NCBI GenBank assembly: GCA_019155205.2
Contig: JAHNZQ020000308.1
Span: forward strand, 319,172-383,171
DNA: 64,000 bases
Direction: 5' to 3'
Source: Gracilaria vermiculophylla
Lineage: Eukaryota; Rhodophyta; Florideophyceae; Gracilariales; Gracilariaceae
In this document: piece by piece, positions 1 to 64,000 of the stretch
How the letters are laid out: every line of letters begins with the position of its first letter
How positions within the stretch are numbered: the first letter of the stretch is position 1
The notes under the pieces: model-generated
Database searches by the model: none
The model's input: the letters and a program-made list of their open reading frames with translations, nothing else
What the model was told of the DNA's origin: nothing
Made by a program: the position numbers and the translations under genes

Positions 1-165
1 CTGAGTGGTTCACCTAAAGGAATAGTTAAATCTCAGGTTGGGCACGAAGAGAGTGTGGTCAACCGCTTGGAGAGCGCGCTAAATTCTCTGGAGGACAAAG
101 TGAAGCCCACGAGAAGAGAAAAGCGCCGTGATTTGTCAAATGTCTCATGCACATAGTCAAATGCC

Positions 166-590
166 ATGATGAGTAATCGTAATCAGAACAGCTTTACGAA
201 AGAACCTAAAACCATAAAACAGTTACTTGTTCTGAGTGGTACCACCAAGGGAGTCGGAGTGAAAATATTGAAAGATGATGGATGCGATACCAAAGTGGTA
301 AACAGAGAGTTTCTGGCTAAATGTAGAAGCATAATTATCTTTGAAATACGTGAGTAAAACGTTACAAAGGAGCTCTCTCAGAAAGGAAGAAAGGAAGAAG
401 CATCGGAAGTCGTACTCAATGGGATTTCACGACTTAGAGCTCATACCTATACTTCTAGTCGGATCGTTGCCAATTCTAGGAATTATGTTTTGCTAAGAAT
501 GCCGTGGCATGCTACCCATAATCCAACATTCAATTATAAACAAAGGATTGTGCAGGTTAGACCCGATGGTACTGCAGCTCTTCCAAAACA
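166..590 (+). pseudogene. Ty3/gypsy protease remnant
   Basis: The open stretch 166-357 contains a short segment resembling a retroviral-type aspartic protease ('ILKDDGCDTKVVNREFL', compare D-S/T-G-A then a fold-conserved N-x-x-x-x-F). From about 484 another frame gives 'VLLRMPWHATHNPTFNY', matching the gypsy 'ILGMDWL..YNPVIDW' segment that follows the protease active site. The catalytic D-S/T-G triad is not intact. Assignment rests on the order with the reverse transcriptase that follows. Confidence 0.5.
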
Positions 591-744
591 TGATGAAAGG
601 GTTCAAGTAAAGAACGTATGTGTGAAATAGTCCCGGAGAATAACGAGAAAGAACAAGAAGGAGTTTGAACTGTTTTAGGCTAAGATTGAAAAGGTTAAGC
701 ATTTGTAGAGAGAAAAAATCACTAAAAAAAATGCTAAATTGAAG

Positions 745-1537
745 CATCGGTTTACAGAATTTGAATCTGTTTTCAAAACAGAGTTGCTGCCTGGATTGCT
801 ACCAAAACAGATCCGTTGATCATGAGATCCAGGTTGTACAAGACTCAAAGTCTCCATACCGTTCGTTATTCTAGCCCTTTCCTTTCGAGTGAGAAGCAGC
901 AAAAGGACCTTATGGAGAAGCTTTGAAAATCAGGAAAGTTAGGAACATGTATATAATCGTGTGTAGAATTCGTTATTTTTCATGAAAAAAACGGAAAAGG
1001 AAGAAGAGTCGGAAACTATCGAGTTCTCAATAGACTCAAGAAGGAAAATAATGCTCCCATTTCGAGATCCATTGAGATTTCTGATAGGCTTGGAGGAGCA
1101 AATGTTTTCTGCGAGTTGTATCTTAAGACGAGTTCTATCAAATACGGTTGATGCCAGAAAACATCGAGAAGACAGCGTTTAACAAAAAGTATGGGCAATT
1201 TAAGTATCCTGTAATCTGCATGGGGCTTTGTGATGCTCGTGCCACTTTTCAAAAGTTGGTAAACCAGCTCTCTAACGATTCAATTTATAATTTTATTGTA
1301 GTTTATATTGATCATATTTTATTTGTCAGTAAAGATGCAGTAAATCACTTGAAACACTTGAAAACAGTACTGCCTCGATTAAAAGAAAACATGTTGTTTG
1401 TGCCCCTAGAAAAGTTTGAGTTCACGAAAACAGAGATAGACTTCCTGGGATTTCTTTTTGGTAAGGATGGACTTAGAGTTGACCAATCTAAGGTCCAAGT
1501 ACTAAAAATGTGGCCAAAGCAGAAATCCTTATTTTGA
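745..1537 (+). pseudogene. Ty3/gypsy reverse transcriptase remnant
   Basis: Between 745 and 1180 fragments of the RT fingers are readable in shifting frames (for example 'DHEIQVVQDSKSPYRS' and 'RLGGANVFCELYLK'). The open stretch 1148-1537 then holds 'PENIEKTAFNKKYGQFKYP', 'MGLCDARATFQKLVNQ', the palm motif as 'YIDHILFVS' and 'DFLGFLFGKDGLRVD'. In active elements the palm motif is Y-x-D-D; here the second catalytic Asp is His, so the enzyme would be inactive even if translated. Confidence 0.85.
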
Positions 1538-1589
1538 AGTTCGAAGTTCGAAGTTCTCTGGGCCTACTACAATTCTTTCGACGTTTCAT

Positions 1590-2110
1590 TACAAACTCTT
1601 TAGAACTTGCTGGTCTGATGAGATATCTTGAGAAAAAAATTCAAATTATCGAAAAATGAAACGATATATGTTACGAAGCCTTTGGGAAATTAAAAAAAAT
1701 CATAAATGCACCAATTATGGTATCGCAAGATTGTAGCAAGCCGTTCAGATATCCAATTGATGCTTCAAATAACGCTGTTGATTGAAATTTGATAAAAATC
1801 GATGTGAATGAAAGAGCCCGCGATATAGCCTTCTATTCAAAAACATTTACCCCTAACAGAGTCCGTGCATACAGCTAATGACAGAGACATTCTTGAGCTC
1901 ATCTCATTCCGGAAAACGTTCAGATGCTATGTGGAAAGGACAAAGTTCAAAATCTTCTGAGACATCCAATTGCTTAAGAGATACTTAACGAAACTGAAAC
2001 GAAGCAGAAAAGAATCGAGATGGCTCGAAACTCTTAGAAACTTCGAAATTTTCCCTATACCTCTTAATCTGTGTAAAATAAACGTCTTAGGAGATGTTTT
2101 ATCTTGAAGT
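1590..2110 (+). pseudogene. Ty3/gypsy RNase H remnant
   Basis: Readable pieces include 'AFGKLKKIINAPIM', 'PFRYPIDASNNAVD' and 'ARDIAFYSKTFTPNRVRAYS', corresponding to the connection domain and the start of RNase H in gypsy elements (tDAS motif, then 'PIAYASRTL..E.NYS'). Several stops interrupt it (for instance after 'NNAVD' and after 'RVRAYS'). Confidence 0.7.
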
Positions 2111-2295
2111 TTTCATTTTATGGAAAAGATTGAAGGTGGAGTATTATATAATGACTTTGAATTGCCATTTGTCTAACATGTAGATGTGATAACGCGATAC
2201 AATGAGGATCAGTTCTGTGGTCCTGTTGCAGAAGCCACGAGAGATGAATTCCCAGACGATCAGAATGAGGAAGCAAACTGAAAAAGATAATCCCG

Positions 2296-2910
2296 GTGTT
2301 CAGAAAGCATGGTGAAAGACTCTTCTCAATTGGAAAGCATTGGATACAAAGAAAGTCCATGTCAGATGTGTTGCAACTAGCTCATGATTCTAACATAAGT
2401 GCTTATTTTAAGTCTGTAAAGACACAGACGGAACTTAATAATTTCCATTGGAGGCAGCAAAGTCAAGATTTTCGGAAGTATGTTGATAGATGCATGAGAT
2501 GTCAGCAGTGTAAGGACTCCAACCAGAAGGCGTTAAACGACCCAGAATCTTTACAGTTACCAGAGATATGAGCGGGCTCATTGTCTACAGACTGTATCGT
2601 AAGCTTACTCAAGTCCAAAGGTGGGTTTCATGCGATAACTGCATGTGTTGATTGGTTGACCAGAAGAGTTCATTTCTTAAGTTGCACTACCAATGACACA
2701 GCTGAAGATACTGCCAACGCCTTCTTGTGAAACATTTTTAAGCACCATAGAATGCCGGATAGTATAACCTCGGACCAAAATCCAAACTTGACATCCAAGT
2801 TTTGGGATCATTTGATGAACCTTTACGGAGTTCAGTTGAAAATGTCCACGACAAAACATGTGCAAACTGATGGAGCGCCAAAAATTATGAACAGAATGCC
2901 TTAAAACTAT
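2296..2910 (+). pseudogene. Ty3/gypsy integrase remnant: zinc finger and DDE core
   Basis: The open stretch 2296-2571 carries an integrase HHCC-like finger, with His residues ahead of a 'C-x2-C' pair ('CMRCQQC'). From 2575 to 2910 the catalytic core is readable: 'STDCIVSLLKSKGGFHAITA', 'CVDWLTRRVHFLS', 'SITSDQNPNLTSKFWDHLMN' and 'STTKHVQTDGAPKIMNRM'. The two Asp positions are present, but the third acidic residue (normally in 'QTDGQTERVNR') is replaced, and a stop falls after 'NAFL'. Inactive. Confidence 0.8.
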
Positions 2911-2984
2911 CTATTTTTTTATTGCTCTCACCATCAAAACGACTGGGATGAACTGCTGCCTGCAGTTCAGTTTACATATATTTC

Positions 2985-3640
2985 TGCAGTGACTGATGAT
3001 CTTGGGATGCCACCGTTTGAATTGGATCTTGAACAGACAATGAAGTCTCCTCTTGACATGATTTCTGGAAAAGAGATAAGAGAGCAAAAGGTGAAAGACT
3101 TCGAAAAAAACCTGAAAAATTTTCTTGAAGATGCACAGTATGCTTACAAAATTGTAAATGCTGGCCAAAGCGCGTATTTTTCTATGAAGTATCGGGTTCC
3201 TAAATATGCAGTTGGACATACAAGTTAGCTGAACAGGTCATTGTTTCAGGATGCCTTTTCGAAGTCTGAACAATCGGGTAAGCTAAGTGCCAGAAGATTC
3301 GGCCCTTTCCAAATTGTGAGGTTAATTGGAAAGAATGCTTAGATGCTTGACCCCCCTGATCATATCAAGATTTATCGCGGTCTTCGTGCCTGCCATACGA
3401 TACCTCACCAGGATCAACCAGCTGATATAGTTGCACATGTTTCACCGAGAGCAAAACCAATTCAAACAGAAAATAGCGAAGAATATGAAGTTGCAGCTAT
3501 TCTCAAGCACAAGTAAAGAGGAAGGTAATATCAGTTTCTGACTCCTATGAACCGAAAACCCACTCATGATCCTAAGTGACTAACCACGAAATCTTTTGTT
3601 GATAAAGATGGAACCGTTACTTGAGTATGGCAGGAATTTA
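2985..3640 (+). pseudogene. Ty3/gypsy integrase C-terminal and possible chromodomain remnant
   Basis: The stretch 2989-3228 resembles the region after the DDE core ('GMPPFELDLEQTMKSPLDM', compare 'G.SPFEL..G..P..PLD'). Downstream, 3270-3430 gives 'KLSARRFGPFQIVRLIGKNA', the conserved GPF/Y module, then 'YRGLRACHTIPHQDQPAD'. At about 3480-3520 'EEYEVAAILKHK' resembles the first strand of a chromodomain. Stops separate all pieces. Confidence 0.6.
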
Positions 3641-3650
3641 TTCGACAAAC

Positions 3651-5906
3651 TGGATAACTACAGCAATATCATTGACAAGGACGTCATTAGTCTGGGGTTA
3701 CGAAATATGTGACAAACGGTTTGCAAGCCACACTTTACTTATTTAGTGTGACATCAAAAGATAGTTTATCAACGTCTCTAGAAGTGTCTGGACGTTGTCC
3801 TCCTCAGCTTTCTGTACTGGAGAACTTACACCTTTGTTCTAGATTTCCCCAAAGGGGAGAATATAAAGTCTATACGGTGGCATTGTGCTCTCGATTGATG
3901 AGGGCACCATGCAAATTAAATAAAGTTTTATTCAAACTTCTGACTACCTACTCTTATTCTTTTCCGTTATGTGCACATGATATCCGTGATTGTACATGGT
4001 ATCAAATCTGGCGATATTGGTTGTATCGTACAGATAATAATTGAAAGTTGTGACATATTTTTCAAGCTCGGAACAATATCAAATGGAGCTGGGTGACTAA
4101 GATGTCTTGCTACCCATACTTAAAAAAATGAAAATATCACTATTTCTACTAATCTTCGGGGAAAGCTCAATGCTTCATTTCAGTGCTCAAAATCCCGTAG
4201 TACTCGTCAAAAGACCAAAAAACTATATACTGTAACATAGAAGTCCTATGTTCCATCTTCAAAGAGCTTTATACGGTGGATCGGGACAACTGTGTTTTCT
4301 TTCAACATGTTTTCGGCATCATGATTACGAGACAATGCCATCCTACGAAAAAGGTGAGTTATCTACTTAACCAATAGAATATTCTTCGTAAAAAGGAGAC
4401 GTTTGGTGCCATGATCACCTATCCTCGTCTTGTGGCAATTCAAAAATATGATTCTACAGTGTTGTTGTACGGTAATGCATTAAAAAGGGATACAAATGCT
4501 CAACTATGCGTGCTGGCTGGGTTGCTGTTCGGTTATTTAGCAAAATAAGCTTATCCATTTTCCGGTTTTACGAATCTCTCATGTAACAAAAAGGCAAACG
4601 AAAATTGTATCTGTGCAACTATATAATAGCTTGTTGCTGAAGCTTTTTGAGGAATGTAATTCTTCGTAGCAAACGCATGCTTATAAATAGTAGACTTTGA
4701 TGTTAGTGCTTGTCATTGTATGGATTTTGAAGTCGTTTTAACTACTGTGTCTATACAGAAGACCTGTAATGGTGGATTCATTCCTCAAATATTTTGTCTA
4801 TAAGATTTGAGTAGTTCGTAAAAAACGTTAAAAAAATTACTCAAAATTCTGAATAAAAAAATTTCTCTGATGATTTAACGAAGACGTACTGCCCTGTTAT
4901 CGATTTTTCACATCTGACACTTTACATTAGACGGTCAAATTCTCTGTTTTTCAAAAATCAGAAACCAGGTCTTTTTAATGATTAACTTTTGCTAAGAAAA
5001 TGAAAAACATTTTTGCTAATACCTGATTTTAGTTGATACTTTGTTGTGTGGGCCGTTTTGGGCGGTCGAAAGTAGTGAATACTTTTTTCTAATAGTCGCC
5101 TCGTAGTAGTTTTGATATATGTTTACCCCCGTTATTGTATATGTCTCTTTCCACCATATAGCACACTGTCCGCGCACATGAAAGTAAATAAAAAACGCTC
5201 TAGTAGTCGTTGATAGCGATCCTAAATTCAGGTGCTCAAATCTATTTTCTAAAATGTTGAAAAACCAGCTCGTTTGTGATAGAGCTCGTGATTTGTTGTC
5301 TTTGTTAATCGTTTGTTGTCTTTTCCGTGGTTCGGATCTGTGCATTGAGACACAGAAACGTTTTTTGTTAGAAAAATTGAGCTATAGAAGAATGAATGAT
5401 GCGTATGTCATCGATGAGATCTGATTGAAACAATGAAAATTAGGTTCTCGAAGCATCGAAAGAGACAGAACAGTACATATTAGTGAACACTGGGTACACG
5501 TCTATCTTGTTGCTCTTCGTAGAATGGAAACACATCGAAATGTTATGGGAGGGGTGGTGAGCAAGTAGAGAATAGACAGGGGAATAATTTTGAGTTTATG
5601 TTGTATACATATCGTGACAAGACTCTTTGAATATTATTTGAAGCTTTGATTCAAAGATGGCGATAAGTCTGGTGCATACACGAAACACAAATGTAAAACA
5701 GGTAAGGAGCTCCAGTAGCATATGTATAACGTGATTCAAAGTGGCAGTGCAATGCCGACGTAGAGTAACATATCAGCCACAAGCGCATCGCTAAAGCATT
5801 ATTTATTTATACAAATAAACCAGAAACAAAAATATAGGCAAGAAACTCATAACACCCGCAGACTTCATGATGGCCTGGTAAATAACCAATGAAATATACT
5901 CTAAAT
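3651..5906. other. AT-rich stretch without a recognisable gene
   Basis: Only short open frames occur (about 110 codons or fewer) with no recognisable motif. Composition matches the flanking decayed elements, so this is probably further degraded repeat DNA. No LTR, tRNA or structured RNA was recognised. Confidence 0.6.
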
Positions 5907-6508
5907 TCATAAAAAACTTTGTGTTAATCTTTCGCTTTCAGGCTTTGATCTGCTCCCAAAATCAGTTTGGTTAGCTTTTAGAGTTTGAGCAAGTTGCATA
6001 TCACGCAGTTGTCGTGCTAAATTTGTCTTCTTAGAAGTCTTTAGGAATACCTTTGAAAGCTTTCTGCGTGTAAATATTTCTTTTTGAAGTGCTTTTTGGA
6101 TACATCTAAACGGAACAGCAAGATTACTGCTCTTATTTGCATAATGTTGGCTTGGCTCAGCATTCTGTTCTTCCGAAACACAATTTGAACGTTCAATTGA
6201 TAGAGATCGATCAAAAACCTCCCTTGGTTTTCTACTGCTTCTCATACTTTTGTTTCTTTCTTTCGGCGTATAAAGAGCTTTAATAATATCTTCATTGCCT
6301 TAGAGACCTTCTTAAGTTTCCGAGGCATGTTTTTTGTCACATTGGAAATGAAATCTAGTACTTTCTCTGCCTTATCATCTTTCTCAGTTGTAATGGGGCC
6401 CATAGAATCGTACCCTAATTTCGAGTACGCTGTGACATCGTTTTTAATGCTGTTTCTGCATGGAAGTCTTGCAAAACTCGTGGCGTGGCTGTCCTCAAAT
6501 ATGTACAA
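5907..6508 (-). pseudogene. Two abutting small ORFs of unknown origin, probably one decayed gene
   Basis: Reading leftward, an 88-codon frame (6508-6242) overlaps by four bases a 112-codon frame (6245-5907). Both encode basic, Lys/Arg/Ser-rich peptides of one style (for example 'KNMPRKLKKVSKAMKILLKL' and 'RKLSKVFLKTSKKTNLARQL'). The frame of the first piece also continues upstream with stops to about 6650. This looks like a single basic protein broken by frameshifts, perhaps a retroelement gag or an old host gene. No family recognised. Confidence 0.3.
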
Positions 6509-7433
6509 CTATTCTATTTTAATAGAAGTTGACTTCTTAAAACTTTCATACTGCTTCTTTCAAACCAAATCATTTCGCTAATAAATAAGACTATTATTTG
6601 AAATAATCTGATCCAGACAACCAGGAGCATCAAATGTAGACGCCATTGAATGATCATGGATTTGATTAGCAAAGACGACTTCGAAGGAGTACTATGTAGA
6701 CTTGCACTATATCTCAATACTGATCAATGTTTGTCTTTGCGCGATAATCAATGCATTACTAATTCCTTATCTTCTATTAGGAACATGGAAAAGCAAGCGA
6801 CCTCGTTGAGAGAAAAACACGGACTTTCCTCTCGCTTATCTATATAGGAAGCTGCCTACAAAATAGAAACTTCTTATTGATATTTTTCAATCACTTGTAG
6901 AACAGGAAGGAGATCAGTGCGATGCACCATGGCAAGAATTCTGGGAGAATATTGCAATGCTGCAAAGGTTGCGCAACATTGCCTTGCATCGTTCACTCTA
7001 CCATAGAAGCTTTTGATGTACTTAGAGACATTATTGCTACTGCAGGCATATGCCAAAGGTTTGGTATGAATGTATATGAAAACTTTAGAATTTAGCAGAG
7101 GCCTACATCGAATGCTAGTGCGCAGTTTGAATGGTTTAGTTCTTTGATGCGATCATTGGATCGTGTGCAACAGCAGAGAAAAAGTACATAGCTATACTAT
7201 AAGTCATGCACTATAAAACTTTGAAAGGATTAATTAAATGCAATATTTCTTTACCTTTAACACTTGGCTTGACTTCTTTCTTCTGGCAAAGATGATGAAA
7301 TCAGCTTTCTTATATATTTCTGTAGTGCATATATACCATATCATCGATCTATATATGTTTTCTACCATACATCATTAAAAATGAAAATCATTTTCTTCTA
7401 TAGATCATTCTGAAACTTTCTAAAGGTTGAAAG
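6509..7433. other. AT-rich stretch without a recognisable gene
   Basis: Only short frames of 60-67 codons without motifs. Nothing supportable was seen on either strand. Confidence 0.5.
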
Positions 7434-7664
7434 TTAGTATTTGTTTCCAATAAGTAGGGAGAGAGTTCTACAATACCCCATCTCATCTTTGGACAATTTG
7501 AGCCGTAGGCTTTCCATAGGTGTATAATGCTTCCTTTTAAAAAAAGAACACTTTGTAAAAATATCCGCTACGTTACTATGTGTTGAACAGTATGTAATAT
7601 CTTCTTTTCTTGTATTGTGTTTTTTACCACTCGAAATATTAAAATCATTCCCAAATTCATTCAT
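7434..7664 (-). mobile_element. Ty1/copia retrotransposon remnant (C-terminal end of RNase H)
   Basis: The minus-strand frame ends with the typical Ty1/copia pol tail: 'KKHNTRKEDITYCSTHSNVADIFTK' corresponds to the copia consensus 'TKHIDxxx...I.Y..T..Q.ADIFTK', followed by 'MESLRLKLS' (compare 'F..LR..LGL'). The upstream part of the element should lie to the right (7665-8700 on minus), but only scattered, stop-ridden fragments are present there, so the copy is dead and its limits are unclear. Confidence 0.65.
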
Positions 7665-9336
7665 AATTATTTTATAATTTGATGAAGAAAATACGAATCC
7701 TTGATCTCAGTAAGTTAGTTCTCGAGAATCTACACAAAAGGTAGGCCAGCACTTTAGAACTGCATTCCAAATATTTTCAATAAAATGTCTTGGAAGATAT
7801 TTAGTTACTCCAATGTGAGTGTACAAGCCTATGATATGCAATGTTGCTTCCTTTTTGATTAAGAATAGATGAAGAGCTAGATTTTTCCTGAATATTACTC
7901 CGTGTGGGAAGGAGACTTTGAAAACTTGTTTCTGGCCTATATCCCTAACAAGAATGTTTCGACTTCAAAGTGTTTCTCAAATGACTCCAAGTTTTAGAAG
8001 TAGGCTCTTCTAGTGCTGACTGTTATAACATGATAAACAGCGAGTCAGTCAGGGATGATAGTAACGGAGATGCATTTTCTTGAGTTCCATTTTGGAAAAG
8101 TTCTTCCTGTACGAGTACCATTTTAACTTAATGTATCAAAGTTTTTTGATTAGTTTCATATTCCATCCCGTTTTATAAAAGAGATTGTTGAAAAGGTACT
8201 CGACGAATAAATGTTTTCTGACCAGAAAATCATTTTTTTTCAAAATCGGGATATTCCATATACCAGCAGCGACTTAAAACTTCAAAAATCTTAATTCTAA
8301 AGCATAAATACTAACCAGAATTTTGATGGACACTTGGGTAAGTGGAGGTTTCAAGTAGAAATCGTATATTGTAAAGATTTTGTTTCAAACGCAGTTCTAC
8401 TGTTTACAGCAGGCCAATGTCTATTTCTTTCCAATCACAGATTGCTGAGTCCAAATACCTTGCAATCGTTTTTTGAGTTTTGTAGTAGTTCACAAGAAAA
8501 TATCTGTGTTTGTTACTTCGAAACTATGGAATCTACTATCGATTTTGTTTTTTTTAAATGTTGAAAGTTTAGAAAAGTCTTTGATTTTGTTCAAAACTCT
8601 ACGCATAAGAGAGTTCATGTTTAAAAATCAAGGTTCAGATTAGAGTTCTAAGCGTCCAACGAGTTGAAAAGAGTATTTGCAACCTCGTGGTTTTTTTGAG
8701 GATTATCAACACCTTTTGATGCTTCTTTCTAAACATTAAAAAAAATGTCGCCATCCCATTCATTTTCTGTATCTTCATTGGCTTGTTTAGTAAGCTCAAC
8801 TATATCTTAGTTCAATTTTCGGTTTCAAGTAGTGTATTGTTTGGATTTCAGATAGACTTGTACGTTTCTTGCATCAATGACGGAAAGATCTTTCGAATGA
8901 CGATAGCTGCGAAGATTATGTCTTCCCACCGCAAGTTAAACATTTATAGTTATTACATAATGGTGCCATGTCATTTTAAGGTCATCAATATTGTGGATGT
9001 GAAATGAATTTGTCATGTATGGACTTCATTAAAGAACATCTGCAGGGTTCTTTGCTAAATGGTTAGGACTGTCTGATATTCTAGCATTATTCCCTTTTCC
9101 TCTCTTGTTATTGCCATCCAGCCTTGAATACAGAGCGTAAACAAGGGCAAACTTCCTCCAAAATCCGGGTAAAAGAATTCTAGACCAGCCTTAGCTTGAG
9201 CGGCTTGCGCCCATTGCAAATCCGGGTTCGCCGTATGTCGCTCCACGCAGTACTGCGTAAACAGCCTATCAATCTATGTGTTCGATAAATAGATCCGCTC
9301 ATAATCTTCTAGCGATTTCACCCAATTGAAAAAGTT
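7665..9336. other. AT-rich stretch, possible further decayed copia sequence
   Basis: No convincing coding frame. By position it would hold the upstream pol portion of the copia remnant at 7434-7664, but the minus-strand translation is full of stops and I could not match individual domains. Confidence 0.4.
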
Positions 9337-9909
9337 GTGGTACTGTCAGCCCCCCTGTCGAGGTAGTAAAGCACAACGTCCGTTAGGAGTTTTTGTTGAC
9401 TTCAAAGGCGCGTATTCCTAAAGGTGGTCTCCGGTATCCGCTGTCGCGAGCCGGGGGAATTCTGAAAAGGATCCGCAAACACCAAGCGGGGGGGGAGGTT
9501 CACTGGGCGGACAATGCTCCTACAGGCGCTGCTATGATGCGACCTGGGGATCGGCGGCTTAGAAACCTGCGTGAATAGACAAGAGATTCCAACCGGAAAA
9601 TGTAGAAGAAGACTCAAGGGTGCTTGTCTCTACTTCCCCAGGGGTGGAGCTCAACCGGCAGATTAAATATCAAGCCGGGAGCCCGCCTCGGCAGGTCGCA
9701 CTACTGTGCTAATTACCTGCATAAAATATGTAAAATAAATAATAAATTCTACCGTACCTTAAGGATACTGTAGCGCACGCGGGCGAGATTATGCATTACG
9801 TGGCCCAGCCAATAAACTACGAACCCTCCTTAGAAATATTATACCTTAAGGCCAAACCACCATATTTCCGTAGGAGCCACTGCACTACACTCCTAGCTAC
9901 TCATGACCG
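9337..9909. repeat. 573-bp direct repeat, copy A
   Basis: Copy A of a tandem pair with a constant offset of about 573 bp. Shared blocks include 'GGACAATGCTCCTACAGGC' (9509 here, 10082 in copy B), 'GGGGATCGGCGGCTTAGAAA', 'CTGTAGCGCACGCGGGC' and 'GGAGTTxTTGTTGACT'. Both copies are GC-richer than the flanks and carry a 'AAATAAAT' stretch in the second half. No long ORF. They could be abutting LTRs, a non-autonomous element or a satellite dimer. Ends are approximate. Confidence 0.8.
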
Positions 9910-10482
9910 TGTTACCGTCAGTTCTCCTTTCGAGGTGGTAGTACACAACGTCTGCTAGGAGTTATTGTTGACTCCAAAGGCGCGCGTTCCTAAATGCAGT
10001 CTCCAGAAATCGTTATCACGAGCCGGGGGAATTCTGAAAGGTGATCCTCAAACATCAAGCGGAGGGGGAGGTTCACTGGGCGGACAATGCTCCTACAGGC
10101 TCTGCTACGAGGCGACCGGGGGATCGGCGGCTTAGAAACCTTAAGGGTGTTCGACGAGAGTCTCCAACCGGAAAAATAGATGAAGACTCAAGGGTGATTG
10201 GTTTACTTCCCCAGAGGTGGAGCTCGACCGGCAGATTAAGTGTCACGCCGGGACCCCGCCCCGACAGGTCTCACTACTGTAGTAATCACCCGCAAAAATT
10301 AACTAAAATAAATATAAGTTCTACCGTTCTTTAAGGACACTGTAGCGCACGCGGGCCGAATTATGCACCACGTGGCTCATTTAATAAAATACGAGCCCTC
10401 CTTACGGATATCCCGTCATAAAGCCACACCGCCACGTCAACATACAATCCACTGTACTACAATGAGTGCAGCCACTTAACAC
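9910..10482. repeat. 573-bp direct repeat, copy B
   Basis: Second copy of the repeat starting at 9337, joined head to tail with it. Similarity is clear throughout but with many substitutions, so the duplication is old. Similarity fades at about 10480 and no third copy follows. Confidence 0.8.
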
Positions 10483-12287
10483 ATACTAACTACGTGATGA
10501 TGGTAGAAAATCATTACGTGGTATGCACGTGCTCCTCACAAAAAACGCCAGTAGCAATACAGATTATTAACCAGATCAGAGAGTTGTATCCACAGTGTAG
10601 TTTCGTAAGAATGAAACCCCGCATCTGAGAAGAAGCCGCAAGGATATTCGGAGCCAGTGTGTTTACTACAAGTACTCTTCGGACGCAAACGACATTGAAA
10701 CTAATAGTTCTTTGCCATATATAGTCTGCTTCAAAAACACGGGGCATCAATAAAGCGCATAAAAATGCGCATGTTAACTTTCTATAGCCGTCCTTTTCCC
10801 TTATCCCGTTCAACACCTTGTGTAAGAAACATGAACATTTCGAATTTGCGCCTACCTGTTCGCACTATTCCTAGTTTTTTCACAACAAAAACCAGATATT
10901 CTAAATTAACAACGCATGACACAATAACTCACATAATAGTTTAGATCTAGGTTGTTATTCTCATTTCCATACCATTTTTCTTAAATATTTAGTGAAATAT
11001 AAACATAAGGTTCTCTTGGTGGCCCGATATTTCCCAGCAGGAATAATATGCAGCGGAATCGCACGCAAGACATTAGTCACGGTAATGTAATTTGCATAAC
11101 GTTTGACATTAAAAGAAAGACAAGTTTATTAAAAAGAGTAAAATTGCGATGGATAAAGCATAAAAACTAAAAACGGTTTATAAACCTAGATGACGTTTAA
11201 AAGAAGCGTACATTGAACTCAAGAAAATGACGTTATTTGTTCAGGTTTCTAACAGAAGAGATAAACGAAAAAATAGGTACTTATAATTCATTTGAATTGC
11301 AATGTGGATAAAATACAAGGCTCTAAATATTTTTATCATAATTAAATAGAAGCAAACAAAAGTTGAAGACACTTGAGTTCTAGTAGTGCTCATGTGATGG
11401 TGTGAAAGAAAAGTGTGACAGAAAGAACTACAGGTACGGGCTCTTTGGTAAGCGTCATAGACTTAACAAGGAATTTAAATTGCTTTACACAACGCTTTAT
11501 AGTATTTTACAAATGTTCATTAATGAAGCAATTTTTTTTTTACCAAGATTAAGTGGTTGTATTGTAATACACAGAAAGAAAAACTGTCTTTTTGTACCTA
11601 AAAAGGAATTCCATGCAGTTGTTTGGACGTTTTTTTCACTGAAACTTCATTAAAAATGTTTAAAATGTTGGTTACATATGGCGATTACAGGCCATTTTAA
11701 CAGGTTTTGATTTGAAAAAAGTGTATTGAAAATAGCACGAAACACGAGGGTATTTTGAGTATGTAATTGATAGTCGAGAAAGGAGATGGAAAAGCGATGA
11801 TTTAGTATAATTCAGTAAAAAGAAAAAAAAACAACTACTGAACAAATAAAGTTTGAAAAGGAAATGCCCTACGATTCTGAAACGGGTTTCCAACTGGAAA
11901 CTGATTTCTGTAGAACTATAGCGCTAAAAACGATGATTTGCGTTAAAATGCCATGTGTCCTATACTTTTGATAGAGTAAAAGATCAAAAGAGGACATCAA
12001 TGATCATTGCGAGCGTAAGGATTATTTCCTTATTCTGAGCACTTGTAACTCTCTGGATGCGACAAGTAGACAATCGGGAATCGAATGCGAATACAGAGAA
12101 GGGGTTTGACTGAGTGAAAAATCTATGACAGTTTTTGTCCTGGTTGAGCTTCATGGGATTCATGTGCTACTAACCAAGCGCATTCGGCAGTCCTCGCAGT
12201 TGTAGGCCATCATGGTGATCGAATTCGGTTCGAAGTGGAGCGAGATCCGCATCGGAGGCCGAGAATGTTACATGGTCAAGTTAAATT
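10483..12287. other. AT-rich intergenic region
   Basis: Contains only short frames (100 codons or fewer) with no recognisable motif. It separates the retroelement-rich left end from the first host gene, whose stop codon is at 12288. Confidence 0.5.
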
Positions 12288-13937
12288 TTATTCGACAGGG
12301 GATGATAGTTCATTGTGCTTTGTTGATGACATCTTTGCGCGGCAAGCGTTGAACGCAGATTCGGAAATTATTCGGAAAGCGTGACCTCCTCGAGAACTCT
12401 TAAGTTCTATCTTTTTGCACCATTCCGGCGCGAGCAAAACAATGGCATTCAGTTGCTTCAGCAGATCGTCTCGGCTCCATTTCTGCGGGTGCAACTTCTC
12501 CAATTTGAGTATCAGTTGGTTCCAACCCATTGCAGATCTTTTTTCATTTCTCATAACGATGTAGATGCTATCCATCGTGTTCGGCAGTTTGGACAAAAGC
12601 GTTTCGTGTTTTGTGTTCTCTTCCGCCATCTTGCATTCCTGTTCCTTGTGGGTTTTAGATCGTGCACGAACCCGCTCGAGAAGACTTCTGGGGATACATC
12701 CGTCAGCATGGTCTTCGTCATCCTCATTCTCATCTGGACTTGTCTCGTTCTGTTCCTCTTCGCCCTTGGGTGTATCGGGGAGATTAAATCTGACCCGCTT
12801 CACCTTTCGGACAGCGGCGCGTGCGCTTTCATCCGGGTACAGAGGTGGAGACGGTAACTCAACCACATCTTTCTCCAAATCGAAGTCTGGATGCCAAACA
12901 TCCCCTTTATACCGTGTTTCAGAAATGCGTTCCAAAAACCGATCGTGATGAGTTCTAACATGTTGGAGCAAGCGTTTGTGCAACAAGGATCGTCTCAATC
13001 TGGCAAAATTGTTTCCAAGAGAGCTTCTTATGCTTTCTTTAGATCGATCTTTTATCCCGTCGACACTGTTGTCGTCTGGTCTATCGAGTCTTACGATCAG
13101 ACTATCAGAGGGTCTCTTGGAGTCTACCGCCATACTCGGACCCGGAAGAACTGCAACAGCTTCCGGAACAATGTGGGCGAGCTGCGAGAGAACCTTGTTT
13201 GTAAAATCACGACGCGTGGATCGGGCCACGATATCGCGCAACGCACCAACGGTAGGCCTCATTTTGCGAACCCTGAGCAGAGAAACTGCAGTTTCCAAGC
13301 CAACAAGCGTGTCCAGTACAAGCGCATGCGATTTGGGAAGCATGGACTTGTCATATAGGAGGGCGTCTCCACCTGAGACTGGAGTGGTATGGCTTCTCAC
13401 AACCACCGGTTGGGCGTCCAGAACAGAAGCCACGGAGTTCACCTTCGCTTTTGTGGGCTGCTTTTTCGTTTTTGCAGCATTTGGGAGCTGTTTCTCGTTC
13501 TGTTCGGATGCAGAAGAAATCAAACGTTTCTTAGCAACGGTAGCTGGTCTTCTGGTGTCCATGTGTGGCGGTGCAAGGACGAAAGATGGTTGAACGGATT
13601 GTCTCATGCGCTTCGAGTCGCGCTCCTTCTTCAAAATTTCTGATAGTCGCCACTTCTTCTTCTGCGAGTCAATCTGCTCCGACGACTGAACGATAGAATG
13701 CTGAAGCGGGATACATGTCGGCGGGACGGATGCAGCTGGAGGAACAGATGCCGGAGCAATTTCGGAGGCGAAGTGGGAAAGCTTTTGACGCTTTGCAACC
13801 GCATCGGGGCAATTATTGAAAGACCTTGGCTTCCTTACTCGCTCACTGAGAAGATTTGTTATTCGGTGTTGTTCACCTCGTTCAATGGCTCGCTCCGTTT
13901 CCTCGCGAAGCCGCTTCATTCCGCGTCTTGAGGTCAT
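12288..13937 (-). CDS. CDT1: DNA replication licensing factor CDT1
   Basis: Predicted 549-aa nuclear protein that loads MCM2-7 onto ORC/CDC6-bound origins in G1. Residues 1-180 are basic, low-complexity and probably disordered, as in other CDT1 proteins. Residues about 196-290 match the central domain ('LPKSHALVLDTLVGLETAVSL', 'LRDIVARSTRRDFTNKVLSQ', 'LAHIVPEAV'), the fold that binds geminin in animals. 'WHPDFDLEKDVVELPSPPLYP' corresponds to the conserved segment that follows it. Residues about 455-535 form the C-terminal winged helix that contacts MCM ('LILKLEKLHPQKWSRDDLLK', 'LLAPEWCKKIELKSSRGGHA'). No canonical PIP box is visible at the N-terminus. It is a single open frame with E2F-like sites upstream. 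The start at 13937 is the first in-frame ATG. Confidence 0.85.
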   Translation of the reverse strand: MTSRRGMKRLREETERAIERGEQHRITNLLSERVRKPRSFNNCPDAVAKRQKLSHFASEIAPASVPPAASVPPTCIPLQHSIVQSSEQIDSQKKKWRLSEILKKERDSKRMRQSVQPSFVLAPPHMDTRRPATVAKKRLISSASEQNEKQLPNAAKTKKQPTKAKVNSVASVLDAQPVVVRSHTTPVSGGDALLYDKSMLPKSHALVLDTLVGLETAVSLLRVRKMRPTVGALRDIVARSTRRDFTNKVLSQLAHIVPEAVAVLPGPSMAVDSKRPSDSLIVRLDRPDDNSVDGIKDRSKESIRSSLGNNFARLRRSLLHKRLLQHVRTHHDRFLERISETRYKGDVWHPDFDLEKDVVELPSPPLYPDESARAAVRKVKRVRFNLPDTPKGEEEQNETSPDENEDDEDHADGCIPRSLLERVRARSKTHKEQECKMAEENTKHETLLSKLPNTMDSIYIVMRNEKRSAMGWNQLILKLEKLHPQKWSRDDLLKQLNAIVLLAPEWCKKIELKSSRGGHAFRIISESAFNACRAKMSSTKHNELSSPVE

Positions 13938-14168
13938 GGTTACACAGGGCTTGAGAGTAAGACGGATTAAAGATCCAGTCTTACCCTTCGCTGTGTGAAG
14001 AAAAAGAGTGAAGGTTGACGAAGCAAGTGAGGCGGGTGGAGTGTCGATGAGGGATAACGTACACAGAGCCGATGGTAGTCAAAGAAATGGGAGTCGGAGG
14101 CGGGCAGCTGGTGATAGGTGGGAGTACGAGTTGGGGTATGAGAACTCGTGCGCGACGAGTATGAGTAG

Positions 14169-14316
14169 TTTCGCGCCAAAAAGCAGCACGTGTCGGGCCA
14201 AAGCGTGTTCTCTTTCATAAAGTAACCGGGAAAATAAGGTAGCGGTACGAGCGCCAGCGCTGAGGCTGCGGATCAGAAGCACTTCCCGCCAAAACCTGGT
14301 TAAAGTTCGCGCAAAA
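14169..14316. promoter_or_regulatory. Cluster of E2F-like sites upstream of CDT1
   Basis: Three motifs lie 230-380 bp upstream of the CDT1 start: TTTCGCGCC at 14169-14177, TTCCCGCC at 14283-14290 and TTCGCGCAAAA at 14306-14316. They fit the E2F consensus TTTSSCGC exactly or nearly, and each is followed by an A-run. CDT1 is a known E2F target in plants and animals, so the placement is meaningful, although binding is not shown. The rest of 13938-14796 has no gene. Confidence 0.55.
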
Positions 14317-14796
14317 TCCGCAACACCGTGCTGCAAAGTGCCGATGCAAACACCCATAACGAACTGCTTTCTACCAGTGAGACATTCGTTACGCTTTTCA
14401 CAGTGAGGAGCAAGTCGCACGGCACTCGCTTCTTCGAACGGATTTGGGCACCCACGCTTCTCTTGCTGCGAACGCTACAGCGCGATTGAGGAACCCTGTA
14501 GGTTTCCACATTGCCTCAATAGCTGTTCTTGCTAACACAGATAAAACTTTCAATGGCAATATGGTTCACAATGCGCTCAACTTTACCAATGATCATCCTG
14601 TCAGTCCCCTTTCAAACCTTCGCCTGTATGGTGTCGCGATGCGCTGCAAACCACCCTAAATGAAATACGTGATTACCAACCAAGGCACCATCCATCCCCC
14701 TTGAGTTCTCTGAATCTGCAGTTATTCTACCTGGTATGATTATCCGCTGCGAACACAATGCCTGCACGTGTTCTTGTCATGGAACAACTGCACTTA

Positions 14797-15963
14797 CTAC
14801 TTATTTCCTGTCTCGCCAGCTTCGTTTGACTCTATACTGTCCTCTTGCTTTTGAGATGCGTCACCAGCTTCGTTTGACTCCTTCGCGCTGCTCTTCTGCT
14901 TTTGAGATGCGTCACCAGCTTCGTTTGACTCCTTCGCGCTGTTCTTCTGCTTTTGAGATGCGTCACCAGCTTCGTTTGACTCCTTCGCGCTGTTCTTCTG
15001 CTTTTGAGATGCGTCAAACTCTACGACCATTTCTCTCATTCGTTCTCTCACTGCGTACAAATCCTGTCGAAGATTATCCGGCGTACTCTTATTCGACGCG
15101 AACGACATCACATGTTTTGAAGCTCTAGCAATCATGTCCCTTCGAAACTTGGGCTTCAATCCAATCTCTTCTGCGCAGACTACTTCTATTAGGCGATCCA
15201 GAATGCGATCCAGAATTCTTTTGATCAGCGCAGGAGAGTACTTCTGAGGCTGTTTCATGATATGTATCGGGCCCTCAAGAAGTTTATCAAATATTTTATG
15301 AACACCGTTACCGGAGACCGAGCTTCCTCTTTGAAGTGCTGCATACATGACCTTGTCAACATAAACGTCGAGGATGTGCAGCGCAAACCCCTGTCCGTGT
15401 CTTTGGGCTTGGTCCCAAACTTGCGTTTTGAGAATATCCATCATTTTGGCCAAGCTCTGTACAAAAGCCTCGTCTGTATTTGGTCGTAACGCTAATTCAG
15501 TTGATTTGTTCACCGCGGCATTCGCAAGTTCGTAGTACTTGTTCACCCGATGGCGATCAATGCCAAACCATTCTCGGATCATACAGCTATAAAACGAAGA
15601 GAGAAAAGACCATCCGGCAACATCAGCAAGTCCAATAACGTTTGCAACGGTGTTCGTTATGACCCGCGGTGTGTCTGCCATCCAGATGCAATAAAACAAG
15701 GCCTTCCATAAACGGTCCATTTCTCTTGCTTGCAATTTGTCACTATTTTCCTGAAGCCATGACTGCAGGGATGATAACGACGCTTCTCGCACTCTTCGTT
15801 GGGTGTCCGACAGAGCTCGGGCAAATTTCAGTTCGCGCTCTCCAACGACCATTTTGTTATTTACGACGTCAAGCGACTCTTGTAAATGCTCTACTGCTTT
15901 GCTGGGTATCACTCGCTTTTTCGGTCTCTTCCGCTTGAACTTAATCTGATGCTGACTCCTCAT
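14797..15963 (-). CDS. RRP1: Ribosomal RNA processing protein 1 (RRP1/Nop52 family)
   Basis: Predicted 388-aa nucleolar protein needed for 60S subunit maturation and processing of 27S pre-rRNA. Residues about 40-280 match the Nop52 domain: 'ELKFARALSDTQRRVREASL', 'LQSWLQENSDKLQAREMDRL', 'WKALFYCIWMADTPRV', then 'FYSCMIREWFGIDRHRVNKY' and 'LHILDVYVDKV'. The start follows with a basic nucleolar-type segment ('KFKRKRPKKR'). The C-terminus (about residues 316-388) is a tandem array of a 17-residue unit beginning GDASQKQK; it is hydrophilic and probably disordered. Single open frame. It is divergent from the gamma-tubulin complex gene, sharing a 605-bp spacer. Confidence 0.85.
   Translation of the reverse strand: MRSQHQIKFKRKRPKKRVIPSKAVEHLQESLDVVNNKMVVGERELKFARALSDTQRRVREASLSSLQSWLQENSDKLQAREMDRLWKALFYCIWMADTPRVITNTVANVIGLADVAGWSFLSSFYSCMIREWFGIDRHRVNKYYELANAAVNKSTELALRPNTDEAFVQSLAKMMDILKTQVWDQAQRHGQGFALHILDVYVDKVMYAALQRGSSVSGNGVHKIFDKLLEGPIHIMKQPQKYSPALIKRILDRILDRLIEVVCAEEIGLKPKFRRDMIARASKHVMSFASNKSTPDNLRQDLYAVRERMREMVVEFDASQKQKNSAKESNEAGDASQKQKNSAKESNEAGDASQKQKSSAKESNEAGDASQKQEDSIESNEAGETGNK
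14815..15017 (-). repeat. 51-bp coding minisatellite in the RRP1 C-terminus
   Basis: Three complete 51-bp units (14849-14899, 14900-14950, 14951-15001) are nearly identical, with one base change seen between neighbours, and partial units flank both ends. 51 bp is 17 codons, so copy-number changes keep the frame. The near-identity suggests recent expansion or ongoing homogenisation. Confidence 0.95.
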
Positions 15964-16568
15964 ATTTCCAGCTGGATAGGGGGCAAGTCCGATTACTTGG
16001 AAACGCTGTTGTCAAGCTGAAGAAATTGGCGGTGTAGGGTAGCCCTATCGTCCCGACGCGCCGGCGCAGAAGGCTTTTCCGTAAATCGACGACAGTCAAA
16101 CCCAAGTTATTTTCATTCAATTTTCCGGACCTTTGAAAAACTGTTCAGCATCAACGGAAAGGACGGATTTGAACTGTCAAGAGCCTTAGTCTCACGATTT
16201 CCTACTCATGCAAGCATCGACGCACCCCACGTTCCTCAGTAGAGCTATTCAATCCAGCGCGCCTGTGCTTCCCAGGCCCTGGACAATTGCCAACGACAAA
16301 TATTTCTTCTCAGTGAATTGCTGTTTCTGCCTTCTTCTCAAGAGATCTTTGTGGTTTCCGAAGACGCTGGTTTAGAACTTGGACCGAAGACAAAACATTC
16401 TGTCAACGCAAAAACTTTGTTGTTTTAACATCGGCTTCTATTGTAAGCGCGCTAGCGACACAAGCGCGATTCGCGAAGAGGCCCACGCTCTAATGGTGAT
16501 CACATAACGCAGGATGCAGAGCAGAGTTCAAGGTATTTTCTACTTCCGTTTCAATCTTGTAGCGGCGC
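15964..16568. other. Divergent intergenic region between RRP1 and the GCP gene
   Basis: 605 bp shared upstream region. No gene was recognised. On minus, 'AGTTCAAATCC' at about 16164-16174 resembles a Pol III B-box and a T5 run follows, but no cloverleaf can be completed (see rejected items). Confidence 0.5.
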
Positions 16569-19500
16569 GTGCAATTGTTAGTCAACATGAGTGAAGACTC
16601 TGTTTCCATCGTCCAACTTTTCAAGACACTACTAGACGAAAAATGGATGCTTGGATTCGAAGTACTGCTGGACGTCACTGGCGAGTTTCGAGAGCATTTC
16701 ATAGACAATACTGGAGATAGCAATGCATTGCTATTTGACACAGTTCTGGAGATGCGTTTGGCTGGCCGTGTGCATGATGCCGAAAGGGTTCAACATCTTG
16801 CCAAATCAAAGGACAGCGGTTCTCTAGTGACTTCTTCGGAATCATTGCTCACGGTGTTGTTGCTTTGCGCGCAGAACTTGAGAAGGAAGAAGACCAAATT
16901 TTCTCGGCTTCTGTTCAACTGGAAAGGGATGAACAGAGATTATGAAAGTGTTTCTATTTCACATGGGATGAAAGGATTACTTTCAGGAGATTCTGGCATT
17001 TTTTCGCTTCCGCATGGAAAAAGCGACATGGACGTCTCACTCCACCCAAAATCTTTTTCAATCTCCAGCATCAATACAATAGATTTTGAAGATTGTCTAG
17101 CTGCAACTGCCCTTCATTCTATGGAACTTGAAACCCAGAAATGGGAGAACATGTCGAATATTTTGCAGACATCTCCTGAACGTGAAACAGTGCGCGTTCG
17201 AATGCCATGCAGTATATTTGAGTTTGAGCCCTGGAAGAAGTATAAGTCTTTTGTGAAGATGCCTGTTGTACAAGAAGCAAATCCTAAAAGCTTCTTATCG
17301 AAAGAACTGCCTCGTGACGAACAGATGCTTCAACACGTTTTTTGCCGTTGCATCTGCGGACCAGAGTTTGACGAGATTGTCGCTCACCCAGATGATACAT
17401 ATGAGCTGAACAGGCTACAAGCCGTTTTGCTTGGAAACGATGAGGTATCAGAGGAAATTAAATCAGCTTTGCTTGGAAGAACGGACACTACACGTCAACG
17501 ACGATGGGCTCATGAACTCTTGACCACTATGCGACATTCGCATGACGAAGTAACAGAATTAACAATGAGGTCAAGCGCATGCGGCGCTCTGTATCAGGAT
17601 ATTCTGTCGTTTTCCAAAGTATATAGTCCTCATGTGTGGGGTCGATCGTTGAAGGCTGTTATTAGTTTCACAGAAGAATTTGCCGACAACTATTACGAGT
17701 CTTTACTTGAATGCATTCGAGATAATTCCGTATTGCCAGGAAACAAGCCATGGGCCTTGCTCAGTGAAGCCGAAACCAAAGTATCTGACATGTATTACCT
17801 CGGAGAACTTCTGTCAAAGTTAGAAGGTACAGATGGATTGTCTTGCTCCGTTTTAAACGTCTTAATGAAATACGCATCACAATGCACAGGTAGCCCAACC
17901 CTGAACGACTTGTTCACAAGAGTGTTGATGACTTATATGGATTTTGTATGGGATTGGTTTTTTGAAGCATCGTGTCGAAGAGACTCCAGACATGAATTTT
18001 TTGGTACCATGTTGGGACTTTCTGCCCGTGGCTCTGAATCACTTCAGACCGAGGAAGAATATCGAGCCAATGAAATGGAAGAAGCTCCCAGAGATCACGA
18101 AGAACAATGCGGTTTATATCCTTATATTTTTACTTATGAGCAAGCCCTGTTCCTCTTGAGGGCGGGCAGAAGCCGATCTCTGTTGCAGTATTTTGGTCTT
18201 GAGAAGGGAGTTCTAGCTGAAAAACCAGCGTTCATAAGCTCTTCTCTGGTTCGAAGTGATTTGGATGCTTATCGAGCCCATTTTGAGAGTTTGGAAAAAT
18301 CCATTGACACTGGTGAAACCATTACTGATGAACTTGAACCAAAGCAGAGCACCAGCCCACCCCTATCGGCCTCAACAACGCGCGTTAAAGAATCTCAACT
18401 TAGCAATACAGCGTACTTCTGCCGTCCGCAAACATGTGCTTCCGACATGAAGGATGGCAATGTTGAAAAAAGGGGCATTCTTGAACAGCAGAAAGTAACG
18501 CTCAAAGAAGAAGTCGAAGCGTTTGAAATTGTATCAGCATTGCCGCCCATATTCCAACTTATTCAGAACGATACAAATCCTGTTCCTCATGACCTTGAGT
18601 ATGGACGTTTTAGTCCACAAGAGAGCTTCTCATGGAAACGGCTCTCGGATAATGCAGCAGCCAACGCGCAGGATCTAATAGAGATTTATTCTCCACCACT
18701 TGATATAGTCTTCGGTGAGTTCATGACGCAATCGCTTCGAAAGATCGACAAAGTGATCCAAACGAAGGTGATGCAATGTTTTGCTCGTAACCAGAAATTG
18801 TACGACCATTTTCGAAATCTTCGAGCTCATGTGCTTCTCGGAGCTGGCGATTTTGCAAACGCTTTGGTAGGTCAGATCGAAGGGGCTGCCAGAACATCCG
18901 AAGCCAACGAAAAGTATATCCAACGTAGAGTTAATGCAGCTATGACTTTCTACGGAACATCAGGAGCTGGAGGCAGATACTTGCGCGACCGCACTTTGTT
19001 AAATCGGTGCCTTCGAACAGCGCTAAATCTCTATTCTCAAAACCAAAACGCATACGCCGATCTGTTGTTTCTGGATTCCGAGGGCCATGCTGCTGAACAA
19101 GAAAGCTCATCGGGAAACATCTCTCTGTGGGATCATCCAGTGGAGTTCAAGTACAGTGTGGACTTTCCTCTAAATATAATATTTTCCGACGAAGTTATGG
19201 GTTTGTACTCAAAGATTTCAGACTTCTTTCTGAGAGTGCTGCGGGCAAAGTTGAGTCTAAGGAGTTTGTTTGGGTTATCAAGGAGAAATAACATGAGACA
19301 CAAATCCTCCAATGACTCAATCCTCAGCAACAAGCGGCTTCAGGTGTGCTTGTGGAATTTTTCCTGGCATGCGGAACATTTTGTGTCAATATTTGGAGGT
19401 TTCGAAATGGACCAGGTGCTGAGAACAGCATGGACTGAATTTGAGTCTAAATGGGATCGGACCATGTGCATCTGGGATTTAAGAGACGCTCACAAGAAGT

Positions 19501-19820
19501 TTTTGGAAAATTCGGTTCGACGGTGCCTTCTCGGAGAGAAGCACAAAAGCGTTGTAAGTGTCATGAGTGGCGGCTTTGATATCGTCGTCAAAGTAGACAA
19601 GAAGATATTGTCTTTCTATCATCCTGACTCGAGAAATGCTCTTATCGAGGTGGATAATGTTATCGACCTTCTTGTTTCCGCCTCCGCGAGCTTGAAGCGT
19701 AGAAGTATATTTCTCACAGATGTTCTCCGAAGACTCATAGAGTCTGGAGCATTTCCTCATCTCGAAGATCTTCTAACTCGTCTCGATTTCAATTACTTTT
19801 ACCAAAGAAATTGTGGTTGA
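16569..19820 (+). CDS. Gamma-tubulin complex component, GCP5/GCP6-like
   Basis: Predicted 1083-aa protein of the GCP (Spc97/Spc98) superfamily, which builds the microtubule-nucleating gamma-tubulin ring complex. The central part holds the family's 'YIFTYEQALFLLRAGRSRSL' segment (residues about 517-536; compare 'A..IL.TGKSL'). The C-terminal GRIP2 part (about 700-1075) includes 'LRAHVLLGAGDFANALVGQ' (the conserved 'LLxxGDF'), 'WDHPVEFKYSVDFPLNII' (compare 'L.Y.V.WPL..I') and the helical 'LWNFSWHAEHFVSIFGGFEM' and 'DAHKKFLENSVRRCLLGEK' (compare 'H..YL......CLL'). Large size and divergence favour GCP5 or GCP6 over GCP2/3. A second in-frame ATG at 16587 has a better initiation context. Single open frame. 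Confidence 0.78.
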   Translation: MQLLVNMSEDSVSIVQLFKTLLDEKWMLGFEVLLDVTGEFREHFIDNTGDSNALLFDTVLEMRLAGRVHDAERVQHLAKSKDSGSLVTSSESLLTVLLLCAQNLRRKKTKFSRLLFNWKGMNRDYESVSISHGMKGLLSGDSGIFSLPHGKSDMDVSLHPKSFSISSINTIDFEDCLAATALHSMELETQKWENMSNILQTSPERETVRVRMPCSIFEFEPWKKYKSFVKMPVVQEANPKSFLSKELPRDEQMLQHVFCRCICGPEFDEIVAHPDDTYELNRLQAVLLGNDEVSEEIKSALLGRTDTTRQRRWAHELLTTMRHSHDEVTELTMRSSACGALYQDILSFSKVYSPHVWGRSLKAVISFTEEFADNYYESLLECIRDNSVLPGNKPWALLSEAETKVSDMYYLGELLSKLEGTDGLSCSVLNVLMKYASQCTGSPTLNDLFTRVLMTYMDFVWDWFFEASCRRDSRHEFFGTMLGLSARGSESLQTEEEYRANEMEEAPRDHEEQCGLYPYIFTYEQALFLLRAGRSRSLLQYFGLEKGVLAEKPAFISSSLVRSDLDAYRAHFESLEKSIDTGETITDELEPKQSTSPPLSASTTRVKESQLSNTAYFCRPQTCASDMKDGNVEKRGILEQQKVTLKEEVEAFEIVSALPPIFQLIQNDTNPVPHDLEYGRFSPQESFSWKRLSDNAAANAQDLIEIYSPPLDIVFGEFMTQSLRKIDKVIQTKVMQCFARNQKLYDHFRNLRAHVLLGAGDFANALVGQIEGAARTSEANEKYIQRRVNAAMTFYGTSGAGGRYLRDRTLLNRCLRTALNLYSQNQNAYADLLFLDSEGHAAEQESSSGNISLWDHPVEFKYSVDFPLNIIFSDEVMGLYSKISDFFLRVLRAKLSLRSLFGLSRRNNMRHKSSNDSILSNKRLQVCLWNFSWHAEHFVSIFGGFEMDQVLRTAWTEFESKWDRTMCIWDLRDAHKKFLENSVRRCLLGEKHKSVVSVMSGGFDIVVKVDKKILSFYHPDSRNALIEVDNVIDLLVSASASLKRRSIFLTDVLRRLIESGAFPHLEDLLTRLDFNYFYQRNCG

Positions 19821-20543
19821 ACCCATGAATCATATCGATATGTAGTTGAACTACACTATTTCACGACATATTTGACATTATCTCTGCAACATTTCATCAG
19901 GTTGGCGTATATAGGATTTTGCTCCATCACAACCAAATCCAGTGTGCTCATATTTCCTGCGCACTGTAGAAACGAGATATGTGATTGAGAAAGAACAAGC
20001 GTTTTGAATATTAGATGAAAAGACTAACGGGAACGGTGACAAGAAGCTTCAAGGTCCCTAAAAGTGTTTTCCCACGCAGAACAATTCCAATTACTGATTT
20101 GAAACGATGACTCCGAAACGATGACTCCCCTCTCCGTCGTTTAACAAAAGTAACGGAGCCAGCATGTGTATTTGCAGTTAGTTTTCTGTTTTCCACGCCA
20201 TGTATCACCGATTCTCATCACTGCTTAAGAAATTCGAAGATCCTTCTGTCGCCTAGTTCGAATGACCTTACACTCAGAGTTCCTCGACGATTGAGAGCGC
20301 CGTCAATGAACTCGGTATTGCTCGAACTGGGTTGACAACCAGAACATTTATTTTGATAGCCGTGCCCATGACGGTAGCCAGTTGTTATTTTTATTGGCGG
20401 ATTTTTCTCGTGTCCGGGCGATGATTGCCATCAGAAAGTTCCCCCCACTCTGGTCTCACCAACTCCGCTGTCGGTGTGAGACCGGACGCCACCAGTCTCA
20501 AGGAGGATTGAAAGAGTCTATCAAAGGTTGAAAACCTTAGTTT
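19821..20543. other. Intergenic region, nothing recognised
   Basis: 723 bp between two genes in the same direction. Only short frames without motifs. Confidence 0.5.
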
Positions 20544-21302
20544 ATGGCTCAGAGCGCGCAAGGGAAAAGCCGAGAATTGGTGGTCTTGGTTCATGGCTTA
20601 TTTGGGCATCGATTTCAGCTCCTTCCAATAGCAGTCTCACTATCCCGTCGCTTCAACGTTTTGAACTTCGGGTATAGGAGCAGAGCGGACACCTTACATG
20701 GACATTCTCAGAGTTTATTAGACGTAGTTGAGGCGCGGCTAAAGAAGGAGCGACAACCGATTCATTTCGTTTCGCACTCGTATGGTGGACTCCTCGTCCA
20801 TCGGTCCTTTTCACAAGGGTTAACCGAACTGCTCGGTGACGACATCAAACACAGTAGGTGTGTTCTTTTAAGCCCGCCGCTAAAAGGTTCGTCACTTGCG
20901 AGAGCCTTTCAAAGAGAGAACATACGTGGACCAGAAGCTGCAAAAGATATGATTCATGGAGTTGCGAAAGCGATACTTGGCAATAAATGCGGTGCAGAGC
21001 TTCTCATGCACGACGAGCATTGGTTTGCGCAACAACTCGGTGAAATACCTCAGGAAGTGGATGTGTTGGTGGTAGCCGGACACCGTGGCAGATTAAACCC
21101 TCTCATAGATGAGGATTCTGACGGGGTCGTTGCAGTCAAAGAGTCGCTGTTGCGTCGCAAACACTACCGTATGGAGGTAGAATACAATCACAAGCTCATG
21201 ATGTACAGCCCCTCTGTGATCACATCAATATCGGCTTTTTTGGAAGGAAAGCAGGTTGGGAGTTTAGTACACGGCCACGCAGATGAAGCTTGTGCGATGT
21301 GA
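20544..21302 (+). CDS. Alpha/beta hydrolase, lipase-like
   Basis: Predicted 252-aa serine hydrolase without a signal peptide, so probably cytosolic. The family shows as the oxyanion-type 'LVHGLFGH' near residues 15-22, the nucleophile elbow 'SHSYGG' (Ser79), a late acidic 'EDSDGVV' loop (the Asp before G-V-V, as in 'G.xDGvV' lipases) and a C-terminal 'NHKLMM' supplying the His. The full triad therefore appears present. The arrangement resembles small lipase/esterase-type hydrolases that act on acyl esters, but the substrate cannot be inferred. Single open frame. Confidence 0.75.
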   Translation: MAQSAQGKSRELVVLVHGLFGHRFQLLPIAVSLSRRFNVLNFGYRSRADTLHGHSQSLLDVVEARLKKERQPIHFVSHSYGGLLVHRSFSQGLTELLGDDIKHSRCVLLSPPLKGSSLARAFQRENIRGPEAAKDMIHGVAKAILGNKCGAELLMHDEHWFAQQLGEIPQEVDVLVVAGHRGRLNPLIDEDSDGVVAVKESLLRRKHYRMEVEYNHKLMMYSPSVITSISAFLEGKQVGSLVHGHADEACAM

Positions 21303-23052
21303 TACTTGACTAATCGTACCGAGTGAGAAAATGTACACAGTACAAGTTCTCCTCTAGTTTCGCTCTTAATCGATCATCGAGACTTTACCCTTTTTGCCTA
21401 CAGCACGCAGTGTTTTAATCTCGAACAGTTTCAGTTATAAACCTTTTGAAGTTCTCTGCTTTAAATTCGAACACCTCCGAGAGTAAGGGAGAATGCGTAT
21501 AGCACTTGCCTCAAACGTTGTGGAACATCTCTCATTTAGTATCTGTTCTTCCTAAATATAGAGTGTGCTCCCCTTTATGTCACAACTAAGATCCAATACA
21601 ACAATGAGATGTATTGCTTCACGAAGGCTAAAGTCTTTTGAAACGATATCAGGCTTTGACAAAAGTACCTGCTATAATCTTTCTAATTCTATGTTTATCT
21701 TTTCTCTTCCCATAATGCCACTTTCCTATGGACTAGGATTCGAATATTTGATAACTTTCAATACACAGTTGGAACTCAGGGATCTTCAGCATGAAAAAGC
21801 TTCCCATCGGATCTAGCTCTGGAGTTTGAGTATTATACAACTGTTCAGTCAAAGACTACTTCCATTATTATCCATCAAACGCAAATCTTCCCGACTCACG
21901 GAATGCCCCAGAGGCAGCTCGTCTCATGTACGAAAGCTGCAATGAAAGTCCTTATCGCTTGTTTCCCAGGCGGAGCCCGTGATATATGGTGACCCAAATC
22001 AGTGGGCTGGACACGTCCATCTCAAAATGAGTCGACAACGGGTGCATTTAAATGTGATGTACGTGCAGCTCGCCTTCACGTGGTGTGTTCGTCTCCAAAT
22101 CACACAAACGTGATTGGATCGAAACGAGAACGCAGACGGATCTACAACAGAGGACAAGAACAAGATGAAAATGGGATGAAGCCTGTTCGTGCGAATTATC
22201 TATCTGGGTAAAAGATAGCACAGACTAGGATTCCCGCGTAAGAGACCAGAAATGACATCAAGGCATTCCGGACTCCTTTGCGATCAATTTCGATCACAGG
22301 ATTACAGTCGTGTTTACAATCTCTGAAGAAGGTATAGCGATCGATTCACTCACAAACAAACAGCGCATTGAATTTCTATGCCCAAGAAACAATATTGCTG
22401 GGACCTTAGAGAAACATGGACACAATCAAGATTGTACAGAAAGTAGAGTCATTCTCGCAGGCATAGAGATTTACCCCCACATTACAGAGCTTGTCGTCAT
22501 GCTTGCTGCTGTTCAAGGTATTCTGGAAAGAATTTGTGCACATGTAGGCACATTCAAGGACTCCTTAATCCAAGATAAGTGGTCTAAATAGGACTTTGCG
22601 CGTCAGATATGTCGCCTTCAGGAATGGGCGAAAACCTTGGAGAAGCTGAGCAAAACGTGCCGGGTCTGCATCACATGACTCAGGATGCCCGTAAATTCAC
22701 AAGAACGATTGGCAATCGAGCCACCTCTCGGAACTTGGAACATCGTCATCTCAAGTCATCTATGGCTCAAAGAGAGGCAAAAGTAGCGCTAGCGCAGCTC
22801 TTCATTGGCCATATACCCATACTACATCCCCTTGGATCGTACTTGACGGGAAAGAAGAAAACTTGCAGATGTCGACCAGGAGTGACCTTGCTTGCCCCCA
22901 TCGAGTCACCGAAAGAATTTATTGGTTTGTGACATCATCAGATGGTGGCCTGAAAGAGTGTTGTTCTTTCTGGCGAGAGAGTGTTTCTTTGAACAGAAAC
23001 GCTATGCGTTTAGTAGAAATTAGATTTACGAACCCGCAGCAGAGAAAATAAG

Positions 23053-23054
<2 letters not shown>

Positions 23055-23105
<51 letters not shown>
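23055..23105. repeat. (GA)n microsatellite
   Basis: About 24 uninterrupted GA dinucleotides, a pure purine run on +, likely length-polymorphic. Confidence 0.98.
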
Positions 23106-23108
<3 letters not shown>

Positions 23109-23247
23109 ACCTTTAAACTCGATCAAGACCCACCCGTCTAATTGTATGAACGCAGTAGGCGACGAGCTGATCCCCGGACGAAAATCCGACCGTTGATTCT
23201 CTGAACTTCTTTCCTATCAATTCGTGCTTCGTGCTTCGTGCTTCCTT

Positions 23248-23441
23248 CGAAGGCAATTCTGCCAATGTTTTCTCCTGAGTGCTCATAAGAAACTCTAACA
23301 GGCGCTTTTCTAACGTCGGAGATCGATAAACAGCGACTGGCTGTCGAAGGCAATTCTGCCAATGTTTTCTCCTGAGTGCTCATAAGAAACTCTAACAGGC
23401 GCTTTTCTAACGTCGGAGATCGATAAACAGCGACTGGCTGT
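23248..23441. repeat. Exact 97-bp tandem duplication
   Basis: Two head-to-tail copies, 23248-23344 and 23345-23441, read identically. Both begin CGAAGGCAATTCTGCC and end GACTGGCTGT. Identity implies a very recent event or an assembly artefact. Confidence 0.95.
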
Positions 23442-24656
23442 TCTTCTGTTTGATCTCGCCTGCGAATGCTAGACAAAAGGTTATCGTTATGACCTCTTTG
23501 GTGATACAAGGGTTAGCACACATCTCGCCGTATTGTCGTGGTGAGCCGCTCTACCGACAACCTTCGTGGAGGTGCGGTCAAAGAAAAGATACCTTCTGCC
23601 ACCGACAAACCAACAGCCGAAAAACAGTCAAACAGCTTAATACCGAAGCGCTACATCGGGTTCTAGTCCTTCTGAAGAAGAGAATGTCTTCGAGATAAAT
23701 CCCCGTTGGTTCAGGAAAATAAAGCACAACATCCACACAAGAGAAAAGAAGAATAAAGACTATCTCCAAGCTTCTTTTGCCCTCGCATTATTTTTGCGCC
23801 CCTAACTTACAGGAACAATCTCGTCATTGTTCTGAGAAATATTGCGATGCTAGGACACTTATTGAGTCAAGTTTCATTTCTGTTGATTCTCTCATCCTCA
23901 TTGTCTCCTTCGTTAATGTGGACGCTGTGCTCTAAATCCTTCCACAGCAGAGACCTATCCACAGATATTACTCTTTCCTCAAAAAGAACATATTATATTT
24001 ATCCAAGGTTTTTTACACAAGCTCACCAATTCTGAGGCTGTCTTGCGAGTCACTTTTAACTTATGCACAGCAGTATTATTGGTCTTTCTCATCACGTCAA
24101 CATAGCTGAGACAATCAAACAACTGCTGTTCTCTCAAGATAGCAGAATATTTCATGCTGTATTTGTCGGTAGTTGTCGGAGCAGCATTTCATCGCTGCTT
24201 GGAATATCCCAAAGACCAACCACGATTATAGATCGAGTTCGTGCGTTAACCTCAAACCACCATACGTTTAGATCAACAAACCTGCGGCCGGGCATTATGA
24301 ACCTTAATAGCTTTTATTTGGCAGGGGGATGAGGAGATGGATCCACTCCGATGCCTTCGCGAAGTCGGTACGTTTTATGATACACTGCAATTTTACCTAT
24401 AACACTGCTTTTAGCCCAACCTCACCCCCACCCCCCGCACGTCGTAAACACTGCTTTTTCATCTTATAAGAACGGGATTAATTGCTAAATAAGATTGGTC
24501 AAAAGTTCGTTCGGTTCGGACATACTCTTTGTTGTAAAAAGAAAACACAACCCGGAATGAGAGAATGAGGGTCAGATAGTTTCGCGGTCAACCTATGATT
24601 GCTGTCAATTTCTACCCCATCCAGAAAGTGGGAAGGTCTCGTAGATTGGCGGATTT

Positions 24657-26180
24657 TCATAAATACTTCTTGGAAACTTCCGCGCTCAAACGCCAGAAGA
24701 GGGAAATCTCTTTGTTCAAGGTGCTAAGCAAATTCTCTTGCTCGGCACCATACAACTCATATTCTAACAATAACTTATGGATCATTATTGCAGAGTGTAG
24801 CAATGAGGACAACTCCAAAACGATCGGATAATCTTCTTCCTCCAAAAAAGTACACCAGTACATGCAATAATAGTTTAAAGCTGCTTCAACTATTTCATAC
24901 TCCATGGATCCGTTTAGCTTTGCCCAACTGACTGGGTCCACGAAAGGATGTGAAATCTCCGCGTTTTCCCAGTTGTAGAATCGATAAACACCTCCACCCA
25001 TTTCTAGACTTCCTATGTTTTCAGATCTTAGGTCACAGTGAACGAGTGTGTTCGGAATCTGATAACTGTACAACTTTCGACACGCCTTTATGATGTTTTC
25101 CACCTGCGAACGAAGTTGCTGGACATTCAACATTCCCTCCAAGCTGCTTTCGATTAACTTAAATGTTGCCGGATGGTATGTAATCCAAATAATGTTGGAA
25201 GCGAGCCAGTTACTGTCTCGAACTCTTACTCCAGCCGCCTTTAGCTTCCCTAAATGGTTCATTGTCCTTACATGTAGCTTTGCCATAGCACTCATTAGTT
25301 CGATGTAGTTGGGTTTTTCATCGCTGAAATTCCCTGCATCCTTTTGAATAATCAGACAGTCACTGTCATGAACGGCAATAACGATTGGCACGATATCTTT
25401 CACTATCTCATCGACAACAATAGTTTTGCTGCCTTCTCGAGCCATCGGTAGAGATGCCTTAATGTAAACTGGTTCTATCCGTCGCTCTTTACACGAGTCT
25501 TCGATGATCTCCATACCTACTTCGCACGACCACATGTGAGATGTACGCTGTGAATATACAACTTCGAAATCTGAATGAACCTCCATTCCCTTCTTGCAAA
25601 GTGTTTTTTTCACCCAGGTTCCTACATCCAACGAAGAAGAAATAAAAAACAGTGGTTTGGTGTTTGAAAAAACCTCTTTGTCAAAACCCATCTGTTCTGA
25701 AATGAGATTACTCAAATCTTTTGCCATGCACTTGTTCAGTTCTAACCAATTCACTTGCCACAGATTTTGTAGGGCAATCCAACGCGCCTTCTCACATACA
25801 CACGTGACTTCTTCTAGAGGATCTAGCAAAATCACATGCATATCGAGATATTGCCTTCCCCACAAAATGCATGGCCCATTGGTCTTCCACAAATACCTTG
25901 AGATGTGCGTACGTACGCCTAAAACCTTCCTCAGATACTTCTCGACTTCATCTATATCTGACTTCCAGCTGTAAACATCTGAAGAAAGAGGTTGTACTAT
26001 GGGCAGTGATAGACTTTCATCAGGCAGAACCTGAGCCAGCACGTGGTCGCGTCGTCGGGAGGAAATGACAAGAACAAAACAGTGGCGGCTTGCTTGAAGT
26101 TTTTGAACAGTTTCCCGTATTCTTCTTTCCGTGGTAGAAATGGTGAACATTTTGGCTCCGTCAATGTCGCTGAGTTCCAT
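24657..26180 (-). CDS. APH-fold phosphotransferase-like protein
   Basis: Predicted 507-aa protein. The C-terminal half has the catalytic loop of the aminoglycoside phosphotransferase/choline kinase-like fold: 'LVHCDLRSENIG' (His381, Asp383, Asn388), preceded by helices such as 'IELMSAMAKLHVRTMNHLGK'. The following strand reads 'FYNWENAEISHPFVDPVSW', where the family normally has 'xDWExAxxGxPxxDL'. The metal-binding Asp is Asn403 here, so activity may be reduced or lost. Residues 1-240 show no domain I recognise. Known families phosphorylate small molecules or proteins; the substrate here is unknown. Single open frame. Confidence 0.65.
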   Translation of the reverse strand: MELSDIDGAKMFTISTTERRIRETVQKLQASRHCFVLVISSRRRDHVLAQVLPDESLSLPIVQPLSSDVYSWKSDIDEVEKYLRKVLGVRTHISRYLWKTNGPCILWGRQYLDMHVILLDPLEEVTCVCEKARWIALQNLWQVNWLELNKCMAKDLSNLISEQMGFDKEVFSNTKPLFFISSSLDVGTWVKKTLCKKGMEVHSDFEVVYSQRTSHMWSCEVGMEIIEDSCKERRIEPVYIKASLPMAREGSKTIVVDEIVKDIVPIVIAVHDSDCLIIQKDAGNFSDEKPNYIELMSAMAKLHVRTMNHLGKLKAAGVRVRDSNWLASNIIWITYHPATFKLIESSLEGMLNVQQLRSQVENIIKACRKLYSYQIPNTLVHCDLRSENIGSLEMGGGVYRFYNWENAEISHPFVDPVSWAKLNGSMEYEIVEAALNYYCMYWCTFLEEEDYPIVLELSSLLHSAIMIHKLLLEYELYGAEQENLLSTLNKEISLFWRLSAEVSKKYL

Positions 26181-27937
26181 ATTTCAAGATAGACAAAGGT
26201 TTTGCAAAAGATACCGAGTTGAAAGCTGAAGAACAGAGAAAAGATATATCGGCACGGAAGGTCAATGAAATAACGAATGGGGATGAGTAACACTGACTAC
26301 TCATAAACACTTCAGATGGACGACCAATAAATCATTGACTTGAAAGCTCGTTTGGATGCTTTCAGAGAGGGTATGTCCAGAACATGTGGCAATGTTCGTC
26401 CCGCTTCAGAACAACGACCATGCGTAGCTGAGGCGCAATAGGTATTCAAATTACGAAGCCATGCACAATAGGCCCGGAATGAATTCGTCGTGCAATCACC
26501 GTGGCCTGTTTTCAGGGCAAAGCTGTGCTCCACATACTTTCGAGATGCTCACCAAAGCGCCGTTGCGATATGAAAATGGCACCCCAATTCAATATTAATG
26601 GAGACCTGCAGAAATGTTCACCACTTAGGTTGATGAAGGCGACCGGTACGGGAAAGTGGAGCACAATTTATCTGAATCAAGAGGCAGACTGAATCCAATG
26701 CTAATGCAAGAACACGGCTGGTGATAAAACTTGAGGTGAGGACTCTGAAAACATATGCCACTTCCCACGGACCACATGTAGAGGGGTCTTCACAACCAAC
26801 TTTGCGAAAGAATTTATTGCCACGTAATGGTGAGAGACGGGCACAGTTGAAACTGTTTTTGTACACAGATACACATCATACGGAGGAAAGGACTTAACAC
26901 TTTCAAACGAGAGGGATCTGTTCTTCACAACGAAGTACCAGAAATTGCAATCTCAGTTGAAGAGAAAGATTTCCGACAGAATCTTGACGGGTGAGCCTGT
27001 AACTTCAGGCAACGGACTACTCCTTTTCCTTGATAATATACATGAGCTTCGTCACTCGTTTGTATGATAGCCAGCGTCAGGCGAGGAATCACTGCTGTCC
27101 AGATAACTCCTTCAAATCATGATGCATTAATCAGGCGAAAACCTCCGTTTTGTACTTCGCCGCTGAGGCCAGTGAGGCGCAATCTTCGCGATCGGGTGCA
27201 TTTGTAGAGGAAATCTTTCTGCATTAACCGAACTGCCTGTTGCTGCTCGTCTTAATCGCTCATGGTATTGTCCATAGAGAATTGAGCAAGTGCAGCAATA
27301 AAGTATTCAACACTGGTAATCTCCACTCGAACGGGAAGGACGACCATGAGGCCTTATGAAAGAGACTTTCATGACGGAATTTGAGTACACAACCGCTTTG
27401 GATAGAACAGGCCATGCAGCACGCGCAGCGAACCGTGTCTCAACTCAATCGAACACCCAAGGCCTGAATGAGGACATGGGCACAGTCGCAGACAGCAGCT
27501 ACCGATACGCCCTGTAAATCGTCCTTGGCCGCACCGCCAATACCACAAAAGTGAATAACACACCTCTCACCCAACGGCCGTTTTCAAGAGATTCCCGCCC
27601 TCAAAAAGGAACGGAACGACAAAGGGCAGGTCATTTTTCGTTGGATCACACGAGCAACAGGGAGATACGGAGAAATGGTCAAAAAGCTTGTGATTTCATA
27701 TTCGAATATTCTTCGTAATTTGACGATATGTTGCACAAAACAGTGCAACGCGGGACAAACACTGCTTCGCTTTTTATAGTAAAGATGGCAAAGGCAGAGA
27801 AACATCTATGAGTCGGCAGGAAAGAATGTGCAACAATCACTCCAACGTCAAAATGGTCGACGGACAGAGTGCACTGCCCGTGAATCAGTTAGCGTCCAAA
27901 ATCAATTCCGCTCTGGCCCGATCAATACCTATAAAAC
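26181..27937. other. Gene-free region
   Basis: About 1.76 kb with only short frames (83 codons or fewer) and no motif, tRNA or clear repeat. Confidence 0.5.
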
Positions 27938-29334
27938 TTATGAAGCATTAGAAAAAGGGCCACCAATATTCAGTAAAACCAACATCACACCAAAAACACC
28001 GTGAAGCACGACATTGTAGCCCGGCGGTACACCGTACACCACAGAGGCTGCAGCTGCAGTGCCCGTGAGAGCAAAAGCAGTAGGACCGACAAAAGTCCTC
28101 TTCAACAGCATCCAGACACCAGCGACAATCAATCCAGAAGCGGCTGAGTTTGTTCCCTGCAGGAAAATCTGCGCCGTTTTCACGCGTCGAATCCGTTCCC
28201 AGAAAGGCAGCAGTCCCACTTGCAGTAGCAGTCCAGGTCCAAACAGACCAAGGGAGCCAAAAAACGCGCCCTTCAACGGGATGATAGCGGCGCCGAGGAA
28301 CGGTGCAAGGTTGAACATAGGGCCTGGAACGCAGCCAAAGAGGCCGAAACCTGCCAGAAATACAGAGGCCGGCAAAAGCCCGCTCTCGACGATTTCACTG
28401 CGTGAAACGAAGCGTGTCAGTGATGTGGGCATTGATGTTCTGAGGTGAATAGAGTAGAGAACACGTACTTCATTAGCATGGGAATGACAATGACGCCACC
28501 TCCGAAGACACAGAGGCCGATGCGCCAGAAGATCTTGAGCACACGGTAGCCAAGATCAGAGCTTGGCAACGCGGCGACAATGAGCGTGATGAGGGCACAA
28601 ATGCTGAGTAGAGCAATACCAGTGGTGTGCGAAATATTGGCATCCCATTCCGGAAGAGAAGTGGCTTCGTCCTCAGCACCGCGTTGAGAGGAAGCCATCG
28701 AAACATGCGCATAGTAACAAACCCCACCAGTAATTAGCAGCACAATAAACACCCACGACGAAGAAGAGGGCGGAATGGTGACAGCAACAAACATGGAGAA
28801 CAAGGCAATGGCCATCTTAATCGGCTCCGGCGCGCAGGTGGTTTTGACGATCTTAAAAGCGGCGATGAGAACAAACGCAAAAGCAGCGGCAATGAGTCCA
28901 ATGGCGTACTGCGTAACGCGATGAATAAGGTGCAAAGACGCGTCATCGTTGAGGTGTGAATGAAACCATACACCTGCGAGCGACATGACAAAAAAGCCGG
29001 GCAAATGCCACACCATAAACGTGATTACGGCTCCGAGGAGGCCACCGAACGTGGCGCCCAACGAAGTGGCCAGCTGGGTGGATCCCGGGCCGGGGAGAGA
29101 CTGCGCCAGAGCGTAGAGCTCGAGAAAGGTGGACTGCGCCACTCGCGGCACAGGCGGCTGGGGGTTATCGACAAACTTGTGATGCATGAGTGCAACATGA
29201 GCCTGCGGTCCACCGAAGGCGATACACGTGATCGGCCAAAAGGCGGCCAGGAACTGGCGGAAGGTGGCCCTCTGGCTGGACGCGGTGGGCAGAAGGGGGG
29301 CGTTCTCGGTGTCCATTTCGTGCACGGTGACCAT
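27938..29334 (-). CDS. CHR-family (chromate-type) ion transporter, two exons
   Basis: Splicing out 28398-28468 joins two frames into a 441-aa membrane protein (ATG at 29334; alternative at 29316, 435 aa). Both halves show CHR-family signatures: N-half 'FRQFLAAFWPITCIAFGGPQ' and 'YALAQSLPGPGSTQLATSLG'; second half 'FGGGVIVIPMLM', 'FLAGFGLFGCVPGPMFNLAP' and 'FLGAAI'. The two-fold internal repeat (F-GG-P/F-GGG and PGP motifs twice) is typical of long-chain CHR proteins, which move chromate/sulfate-type oxyanions across a membrane. The junction restores 'LMNEIVESGLLPASVFLAGF'. An open frame continues upstream to 30192, but that part is antisense to the Sae2 gene and low-complexity, so I excluded it. 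Confidence 0.88.
28398..28468 (-). other. Spliceosomal intron (71 nt) in the CHR transporter
   Basis: On minus the donor is GTACGT, the acceptor is TTTCACGCAG and a branch-point-like CACTGAC lies about 20 nt before the acceptor. Removal joins two frames that are each clearly homologous to adjacent parts of one family. It is the only intron placed with confidence in this window. Confidence 0.88.
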
Positions 29335-29685
29335 TCTGCTGGCGGCGGCGCTGTGAAGAGCGTGAGCGACGACACTGGCGCCGTAGGAAGGCAACCGCTG
29401 CGCCGCGGGGTCGGCGACCGCGGAGCTCTTACGGCGCGCTGCAGCGGCGCTGCAGCACGCGGCACGGCGCATCGACGCTGCGCGGGGGCGCGAGGCGCGC
29501 GGGCCGGCGCGTGCAACGCACGTGCTGCGCCGCCGGCCGACACGAAGCAAAGCGCAATGCACCCACCAAAACGCGCGAACCGGTTCGCCGCGCGCCACCA
29601 CCGCCGCCGCCACCAACAGCGTTTTGGCGCCCCCACCAGCGCCGCAAGCCCCCACCGCCGCCATCGCCTTCCGTGTCTCGGCGCC
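29335..29685. other. Divergent spacer between the CHR transporter and the Sae2/CtIP gene
   Basis: 351 bp, very GC-rich, no gene recognised. Presumably holds both promoters. Confidence 0.5.
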
Positions 29686-30687
29686 ATGTCGGACGCAAGC
29701 GCGCTGTCCACCGCCGTCAAGCCGCTGCTGGCCGCCCTCACCGTCGACGAGCGCATCCGCTGCGAAGTGCTGCGCTCGGTGCTGCGCGTGCTCGTCGCGC
29801 AGGTGGAGCAACTGGCCGCCGCGCAACGTACTCTGCACGCGCGTCTGCTCGCATGCGAGCGCGCGGCCGAGGCGCGCGGCAGCGACGCCGACTCCGCGGA
29901 AATGACGCAGCCACCGCCGGACTTCGTGCCGAACGACCCCGTCGCCGGCCGCACGGCTCACGACGTTGCGCACGCCGCTGCCGCCGCCGACGTGCAGCCG
30001 CGTTCGCGCGCGGGTGAGTCTCCGCGCGGTACCGCTTTGCCCTTGGGCTCCCGTCTCGAGAGAAGGGGGCTGCGATCGCCCATGGAAGAGTCTCCGCGCG
30101 GCGCCGCCTCGTCCTCGCGCTCCCGTCTCAAGAGGAGGAAGCTGCGGGCGTCCCAGCGGCCCCCGAGGACACCCGCGTCTTCCGATGAACAACAGCCTAC
30201 ATCGTCTGAGAAACGGCCCGACACCCCTTGCTCTCTACGCCCGCAGCACTTGCGCTTCCAACCCACGCCCGACCGTACCGCCGCGCCGCCGGCGGCGGCG
30301 GAGGCTGAACCTATAGCTCAACTCGCGCAGCACCTGTCACGCAACCGCTCGCCGCCAGACGCACCCACCGCCGCACTGAGCGGCTACCGCACGCCCGCCG
30401 CAGCCGTTCGCGCCGCCGAGCTGATTCTCAGCGAGCAGCGCCAGCGCGACACGCCGCGCGTGCAGCGCGTCATGCGCGGCCGCGAACGCTCCGCGTTTCG
30501 AGCCGTGGCCTGCGTCGAGTGCGACGCGTTTTTCAAGAGTGAGGCCGCCGCGCACGACGACCCACAACGAGCATACGAACAACTTAGGCAAAGCGCTTGT
30601 CGCCATCGAAGCCAGTATGACAGGCCGGCTACGCCTCCAGATTACTGGCAGCTTACTTGTGAGGAAACTCAAACGCAGCCGCCGTGA
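29686..30687 (+). CDS. Sae2/CtIP/COM1-type DNA end-resection factor
   Basis: Predicted 333-aa nuclear protein that would activate MRE11-RAD50 to start resection of double-strand breaks. The diagnostic part is the C-terminus (residues about 285-325): a 'CVECDAFF' Cys pair, a charged spacer, then 'CRHRSQYDRPATPPDYWQL', closely matching the CtIP/Sae2 family signature of C-x-x-C, a C-x-R-H-R box and P-x-T-P-x-x-[FY]-W. The N-terminus has a leucine-rich, coiled-coil-like segment (residues about 20-65) suited to the family's oligomerisation. The middle is disordered and contains a 24-residue direct repeat. The ATG at 29686 is the first that makes sense; the open frame extends further left only through low-complexity sequence antisense to the transporter. 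It converges on DNA ligase 1. Confidence 0.8.
   Translation: MSDASALSTAVKPLLAALTVDERIRCEVLRSVLRVLVAQVEQLAAAQRTLHARLLACERAAEARGSDADSAEMTQPPPDFVPNDPVAGRTAHDVAHAAAAADVQPRSRAGESPRGTALPLGSRLERRGLRSPMEESPRGAASSSRSRLKRRKLRASQRPPRTPASSDEQQPTSSEKRPDTPCSLRPQHLRFQPTPDRTAAPPAAAEAEPIAQLAQHLSRNRSPPDAPTAALSGYRTPAAAVRAAELILSEQRQRDTPRVQRVMRGRERSAFRAVACVECDAFFKSEAAAHDDPQRAYEQLRQSACRHRSQYDRPATPPDYWQLTCEETQTQPP
30016..30150 (+). repeat. 72-bp internal duplication in the Sae2/CtIP gene
   Basis: Two units start at 30016 and 30088, each encoding ESPRG...SRL.RR.LR. A perfect splice-donor-like GTGAGT lies at 30014-30019 just at the first unit, but the frame stays open throughout, so splicing cannot be decided from sequence. 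Confidence 0.7.
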
Positions 30688-30740
30688 TCACGTTTTGCTA
30701 TCACCGTGAATCCCCCCAGCTGAACAACAAAGCCTAAACG

Positions 30741-33209
30741 TCATCCATCATCCGCAACCGCCGATTGATTCAAGTACATCTCCACTACCTGTTCCGCCGT
30801 TGTGGCATCCTCTGGCCCCTTATCCTCTCTCACCCGAATAAATCTCGGAAACCTAAGGGCAATACCCTTGTCACCATCAACGCGTCCAATCCCCGCCGTA
30901 TGCTGCGGTGAAATTGACAAATCCGCACACTTCACCTCCCAAACCTGTACGGGCTCGAACCAAACATCCGGCTGCAAAGCACTAATGCTCGGTGTCCGAT
31001 AGTATGACTTTTCCGTCTTACTGATCCGGTTTTGCTCCTCATCATTAAAGAATTTTGCAAACTCCTCCAGCTGCGCCTCCGAGAAGCCCGTACCAATCTT
31101 GCACACCGACTGGTATTCCTCGCTGTCCGCGTCGTAACACGCCAGTAGAAACGCACCGTACGCGCCCGTTCTTTTCCCACGACCTCGATACCCGCCAATA
31201 GGCACTAGATCCAGCGAGTCTCCGCATCCCTCAAGGTAATCTTTCTTCACCTTGAGCCAGTTCTGACTGCGATTTGCCGGCTCATAGGTAGAATTTTCAC
31301 CATCAAGCGCCTTCACCATCAGCCCCTCACAGCCCTCCTTCACGCTGGCATTCAGCAATTCCATAATCTGCTCGGGATTGCTTGAATCGTGGCCCTTTGC
31401 GAACATGAATCTGCCCTCCTGCGGCTCAAATGCGTCGAGCAGAATGCTTCGTCTGTGGTTGAAGGGTTGCTCGATCAGGCTGTTTCCATCAAAGTAGAGC
31501 AAGTCAAATGCAAATATACAGACCTTCACCTTGATGTCCTCAGCATTCACATCCTTTCGTTTGCGACCCTGCAGCTCCTGGAACGGCAAGATCCTCTTTC
31601 GCTCAACATCGTACGCCACCGCCTCAGAGTCAATGATGAATGATGAGCGCTTGTACTTGTCGCGCAAAGCCAAGGGCAACTGGTGCACCAGATCCGGATA
31701 CTTGGGCGTCAAGTTCTCGGCATTCCTACTATAGATTTTCATGGAGCCATCTGAAAGGCGATGAATCTGCGCGCGTTCACCGTCGTACTTGTACTCACAC
31801 GTGAAAGAGGCCTCCGAAAAGCGCTCCAACACCTGAGAGATGGCTTTGGTGGGCTTTGCCAGCATGGGGGAAATCGGAACGCCCGGCAACAACTGGCAGG
31901 CTTCGCTCAAGCGCTCGTCAATTGCACCGAACTGCAACACGTTGGGAACGATGATGTCCCACACCGGCAGTCGACAATACACGGCATTCAACACGGCCGT
32001 GGCGTCTTTGACCTTTTGTTGCACGCGTTCCTCCCGTTCTGACAGGCGATTCTTCTTGGTGCCGTCAGCGTGCAGCAGGAAATCATTGTCGAGGTGTTCA
32101 TTTTGCAGCACGATGGCGGCGGCCAGGGCGGCGATGACGGTCTTGTCTGCCAGGTGGATACGTAGCTTTCCCGACAGCGCACGCGCCAAATACTTGGCCT
32201 CCGTCTTGGAGGCCGCCACGAACATCTTGAGAATGATGGCTTGCTTCTGTTGCTGGGCATTCTTGCCCGACACGGAGGCAATGTAGCGCAACTCGGAAAA
32301 GACCTTGCGCACGGTGAGCGGCGGGGGCGGAAACATTGTGGTTTGCGTGGTCCTCGAAACGAAGGCGACATCGCCCAGGTCGCCGAGCTTGCTGTACGTG
32401 GCCTTGAGGGCGGGCAGCGAACGGCCCGTGACCGAGGACAAGGTCTTGAGCAAAATGGCGTCGCCCACGCCGAGTTCAATGCCGTGGTGCGCGGGGGCCA
32501 GCCTGTTGACACAGAGGTAAATGGTGCGCACCAGGTCGTCCGGCGAGGCGGCTATGACGTCGCGGAACAGGGCGCAGAGCAGCGCCTGGATGTGCAGGCG
32601 GCCGGTGATGGCCTCCACCTTGGTGAAGGCGTCGGCCAGGGCGGCATACGGGACGGGCTTTCCGCGAGGGCACGCGAAAGACGCGGGGGCGGGCTTGGTG
32701 GCGGGCTTGGTGGCGGGCTTGGTGGCGGGGTTGGCGACGGTTTTGGCGGCGGGCTCGGCAGCGGGCTCGGCAGCGGGCTCGGCGGCGGGCTCGGCGGCGG
32801 GCTCGGCGGCGGGCTCGGCAGAGAGGGTTGGCGAGGGGGCGGACGGCGGGCGCGGGCGCTTTTGCGGCGAGGAGCCGGGCGCTTCGGCGCGGCGCTTGAG
32901 CGCGGCGGAGGGCGTGCGCTTCGCCGACGGCGAGGCGGCGGCGCCGCGCGGGCGGAAGAAGGACGTGAGCGTGCGCTGCTTGCGCATGTCTGCGCGGCGG
33001 CGTGGCGGGCGGGGCGGCGACGGGGGGGGCGGCGGGCGCGTGCGCGCGGCGCTTGCGCTTCGCGTCGCGCTGCGGCTCGGCGCACGGCGCGTTTCGGTGC
33101 GCCGCGCACTTTGGCGGGAACGCGAGCCGCGCCTTTGGTGCACGCGGCGCGCGGGTGCCGCCAGAAAGGAAAAATGCTTTTTATTGGCTGTTGGTTGGTG
33201 CGGAGACAA
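30741..33209 (-). CDS. LIG1: ATP-dependent DNA ligase 1
   Basis: Predicted 822-aa replicative ligase that seals Okazaki fragments and repair nicks. Catalytic motif I is 'EYKYDGERAQIH' with adenylated Lys474; the nucleotidyltransferase and OB domains follow to the C-terminus ('KVKKDYLEGCGDSLDLVPIG' is the motif V region). The DNA-binding domain spans about 185-440. A PIP box 'QRTLTSFF' (Q78, L81, F84, F85) directs PCNA binding. Two in-frame ATGs stand out: 33209, giving a 74-residue Arg/Ser-rich leader almost free of acidic residues, and 32987 (Met75), directly before the PIP box. The arrangement suits an organellar long form and a nuclear short form. Residues 130-175 are a Pro/Ala/Glu/Lys repeat. 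The stop lies 53 bp from the Sae2/CtIP stop (convergent). Confidence 0.93.
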   Translation of the reverse strand: MSPHQPTANKKHFSFLAAPARRVHQRRGSRSRQSARRTETRRAPSRSATRSASAARTRPPPPPSPPRPPRRRADMRKQRTLTSFFRPRGAAASPSAKRTPSAALKRRAEAPGSSPQKRPRPPSAPSPTLSAEPAAEPAAEPAAEPAAEPAAEPAAKTVANPATKPATKPATKPAPASFACPRGKPVPYAALADAFTKVEAITGRLHIQALLCALFRDVIAASPDDLVRTIYLCVNRLAPAHHGIELGVGDAILLKTLSSVTGRSLPALKATYSKLGDLGDVAFVSRTTQTTMFPPPPLTVRKVFSELRYIASVSGKNAQQQKQAIILKMFVAASKTEAKYLARALSGKLRIHLADKTVIAALAAAIVLQNEHLDNDFLLHADGTKKNRLSEREERVQQKVKDATAVLNAVYCRLPVWDIIVPNVLQFGAIDERLSEACQLLPGVPISPMLAKPTKAISQVLERFSEASFTCEYKYDGERAQIHRLSDGSMKIYSRNAENLTPKYPDLVHQLPLALRDKYKRSSFIIDSEAVAYDVERKRILPFQELQGRKRKDVNAEDIKVKVCIFAFDLLYFDGNSLIEQPFNHRRSILLDAFEPQEGRFMFAKGHDSSNPEQIMELLNASVKEGCEGLMVKALDGENSTYEPANRSQNWLKVKKDYLEGCGDSLDLVPIGGYRGRGKRTGAYGAFLLACYDADSEEYQSVCKIGTGFSEAQLEEFAKFFNDEEQNRISKTEKSYYRTPSISALQPDVWFEPVQVWEVKCADLSISPQHTAGIGRVDGDKGIALRFPRFIRVREDKGPEDATTAEQVVEMYLNQSAVADDG
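32688..32826 (-). repeat. 12-bp coding repeat in the DNA ligase 1 linker
   Basis: About eleven 4-codon units, mainly AEPA with variants TKPA and ANPA, lie between the PIP box and the DNA-binding domain. The change of charge from Glu to Lys units halfway along is notable. Probably a flexible spacer. Confidence 0.9.
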
Positions 33210-34245
33210 GCAGAAGGAGGCGGTCTGCGCGCTTCGCCCCCAGCAGCCTCCAGCGGCGTGCTGTGAAGAAGAAGCAGGTGAGTACGTGTGCGCGCGCCGG
33301 GCGCCAAGCTACAGGCGACGTCGCGCTTTGAGGTAAAAGCGCCCACGACGACGGCGCCACCTTTCGCAGCCACGCGCCCGCAACAGAGCAGTCGCGTGAA
33401 GGGTCGTCGTCGTGCACTGCTCGTTAATGCGCAGAAAACGCACTTTCTCGGCACCCCAAAAGGCACTCTTCTCTGGCGCCCCTTCTCGCCACCAACGCTG
33501 TTCGCTGCGGCGCGCCAGGCGAGGTTGCTTGCTCCCGAACCGCTCGCCAGCTTGCGCCTACTCTGCGCGTCGCCGGACTCGGCGCAGCAGATGAAGAGCG
33601 CAAAAACAGCGTGCGTCTCGAGATCGTCGCGCGGCCGCGTTGCCACCAATCAACACTGCTGTGTACACGACAAATGGCCTCCTAACACGCCAATGTCACT
33701 GCACAGCTCCAGCAGAACAGGTCGTAACTTATGTTGCGCAGTTCTTCACCCCATTGTTCCTCTTGTACAACTTCACAGAGTGCTGTGCCAAGCAAGCTTT
33801 TCCTTCTTTTCCGTGCACACGTTGTTATTGTACACACCATGAGCCTTTTTGTGCGAGTTGGCAACACTCTTATCGAAAACGTTTCCCAAACACACGCCTC
33901 ATATGCCACACTTGCTTGTCTGTGTTCCCCCGCTCACCACGCCTTTCGGCCGTGGTGCTCCCAGTGCCCCGCAGTCCCGCAGGCGCGCGCCAAAGAGGGG
34001 CAGCGGCAGCATCACGCCGCCCGCACGTGGCCACGTGAAGCACGCAGCTCAGGCGCCACCTTCCGCGCGTGGCCACGTGCGCCACGCAGCTCGGGCGCCA
34101 CCACCCGTGCGCGCGCGATGCCGTGTGTGTGGCGTGGCGCGCGCAGCCAACCGCCGCACCGGTGCGCGTTGAGCCGCGCCGCCCACAGAGCTGCGCCACG
34201 ACGCGCGCCGACCTCCCGCCGCGCCCCCCGCCCACCCGTCACACC
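33210..34245. other. Divergent GC-rich intergenic region between LIG1 and the site-2 protease
   Basis: About 1.04 kb. A reversed CCAAT-type element (ATTGGCTG) lies at 33184-33191, just inside the long LIG1 reading frame and upstream of Met75. No additional gene is supported; open frames here are composition-driven. Confidence 0.5.
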
Positions 34246-35568
34246 ATGGCTCCGCCGCAGTTGCCGCCCGCCTTCTGCGCCCCCGCGCCGCTGCGCCACT
34301 GCGTCGCGCTCGCGCCGTCGCGCGCCCTCGCCGCCGCCGCGCGCCGCCGCCTCGCCGCCGCGCGCCCCCCGCGCCGCGCGCCGCCGCCCGTGCGCGCCCC
34401 CTGCGCGCCGCGCGCCTCGCTGCTGCCCGCGTCGCTGGCAAACGTCGCCAGCACCGGCGCCGGCGTGCTCGTGCTCGGCTTCATCGTGTTTGTGCACGAG
34501 TGCGGCCACTTTGTGGCCGCGCGCGCGCAGAACATCCGCGTCAAGAACTTCTCCATCGGCTTCGGCCCCAAGCTGTACGCCTTCACGCCGCGCGGCTCCG
34601 ACACCGAGTTCACGCTGCGCCTGCTCCCGCTGGGCGGCTACGTCGCCTTCCCGGAGCACGTGCGCGTGGACGAGCGCAGCGGCGAGCAGGTCGTCAGCGA
34701 CGACGCCGACCTGCTGCAGAACCGCCCGCTGCTGGACCGCGCCATCGTCATCTCGGCGGGCGTGGTGGCCAACGTCGCGCTCGCGTGGGCGGCCATCTTC
34801 GCGTCCGTGTCGCTGCTGGGCGTGCCCACGTACTCGTTTGAGCGCGGCGTCAAGATCGAGAACGTGGTGGACGCGCGCGGCGCCGCCGCCGCCGCCGGCA
34901 TCCGCTCCGGCGACATCATCATGTCGGTGGACGGGCGGCCGGTGGGCGCCTCGCTGGAAAACTCGGCGCAGGTGGCCGAGTACATCCGCACATGCAACGG
35001 ACGCGACATTTTGTTCGGCATCGAGCGCGGCGCGCAGCAGCTGGACATCAAGGTGACGCCCACGTGCTGCACGCGCGATGGAGGCTCGCTGGTGGGCGTG
35101 CAGCTCAACACGCGCGTGACGATGCAGCGCGTGCGCAAGGCGCCGCTTCCCTCGCTGGTGCGCAGCACCAACGCCGAGTTCAGTCGGCTGTGGACGCAGA
35201 CGTGGGTCGGGCTCAGCTCGGTGCTGAGCAACTTTGAGCAGTCGTCCAAGAACCTGTCGGGCCCCATCGGGGTGGTGTCCATGGGGGCGCAGCTGGCGCG
35301 GGAGGATTCGGCGGCGCTGTTCACGTTTTGCGCCGTGATCAGCATCAATCTGGCGGTGATCAACTCGCTGCCGCTGCCAGCGCTGGACGGTGGACAGATG
35401 GTGCTGCTGGCGGTGGAGTTTGTGCGCGGCAGCCCGGTATCGCTGCGCGTACAGGACGCGATCAATCGCACGGCGCTGCTGCTGTTTCTGGCGTTTTCTG
35501 GGGTGCTGGTGGTGGGCGACTTGGAACGGCTCAACATTGTGGGTTTTCTGCAACGGCTGTTGAGCTGA
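34246..35568 (+). CDS. Site-2 zinc metalloprotease (M50; RseP/ARASP type), probably plastid
   Basis: Predicted 440-aa intramembrane protease. Transmembrane helix 1 carries the zinc motif HECGH (residues 84-88), followed by 'IGFGPKLYAFTP' as in RseP/ARASP. A single PDZ domain lies at about 205-275 ('GAAAAAGIRSGDIIMSVDGR'), and the third ligand motif is 'LPLPALDGG' (about 374-382) within a late helix. A last helix (about 405-425) ends the protein. Residues 1-65 are Ala/Pro/Arg-rich without acidic residues, as expected for an organelle transit peptide; similarity to cyanobacterial and plant plastid enzymes favours the plastid. The ATG at 34246 is chosen because it starts this leader; the open frame extends to 34069 without support. 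Very GC-rich codon usage. Confidence 0.88.
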   Translation: MAPPQLPPAFCAPAPLRHCVALAPSRALAAAARRRLAAARPPRRAPPPVRAPCAPRASLLPASLANVASTGAGVLVLGFIVFVHECGHFVAARAQNIRVKNFSIGFGPKLYAFTPRGSDTEFTLRLLPLGGYVAFPEHVRVDERSGEQVVSDDADLLQNRPLLDRAIVISAGVVANVALAWAAIFASVSLLGVPTYSFERGVKIENVVDARGAAAAAGIRSGDIIMSVDGRPVGASLENSAQVAEYIRTCNGRDILFGIERGAQQLDIKVTPTCCTRDGGSLVGVQLNTRVTMQRVRKAPLPSLVRSTNAEFSRLWTQTWVGLSSVLSNFEQSSKNLSGPIGVVSMGAQLAREDSAALFTFCAVISINLAVINSLPLPALDGGQMVLLAVEFVRGSPVSLRVQDAINRTALLLFLAFSGVLVVGDLERLNIVGFLQRLLS

Positions 35569-35849
35569 GTGCACGAGGGTGGGCAGAGGGGGCGCGCGCG
35601 CGTGCGGAGGCAGGAGGGGTGGTCACGCAGTGGGGGCAGGGGGAGAAGGGAGGGGGCGCGTGCTTAACAGGAGGGGCGCTTTTTTTTGGGGGGACACGAA
35701 TTTGGACAAATGGGAGGAGGGTAAGAGGGAAGAGGGAGGAGGGAGGAAGGAGGAGGGAGGAGGGTTGCGCTGGACTTGCGCCGCTAGGGCGGGGAGCACG
35801 AGTGTGATGCGGACGCGATGGAGATAAAGGGGCGAGGCGCGGCGACAGG
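35569..35849. other. G-rich spacer downstream of the protease gene
   Basis: 281 bp, purine-rich on +. See the separate repeat entry for the GGGAGGA run. Confidence 0.6.
35711..35765 (+). repeat. Polypurine GGGAGGA tract with G-quadruplex potential
   Basis: More than ten G2-G3 runs separated by one to four purines, pure A/G except for single bases. It could form a G-quadruplex or triplex. It lies about 145 bp after the protease stop codon, so it may be in its 3' UTR. Confidence 0.75.
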
Positions 35850-36551
35850 GTGGGCGGTCGTGGCGGAGACACAGTTGCGTGCGTGGTGTTGGCACAGCAG
35901 CTTGCTGCGTGGGCGAAGCAGACGAAGATGGAGCACGCGGCGTGGGGTGCGACGGGCGACGCGTGGGCAGCGATTGAGCTGCAGCTGTTCGCGGCGCTGG
36001 TGGAGTCGATGATGACGGCGCCCACGGAGGTGGAGGGGGCGGGGGCGGCGGGCGAGGCGGAGGCTTCGCGCGGGGCGGAGGCTTCGCGCGAGGCGGCTGG
36101 GGCGGTGTGCGAGGCGGTGGCGACAGGCGAGGCGGTGGCGGTAACGGCGGCGGCGCGTGGCGGGCGCGCGCGCGGCTCGGGGCACGCGCGCGGCTCGGGG
36201 CGCGCGCGCTTCGTGTGCAGCGTGGCCACTTGTGGGCGCGCGTTCGCGCTGCGCAGCTCTTTGGCGTCGCACTGGCGGCGCCACAGCGGCGAGCGGCCGT
36301 TCCGCTGCAGCTTCGGGGGGTGCGGGCGGCGCTACAAGTGGCGCTCCAGCGTGCGCCACCACGAGATGCTGCACCGGCGGCGGCTGCGCCAGTGCGACGC
36401 GGCGCCACGCCACGAGCACGCGCGCCACGTGCACAGCGTGCACAGCGCATACAGCGCGCACAGTGCCCGCGGCGTGGCGCGCGTGGCCACGCAGCACGCG
36501 TGCGCGCAGCCGCCGCGCAGCGGCGCGGCTGCGCGCGTTATTACAGAGTAA
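35850..36551 (+). CDS. Two-finger C2H2 zinc-finger protein (copy 1)
   Basis: Predicted 233-aa nuclear DNA-binding protein. Two adjacent C2H2 fingers start at about residue 121: 'FVCSVATCGRAFALRSSLAS' and 'FRCSFGGCGRRYKWRSSVRH', joined by a TGEKP-like linker ('HSGERP'). Both fingers have the C-x4-C spacing. The flanks are Ala/Glu-rich before the fingers and His/Ser/Ala-rich after them. An in-frame ATG at 35928 (MEHAAWG) is an alternative start. The same organisation recurs in the next gene, so the two are tandem paralogues. Probably a transcription factor; target unknown. Confidence 0.7.
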   Translation: MGGRGGDTVACVVLAQQLAAWAKQTKMEHAAWGATGDAWAAIELQLFAALVESMMTAPTEVEGAGAAGEAEASRGAEASREAAGAVCEAVATGEAVAVTAAARGGRARGSGHARGSGRARFVCSVATCGRAFALRSSLASHWRRHSGERPFRCSFGGCGRRYKWRSSVRHHEMLHRRRLRQCDAAPRHEHARHVHSVHSAYSAHSARGVARVATQHACAQPPRSGAAARVITE

Positions 36552-36683
36552 AGCACAGCGCGCTCAGCGACTGCGTGCGCCCCTCCGTCGCCGCCGTCGC
36601 CTTCGCCGCGCAGACGCGTCCGCCCGCGCCCGCGCCGCTGTTACACTGTCAAGCCTCCGTCGGCTTGCAGCCCGCCGCCACTC

Positions 36684-36851
36684 ATGCCGCTGCACGCGCG
36701 CCCCATTTCCGCGTCGGAGTCCTCGCCGCCCCCCCCCTCGAAGCCTCCCGCCGCTTCCGTCTCTCCCCAGCGCGCCCCCGCACCGCCGCCGTCGCCGCCT
36801 CCTCCCACCACCTCCGCCGCCGCCGCTTCCTCCACCACCACCACCACCACC

Positions 36852-36883
<32 letters not shown>

Positions 36884-37688
36884 CGCCGCCGCCGCCGCCG
36901 TCCCCACCGTCGACGACGCGCTCCAGCAGCCCCATGCCGGCGCCTCGCCTCGAGGTGCCGCCTCGCCGCCCGCCTCCGCCAACGCCGCGTCTGGCGCCGC
37001 CCCCTCTGCCGTCCCTGCCTCGACTGCGCCCGCCGCCGGCGCGCGCTCCGCGCTCGACGCGCCGCCGCACCTGGCCGCCGTGCTGCATGGCGCGCCGCAC
37101 GCGCTCGCGGCGCACGCCGACAAGAAGGGCGAATCGGCCAGCCTGGAGGCCGCCATGAACGCGGCCATCGCCAGCACCATGTCCATGCACCTGCCGCGCG
37201 GCGCGGCCGCGCCCAACGCCGTCTCCGTCGCGCACCGGCCCGTGCTGCACACGACGCTGTCGCCGCCGCGCGGCGCGCCCGTGCCGCTGGTGGGCGGCGT
37301 GCAGAAGAAGGCGGCCGGCGCGCCCGCGTCGCTCAGCTACGTGTGCGACGTCGTCGGCTGCGGCAAGTCGTTCAGCAAGAAGTTCAACCTCAAGGCGCAC
37401 AAGCGCGTGCACACGGGCGACGAGCCGTTTGTGTGCAGCTACCCGACGTGCGGCAAGCGCTTCAAGTGGAAGTCCAGCCTCACCTTTCACGAGGGCCTGC
37501 ACCTCAACACGCCGGACGAGCCGCCCATGGCGCCGCCGCCGCCCACGGAAATGTCCGCCGCGTCCATGGCCGTGGGCGCCACCACGGCCAGCGCCGCGCT
37601 GCCCGTGGGCCACGCGCTCATCGAGCGGCGCGCCTCTCCTTCTGCCGCCGCCGCCGCCCCCGAGTCGGACAAGCCGTCGAAGGGGTGA
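36684..37688 (+). CDS. Two-finger C2H2 zinc-finger protein (copy 2)
   Basis: Predicted 334-aa protein in the same direction as the preceding gene, 132 bp after its stop. Two C2H2 fingers at about residues 219-274: 'YVCDVVGCGKSFSKKFNLKA' and 'FVCSYPTCGKRFKWKSSLTF', linker 'HTGDEP', with C-x4-C spacing as in copy 1. The second finger's 'KWKSS' matches copy 1's 'KWRSS'. The N-terminal 100 residues are low-complexity (Pro, Ser, Thr and Ala runs from CCN repeats at 36830-36903). The start at 36684 is the first ATG and is not otherwise supported. Probable transcription factor. Confidence 0.72.
36830..36903 (+). repeat. CCA/CCG trinucleotide runs
   Basis: Imperfect CCA then CCG/CTG runs, read in the Thr and Ala frame of the zinc-finger protein. 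Expected to be length-variable. Confidence 0.9.
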
Positions 37689-38051
37689 AGCGGCGCGCAG
37701 AGGGCGCCGCGGCGCCGCAGCGCCGCAGCGCTCTCCTTCGGCTGTGCTTGTTGACGTGTTAAAACGCTGAAATGGCGCGCGTGCCGCCCGACTTTGAAAC
37801 GTTGCTCTTCAGCTGCCATTGCGCGAGATTGCGCCAAGCGCATCAAAGCCAAGCGTCGACCGTTCCACTGCGCGCGCGCGCGCCGCGACCAGTCCACCGC
37901 CACATCACCGCCGCTCTCATTTAGCGCCCTTCGCACGATGCGGCGCCGCCGCGGCGCGCCTCGCGCGCCCACCACCGCATCGCCGACGCCCCCCTCCCAC
38001 CCCCTTTCCCCCTCCGTGCCGCGCGTCCCTCCGCCGTCGCGCCCCATCGCC
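37689..38051. other. Intergenic region upstream of the Cys-rich secreted protein
   Basis: 363 bp. The open frame of the next gene extends back to 37794, but that stretch lacks a signal peptide or motifs, so it is treated as upstream sequence. Confidence 0.5.
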
Positions 38052-39881
38052 ATGCCCCCCGTCGCGCCGCGCCTCGCACCCGCCCCCGCCGTGCGGCACG
38101 CCGTGCTGCTCGCCGTGCTGCTCGCCGTGCTGCTCGCCGTCGCGCCCGCCGCCGCGCGGCCCGCTGCCCCCCTGCCCCGCTCGGCGCACTGCTGCTTCCC
38201 GCCCGGCCTCACCTTCGACAACTGCGCCGACGTTCGCCCCTGCGCCGCGGGCCGCACCTGCCTCACGCACGACACGCTGTTTCCCTGCTCCGCCGGCCGC
38301 ACCTGCATCTGCTACCCGCTGCGCATCGCCCCTTGCTCCGCCTCCGCCCAGTGCGACGCCGGCGAGGTGTGCGCCGCCCGCCCGTACGACCACTTCCCGT
38401 TCTGCGTCAGCGACACCGTCGCCACGCTGGACCCTTCCTTCGTCCTGCACTCCGACTGCTGCGACCACTCCTTCCCCGTGCAGCTCCCCGTCGTGTCCGA
38501 CCCCAGCCCGGCCAAACCGCCACCGCGCCCCACCCCGTCCGCCAAGCCCTCGTCCGCGCCCACCGCCGTCGCCGCCTCGTCGCGCCCCTCCGCCACCCCC
38601 ACAACGCCCACGTCCGCCCGCCCGTCCGCGCGCCCTTCCGCCAGCCCGACGCCCTCCCGCCGCCCGCCGCCGCCCCCGTCCCGCTCCGCGTCGCCGCGCG
38701 CGTCGCCGCGCCCCAGCCCGTCGCCGCGCCCGCAGCTCACCGCCGTACCGCCCGTCGCCCGCCCGCGCCCGTCGCCCGCGCCGCCGCAGCGCCCGCAGCC
38801 CTCGCGCACGCGCCCGCCGAAGCCGTCCGGCGGGCTGGCCGGCGACGCGTGCAGCCGCCGCGGCGACTGCCTCGCGTACCGCCGCTGCGTCGACCGCCGC
38901 ACCAAGCGCGACTGCCGCGCCGCCGCCGACTGCGTCTGCGTCGGCTCGCGCCTCTGCGTGTGCAACGACGCCTGCACCGACGGCGAGCTGTGCGCCGGCT
39001 CGCCCGGCCGCGCCTACTGCTTCTCGCCCGCCGTCGTGCAGAACTCCTCCGCCAACGCGCTGCCGTGCCCCGTCGCTAGCCCCTCCGCGCCCGCCGCCGG
39101 CAGCCGGCCGCCGCCGCGCACGTCCGGCCTCACGGGCGAGCCGTGCCGCATCGACAAGAACTGCGCGGACGCGCGCAAGTGCGTCGCCGCCCGCGGCGAC
39201 AGCTGCGTCGCCCCGGGCGCGCTGTGCGACGGGCGCCAGCAGCCGTGCACCGTGGGCGACCGCCAGTGCTACTGCTACCAGCTCGTCGAGTGCAACTGCT
39301 CGCTGGACTGCGCCGAGGGCGAGCTGTGCGCGTCCACGCAGTTCGGGCGCGTGTGTCTGTCGCCGCGCGTGTCCAGCGCCGACGCCGCGCTGCAGACGAT
39401 CGGCTGCCCGTCCGCCGCGTCGGGCGCCGACGCCGACGACCCCATCCTCATCGTCAACCTCGTCGCGCCGGAGCAGCTGGACGGCGACGCGCCGCCGCCC
39501 ACGTCGTCGGGCGCCGCGCAGGACGCCGAGTCGGGCGCGGACGAGCAGGTGTGCGTGGACGCGCGCGCACTGAGCCACCTGCCGCAGCACGACCTTTTGT
39601 ACCAACGGCACCGCACCGCGCGCGTGCTGTGCGACGAGCGCCACAGTTGCGCCACGCCGGGGCACGTCGTCGTCTTCCGCGGGCGCCCCATGATGATGAA
39701 GTCGTACTGCCGCCTCGTGTCGTGTGCGGAGCGCATCATGCAGGTGAACAGTCCGCGATTTAAACCGCGCGTGCGAATTCCGTCGCGCACTGGCGGCTTG
39801 CATTTCACGGCGTTTGCCGCGAGGTATCAGACAAGAGTGGAGGAGATTGCGCTCGCCACCATTTTGCGCACTGGGTTGTGA
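38052..39881 (+). CDS. Secreted modular Cys-rich/Pro-rich protein, family unknown
   Basis: Predicted 609-aa protein. The chosen ATG gives a clean signal peptide (hydrophobic core 'AVLLAVLLAVLLAVAPAAA'). Three related Cys modules follow, each with paired and single Cys and ending in a 'GE[VL]CA......[FY]C.S' or 'GRVC' motif (starting near residues 38, 270 and 360). Module 1 is separated from module 2 by about 110 residues of Pro/Ser/Arg-rich linker, typical of glycosylated wall or matrix proteins. A distinct C-terminal domain (about 500-609) has four more Cys and ends 'GGLHFTAFAARYQTRVEEIA' plus a short tail. I infer an extracellular matrix or cell-surface role; no enzyme motif is visible. GC-rich. 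Confidence 0.7.
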   Translation: MPPVAPRLAPAPAVRHAVLLAVLLAVLLAVAPAAARPAAPLPRSAHCCFPPGLTFDNCADVRPCAAGRTCLTHDTLFPCSAGRTCICYPLRIAPCSASAQCDAGEVCAARPYDHFPFCVSDTVATLDPSFVLHSDCCDHSFPVQLPVVSDPSPAKPPPRPTPSAKPSSAPTAVAASSRPSATPTTPTSARPSARPSASPTPSRRPPPPPSRSASPRASPRPSPSPRPQLTAVPPVARPRPSPAPPQRPQPSRTRPPKPSGGLAGDACSRRGDCLAYRRCVDRRTKRDCRAAADCVCVGSRLCVCNDACTDGELCAGSPGRAYCFSPAVVQNSSANALPCPVASPSAPAAGSRPPPRTSGLTGEPCRIDKNCADARKCVAARGDSCVAPGALCDGRQQPCTVGDRQCYCYQLVECNCSLDCAEGELCASTQFGRVCLSPRVSSADAALQTIGCPSAASGADADDPILIVNLVAPEQLDGDAPPPTSSGAAQDAESGADEQVCVDARALSHLPQHDLLYQRHRTARVLCDERHSCATPGHVVVFRGRPMMMKSYCRLVSCAERIMQVNSPRFKPRVRIPSRTGGLHFTAFAARYQTRVEEIALATILRTGL

Positions 39882-40168
39882 GGATACACGACGAGCGCTC
39901 GCACGTTCGACATGTAATACCGGTTGGGAAGTATACAAAACAAGAGTGTACAGCTAACAAGTGCTTTACCAGAGTTGTCCTGGACGTGGTCTTAATAAGA
40001 AACTAGGCGTGTCATGTCCTTTTCTCCAAACGCGCTGGACGACTAATCATCATCATCGTTAGCATCAACATCACAATCCCTATGGCATTTGCGCGGGGTT
40101 CGTCAGTAGACAGGCGTGGCTCGCTACGCAGTTACATACAGCCTGTCACTAGCAAACGAAAAAGTAGG

Positions 40169-42469
40169 TCACCGTCCGCCGGCCTGATACGACGGACTGG
40201 GTAAAGGGGTGCCTGCCGCTTGCATGGCCTGTTGGTGAGCAAGATTCCTTTCCCTCCGCCTTCGCAATAAATCAGCTTCTTCCCCTCCAGACGAGTCCGA
40301 CTCCTCTGAGCTAGATTCGTATCCCGAACTCCCGCTGCCGTCCGAGTCGTCCGAATCCGAGCTCGAGTCACTGTCGTAGAACGATTTCTCATTCCCCTTC
40401 ACGTTGCCTTCCATGAGCGCGGGGCTCTTCCCTTTGGTACACTTTCGCAGCAGTGCAGTCAGTGATTCAATCTCTGCAACCACTTGCTTGTTGGACATAT
40501 CGAATATGTCAGTGTTTGGATCACCTTTCTTTTTCTTACGCAGTTCCTGAGTCACGTAGGCCTCCATGTCACGCAACACCTCATTATCTAGGCTATCAAT
40601 GTCGAGTTCTATTTCCTCGTTGTGATTCACTTCCATCGATGCGCTTGCATTCTTAGTGGCCAACGCCACAATTTTGCTCAACTTGTCCGACGGTAACTTG
40701 CTCACATTCCTGCTTAATTGCAATTTCTCCTCAAACGTCATTGGCACATGATACAGCGCCTTGGCTTCTGCCAGGTACGAAGCGCCGCCAGGCGCCGGCG
40801 ATGCAGGCGACCCAGCCTCGTTAACGGTGCGTTGCCTCCGCAAGGCGCGTAATCTTGTTTCCATTTGCTCCACAGTCATGCTCTTCTCACCCTCTTTATT
40901 GCCTTCATCAACGGGTTTAGGCGGCTTCTTCTTTTTCGCAATAGTCTTTGCCGAAGCTTTTCCTTTGGTCGACCCCTGAACTTTGCTCTTCTTCTTACTA
41001 ATAACGCCTTTGGCGGCCGTTTCCGCTGCAGCCGCACCCGAAGAGCTGTTTTTCATCTTCTTCGTTTCTACCGGTTTATCCACGTCAATGGGAATGCTGG
41101 CACCCTTCTTCCGCTTCTTAGTCTTCTTCACAGTTTGAGTAGTGATTTGTTCCACCGACGGCATATGAGCCATCCTCGACTCAAACTTTTCCAGCAGTCG
41201 AGTTGCGGAATCGTAGTAAAAGTCGCCAACGCTGTTGTAAGTGCGCGCGTTCTCAAAAATCAAGCGCATGTCCGTCTCAAAAGCCTTGGCGTCAAACAGC
41301 ACTTCTTCCACTTCCTTCCGGCCAGGCGTGGACATGTAATACCCAGACTCTAACCGATTTCTCACCGTCTCTAAATCCATCGGGTTGGTGATGATGTCAA
41401 AGTATCCAGGAAGTTGATCCACATTCCACAGCGTTTCTATGGGCTTTGAGAATCCAAAGGCGTCTTTCAAGCGAAGAAAGTCTTTGACAAGACGCACACA
41501 AAACAATACTTGCTTGTTCTTTGAAGCATAATTTTTCGGCAATGGCGTCGCCTGTTCCCCAGGATGAGAAGATAGCAAAACCGAAGGTGTTCGGACGCGC
41601 GAAGAACCTCGATTTCCGGCTGCAGAGGTGGCGGACAGTGGAGGCTTCGATTTGCTAGCTTTAGCGCTATGACTGTCAGGACGCGCTACATCAGTCTTCC
41701 ATGTTTTGGAGGGGACATCGTCTACTAGGCTGAGATCTATGCTGACGACTTTGTCTCTGGAGGCAGAAGCCCTCCCTTGTACTCTTGATGGAGAAAGCGC
41801 GCGCGTTCTATTCTTGTGTCTGGTATCATTCGCACCGTTTAAAGCCTTCTCCGCGACGCGCACGGCCGCGGGCGACGGGTTTTCAGAGCCATCCCGCGCC
41901 ACATGCGGGCTCAAAAGTTGCTTCTTTCCCTCTACCAGATGCTCACGTCGTCTGCGTTTGGGGGAGACCGATATGTGCTTTCTGCCGTTTGGGCGAGCAA
42001 ATTCCCTGTCGGCGTCGCGTCGCGCAAGCTTGGCAGGCCTCCGCGGTGGTTGTTCTCCATTATGTTCCGGGTAAGAACGGCGCAAGCGGCGTGATCCCGA
42101 AGCAGGCGGTTGCGGAACAGCATCGATTCGCGGAGAGGTGCGCGATGGAAGTGGTTGGGAAGCAGCGCTCAAAGCGGGGTTGTTGACGTCCGCAGGAACG
42201 GTAGCCTGCTTCTCGAGAAGAATTCGCTGGCGCGTGATTTGGTTGAGCCTTCTCAACAGCTCGATTCGACGCGGATCGTCTGCCGCGGAGTGAAATGGGG
42301 TGACGAAGGCCACCTGTTGGGAACCGTTCGGCTGCAGCGACTGATGCGGTAGTCTGGCGCGGCCGCGGGCGGTGGACCTGCCACGACCGCGACCACCCCG
42401 TTTTGCGGCAGCCAGGACGAGGTACAAAGCACGGGCAAGCCACACGAGGCTGGCGATGCACGGACGCAC
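40169..42469 (-). CDS. BET-type bromodomain protein (one bromodomain plus NET domain)
   Basis: Predicted 766-aa chromatin reader. The bromodomain spans about residues 315-435: 'FDIITNPMDLETVRNRLESG' and 'DMRLIFENARTYNSVGDFYY', the Asn after TY being the acetyl-lysine anchor. The NET (extraterminal) domain lies at about 576-655: 'MTFEEKLQLSRNVSKLPSDK' and 'EIELDIDSLDNEVLRDMEAY'. The C-terminus has the acidic Ser/Asp tract common in BET proteins. A single bromodomain resembles plant GTE proteins rather than animal BRD2-4. The first 40 residues are hydrophobic and then Arg/Gly-rich; no other upstream Met exists before the bromodomain, so the start is uncertain. An E2F-like site lies just upstream. 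Confidence 0.88.
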   Translation of the reverse strand: MRPCIASLVWLARALYLVLAAAKRGGRGRGRSTARGRARLPHQSLQPNGSQQVAFVTPFHSAADDPRRIELLRRLNQITRQRILLEKQATVPADVNNPALSAASQPLPSRTSPRIDAVPQPPASGSRRLRRSYPEHNGEQPPRRPAKLARRDADREFARPNGRKHISVSPKRRRREHLVEGKKQLLSPHVARDGSENPSPAAVRVAEKALNGANDTRHKNRTRALSPSRVQGRASASRDKVVSIDLSLVDDVPSKTWKTDVARPDSHSAKASKSKPPLSATSAAGNRGSSRVRTPSVLLSSHPGEQATPLPKNYASKNKQVLFCVRLVKDFLRLKDAFGFSKPIETLWNVDQLPGYFDIITNPMDLETVRNRLESGYYMSTPGRKEVEEVLFDAKAFETDMRLIFENARTYNSVGDFYYDSATRLLEKFESRMAHMPSVEQITTQTVKKTKKRKKGASIPIDVDKPVETKKMKNSSSGAAAAETAAKGVISKKKSKVQGSTKGKASAKTIAKKKKPPKPVDEGNKEGEKSMTVEQMETRLRALRRQRTVNEAGSPASPAPGGASYLAEAKALYHVPMTFEEKLQLSRNVSKLPSDKLSKIVALATKNASASMEVNHNEEIELDIDSLDNEVLRDMEAYVTQELRKKKKGDPNTDIFDMSNKQVVAEIESLTALLRKCTKGKSPALMEGNVKGNEKSFYDSDSSSDSDDSDGSGSSGYESSSEESDSSGGEEADLLRRRRERNLAHQQAMQAAGTPLPSPSYQAGGR

Positions 42470-42497
42470 GAGCGACGCACTTGTTCCGCAGTGGCTC

Positions 42498-42506
42498 GCG
42501 CGAAAA
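42498..42506. promoter_or_regulatory. E2F-like site upstream of the BET gene
   Basis: GCGCGAAAA, a perfect reverse match to TTTTCGCGC, about 30 bp upstream of the annotated start, in GC-rich promoter-like DNA. Confidence 0.45.
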
Positions 42507-42948
42507 TGGCGGGGAGGGGCGGGGAGTTGAAACGGCTCCCCCTGCAGAAGGCTAATGCGCGACGGGTCGAAACGACGCGTGAGAGGCGGGACGACGGGAA
42601 AAGGTCAGCGGGTTGAATTTTCGGTGGCTGTCAAACACACAGACGCTTGCCGGTGACATAGCACTGGGCGGCGGCGTTCGAACTGGAACGGCGCACGAGC
42701 GCGCGGGTGCCTTTGACGCGGCGGCACAACACACGGCTCGCAAGAAAGGCAGCGGCAGCAGACGGACCAACGCGCGACGTCGCGGCGCAGCCCCAAGGTA
42801 AGCGGGTTTTCTCACGGACGGAGACGGAGCGGGGGGTGCATGGATATGGCGGAGCGACGAAGGGGGGGCTGCGAGGCACCAAGCGGCGTGGGCGGAGCGG
42901 CGTGTGCGGGACAGGATGTGACGAAAAGACGTGGGCGTAAAGCGCGAA

Positions 42949-42985
42949 GGCGGTGGCGGTGGCGGTGGCGGTGGCGGTGGCGGCG
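42949..42985. repeat. GGTGGC hexanucleotide repeat
   Basis: Six or so tandem copies of a G-rich hexamer followed by GGC units, on +. Confidence 0.95.
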
Positions 42986-43404
42986 GCGTGGCGTCGGCAG
43001 GGGGGGGTGGAGGGGAGGAGGGAAACGTACGTGCGCAGGTCGGGGGAACGGCGGCACGCGGGGCACGGCAGGTAGGGGCGGCGGCGACGAAGAAAGCGGC
43101 GGGTTGAACGGGAGCGGCGGGTACGCTGGCGGTTGCAGCGGGGGGTCGGCGCGGAGGAAATGTTTGTGTTTTCAACGCAGCGCCGCGCGACGGCCCGGCT
43201 TTCAGCCGCTGGCCCGCGGCGCGCCGAAAAAGCGGCTGCGGGCGGCATGACCGTGACACGCGGCCACGTGGCGCAGCGGCGAGGAGCGCAGCGGCGAGGC
43301 GCACAGCGGCGAGGAACGCGGCGGGCGGCAGGCGCGAGTGTTGCCGCGTGTGCGCCGCCGCCACGCCGCCTCGTTGTGACGTGATGCTCGCCGCGTCGGC
43401 GTTG

Positions 43405-43676
43405 TGCCCTTTCGCTGCGCCCTTCGACGCGCCCTTCTACGCGCCCTTCGCCGCGCCCTTCTACGCGCCCTTCGCCGCGCCCTTCGCCGCGCCCTTCGCC
43501 GCGCCCTTCGCCGCGCCCTTCTACGCGCCCTTCGCCGCGCCCTTCGCCGCGCCCTTCGCCGCGCCCTTCGCCGCGCCCTTCGCCGCGCCCTTCGCCGCGC
43601 CCTTCGCCGCGCCCTTCTACGCGCCCTTCGCCGCGCCCTTCGCCGCGCCCTTCGCCGCGCCCTTCGCCGCGCCCCT
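43405..43676. repeat. 12-bp minisatellite (about 22 units)
   Basis: Unit GCGCCCTTCGCC, with a TAC-ending variant at four positions and a GAC-ending one at the start. The spacing of variant units suggests duplication of larger blocks. It lies about 80 bp after the stop of the membrane protein gene (minus). On + it would read as an APF[A/Y] repeat in a frame open to 44919, but that frame is antisense to the conserved gene, so I treat the array as non-coding. Confidence 0.95.
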
Positions 43677-43755
43677 CAGAGCACCCAACCGTCGGCGCGC
43701 GCGTCGACTGCCGCAGCCCCAGCGAGTGCGCCGCCTTGTCACCGCCGTCGCCCTC

Positions 43756-45228
43756 CTACGCTCCCTTACGCTGCGCACCGCAGCTGCCCCACCCCACCAA
43801 GTCTCCCCCGCCGCATTCGCTTCCAGCGCCCGTCGTCGACGACTTCCACTCGCTCACGCCCAGCCCCCTAAACGCTCTCTTCCGCAGCCTGGCCTTGTGT
43901 CGCTTCGCAGCAAACTCCGCCCCAATCCCCCCAACCATAAACACCAGCGCCGTCACCAGGAACGCAGTCCCCACAGCCCACACGTTCCATTTTGCAAAGC
44001 ACTTGCACACGTACACCTCCGACGCCGCCGTCGTAGACCTCACGCCGCCCAACCCGGAAGACATGCGCACCACCGTTCCAACGGTGCCTCGCGATCCAAT
44101 CCACATCAGTTCGGCCCCCTTGATCGCCAGCGGCAACGCCGTCAACACATCACTCAGAAACGCATACATGAGCATACTCGCCGAGCTCACATCTGCCAGC
44201 AGCGCAATAGGCACGCAGTTCAGCCAAAGCGGCAACAGCAGAATGCATATACTCGAGTAGGTCACAGCGTCATTCACTTGTTGCATCAACAGCTCCATCT
44301 CATTCGTGGATCGCACCACCGCCACGTTCTCCTCCAAAAACACCGCCTTGAAGAACGCCGGCTCGGCCGTGAAACGGTGCGACACCATAATCGTACTTGT
44401 GTTCCACATAAACCGACGCTCCGTCTCTTCTTCTCCGTCCGCAGGCCTCACAGGGAGCCTCATCCGACCAAAACCGCCACCGCGAGTCATCGTTTCCACC
44501 AGATAGTGCCGTTTAAACTCCGCCAGATGTTTCTCTTTCTTCTCGTTGGTGATTCCAATATTGAGGTGCCACGTGCTGTTGACACGATATGCGCCCAGAG
44601 CGTTCACGTAGCATGTCTGCGTCGGTGTGTCATGCGCATAGTTGAAAATGGTGTCTGCGTCTGTGAAGTTGGTTCCAGCTTCCCTTGCCATGTGTACAGC
44701 GTTTTCCTCCATCATCTTGTTAAAGTTGAACACAATGCGGTGCATTTCGTTCTGATCTTCCTGGTCGGCGATGAAATCTGTGACGCAGTCTATAGTGGCG
44801 TTCACATCAAACCGCAGCTCCACTTGGTCGATGGCCGCATATCTCCACTGCGTGTCTTGCAGATTGCAAAGCTTGCGCATGCGAGAGCGCGACCGTCTCG
44901 TGGGCGCTGGGCGCCGTGATGAACGTGACAGCTGGTCGAGAATGCTGCGTTCCACGTTCTCGAGCATGTCAAGCGCTGTGTCGGCGTTCTGCACAAAGCC
45001 GTGCACGTTTCGAAGCACTTTGTTCATCGGCGCCTTGTCGGAGAAGAAAAAGTAGCGCGTGGCGTACCACTTGTGACCGTGCGGAGCATGGCTTGGGGAG
45101 GGGGACGGTGAGTAGCATGGACTGACTAGCTGGGCACGAACAGCCAGCACCAAGAGCTGCAATGCGACGATGGCTTGCACACGCATTGAGGCCGTTGCGT
45201 GCGGGTGAGTGTTGCTTCCCTGCAGCAT
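43756..45228 (-). CDS. Polytopic membrane protein of an unrecognised family (copy 1)
   Basis: Predicted 490-aa protein. A signal peptide begins best at Met15 (ATG at 45186; 'MRVQAIVALQLLVLAVRAQ'), then an ectodomain of about 300 residues with several N-x-S/T sites and few Cys. Two closely spaced hydrophobic segments follow from about residue 326, separated by a short loop and ending in the motif 'LMYAFLSDVLTALPLAIKG' (charged residues inside a hydrophobic stretch), then a third (about 420-445) and a basic cytoplasmic tail. A paralogue with the same layout and motif lies at 50947-52479. I do not recognise the family; the buried Asp and Lys suggest a channel, transporter or sensor, but this is speculative. 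Confidence 0.72.
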   Translation of the reverse strand: MLQGSNTHPHATASMRVQAIVALQLLVLAVRAQLVSPCYSPSPSPSHAPHGHKWYATRYFFFSDKAPMNKVLRNVHGFVQNADTALDMLENVERSILDQLSRSSRRPAPTRRSRSRMRKLCNLQDTQWRYAAIDQVELRFDVNATIDCVTDFIADQEDQNEMHRIVFNFNKMMEENAVHMAREAGTNFTDADTIFNYAHDTPTQTCYVNALGAYRVNSTWHLNIGITNEKKEKHLAEFKRHYLVETMTRGGGFGRMRLPVRPADGEEETERRFMWNTSTIMVSHRFTAEPAFFKAVFLEENVAVVRSTNEMELLMQQVNDAVTYSSICILLLPLWLNCVPIALLADVSSASMLMYAFLSDVLTALPLAIKGAELMWIGSRGTVGTVVRMSSGLGGVRSTTAASEVYVCKCFAKWNVWAVGTAFLVTALVFMVGGIGAEFAAKRHKARLRKRAFRGLGVSEWKSSTTGAGSECGGGDLVGWGSCGAQRKGA

Positions 45229-48200
45229 TTACCGAAAAAGCAACCGCGTCGAGTTCATTGCATTCTAACGATCAAACGTGCGCACACGCATGTGCTGGAG
45301 AATGGGAAACCGTGATGACACAGCATGTGTGGAAGCTTTCCGAGAGTATCTCGAAGATACCTGCGGCACGGCACGGCGGTGAGAGTTGCTTTGCCTAGAA
45401 CGCACCAAGTGCGATTGCAGGGCAACGCTAGCGTTGTAGAGTAGACCGCTCAGATCGCACACGCTGGTTCGCTGGGCCAACCCCATCGAAAAAGGTCTCT
45501 CGTCGGGGACATAAAGCGCGAGCAATGCAACGTTTGAAATATCGACTCGACACCGTGTCGATGTCGAGTAATGTTGCAGCTTGTCACTGTAAGCACTTCA
45601 CGACACAGCATGGCCGAACGAGGAAGTCTGTAAATGGAATCTTGCAATAGAGGCTGGGCGCGTGCAACACTTTTGGCACCCCCTCGCACACGATCATGTG
45701 CATTGAACGTGCATGTACACCAGCATAATTACGAAGGGCAGCATACCTTTCGCAGCCTGCGGCTTTCAAGCCTCTTCTGCCGCACATGTTTTCGTCCTCG
45801 AACAACGCTATCCGTGTGACACAACTGGCGCCGTTCGCTAAACTTAGCCAATCCGATCACAAGTACGGCAAACGCTGCGTCAAACCCTCTCTGACTATCA
45901 ACCTCTTGCCTTTGCACTGCGCACGCATAGAGCGCACGCATAGAGCGCACGCATCGAGTCCGGCAATCGATGGGCCGCAATCAACCATCTGCAGAACGTC
46001 AGGTGTATGTTTGTGGTCGACGAAAACACCATTTTGCTGCTTGCTTTGCTCCTCATGCATACGTAGTTTTGTCTTCTGATGGCTGAGCCTGCCATGCACG
46101 GCAGCGACGTTTTTGATTCATCTTGTGCGCTGCGCACATGCTCTACACCTTCAGATGGTAACTTTCTGTACTGATACCCCACGCGTGTACACTACAATCG
46201 ATTACCTATCTTCTCGGCGGCACGAAGCAAAATAAGGTAGACATACCCCACGGATACCCCATATGCAGCGCAGCACCTTACGTTCTGGTCCTCTTTCTGG
46301 CTAACAAACCATCAGTAGACGAGTTCCTTCATCACAGAAATGGAAAACTGTCCCATTAGAAAGCAGTGTGTCATCGTTCCATGAGTATGACTGCTTTTTT
46401 TTGGTGCTTGCTTCTGTTATAATTTTATTGGTTTACAACAACAAAGATCAAAGCACAGTATAGCGCAAGCATACGGCCTGTCGAAACTGATATCCAATTT
46501 TCTAGTGTATTTATTTTCTCGTAAGGCTCTTTTGGCATTCCCCATCCAATTCACTAAATCCTCGCCTTGGTATACTGTCGTGATTCAGAACACGTCCAAA
46601 AGATTGCTACAGCTTTCCTAGTCGATTAGCCCATTTTAATGACGAGTAGCCGGAACCCCTCATCCATTGCTCTTGCAGTAATGTCCCTTGTCATTCATTT
46701 CGGAACCTTAAAACTTGTGCTTCCCAGCACGCTCTTTTCACGAAGCAAAGCGAAGACTTTGAGTAATATTGTTATCCCATGAAAATCAAGGCTGTCAAGG
46801 TTGCTCACTCTAATTTTGAAGTATTGAAAAAAAGAACCAGCTACATTTTTTCAAAGCTATGTTTCTGCTGCTTTGCGAAAGTTTCCCATCAACGAACCAC
46901 CAAAAATGAAATGATCTTGCAAACAAATAAGCGAGACACCCTTTTGAATTTCAAAATATCAAGAAAAGTGAAATCATAGAAAAGCTTGAGAACTGGAACT
47001 TTTTGAATATGTAGCGACGTTCTAAGCGATCAGTTGTGAAACAGCGCATCTGTCTGGGACAAAATGGGTGCAACCTACCATACACAATACAGATATTTGG
47101 AAATACACAGAGAAAGAAAATTATAATCAAAATAAAGAAAACCACGTCTTTGTTTGTTGTCCGTTCGCAGTTTCATGATACATCCGTTATCATTGAATCC
47201 AGTTTTTTTTTGGTGTGTGCAAAATGTCTGCAGCCGAGAAACATAATATTTAGTTTTTTGTACATGAGAAAATTGCTATGGCGAAAGATGGGAAGCAGGA
47301 TTTTAGTTTTGAAGATGCTGAATTTTTTCACTAATTGTACGAAATATCTTTTTTTCTTTAGAAGATCAGCATTGGAACAGTTTCGTTCAATTGATTGTTG
47401 ACCAGGAACACACTCTGGCGGCATCGCCTTTAAAATACCACACAAGCTGTTTACGTTTTTCGTTCTGTAGATTGAGTGTTGCTGATTGAATGCATCGATA
47501 AACGTGTTTCTGTTTTTATTAAGGATAAGAAAAAAGAATCACAGCGTTTTCTTCAAGTTTTCAAGAAACCAAATGATGAACATGACATGAAAAGCATATC
47601 AGAGCACTTTTGTCCGTGAGTTGTTATTGGTGGCAGAAAAGTGGGTGCAACCTGAAAAGCGAAGAGTGCAAACCACAATTTTGTGTTTCTCTGTAGTTGC
47701 GTTTCAGCGCACACTCTGCAGCACGCGAGCGCTCGAAAGTAAGAAAAGCGTATCATTCATTGTTAAGGTGAGGCAACCTTTTGCTCGTTTCAGGAAGACT
47801 GCCGTTCACGCTGAAGCACAAGCCCGCCATGGCAAAACGCTGCGAGCAGCGGGCTCCAAGCAAAAGTGACTCGCTTTTCGACAGGCACTGCGATCGAAAC
47901 GAGCGCACTGACGCAGTGCGCACAGATGATCTGGCGAGGCGCGCTCGTCGAGCAATATCGAATCTCAAAAAGTGAAGATGAGCACACAAATGGTGACCAT
48001 TTGTGCGGAGCAACTGGGCATTTTGTACGTTTTGTTCAGGTTGCGCGCACTACAGCACAGTAAAAGTGCACTCGAAAAGATGGAGACAGAACAAGGTGGG
48101 TGTTCGATGCAAGCTACGGTATCATACGTTACGCACATAAACGTACATTTCAGTATGTGAGGAATACTTTTGATGTGATGAGTGTCAAATAAAGTTTAAG

Positions 48201-50946
48201 TTTTACACTGATGGGAAAAGTAAGCGCCTCCAATGCTGAGCATGTTTCAGAAGCATGAGGCTTTTCGGAAAATTTTGAAAGACTTTGAAAAGCATCAGAA
48301 CCATATGACAAAGGAGGAAGGGTTCAGACATGCTTTTCTGTCGTAGAGTTGACTGCAGTGGCATGGTTTTTGCAAATTGTGTGCATGCATGTTGGGGACG
48401 GGACAAAAACAGTGGTTGCGGTGCTGATGTTCTGCTGCGCGGGACTACACAGCAGCACGTGGCTTTTCAGTGATGCACATGGCTCGTGCGAGTGATTGGC
48501 GTGAAAGCAAGACAATGATTGCTATAACGATTAAATAAATACACAAACTTTGGTGCAACTGTTTTATTTGGCGACGCAAATTGCAAAAACAATGAAAAAT
48601 GAGAGCGTTCTCATGAGTTTGAGGGGGGGGGGAACGACGCCAGTCAGGCTGTACCGCAGAGACTATGGAGAAAGCGAGCACAACAAGTGCGTGTGTAGAA
48701 TGGAGAATGGGTTTTGAAAAGGCAAAAAAACGCATGATTGCAAGGTACGGTAGCATAGCATTGCTATTTCCATCATGGAGTTGCACTATGAGACACAGCG
48801 TTCAAAAGTTGTGGAAGGAATGGAGAGGAATTACGGTCGGTGCAAGGGCATGTTTGTTGTGTGGGCTCGGTGGTTGAAGGCATGTGGCTAACACTGTTGC
48901 ACCAGTGATGGGGCGTATGGGGGCGCGGGGGGGCTGCGCGCAGATGGCGTGGAAGGGTGCGCGCTGCACGTGGGGTAGTGGACGGCGTGGGCGCGTGTAG
49001 GGTGCGCGGGTGCGCGGGTGCGCGGGTGCGCGCTTGGCTGGTTGGGTTGGATATCACGTAATGCTACCCTTCGGTACATACTTGAGCATGAAATTTTTAT
49101 GGGTTGTGAGGACGCCGTTGAGGTGCTGCGAGGACAGCCGTGAAATCTCCAATGCAGTGGCGCTGCAGAGATTACTTTTAGGTGTTGCGACTTTTTAGTT
49201 TTGGGAATTTGAAGTGCCTGCAGTGGGTGTGTTTTGTGTGCTATTGATTTCACGGTGTGCGCATCACAGTTGACAGCACCGTGCATGATGTGGAATATGT
49301 TTGTTGCACACACAGAAACCAGCGCGAAATGCTTTGCTGGACGGTGGCAATCGACCCGTTTACAGTGGTGCGTTGCGCTGCCGCTCATCTCAGTCGCAGC
49401 CTATCTTGCAAGGTAACATGCTGCGCATCCTTGTTGCATGCTCCGCGTGGGCACGCCTCCCTCTCTCCATTTGCAAATGCAGATGGTATCTGCACCTTTT
49501 CCTCCACACCAAAATGATTTTGCAACTGAGCGTTCCGCACAGCTCTGTGCTTCACGTTCAACAACCGCTGCTTGTTCTTCACAGTGCAAACCGATTGTCA
49601 TCCGCCCAATGAACCCTCAACGGTGCAGGTTAGCGCGAGTCCGTTTTTTTGCAACAAATCGATCAACTCTACGCACAGTGTACAGATACTTGGTGGCATG
49701 GTTTGCACATGCAGTGACGTGAAGTAAGTACAGCACCATGCTGTGTATTCGGTGCTGATGAATTGCGAGTCGCCTTCTCCTCGTGATTGTGTAATGACGC
49801 CCACTCTTTTTCGCACGCGCAAACCGCCGCCCATCCCTTTCACGCCCCACTCTCAACCCGCTGTGTGTTCAAACAAAAGGAGCATTCATTTGTGTCGTCA
49901 TAGCCTTTGCGGTGCGCAGCATTTGCGGTGCGTCGCTTTCTGCCTGGCAGTGTAGCAGTGCACATTGTTCGCACTTGTGTGGTTTGTTGAAATGGTTACT
50001 CATTCGCAATCCATAAAACTTGCGTTGCCTTCTCTGATTAGCTCCGACTGGTTGTGCATATTCAACATGAACGCGTCACGAAAGGGCGATCAGCATACAG
50101 TACGCTCGTTTTGTGCTTTGTCACAACTGCTCGCCAAAGTATTCGCACAAGCACAAACGAACATTATCGCACCGTGTTGATGATCGCAAACATGGACTGT
50201 ATAGTGTTGTGACGAGGCATAGCGCAGCGAACAATGTAAACTATTTTGCACTCATCATGTCGCCACTGATTTTGACGGCTTCAGCGGGGCGCAATCGACG
50301 CAATTTTTCGCTTTGAGTTGTATCTGCTGTGCTTTGGCACGTTTGGGCATAAGGAGGAACTTGCTCCCTCCGCCACCCACGGTCATCGAACACCTCGACG
50401 TGTGTGTGTGCTCTCAACAAGGCCGCTTCGTTTCAATGTGCTGCCAACTTACAAGAGAAGAGCAGGAACTTTGGCACTGGACTGTCAAGCCGGCACGTAT
50501 TCATACATGTGCCACCACAGAGTGTTTACAGTAGAAGCGCCGCGCACCGCTACCAGCGCGCTTGGTCATCAACGCGCACAGCGAGTTCTTCTCCTCTCCA
50601 CTCACAGCAGTGATTGGTTGTCGTCTCCCTCGCTAATGCCACTACCAGATATATGCCATAGCCGCACACTACAAGCATCCCCGAAATACAGCTCAATGCA
50701 CACTCAAGTGCCTACAAAGCTACTTTTGAACTTCCTCTTCGCGCGTACCCAACTTCCGCGCCATAAATCCCCCTTTTCTACCGCCACTATCGCCAAATAC
50801 GCGCTGTCTTCAACACAGGTCACTACGTCGTCGGCACCGTGGCCAATGCGTCCGGTTTACGTCTCAGGCACAAACAGCCCCAACATCTTGTTTCATGACG
50901 GTTTTGCCACAGCCAGCGCTTTCATGTCTCTTTCCTCTCACGGAAC
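45229..50946. other. 5.7-kb gene-free region between two membrane protein paralogues
   Basis: Only short frames (103 codons or fewer, apart from one 166-codon and one 262-codon frame without motifs). It contains small tandem repeats: a 13-bp GCGCACGCATAGA unit three times at 45920-45958 and an 8-bp GGTGCGCG unit four times at 49001-49032, which is alternating purine-pyrimidine and Z-DNA-prone. Local base composition fluctuates from AT-rich (46.4-47.5 kb) to GC-rich (48.9-49.1 kb). No gene or RNA was recognised. Confidence 0.5.
49001..49033. repeat. GGTGCGCG octamer repeat
   Basis: Four tandem copies of an alternating GC/GT octamer inside a GC-rich patch, able to adopt Z-DNA. Confidence 0.9.
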
Positions 50947-52479
50947 ATGTTGTGTTCGCCTGCAACGTTTTTTTGGCACAGAGTGTCAAATTTTACTCAC
51001 TCATCAAGTTTTTGGTTTTTGTCCGTCGCTATTCTTCTCTTTTCCTCATCCACTGCGTTCCCACTCAACATTACTCCCCCGCCGAACAGCAACAATTTGT
51101 CGGTGAACATTGCGCCGTGGGCTCAGGGTCGCCTTTTTGCTGTTTCCGATGCAGCCCCTTATGCCCACCACTTGCAGCATCAACCTGACTACGTTCACGC
51201 CCTCGGCGTCATCACCAGTTTTTTTTCATCCGTTGAGCACCAAATTAATTGCGCCCGTCGAAGTGCCAAATCCATGCGCGCCACTGGTCGCCCGTGCAAT
51301 GCCGATCCTGAAACATGGCACACAGCCACACACAAAGCTGCCATGAACAGAGGTTGGCCCGTGTCTGAACCGAATGGCTCTGTTTGCATCACTTATTATT
51401 ATGGCGTTCCCCCTTCTTTTCCTACCTCTGCCGAGCAACTCAGAGAGGTCATGCAAAGAGGTTTAGCCGCTGTGGAAAGAAGTGCATATCGTGTCATGTT
51501 GGAAACAGTGGGAAACTGGACGTATACTGGAGGTGATCACACTTTGGATGCCGAGTTTGCATCGCAGATATGTGAACTGAGCAATTACGGAGGGTTTCGT
51601 TTACACGGAAAATGGAATCTGGCCATTGCCTCCACTAATCAGCCGGCCAAGCTGCATCTTCCCGACGGCGAACGACTGTCGCTTAGCGAAATGCACAGAT
51701 TGCAGAATGGAACGATTGTCTCTGCCCTAATGACGCTACCGATTAATCCTGGCACGGGCGAAGTGCACAGTGTGACCGATCGTGCCACCACGATGTTGGC
51801 CAGATGGGGTGGCGCCGCCAACCCCGCATCTCGCTTCGAACCATCCACCGTTAACAATAACGTAGCTTTGATGGCTGCCCGTGAGAAGGGATCAAATTTC
51901 GCACAACAGATGGAGGATGTAATTCTGGGGTCCAATACTGCCATACTGGCGCTGCCCCTGGTCCTGAATTTGATTCCAGTCTCGTTGATTACCGTGTGCA
52001 AGAAGTGGACCATGTTGATGTACGTTCTTTTCAGTGACATTCTCACTGCCTTGCCCATGTTGATCAAAGGCATTGAACTTGTGGGCATTGGGAAATCGCG
52101 TTTCACGGAGGTAGTAACTCGTGTGGGCGACACATTTGAGAAGGATACGATTGCTATTGAGACGTGGGTTGCAACCTGTCGCGTGCGTCACGACGCGGGC
52201 ATAATTGGCATCGTATTTATCACATCTGCCTTTGTGGCCGTGGTTGTCGGAGTGCTTCTAGAACTCATCGCCTATTCAATGGTAATCAAGGCGAGGAGAA
52301 AAAGAAAAGAATATGTGGAAGATATGGAGTATCTTGACCAGTATGAACGTCATGCTTGGAAGCATTGCGATGAGGTTTTCATGTCTCGGCTGGGGATGAC
52401 GCAGCATTATCAGGTCAACGAGGGGAGCAGGCCCTTACACGACACATGGACACCGATGCCGACTTCTCGCCTCTATTGA
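50947..52479 (+). CDS. Polytopic membrane protein of an unrecognised family (copy 2)
   Basis: Predicted 510-aa paralogue of the gene at 43756-45228. Same order: N-terminal signal/anchor ('FWFLSVAILLFSSSTAF'), ectodomain of about 290 residues containing 'GGFRLHGKWNLAIASTN' (compare 'GAYRVNSTWHLNIGITN' in copy 1), paired hydrophobic segments at about 330-380 with the shared motif 'LMYVLFSDILTALPMLIKG', a third segment (about 418-444) and a charged tail with 'KARRKRKEYVEDMEYLDQYE'. Identity is concentrated in the membrane part. Function unknown. An internal ATG close to the signal segment could be the true start. Confidence 0.75.
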   Translation: MLCSPATFFWHRVSNFTHSSSFWFLSVAILLFSSSTAFPLNITPPPNSNNLSVNIAPWAQGRLFAVSDAAPYAHHLQHQPDYVHALGVITSFFSSVEHQINCARRSAKSMRATGRPCNADPETWHTATHKAAMNRGWPVSEPNGSVCITYYYGVPPSFPTSAEQLREVMQRGLAAVERSAYRVMLETVGNWTYTGGDHTLDAEFASQICELSNYGGFRLHGKWNLAIASTNQPAKLHLPDGERLSLSEMHRLQNGTIVSALMTLPINPGTGEVHSVTDRATTMLARWGGAANPASRFEPSTVNNNVALMAAREKGSNFAQQMEDVILGSNTAILALPLVLNLIPVSLITVCKKWTMLMYVLFSDILTALPMLIKGIELVGIGKSRFTEVVTRVGDTFEKDTIAIETWVATCRVRHDAGIIGIVFITSAFVAVVVGVLLELIAYSMVIKARRKRKEYVEDMEYLDQYERHAWKHCDEVFMSRLGMTQHYQVNEGSRPLHDTWTPMPTSRLY

Positions 52480-53245
52480 GTTGGTATTTGTCGGAAGACA
52501 GGGTGAGTACGAGAATGGACGGTTTTGGGGGTTCAAGCCGGCGTCTCGAGTCATATACCGCTACGTCATCATTCTCGCCGTCATTCACAACTTTGCCTTC
52601 GGAATTGCACATTTCCTGTGAGGCTGTAAAGCAGTAAAACGGTGTTTATCGCTCACTACGCTCCAATTTCTAGGCGAGCACTGCGTTCATCCTGTGGAAG
52701 ACGCGCGCGCGGGCGGAGGTACTCTTCACCATAGGTATTTAATGTTCTCTTGAGAGAGGAGACGGCCTAAGGCGATGGCGCAGCGACGTGCCTGCAACGG
52801 GGCGAAGGCACGCCGCCACAAAGCGCGAAAATTTCAAAGCATTCAAACTTTCAAATAAGCCACGCTTCAAACGCGCTGGCGCCTCCTGCACGCGCGCGCT
52901 GGAAACAGCTCTGCCGCTCCCTCGCCCAGCAGTGCGCCAAATCCGTTGCTCGTTCGACGCAGAGACCCTTGGCAGCGCGCTCTCATCCGCGACCAATACC
53001 AGCCCGAGCGCCGCTTCCCTCGCCTCCACTTCGCGTCCTGCGACTCTCCTGCCGCTTCTCGCCCGTCCACCTTTCAATTTTTCGGCTTTGCTTTCAAAAC
53101 ATATCCGCTCAAATCATTCCTTCCCCTTGCTGCCCTTATGCAGCCATCTGTGAGCCGTTGAAGTTGTCCTGGCCTGTCATCGCGTCCCCAGCACATTTTT
53201 TTTCGGTGAAGCACACAAAAGCTGAGGTGAGCATCCGTGTGAGAA
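52480..53245. other. Intergenic region upstream of the TOG protein gene
   Basis: 766 bp. Holds an E2F-like site at 52823-52832 (separate entry). No gene recognised. Confidence 0.5.
52823..52832. promoter_or_regulatory. E2F-like site upstream of the XMAP215/CKAP5 gene
   Basis: GCGCGAAAAT, a perfect reverse match to the E2F core, about 415 bp before the start codon. Confidence 0.45.
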
Positions 53246-56200
53246 ATGGATGCCAACGCAGCTGCGGCACGCGCACAGCAGGATGACATTGTCAAGGCTG
53301 CCGCGAAACTTCCCTACGCCGAACGGATTGTCCACAGGAACTGGCGCGTCAGAGAGGCCGTGTACAGAGAGATAGCGGACAAGTTTGCAGTCGCCGCCGA
53401 AGATGACAAGATCTACTCCGATTCATTTCCCTTTCTCGGAAAGATGGCACGAGATGCCAACGCCGCGGCCCAACTTGCTGCCTTTGAGGCTGTTACAAAG
53501 TATGCCGATACTGCACCCCCGCCGCTCGTGCGAAAGTCTGCAGCCGAAGTTGCCAAAGCCGTCGTTGAAAAGGGTCTTGCCGGCAGACCGCTCAACAAAG
53601 CCAAAGCAATCGACACCGTCGTCATGTTTGTGGGCGCTGATGCGGGCGACTTGGCCATCGATGCCATCGCCAGCGCTGGTTTCAATCACCGAACACCCAA
53701 GGTTGTCGCCTCGGCCGTTGAGGCCATAACCATCGCTTTAGAAACGTATGGAATTCGCGCAGTTCCTGTCAAGGCTATTGTTGCCAAGATTCCGCCGCTG
53801 CTTAACCATTCACAAGAGGCAGTTCGAAACTCTGCGAAGAATCTTGTCATACAGCTTCACCGATGGGCTGGTGATTCTGTGAAGGTGGCCCTCAAGAAAG
53901 CTAAGGAGGTCACTGTGAAAGAAATCGAGGCGGCATGTGCCACTCACACAAAAGCCAATCGACCGCAACCAAAGAAGCTCACTCGTTCCATGCAACAGCG
54001 TGCACGCCGCACAGGTGATGCCGGTGATGGGAGTGATGACGACGATGGCTTTGGTGATTTGCAAGAAGAAGAAGAAGAACCTGAAGCAGAGCTCGAAATA
54101 AATCTCGTTGAAAAGATTGCTGCTATGAAGATTGAAATGGAAGATAATGTGTACAAGGACTGGTACACTGCTGTCGATGGAAAGAAGTGGAAGGCAAGAA
54201 AAGAAGCTCTCGAAGAGGCCGCAAGCGCGATTGGGGACGCTAGACTGGCGTTGGTATCCTACCAAGAAGTGTTTGTGCGAATTAGAAAGATTTTTGCGAA
54301 GGACTCTAATGTCAAGGTTGTGGCGGCCGCCGCAAGATTAGTTTCTGCTATGGCAGGCGGTTTGAAAAAGAGCTTTCCTTCTGGAATAGCTAAATCTCTA
54401 ACAGTTGATCTTTTTGCCAAGCTCAAAGAGAAAAACACAATCGTGACTGATGCGATTTCAAAAGCACTTGATGCCATGCACACGAAGAAGTGTATCCGAA
54501 TTGTCGAGCTTCTGGACGAAATAACTGTAGCGGCAAAGCATAAGACACCTAAGGCAAGATTCGAGCTCTTGTCATGGCTTGGAAGATGTATGAAAAGCGG
54601 AACTGCAGGTGCTGATCTCAAAGGAGCGCCGTTGAAAAGTTTTGGTTCGTTGTTCTTAAAAGCAACAGACGATCCAGCTCCTGAGGTCAGAGATGCTGGT
54701 CTCAATGGACTCGCAGCTCTCCAAGTTCTTGTTGGGGAGAGAAATGTCGCGGCTTTCATCGAAAAGCTAGACAAACCCCGAAAAGAGAAGATCGCGGCTA
54801 TGGTTGCAAAAATTCCGAAGCCATCCAAAGTTGCATCAAGCAAATCGAAGGCGTCTTTGGGCCCTTCAGCAAATACGCGGTCGAAAGCAACAAAGAAGGT
54901 TTCACCGGAAGTAGTGCGGAAATCTGAATCGAAGAACAACACTTCAATTGTGCAAACGCCTGAAGCCAAGTCTGAAACCAAGCCAAAACCAAAAGAGGCA
55001 CAGCTTCTTGAAAGCGATGACGAAGGAGAAATTCCATTCGGACCCCAAGATGCGCTTGGAAAGGCGGATGAAATGTTTGAGGAGTTTGAAGCTGGAAACT
55101 GGAATGTAAAGAGCTTTCGAGCACGTGGTGCTGCCGCTACAGTCATAGGTTCGAAATTGAGTGAAAAGGAGAAGCTTTCAGATGACGAGGTGGCCCTAAT
55201 TCTTGGCCTTCTAAGTTGTGAGCCCGGGTTAGCGGATAGCAACTTTCTTGCAGCCAAACCCAAGCTGGAGCTGTTTGACCTTGTAGCGACAAAGTGTTCC
55301 TCACCACCTCCACGCAAAACTTTGCGCCCATTGCTTCTTCTCGGAATGGAGAAACTTGGCGATATCAAATCGGCAAAGGTCGTCGCATCGACTCTAATTT
55401 CTTTCGCAGAGGCGACCAGCCCGAGATTTTGCACCGAAGTGCTTCTTGATGCGGCCCGCGAAACGAAGAATAGTCGTGCTTTTATTGGTATGCTGAAGCT
55501 GAGCGCCACTTTCGTAGAAGATTTTGGGGTTCCTCCGGTTCCAGAAAAGGCGGTCGCTGCACTTGCTGTCCTTGGGCTTTCAAACGCAGCGCCTGCCGCA
55601 AAGAACTCAGCCGTAGCAATGGCATGTAAATCGGCGGTGAGAATTGGAGCGGAAAAGTTCCGTCATCTCTTAGAAGAGTCCCAAGCGTCGCAGGAGGTTC
55701 TCGAAGCCTTTGATGGTGAGATAAAGAAGTACTCTCAGAAGCCAGAACCTGCGACTCGGAGGAAGCGCTTCGGTGCTCAGTCTGTAGTTGAAATTGAGAG
55801 CAAGGAAACTAGTCCGGGGTCAGAACGTGAGGACGACGAAGAACCGAAGTCTGAATTGGAGCCGGAGCCAGAATTGATACCGGAACCAATATCAGTGCTT
55901 CCTAGTCCTTCTGTTCCAGAACAGAAGGGCAGAGTATCATCTCGAAAGACACCTCACGCAGCGAAGCAAGCCAGAAAGAGAAGTCCAATGGGGCCCAGAG
56001 GTGTCTTGAAAGACAGTCCGGAGGCTTCCGCAAAAATGGTAGCCAATACACCAACACTACCAGCTCAGCGTGTTTCCATTGCCTCACAGTTCGCCCCTGG
56101 CTCGCGAATTTTCCTTGATTTAAAGAACTCAAACTGGAAGAGGAGGCAAGAAGCTCTGGAACATATCATCAGTATTATTCAAGGTGCTAATGACTTTGTG

Positions 56201-59200
56201 AAGCCAAACGTTGGCTCGGAGATAATTCTCGCGATTCGAGCACGACTGAATGACAGCAATCGTAATTTGGCAACTTTGGCTTACTCGGTAGTATGTCGAC
56301 TAGTTCGAGCCATGGGACCGGGAGGCAGTGTACATCTCAAAGTTTTGGCTCCCGTAGTACTGGGTCAGGGTTGCATTGACATTAAGAAGAATGTTCGTGA
56401 AGCAGCCATGACATGCTTGAATACGTTTTATGAAGTCTATGGAATGTCCGCGGTAATTCCACATTCACACCACCCCTTTTCGTCGCTGAACTCAAACGTA
56501 CGGAAAGAGTACCTCGAGTGGCTGGTTCCTCGACTTCAAGGGGAGATTGGGTCCTTCGATCCTAGTCAGGAGGACCTCTCGTGCCTAATTGATCCGTGCT
56601 TGGTTTGTCTGCGTGATCGTGTGGCCGAAGTCAGACACCTTGCAGACTTGGCTTTGGAACAGGTGGTGCGGAGTGTTGGTTTGCAAGTAATTGACAGCAA
56701 AGCCCTATCGCTTACCAAATCAGCTCGTCTTCAGTTGCAGTCTACGCTTGAAAAGTACCGTGGTGCTATTCAAACTGGTCCGAAAGAATCTTCCCAGGCA
56801 TCAAAGCCATCGGTATCAGCTACACCAAGATCTGCACGGGAAAGACCGCGATCTATGGCACTTCCTAGAACTCCAATGAATCGGAGACCCTCTGGAACAA
56901 ATGAAGAATCTACTCCAATGAGCAATATGAGGAGGCGGCGACCTCTAAGCGCACGCATAACTCCTGTCAGTAAGCCCGGAAAGGCGAGTGATGCCCTTCG
57001 TCCAGCCAAGGACTCTTTAATTATGCTTAAACAAAACGATGGAAGAGAAGCTCGAGGGAACAAATTCATGAATAAGAGAATGAAACTTCTAGATGAGCTT
57101 ACGGTGACCGAACCAGCTGGAGAGATTCCTCCCATAATCGGTGAAAGTTTGGAAGACATCGCAGAGGATCTTCCGGAGTGTTTCTCACGTGAGTTAATAG
57201 AGAAATTGACAGCCCCGGCAAACCGGTTTAGAATGCATGTGGAAGCTATTGAAATGGTAGGATCTGAACTTGATAGGAACCCAGACAATTTGGTATACGT
57301 TTCCGATGTGCTCTTTCGATGGGCAGCGTGTCGTATTGAAGACTCAAAGACGCCTCCTACAGTTCTTGTGAAACTTGCCGCATTTGTTTCGAGCATGTGT
57401 GAAATTCTTATATCTTCTGGTCTCAAAATTGGAGAGTACGAAGCAACGGCGTTAATCCCTCCTCTTGCGGAAAAATGTGGTAGTTATAGAGATTCTGTCC
57501 GCGATGCGATGCGGGCTGCGTTGCTTTCTGTTGCCGATATCGTTGAAGAAGATGTGCTTCTCATCTTGTATGCTTCATGTTTAAGACAACCCATGAGTGA
57601 AAGAGCACATAACGAGATATCAGTTGAAATTTGTCAGTTGATAGACAAGCGATGTAATGCAGGGGCTGGACTGCCCCCTGGGGTTCTGGCTGTTATCGGT
57701 CGAGTGGCTGGAGGTGAGGACGATGGAGCTGGCTGTGCGGCCGCAGCATGTTTAGAACGAGCGCATGAACATTTTGGAGATGATTTGTGGTCTTTGGTCG
57801 GTGAACTATCAAATTCAGAAGCGGCTCTTCTTGACGACAGGTTGACGAGTGTCATTAATGGTATGAAACAAGAACTTGGTTCTGTTCATGACGAAGCAGA
57901 GGACCAAGTACCAGCCCCAATTGATGTCCAAGACTCTAATGGTACGGTAGATGTTAATGGTCCTAAGTCTCCGTTCCCATCTGATATAAGAAACGAGGAC
58001 TTTCGACTCTCAGTGGCGCCAGCCCCACCGAGTAGTGTTCTTACTTCGATCAGTGATTCTTTGAACATGAGCACTCCGAGGAGGACAAAAGTTGAATTGC
58101 AAAGAGAAGATGTTCCAGAAACCCCTATGGTGCCCTCAAGGCGCCAAGATGGGGGTATGGTTTCCAGACAATCAAGCAAGCGTGCTCTTGATATTCTTGC
58201 AAGACTTCGTAGCGCTGACCGCGATACACAGCTGTCTGGACTTGCTTCTATATTCGATGATTTGAAGAGGGATTCAGGTCTGATTACTTCTTCAACAGGG
58301 GCGGAAATTCTCCTTCAGCTTTTTCGATGTTTTGATGACACTCTGGATCGGCTTCAACGCCAGAACAGCTTCGACGATGACCCAGCAGTTCTTAAATCGT
58401 TCTTGAAAGGCGTTATCCGTTATTCTCGCGAGCCGAATCTTCTTCGGCAACTGGATCAGTCAACTGTAGAGCTGTTGCTTAGTAATGCGCTCAATGCTAT
58501 GGTGCCTCAGGCTGTGTTCGGCGTTGATGACTGGGACCAAGTGAGACGAGGGGTGAATCTTATGATTGTCAAGGTGCTCGAGTCCTGTGATCAGAATCTT
58601 CTTTTGACTGCGCTTATTAATCTTTTGTTGACCAACATTAGAGCTATTCAACAAGCGGGCCCAGAAAAATCATCGGCGTTGGCGAAATCTTCAATATGTA
58701 TTAAGTCTATTGCGAAAGTTGCGAAACGTGGTTTTGCAAGTTGCCGAGTAAGTGAGCTTCTCCGGGATATTCACATATTTCTCATGGCCAATCCAGTTCG
58801 TCGAGATGGAAACTCTTCTGCCGAAGATCAAACATTTGCAATGAGACTTTTGAAGACTGTTGTAAATGCGATCATAAGTGAAATTGGCTCTGGAATTCGA
58901 GAGAACTTGGAGCTCATTCCGCAACCGGAAAAGTCCCAATTGGTACACTATATTGACATGACTCTACGAGATCATGAAAGCCAAAGCCCCAACGGATTTC
59001 AAGCGCCACCAGAAGCTGCACCACTGCCTGTTCATCAAAATAAGGAATACGAGGGAAATGCATTAGTTGAGGAAGCCCTTTCAAGGATTGTCCCTGCGGC
59101 CAGCTCAGATGAGTCTTTACGATTCTTACAGTCTATTTTACGATCTTATCCAGATGTGGATTTACAATCGCATTTGGAGAAGTGTTCCCTAGAGCTTAAT

Positions 59201-59596
59201 GAATATGTGAGCACTGGACTTCGTCGAATAGAAATGGACTCAAGTTCTCAACCAAGTAGCAGAGAACATGAACGAGAATCAGGTGATGGAACTGTATCTG
59301 GCTCGTCAGGCGGGCAAGAAGATGTGGCCTCAACGCCGGCTAGTAGTGCTGCGGCTTCAAATAGTGCCGGCCAAGTCTATTTGAAACGGTTGCACGAAAT
59401 CCAATTACGATATGGTTTGCAATCCACGTCACGAGTTCAGGAAGATTCTGAGGGTGGAGCAGGATTCAGTGAGAAAGAAAATGACGAGCTAGAGAGAGTT
59501 TCTTCTGCCGAAGAGGCAAAAGGAAAAGCGTATTCCTTACGTGAGCGAATGGCGCGTATTCGAGAAATGCAACTCTCTTCGAAACACGTTGACTAG
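53246..59596 (+). CDS. XMAP215/CKAP5/MOR1 family microtubule polymerase (TOG protein)
   Basis: Predicted 2116-aa single-exon protein that would bind tubulin dimers and speed microtubule growth at plus ends and spindles. Five TOG-like helical arrays are visible: about 1-230 (begins 'LPYAERIVHRNWRVREAVY'), 285-525 ('WKARKEALEEAASAIGDARL'), 601-845 ('MFEEFEAGNWNVKSFRARGA'), 948-1185 ('FLDLKNSNWKRRQEALEHII') and about 1300-1520. The W-x-x-R and 'A..L' signatures are present in the first four. Ser/Lys/Pro-rich basic linkers separate them, and a helical C-terminal domain (about 1640-1990) and acidic/Ser tail end it. Length fits five-TOG members (plant MOR1, CKAP5, about 2000 aa). Confidence 0.9.
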   Translation: MDANAAAARAQQDDIVKAAAKLPYAERIVHRNWRVREAVYREIADKFAVAAEDDKIYSDSFPFLGKMARDANAAAQLAAFEAVTKYADTAPPPLVRKSAAEVAKAVVEKGLAGRPLNKAKAIDTVVMFVGADAGDLAIDAIASAGFNHRTPKVVASAVEAITIALETYGIRAVPVKAIVAKIPPLLNHSQEAVRNSAKNLVIQLHRWAGDSVKVALKKAKEVTVKEIEAACATHTKANRPQPKKLTRSMQQRARRTGDAGDGSDDDDGFGDLQEEEEEPEAELEINLVEKIAAMKIEMEDNVYKDWYTAVDGKKWKARKEALEEAASAIGDARLALVSYQEVFVRIRKIFAKDSNVKVVAAAARLVSAMAGGLKKSFPSGIAKSLTVDLFAKLKEKNTIVTDAISKALDAMHTKKCIRIVELLDEITVAAKHKTPKARFELLSWLGRCMKSGTAGADLKGAPLKSFGSLFLKATDDPAPEVRDAGLNGLAALQVLVGERNVAAFIEKLDKPRKEKIAAMVAKIPKPSKVASSKSKASLGPSANTRSKATKKVSPEVVRKSESKNNTSIVQTPEAKSETKPKPKEAQLLESDDEGEIPFGPQDALGKADEMFEEFEAGNWNVKSFRARGAAATVIGSKLSEKEKLSDDEVALILGLLSCEPGLADSNFLAAKPKLELFDLVATKCSSPPPRKTLRPLLLLGMEKLGDIKSAKVVASTLISFAEATSPRFCTEVLLDAARETKNSRAFIGMLKLSATFVEDFGVPPVPEKAVAALAVLGLSNAAPAAKNSAVAMACKSAVRIGAEKFRHLLEESQASQEVLEAFDGEIKKYSQKPEPATRRKRFGAQSVVEIESKETSPGSEREDDEEPKSELEPEPELIPEPISVLPSPSVPEQKGRVSSRKTPHAAKQARKRSPMGPRGVLKDSPEASAKMVANTPTLPAQRVSIASQFAPGSRIFLDLKNSNWKRRQEALEHIISIIQGANDFVKPNVGSEIILAIRARLNDSNRNLATLAYSVVCRLVRAMGPGGSVHLKVLAPVVLGQGCIDIKKNVREAAMTCLNTFYEVYGMSAVIPHSHHPFSSLNSNVRKEYLEWLVPRLQGEIGSFDPSQEDLSCLIDPCLVCLRDRVAEVRHLADLALEQVVRSVGLQVIDSKALSLTKSARLQLQSTLEKYRGAIQTGPKESSQASKPSVSATPRSARERPRSMALPRTPMNRRPSGTNEESTPMSNMRRRRPLSARITPVSKPGKASDALRPAKDSLIMLKQNDGREARGNKFMNKRMKLLDELTVTEPAGEIPPIIGESLEDIAEDLPECFSRELIEKLTAPANRFRMHVEAIEMVGSELDRNPDNLVYVSDVLFRWAACRIEDSKTPPTVLVKLAAFVSSMCEILISSGLKIGEYEATALIPPLAEKCGSYRDSVRDAMRAALLSVADIVEEDVLLILYASCLRQPMSERAHNEISVEICQLIDKRCNAGAGLPPGVLAVIGRVAGGEDDGAGCAAAACLERAHEHFGDDLWSLVGELSNSEAALLDDRLTSVINGMKQELGSVHDEAEDQVPAPIDVQDSNGTVDVNGPKSPFPSDIRNEDFRLSVAPAPPSSVLTSISDSLNMSTPRRTKVELQREDVPETPMVPSRRQDGGMVSRQSSKRALDILARLRSADRDTQLSGLASIFDDLKRDSGLITSSTGAEILLQLFRCFDDTLDRLQRQNSFDDDPAVLKSFLKGVIRYSREPNLLRQLDQSTVELLLSNALNAMVPQAVFGVDDWDQVRRGVNLMIVKVLESCDQNLLLTALINLLLTNIRAIQQAGPEKSSALAKSSICIKSIAKVAKRGFASCRVSELLRDIHIFLMANPVRRDGNSSAEDQTFAMRLLKTVVNAIISEIGSGIRENLELIPQPEKSQLVHYIDMTLRDHESQSPNGFQAPPEAAPLPVHQNKEYEGNALVEEALSRIVPAASSDESLRFLQSILRSYPDVDLQSHLEKCSLELNEYVSTGLRRIEMDSSSQPSSREHERESGDGTVSGSSGGQEDVASTPASSAAASNSAGQVYLKRLHEIQLRYGLQSTSRVQEDSEGGAGFSEKENDELERVSSAEEAKGKAYSLRERMARIREMQLSSKHVD

Positions 59597-60053
59597 CTAG
59601 AAAGACCTCGGGAGTAGATTTAGGCAAAACGCGCAAATAGTGTAGCACAGCTCTGTTGTTCATACTTGTAAAGGTAACCAGACGAACCCGGCATATGATG
59701 AGGCATCCATCTACAGATTGCTACTCTGAAAGTTTATCGGTGTGCTTCTTTGCGATGCATCCTTGAAACTGTTTGGTTTTACGTGTCTATCTCAGCGACA
59801 TTCGATTCGACTTGCCAGATTTGACAGAGAAATAAGAGAAAAATTCGCATGTTTGTGAGCTATTGTGCTCGAGAACTCACTCCGTTCCGTGTATCACTTG
59901 TTACGGCGTTCATTTGCTTTTCATTTTTGCGCTCGCTTATTTTACAGGGGAATTGAGTCGTGTGGGTGGCAGCGTTGTCCTTGACTTCCGCCGCATTCTT
60001 CAAAGATATCGTGATGAAATGCACCGCTAGATGGCAGGTAGACCGATGAGACT
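59597..60053. other. Intergenic region
   Basis: 457 bp between two same-strand genes. A weak E2F-like TTTTTGCGC lies near 59923-59932; nothing else recognised. Confidence 0.4.
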
Positions 60054-61109
60054 GTGAAGCATACTCTAAGAAACATGATCCGAAGATCAAATCGAGTTTC
60101 TGAAACGAAAGACTTTTTACCAAGGGACGAAAATGAACAACAAGAAAGGCTTCGAGAGGAGGCGGAAAGAGTTGTGAGTGCGCGCGGCTGGGCATCGATT
60201 CAAGAAGAGCTAGGGCGTCCTGCGCTTGAGGGCCATGGCAGCCCAATACTCCCGTACATTGCCACTTCAATACTTGATCTCAATGAAGGTGCAACTTTCG
60301 AATCCATCAACCTCAAGGAATTTTGCGCTCACCATGAAGAATCATTGTCATTTCAAGAAGCATGCAGAGCCATGAAGTGCACCACTTTGAAGACTGGTTG
60401 TAGCGCTGTAGACAACATTCTCGGGGGTGGAATATGTGTGAATGGAGGATCGATTCTCGAAATCAGCGGAAAGGCTGGAGTTGGTAAGACACAGTTGGCG
60501 ATGCAAATCGCCTTGATGACTGTTGCACCTTGTGAGCAGGGTGGTCTACAATCCAAATGCATTTACGCGTTCATTGAAGGTCGACTACCGGTCAAACGCA
60601 TGCGAGAGATCGAACACGCGATGTGCACCAAGTTTGGTTTGAAAAGCGGTACATTGCTACATGGGATCGTAGTCGAGGAAGTTCGATCGGCGGATGAATT
60701 GCTGGTGTGGTCTGAAACAAGACTGCCGTATTTACTCAACAAGATTAAGGCACGTGTCGTGGTCATTGACAGTATTGCTGCAGTGTATCGACCAGAGTTT
60801 CAGGACGCTCTTTCTAGAACCCGACATTTGGCGCAGATGAGCGCTGCTTTGAAACGAGCAGTGGCTTTCGTTGAGGGAGTGTGTATTTGTGTGAATCAAG
60901 TCAGCCAGAAAGTCGATGGCGTTGGGTTCAGCAGTATCGTGCCCGCGCTCGGTAGTGTGTGGGGAAACGCGGTGGAGACAAGAATGTTTTTGACAAGAAG
61001 TGGCTCTCGTCGATTCGCTAGGATCCTTGATTCGGCACATTTAGTTGACACAGAAGAAGAAGAGTATCACATATGTGCGGAGGGAGTTGTATCCACAGAA
61101 GAAGGTTAA
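60054..61109 (+). CDS. XRCC3: RAD51 paralogue, XRCC3-like
   Basis: Predicted 351-aa RecA-fold ATPase for homologous recombination. Walker A is 'GKAGVGKTQ' (residues about 139-147) after 'GCSAVDNILGGGI'; Walker B lies in 'ARVVVIDSIAAVYRPEF' (about 234-250). The C-terminal 'VPALGSVWGNAVETRMFLTR' corresponds to the XRCC3-type 'PALGxxWxN' stretch, and the IDS-A-x-x-R-x-E-F pattern also favours XRCC3 over RAD51B/D/XRCC2. The N-terminus is charged and lacks a clear helix-hairpin-helix. XRCC3 pairs with RAD51C in the CX3 complex. Single open frame. Paralogue identity is inferred from motifs only. Confidence 0.72.
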   Translation: MKHTLRNMIRRSNRVSETKDFLPRDENEQQERLREEAERVVSARGWASIQEELGRPALEGHGSPILPYIATSILDLNEGATFESINLKEFCAHHEESLSFQEACRAMKCTTLKTGCSAVDNILGGGICVNGGSILEISGKAGVGKTQLAMQIALMTVAPCEQGGLQSKCIYAFIEGRLPVKRMREIEHAMCTKFGLKSGTLLHGIVVEEVRSADELLVWSETRLPYLLNKIKARVVVIDSIAAVYRPEFQDALSRTRHLAQMSAALKRAVAFVEGVCICVNQVSQKVDGVGFSSIVPALGSVWGNAVETRMFLTRSGSRRFARILDSAHLVDTEEEEYHICAEGVVSTEEG

Positions 61110-61218
61110 CTCAAACCAAACGAATAGAAAGATAACCCGGGAGCTTTAAATGGTAAAGCGCCATACGTCGCATTTCTTATGACATTGCTCCATTCTTTAT
61201 TGGATATGTTTGTTTTGA

Positions 61219-61947
61219 CTATTCTTCGCCACCCGAAGAGAAGGACTTCAGTGCGCCTTCAATGCGCTTCTTTGCCCATGCTGTAAAGGGCAAGGCCATG
61301 TCCGGTTCTACAAGTTTGATTGGGCGCTCTTCAAGATCCTTCGCAGTTACTTTGTACCCAAACTCCAGGTTGGTCTGAGATTTTTTCAACTGCGGATACA
61401 TTCGTAATGCATTCTGAAGAAAACGGTCTTTATCCTTTCCATAGACAGTCTGCGCAATACCCTTATCCAACGCATTCTCGTACATGCCCTTCGCAAACCC
61501 GCCCTTCAGTGCATCAACCAGAGATTTGGAACGATCATCACCTTTCACAGCTCCAAGAGGATACCATAGTTTTGCACGCTGCGAACGGACGAACACAGTG
61601 AATACGGGAGTACCGTCTTCTGGAAGAGAGGGCGTGGAATCTGGTCTGCGAGACTGTTGCAAGGGTTGTCGGTATCTTGGCCCTTTTCTCATGCACGGCG
61701 CTCGGCGAGATTGTGAAGTTGAGGTTGTACTGCGGTTGGGGTGATGAACGGGTGTCACAGGACAGCGGAAGTTATTTGCCTGAAGAGGTAGAAATGCCGG
61801 TCGAAATGATACAGCAGTCGTAAATGCTGGTCCTTCTGAATGCGCCATTGCGGTACGATTCCCAGGAGTTGTGCCTAGCTTCGAGCCTTGCGACTTATCG
61901 ACGGGATAGTTTTTAGCCACGAACTTGAATGGAGTTCGCTTTAACAT
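61219..61947 (-). CDS. Conserved plastid protein, HHL1-like
   Basis: Predicted 242-aa protein. The conserved part (about residues 113-235) reads 'PVFTVFVRSQRAKLWYPLGA', then 'FAKGMYENALDKGIAQTVYG', 'MYPQLKKSQTNLEFGYKV' and 'LPFTAWAKKRIEGALKSF'. From memory this resembles the plant/cyanobacterial family that includes HHL1, linked to photosystem II under high light; the match is by general pattern and should be treated as tentative. The N-terminus is Ser/Arg/Pro-rich without acidic runs. Met34 (ATG at 61848, MAHSEGPAF...) is a more plausible transit-peptide start than 61947. It converges on XRCC3, with 109 bp between stops. Confidence 0.6.
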   Translation of the reverse strand: MLKRTPFKFVAKNYPVDKSQGSKLGTTPGNRTAMAHSEGPAFTTAVSFRPAFLPLQANNFRCPVTPVHHPNRSTTSTSQSRRAPCMRKGPRYRQPLQQSRRPDSTPSLPEDGTPVFTVFVRSQRAKLWYPLGAVKGDDRSKSLVDALKGGFAKGMYENALDKGIAQTVYGKDKDRFLQNALRMYPQLKKSQTNLEFGYKVTAKDLEERPIKLVEPDMALPFTAWAKKRIEGALKSFSSGGEE

Positions 61948-62253
61948 AACCTCGGTGTGAGTATCAAGCCGGTATACAAGCGTGATTGCGGCTCTTGCGG
62001 TCTGCTACAGACGATGAAGTCAATTACAACGATGGGACTACGAGATTGAATTCCGAGCCTTCGATTCTTGGAATGGTACACGAACGGCTGATAGATCCCG
62101 ACAATGTGCGGGGACGATAAATAGCTGTGCGACAAGTGGCGAACACGAAGTGGGCAGGAGACGTAAGAGGTGCACACGCGTCTGATTAGGTACCGTGCAG
62201 ACAGATGGGTTTAGATAGCGTGCTAACAGCCCCCCCTCAATCATCCAGCGGTA
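61948..62253. other. Intergenic region upstream of tRNA-Tyr
   Basis: 306 bp without a recognisable gene; includes the upstream region of the HHL1-like gene (minus) and the 5' flank of the tRNA. Confidence 0.5.
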
Positions 62254-62353
62254 CTCTCGGTAGCTCAGTTGGTTTGTACACAACTCAGAGCATTTGACTG
62301 TAGTGGTTCACACACCCATCAAAATGTCCTTAGTTCGATTCTAAGTCGGGAGA
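62254..62353 (+). tRNA. tRNA-Tyr (GUA) with an anticodon-loop intron and a D-loop intron
   Basis: The 100-nt gene folds as a full cloverleaf once two insertions are removed. Acceptor stem 62254-62260 pairs with 62346-62352 (two G-U pairs), discriminator A62353; D-stem GCTC 62263-62266 with GAGC 62288-62291; anticodon stem 62293-62297 with 62319-62323; T-arm 62329-62345 with loop TTCGATT. Anticodon GTA is at 62300-62302. The A-box matches TRGCNNARNNGG and the B-box GTTCGANTC. Intron 1, 62304-62317 (14 nt), sits after position 37 as in all eukaryotic tRNA-Tyr. Intron 2, 62274-62286 (13 nt), sits after position 20: a 3-nt bulge 62285-62287, the 4-bp helix GTTG/CAAC (62268-62271 with 62281-62284) and a 9-nt loop. 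Cutting after the second bulge and loop base leaves the D-loop AGTTGGTA. Mature length is 73 nt before CCA. Confidence 0.9.
62274..62286 (+). other. Ectopic D-loop intron of tRNA-Tyr (13 nt)
   Basis: Inserted between tRNA positions 20 and 21. Boundaries come from two independent arguments, the canonical D-loop length and a bulge-helix-loop endonuclease motif, and both give the same nucleotides. Not experimentally shown. Confidence 0.78.
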
Positions 62354-62363
62354 TTCCGCTTCC

Positions 62364-62370
62364 TTTTTTT
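62364..62370 (+). terminator. Pol III terminator of tRNA-Tyr
   Basis: Run of seven T, ten bases after the discriminator base of tRNA-Tyr, on the coding strand. Confidence 0.85.
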
Positions 62371-62780
62371 CTCTTCCTCCCAAAATTTTCCCCCGCCCTC
62401 AATCCTCCATCGCTACGACTCCATCCCGGCTCTAACGCCATCCCCGCTCCTACTCCATCCCCGCTCCAACGCCATCCCCGCTTCTACTCCCCCACCGCTC
62501 CCAGGCCTTAGTCGCTCTCAGTCCTTTGCTCTTATCTCAAACGCATCCATTACACCTCCCATCCCCATCCGCGCCCCCATCCTCCCCATCCCCATCCCCA
62601 CCCCTTTGCGCCCCACCTTCCCCTCCCACCCCTCTTCTATCCCTTCCGTCCCCGCCACCACACCCCCCCCCTTCATCCACACCTACACCTACGCCTACAC
62701 CTTTATTCTTCTCTTTCACTCGCAAACGCCTTCCCCGCCCCCACAGCAAAACCCCGCTCGCTTCTCCTTCTCCTCAAACC
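62371..62780. other. Pyrimidine-rich spacer upstream of PCC1
   Basis: 410 bp, almost all C and T with A on +. Includes imperfect repeats of a ~35-bp unit containing 'CCATCCCCGCTC' (62409-62497) and C-runs at 62560-62680. An open frame runs through from 62526 to PCC1 but is low-complexity, so I do not count it as coding. Confidence 0.55.
62409..62497. repeat. Imperfect C-rich tandem repeat
   Basis: About two and a half copies of a ~35-bp unit with 'CTCCATCCCCGCTC' and 'AACGCCATCCCCGCT' blocks, upstream of PCC1. Confidence 0.7.
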
Positions 62781-63056
62781 ATGCAAACCCCACCGCCTGT
62801 CGCCCAACCCCAACCGCATCGCTATCACGCCCGCATCCAAATGCCCAACCCCCTCGCAGCCTCCGTTGTGGCCCAGGCCCTCTCCGCCGACCCTGAACTT
62901 CGTCCACACCTCACGACACGACACATACATGCCCAGCACACCTCCCTTCTCATCGACGTCACTGCCTCCGACGTCAAGACTCTCCGAACCGTCGTCACCT
63001 CTCTCTACGACTTCCTACGCGTCTCTCTGCAAGCAGTCGCAGCATTTGCTCCATGA
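62781..63056 (+). CDS. PCC1: EKC/KEOPS complex subunit Pcc1 (LAGE3 family)
   Basis: Predicted 91-aa protein. The Pcc1 fold is recognisable from 'RIQMPNPLAASVVAQALSAD' (first strand and helix), then 'RHIHAQHTSLLIDVTASDVK' and 'TLRTVVTSLYDFLRVSLQAV', matching the family's '.....L.V...A.D...LR..VNS..D.L.L..........' pattern. Family length is 80-100 aa, so the ATG at 62781 gives the right size, whereas the open frame to 62526 would add an unrelated Pro/Ser-rich leader. Pcc1 dimerises the KEOPS complex, which makes the t6A modification of ANN-decoding tRNAs. Stop is 54 bp from the convergent CysRS stop. Confidence 0.85.
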   Translation: MQTPPPVAQPQPHRYHARIQMPNPLAASVVAQALSADPELRPHLTTRHIHAQHTSLLIDVTASDVKTLRTVVTSLYDFLRVSLQAVAAFAP

Positions 63057-63110
63057 GTAGCGCACCCTGAGCAGCGCGCCTTGTGCAACGCGCGCCGAGC
63101 ACTGCGCGCC

Positions 63111-64000
63111 TCACACTTTGCTCCATCCGCGCCCCCGCTTTCCATCCATGATTCGAATGAGCAGTTTCTGTTCCGCTTCTTCCCTCACCCGATCACAGGC
63201 CTCAAATACCTTTTTCATGTCCTTTTCACGCGCACCGCTGCGCACGTCTGCCCGAAACCGCAGTAGCATATCGATCACCTTGCCCATGTCCTCTTCACGT
63301 CGATTGATTCCAACCTGAGCGCCACCCTCACCGAATCGCATCCCAAAGTCCTCCAGCACCCGCTGTACGTACCGCTGAGTCATGTCGTAAACCACGGCTC
63401 CAGCACCTGATTTGGCTGAGTCATCTTCATCCAAGCACGCGTTCGCAGCCTTGATCAGCGATGATAGTTTTCCCATTGCACGCGGGGTGTCGAAATCATC
63501 CGCCAGAGCCTCATCAACTTCATTTTCCGTGCTCCTCAAAACCTCTTCCAGTTGCGCTGCTTCCCCACACGCAGGATGCATAGCAGTTTTCCTGCCACCT
63601 ATCTTGCCGTCACGAATTGAGAGGGACAGCACTTCACGACCCAGAAACGAGTCCACCCGTCTCGCGAACGCTTGCGCATCGGCCAGGCGTTCCTCACTAT
63701 ACTCGACTGGCGACCAGTACCGATGAAGCAAGCAAAACATCCGGAACGCGTCTGCGCTTCCCCCTTCTTGCAAAAATTCTCGAACGCTCACAAAGTTCTT
63801 CAGCGACTTGGACATTTTTCGCCCTTTCATGTGCAAGTGGCCTCCATGCAGCCATGTATTTGACCACCGGGCAAGTGCATTCTCACCATCAACCTGCGCG
63901 CGCATCTGAAGCCTGGATTCGGCTGTTGCCAATTCGTTTGTGTGATGAGGAAATCGCAGGTCGATACCACCGGTATGTAAATCCAAATGGTCGCCCATTG
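63111..64000 (-). CDS. Cysteinyl-tRNA synthetase, C-terminal part (5' end outside window)
   Basis: The frame enters from the right edge and ends at 63111. It begins within the catalytic core: 'DLHTGGIDLRFPHHTNE' (the His, His and Glu include zinc-binding positions of class I CysRS), then the ATP-binding KMSKS motif in 'GRKMSKSLKNF', followed by the helical stem-contact domain to the C-terminus. At least 296 codons are inside the window; the HIGH motif and N-terminus are beyond base 64000. Which compartment it serves cannot be told from this part. Single open frame in view, converging on PCC1. Confidence 0.93.
   Translation of the reverse strand, partial: MGDHLDLHTGGIDLRFPHHTNELATAESRLQMRAQVDGENALARWSNTWLHGGHLHMKGRKMSKSLKNFVSVREFLQEGGSADAFRMFCLLHRYWSPVEYSEERLADAQAFARRVDSFLGREVLSLSIRDGKIGGRKTAMHPACGEAAQLEEVLRSTENEVDEALADDFDTPRAMGKLSSLIKAANACLDEDDSAKSGAGAVVYDMTQRYVQRVLEDFGMRFGEGGAQVGINRREEDMGKVIDMLLRFRADVRSGAREKDMKKVFEACDRVREEAEQKLLIRIMDGKRGRGWSKV

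Follow-up and report, generated by a model that had tools for sequence, protein, structure and literature searches.

Does a stretch of red-algal DNA in which standard searches see no tRNA nevertheless encode a nuclear tRNA-Tyr that is interrupted twice, once within its D-loop, and what would remove such an insert? The locus in question occupies positions 62254 to 62353 of a 64,000-nucleotide stretch of Gracilaria vermiculophylla DNA, hereafter the window, which corresponds to C14:319172-383171 in the genome used for comparison (44.8 Mb, 27 contigs). In the parts of the literature cited here, eukaryotic tRNA introns off the anticodon loop are treated as rare and as confined mainly to Cyanidioschyzon merolae and to nucleomorphs (PMC3978253, PMC4090602, PMC4033280, PMC6379350); one green-algal tRNA intron at 27/28 is also tabulated in one of these sources (PMC3978253).

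The nuclear tRNA-Tyr(GUA) gene (62254..62353), which like all features described for this locus reads on the plus strand, comprises three exons and two introns. Exon 1 (62254..62273, tRNA positions 1-20) carries the 5′ acceptor strand, U8A9, the 5′ D-stem strand and AGTTGGT, and is followed by a 13-nt D-loop intron at position 20/21 (62274..62286). Exon 2 (62287..62303) runs from A21 through the 3′ D-stem and 5′ anticodon-stem strands into the anticodon loop as far as G37 and contains the anticodon GTA at 62300-62302. The canonical 14-nt anticodon intron at position 37/38 (62304..62317), in which ACA at 62312-62314 can be paired by hand with UGU at 62299-62301, leads into exon 3 (62318..62353) with A38, the 3′ anticodon-stem strand, the T-arm, the 3′ acceptor strand and the discriminator A73; no CCA is encoded at the 3′ end. 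Excision of both introns yields the 73-nt tRNA-Tyr(GUA) with paired stems that the initial annotation had described, in agreement with its coordinates and letters. With G-U allowed, every stem is paired (acceptor CTCTCGG/TCGGGAG, D GCTC/GAGC, anticodon TTTGA/TCAAA, T CTTAG/CTAAG), and the gene has the C1-G72 pair and A73 that are expected of a cytosolic eukaryotic tRNA-Tyr. Its two halves stand in their normal order, rather than with the 3′ half upstream as in a circularly permuted gene.

Elements resembling the consensus internal promoters of RNA polymerase III can be read from the same sequence. A putative A-box, TAGCTCAGTTGG, lies at 62261..62272 and ends just before the D intron, and a putative B-box, AGTTCGATTCT, lies at 62332..62342, after the anticodon intron. 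Both introns thus sit between the two boxes, and neither promoter element would be broken. A T7 run of the RNA polymerase III terminator type (62364..62370) begins at the 11th base past the gene.

Removal of the introns one at a time locates the cause of the gene's invisibility. ARAGORN reports tRNA-Tyr(GTA) from the joined exons and a tRNA-Tyr with a canonical 14-nt intron when only the D insert is taken out, and it reports no tRNA from the unspliced precursor or when only the anticodon intron is taken out. It is thus the D insert that conceals the gene. Run over the window, ARAGORN places no tRNA anywhere in it, either with bacterial settings or with introns allowed. An Rfam search of the whole window at the gathering cut-off likewise yields no tRNA, and a search of 62150-62450 with E values up to 10 returns three chance lncRNA matches and again no tRNA. 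The noncanonical-intron analysis of tRNAscan-SE 2.0 is described, in the part of its publication cited here, for archaeal candidates (PMC8450103), a focus that may explain why algal genes of this sort go unannotated.

The initial annotation attributed a precise bulge-helix-loop motif to the D-loop insert. Its 4-bp helix, its 3-nt bulge and the mature D-loop that it predicts, AGTTGGTA, are confirmed, although the motif is of the relaxed and not the strict kind. Within exon 1, GTTG (62268..62271) pairs with CAAC of the intron (62281..62284), beside which lies the 3′ bulge TCA (62285..62287), with the predicted cut after 62286. A62267 (A14) faces this bulge and can pair with T62285; a second tRNA-Tyr gene, described below, has C at that place, and the predicted folds of the two tRNA-Tyr genes contain two weak pairs only inward of the 4-bp helix. 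Registers were scored for a 4-bp helix over all cuts that give a D-loop of 8-10 nt beginning A-R..GG and ending in A, and the cut given above is the only one in the window gene with four of four pairs. Shuffled inserts form this fixed 4-nt helix in 6-7% of cases, per gene; the helix by itself is thus modest evidence, and it is recurrence, together with the contrast between exons and introns, that carries weight.

A DNA search of the genome with the window gene and 20 bases on each side recovers, apart from the gene itself, a single locus at C11:387365-387463 (minus strand), which is a second tRNA-Tyr gene. The exons of the two genes are identical (0 of 73 positions differ), whereas their 13-nt D inserts differ at 7 of 13 positions (Fisher p = 3e-7); the anticodon intron measures 12 nt in the second gene and 14 nt in the window gene, and the flanks show no clear similarity in alignment. 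Common to both D inserts is CACAAC, which includes the CAAC that pairs with exon GUUG. A diverged insert between constant exons, with CAAC kept, is what one would predict for an insert that is thrown away and of which the pairing part alone matters.

Further split genes emerge from a search with the GCTC-type pattern TRGCTCARNNGGN{5,35}AGAGC, which gives 12 genome matches against 7 in a reversed control. Five of the 12 are tRNA genes, namely two for Tyr, two for Lys(TTT) and one for Ile(TAT). The remaining seven, equal in number to the matches in the control, have no surrounding tRNA and were rejected. The tRNA-Lys(TTT) genes with a D insert lie at C7:326217-326301 and C8:1148682-1148769, both on the minus strand, and the tRNA-Ile(TAT) gene, with a D insert of about 22 nt, lies at C17:587670-587765 (L072 1494-1589). 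The expectation of the initial annotation that other tRNAs of this genome are split is borne out by these genes: D-loop inserts are present in the further tRNA-Tyr, in each of the two nuclear tRNA-Lys(UUU) genes found and in one tRNA-Ile(UAU). Introns outside 37/38 of a red-algal nuclear genome are accordingly present in five genes, with two introns in each tRNA-Tyr gene. DNA searches of the genome return no further Lys(TTT) or Ile(TAT) genes of this kind. A GCGC-type D-stem pattern has 23 matches in the genome and 19 in the reversed control, and none of the strings inspected by eye is clearly a split D-arm. For the D-arm in its uninterrupted form, TRGCTCARNNGGTAGAGC, the genome gives 17 matches and the control 0; five are nuclear (three tRNA-Lys(CTT) and two tRNA-Thr(AGT)) and 12 lie on contigs or stretches with organelle-type tRNAs. 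From the two D-arm patterns combined, five of ten nuclear genes with a TRGCTCARNNGGTAGAGC-type D-arm are interrupted.

The two Tyr and two Lys genes each have a unique best register with four of four pairs, and all four registers place the cut after U20 and give the loop AGTTGGTA. No register tried for tRNA-Ile(UAU) (D-loop of 8-10 nt) exceeds two of four pairs. A bulge-helix-bulge or relaxed bulge-helix-loop is present in four of the five genes, the window's included, and is missing from Ile(UAU). The Lys(UUU) inserts are 12 and 15 nt long (TCGGCGCAACTC, TCGGCACAGCGACTC), and their pairing part, in the same register, is CAAC in one gene and CGAC in the other, a change from U-A to U-G that keeps the helix. 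The exons of these two genes differ by two acceptor-stem base-pair swaps only, both compensated. In unconstrained minimum-energy folds, the exon-intron helix forms in both Tyr genes and in the Lys gene on C7, and is absent in the Lys gene on C8 and in Ile. Across the five aligned genes, 98.4% of cells are paired, compared with 32-52% in slid controls; a covariation measure, the number of further pair types, does no better than shuffles (17 against 16.3; 221 of 500). The exon-intron helix taken alone is 90% paired, and its two unpaired cells fall in the last two of the four pairs and come, by alignment, from the Ile row.

Joining the exons restores the cloverleaf in all five split genes, for each of which ARAGORN then reports the expected isotype. 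From the unspliced precursors, ARAGORN still reports Lys(ttt) for the Lys gene on C7, at a shifted start, an unclear type for the Lys gene on C8 and Leu(caa) for the Ile gene. A run of at least four T begins within 24 nt downstream of each of the five genes; locally, a run of this kind would arise by chance within 40 nt with a probability of 0.03 to 0.22 per gene. The tRNA-Ile(UAU) gene has an unusual G37 beside its UAU anticodon; with this and the missing helix, it is the weakest of the five.

Group I and group II introns carry a ribozyme core of hundreds of bases. A self-splicing intron of either group was rejected for these D inserts, which measure 12-22 nt.

We consider it very probable, on the strength of these comparisons of sequence, that the window locus is a working nuclear tRNA-Tyr gene with two introns, and that its D insert is cut by the tRNA-splicing endonuclease at a relaxed bulge-helix-loop, as in the two tRNA-Lys(UUU) genes. 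RNA polymerase III would transcribe the gene from its internal A-box and B-box. In the precursor, intron CAAC would pair with exon G15-U16-U17-G18 beside the D-stem as the D insert folds back, and this pairing would create the relaxed bulge-helix-loop site. The tRNA-splicing endonuclease, with its catalytic subunits Sen2 and Sen34, would then cut after U20 and before A21, the same enzyme would remove the 37/38 intron in the usual way, and a tRNA ligase would join the exons into a standard tRNA-Tyr. The two tRNA-Lys(UUU) genes of the nucleus would rely on the same D-loop device, as probably would tRNA-Ile(UAU) via a less clear site.

If the mature tRNA instead kept the D insert as part of an enlarged D-loop, with the anticodon intron alone removed, the hairpin that it can form atop the D-stem would find an explanation. 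The divergence of the insert between two tRNA-Tyr genes with identical exons and the variable insert length of the two Lys copies argue against retention. Moreover, G18, which normally makes the contact between D-loop and T-loop, would lie in a helix and could not make it. An enlarged D-loop is in our judgment very improbable.

We give the same small weight to the proposal that the split genes are pseudogenes or relics and that the real tRNA-Tyr lies elsewhere or is missing from an assembly of uncertain completeness. The initial annotation had raised the prospect of a second, intact tRNA-Tyr gene, and the one further gene found is split likewise. For none of Tyr, Lys(UUU) and Ile(UAU) do DNA searches of the genome return a nuclear copy free of interruption, although a diverged intact tRNA-Tyr could be missed by them; organelle-type Tyr and Lys(TTT) genes do occur on other contigs. 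A genome search with RF00005 lists 63 matches from 1559 first-look candidates, so that weaker tRNAs lie outside its coverage; 60 of these 63 could be named and none is a tRNA-Tyr gene, and the three without a name all lie on C6, a contig that by eye carries mitochondrial genes. Among the matches listed, 12 of the 63 lie on nuclear stretches and are uninterrupted genes for Thr, Lys(CTT), Arg, Asn and Trp. Decay also accords poorly with what the genes themselves retain: the two tRNA-Tyr genes and the two tRNA-Lys(UUU) genes found in the nucleus are all split, yet their stems are paired, the Lys changes are compensated and T-runs follow all five genes, the window gene included.

Marginally less likely still is excision of the D insert by a different nuclease, in place of the Sen endonuclease. 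The Ile insert, with no usual motif, could be taken to favor such an enzyme, as could the splicing of the shortest nucleomorph tRNA introns, which is said in the part of the source cited here not to be understood (PMC4090602). Against it, four of the five inserts show the bulge-helix-loop register used by Sen-type and archaeal enzymes, and the D-arm introns of C. merolae are attributed, in the relevant passages, to its Sen enzyme (PMC3978253). We infer that the ordinary tRNA-splicing endonuclease most likely cuts the D-loop sites, the needed helix being present in four of the five inserts and lacking in Ile. A tRNA-derived dispersed repeat, a reading to which a genomic repeat with a B-box-like word might lend itself, can be dismissed as scarcely credible: the Tyr copies found number only two, their exons are identical and their flanks not clearly similar, and model R1, which was built from the five split genes themselves, scores the repeat at 13.6 to 18 bits, the five genes at 83.8 to 96.2 and intact tRNAs at 46.9 to 63.9.

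Homologues of splicing-endonuclease components are encoded in the genome. A Sen2-like gene on C4 matches PF01974 at E 3e-6, just above the cut-off; the best solved relative of its protein is a Sen2 chain (E 8e-7), with which Tyr, His and Lys positions are aligned that we take to be the catalytic residues. On C17, a Sen54-like protein matches PF12928 (E 3e-19) and solved Sen54 (E 4e-20). A Sen15-like protein on C8 matches PF09631 at E 2e-11, above the Pfam cut-off, and shares 66% identity with a protein of Agarophyton chilense across 89% of its length, 62% with one of Gracilaria domingensis across 82% and 58% with one of Gracilariopsis chorda across 75%. Compared with solved structures, this open reading frame has no match up to E 0.1, and the Sen15 assignment thus rests on Pfam and on these relatives. 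Sen34 was not found, PF01974 and TIGR00324 each matching the Sen2 gene only; the search proceeded exon by exon and would miss a gene split by introns, so this non-detection is not evidence of absence.

The closest precedent is C. merolae, a red alga of hot springs. According to the portions of the literature cited here, introns interrupt more than 62% of its nuclear tRNA genes; at least 12 genes contain several, and in three they occupy the D, anticodon and T arms (PMC9602550). These ectopic and multiple introns were reported by Soma et al. (2007, 2013; via PMC3978253, PMC4090602, PMC9602550). The D-arm introns named lie at 12/13 in Ile(UAU) (PMC9602550) and at 14/15 in Arg(CCT) (PMC3978253), and 20/21 also serves as a junction of permuted genes (PMC3978253). 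In the passages concerned, Sen2, Sen34 and Sen54 were found in C. merolae and Sen15 was not; a dimer or trimer was proposed for sites off 37/38, and the apparent absence of Sen15 was suggested to relate to the odd introns (PMC3978253, PMC4090602). The Gracilaria case resembles what these excerpts describe in that nuclear tRNAs of a red alga have introns outside 37/38, including in the D-arm, and that one tRNA has several. The C. merolae sites are described there as strict or relaxed bulge-helix-bulge motifs, and the motif in the G. vermiculophylla window is relaxed. The present case differs in its florideophyte host, in the single register and helix shared by four of the five D introns and in Sen15, which is not recognisable in C. 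merolae and of which a homologue is encoded here; no permuted gene was noticed.

The nucleomorph of Guillardia theta is a nucleus derived from a red alga. Introns in the D and T arms of its tRNA genes, some of which have two or three, were described by Kawach et al. (2005, via PMC4090602), and the portion of the same source cited here reports that intron removal was confirmed by RT-PCR and that the inserts span 3 to 24 nt, many with no defined motif (PMC4090602). Both systems place tRNA introns off the anticodon loop in a red-derived nucleus, but the nucleomorph genome is, as far as that account goes, highly reduced. Archaeal tRNAs with D-loop introns are also on record, for example in Methanopyrus kandleri, in the excerpt cited (PMC3695527). 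The location in the tRNA is the same, but the enzymes there are of archaeal types, whereas a eukaryotic Sen-type endonuclease and polymerase III signals would be involved here. The canonical 37/38 intron of eukaryotic tRNA-Tyr fits the second intron of these genes (14 nt, and 12 nt in the other copy) and leaves the D-loop intron unexplained. Judged by sequence features, the present case appears to work like the introns of C. merolae and Guillardia and to be grouped with them among tRNA introns off the anticodon loop, yet in company with a Sen15 gene.

This is a known kind of intron, now in a new lineage, the florideophytes. Among the literature matches listed, as judged by titles and abstract openings, none describes D-loop tRNA introns in a florideophyte, which is not proof of absence from print. 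Because D-loop introns occur here in what look like the only Tyr and Lys(UUU) genes of a genome that also has a Sen15 gene, the idea of Sen15 loss becomes directly testable, and the presence of such introns in a red alga of the seaweed group suggests an older and wider trait. Tyr, Lys(UUU) and Ile(UAU) may, for technical reasons, be missing from annotated red-algal tRNA sets. It is a tentative proposal, somewhat short of even odds in our estimation, that D-loop tRNA introns are an old red-algal nuclear trait, which Cyanidiophyceae have in common with florideophytes and with the cryptophyte nucleomorph of red descent, and that a complete Sen2/34/54/15 enzyme of four subunits cuts them. If so, loss of Sen15 would not be what permits ectopic introns, red-algal Sen complexes would be naturally broad, and such genes would have been overlooked throughout the annotation of red algae, as they are not sought by the usual eukaryotic tRNA searches.

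The nucleus is read, from its protein-coding sequence, as that of a florideophyte near Gracilariaceae and not of a Cyanidioschyzon relative; the DNA ligase gene of the window (30741-33308, minus strand) is a case in point (88% to Agarophyton chilense; 86% to Gracilaria domingensis over 82% of the query). By eye, the plastid contig C20 carries phycobilisome genes and a red-type rbcL. A 316-aa piece of the latter is closest to Vertebrata (Rhodomelaceae) at 96%, with Gracilaria at 93-94%, among the best 120 of 8000 matches, and plastid and nucleus may come from different individuals. C20 also contains several stretches of N (L012, L013, L014). Organelle-type tRNAs lie inside the nuclear contig C17 at about 3.02-3.23 Mb of 5.16 Mb, a plastid insertion or a misjoin, and two of them match tRNAs of C20 in isotype and score. 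Further organelle-type tRNAs, partly unlike those of C20, are found on C2 (497 kb), which also has a tmRNA gene, and on C19; it seems likely that C2 and C19 are organelle DNA from another organism in the assembly.

A dispersed repeat on contig C1 (L032 about 1492-1570, L036 1492-1570, L039 1442-1520, L040 1441-1520), to which L062 looks related, contains the B-box-like word GGTTCGACTCC, has weak tRNA-model scores and is possibly a tRNA-derived element. Within the window, 28000-44000 has a GC content of 0.60-0.75 in 4-kb windows, compared with 0.35-0.52 elsewhere, and long overlapping open frames on both strands. The neighbors of the tRNA-Tyr gene, at 53243-61109 and 61219-62004, encode TOG-domain (XMAP215-type), Rad51-family and HHL1-like proteins.
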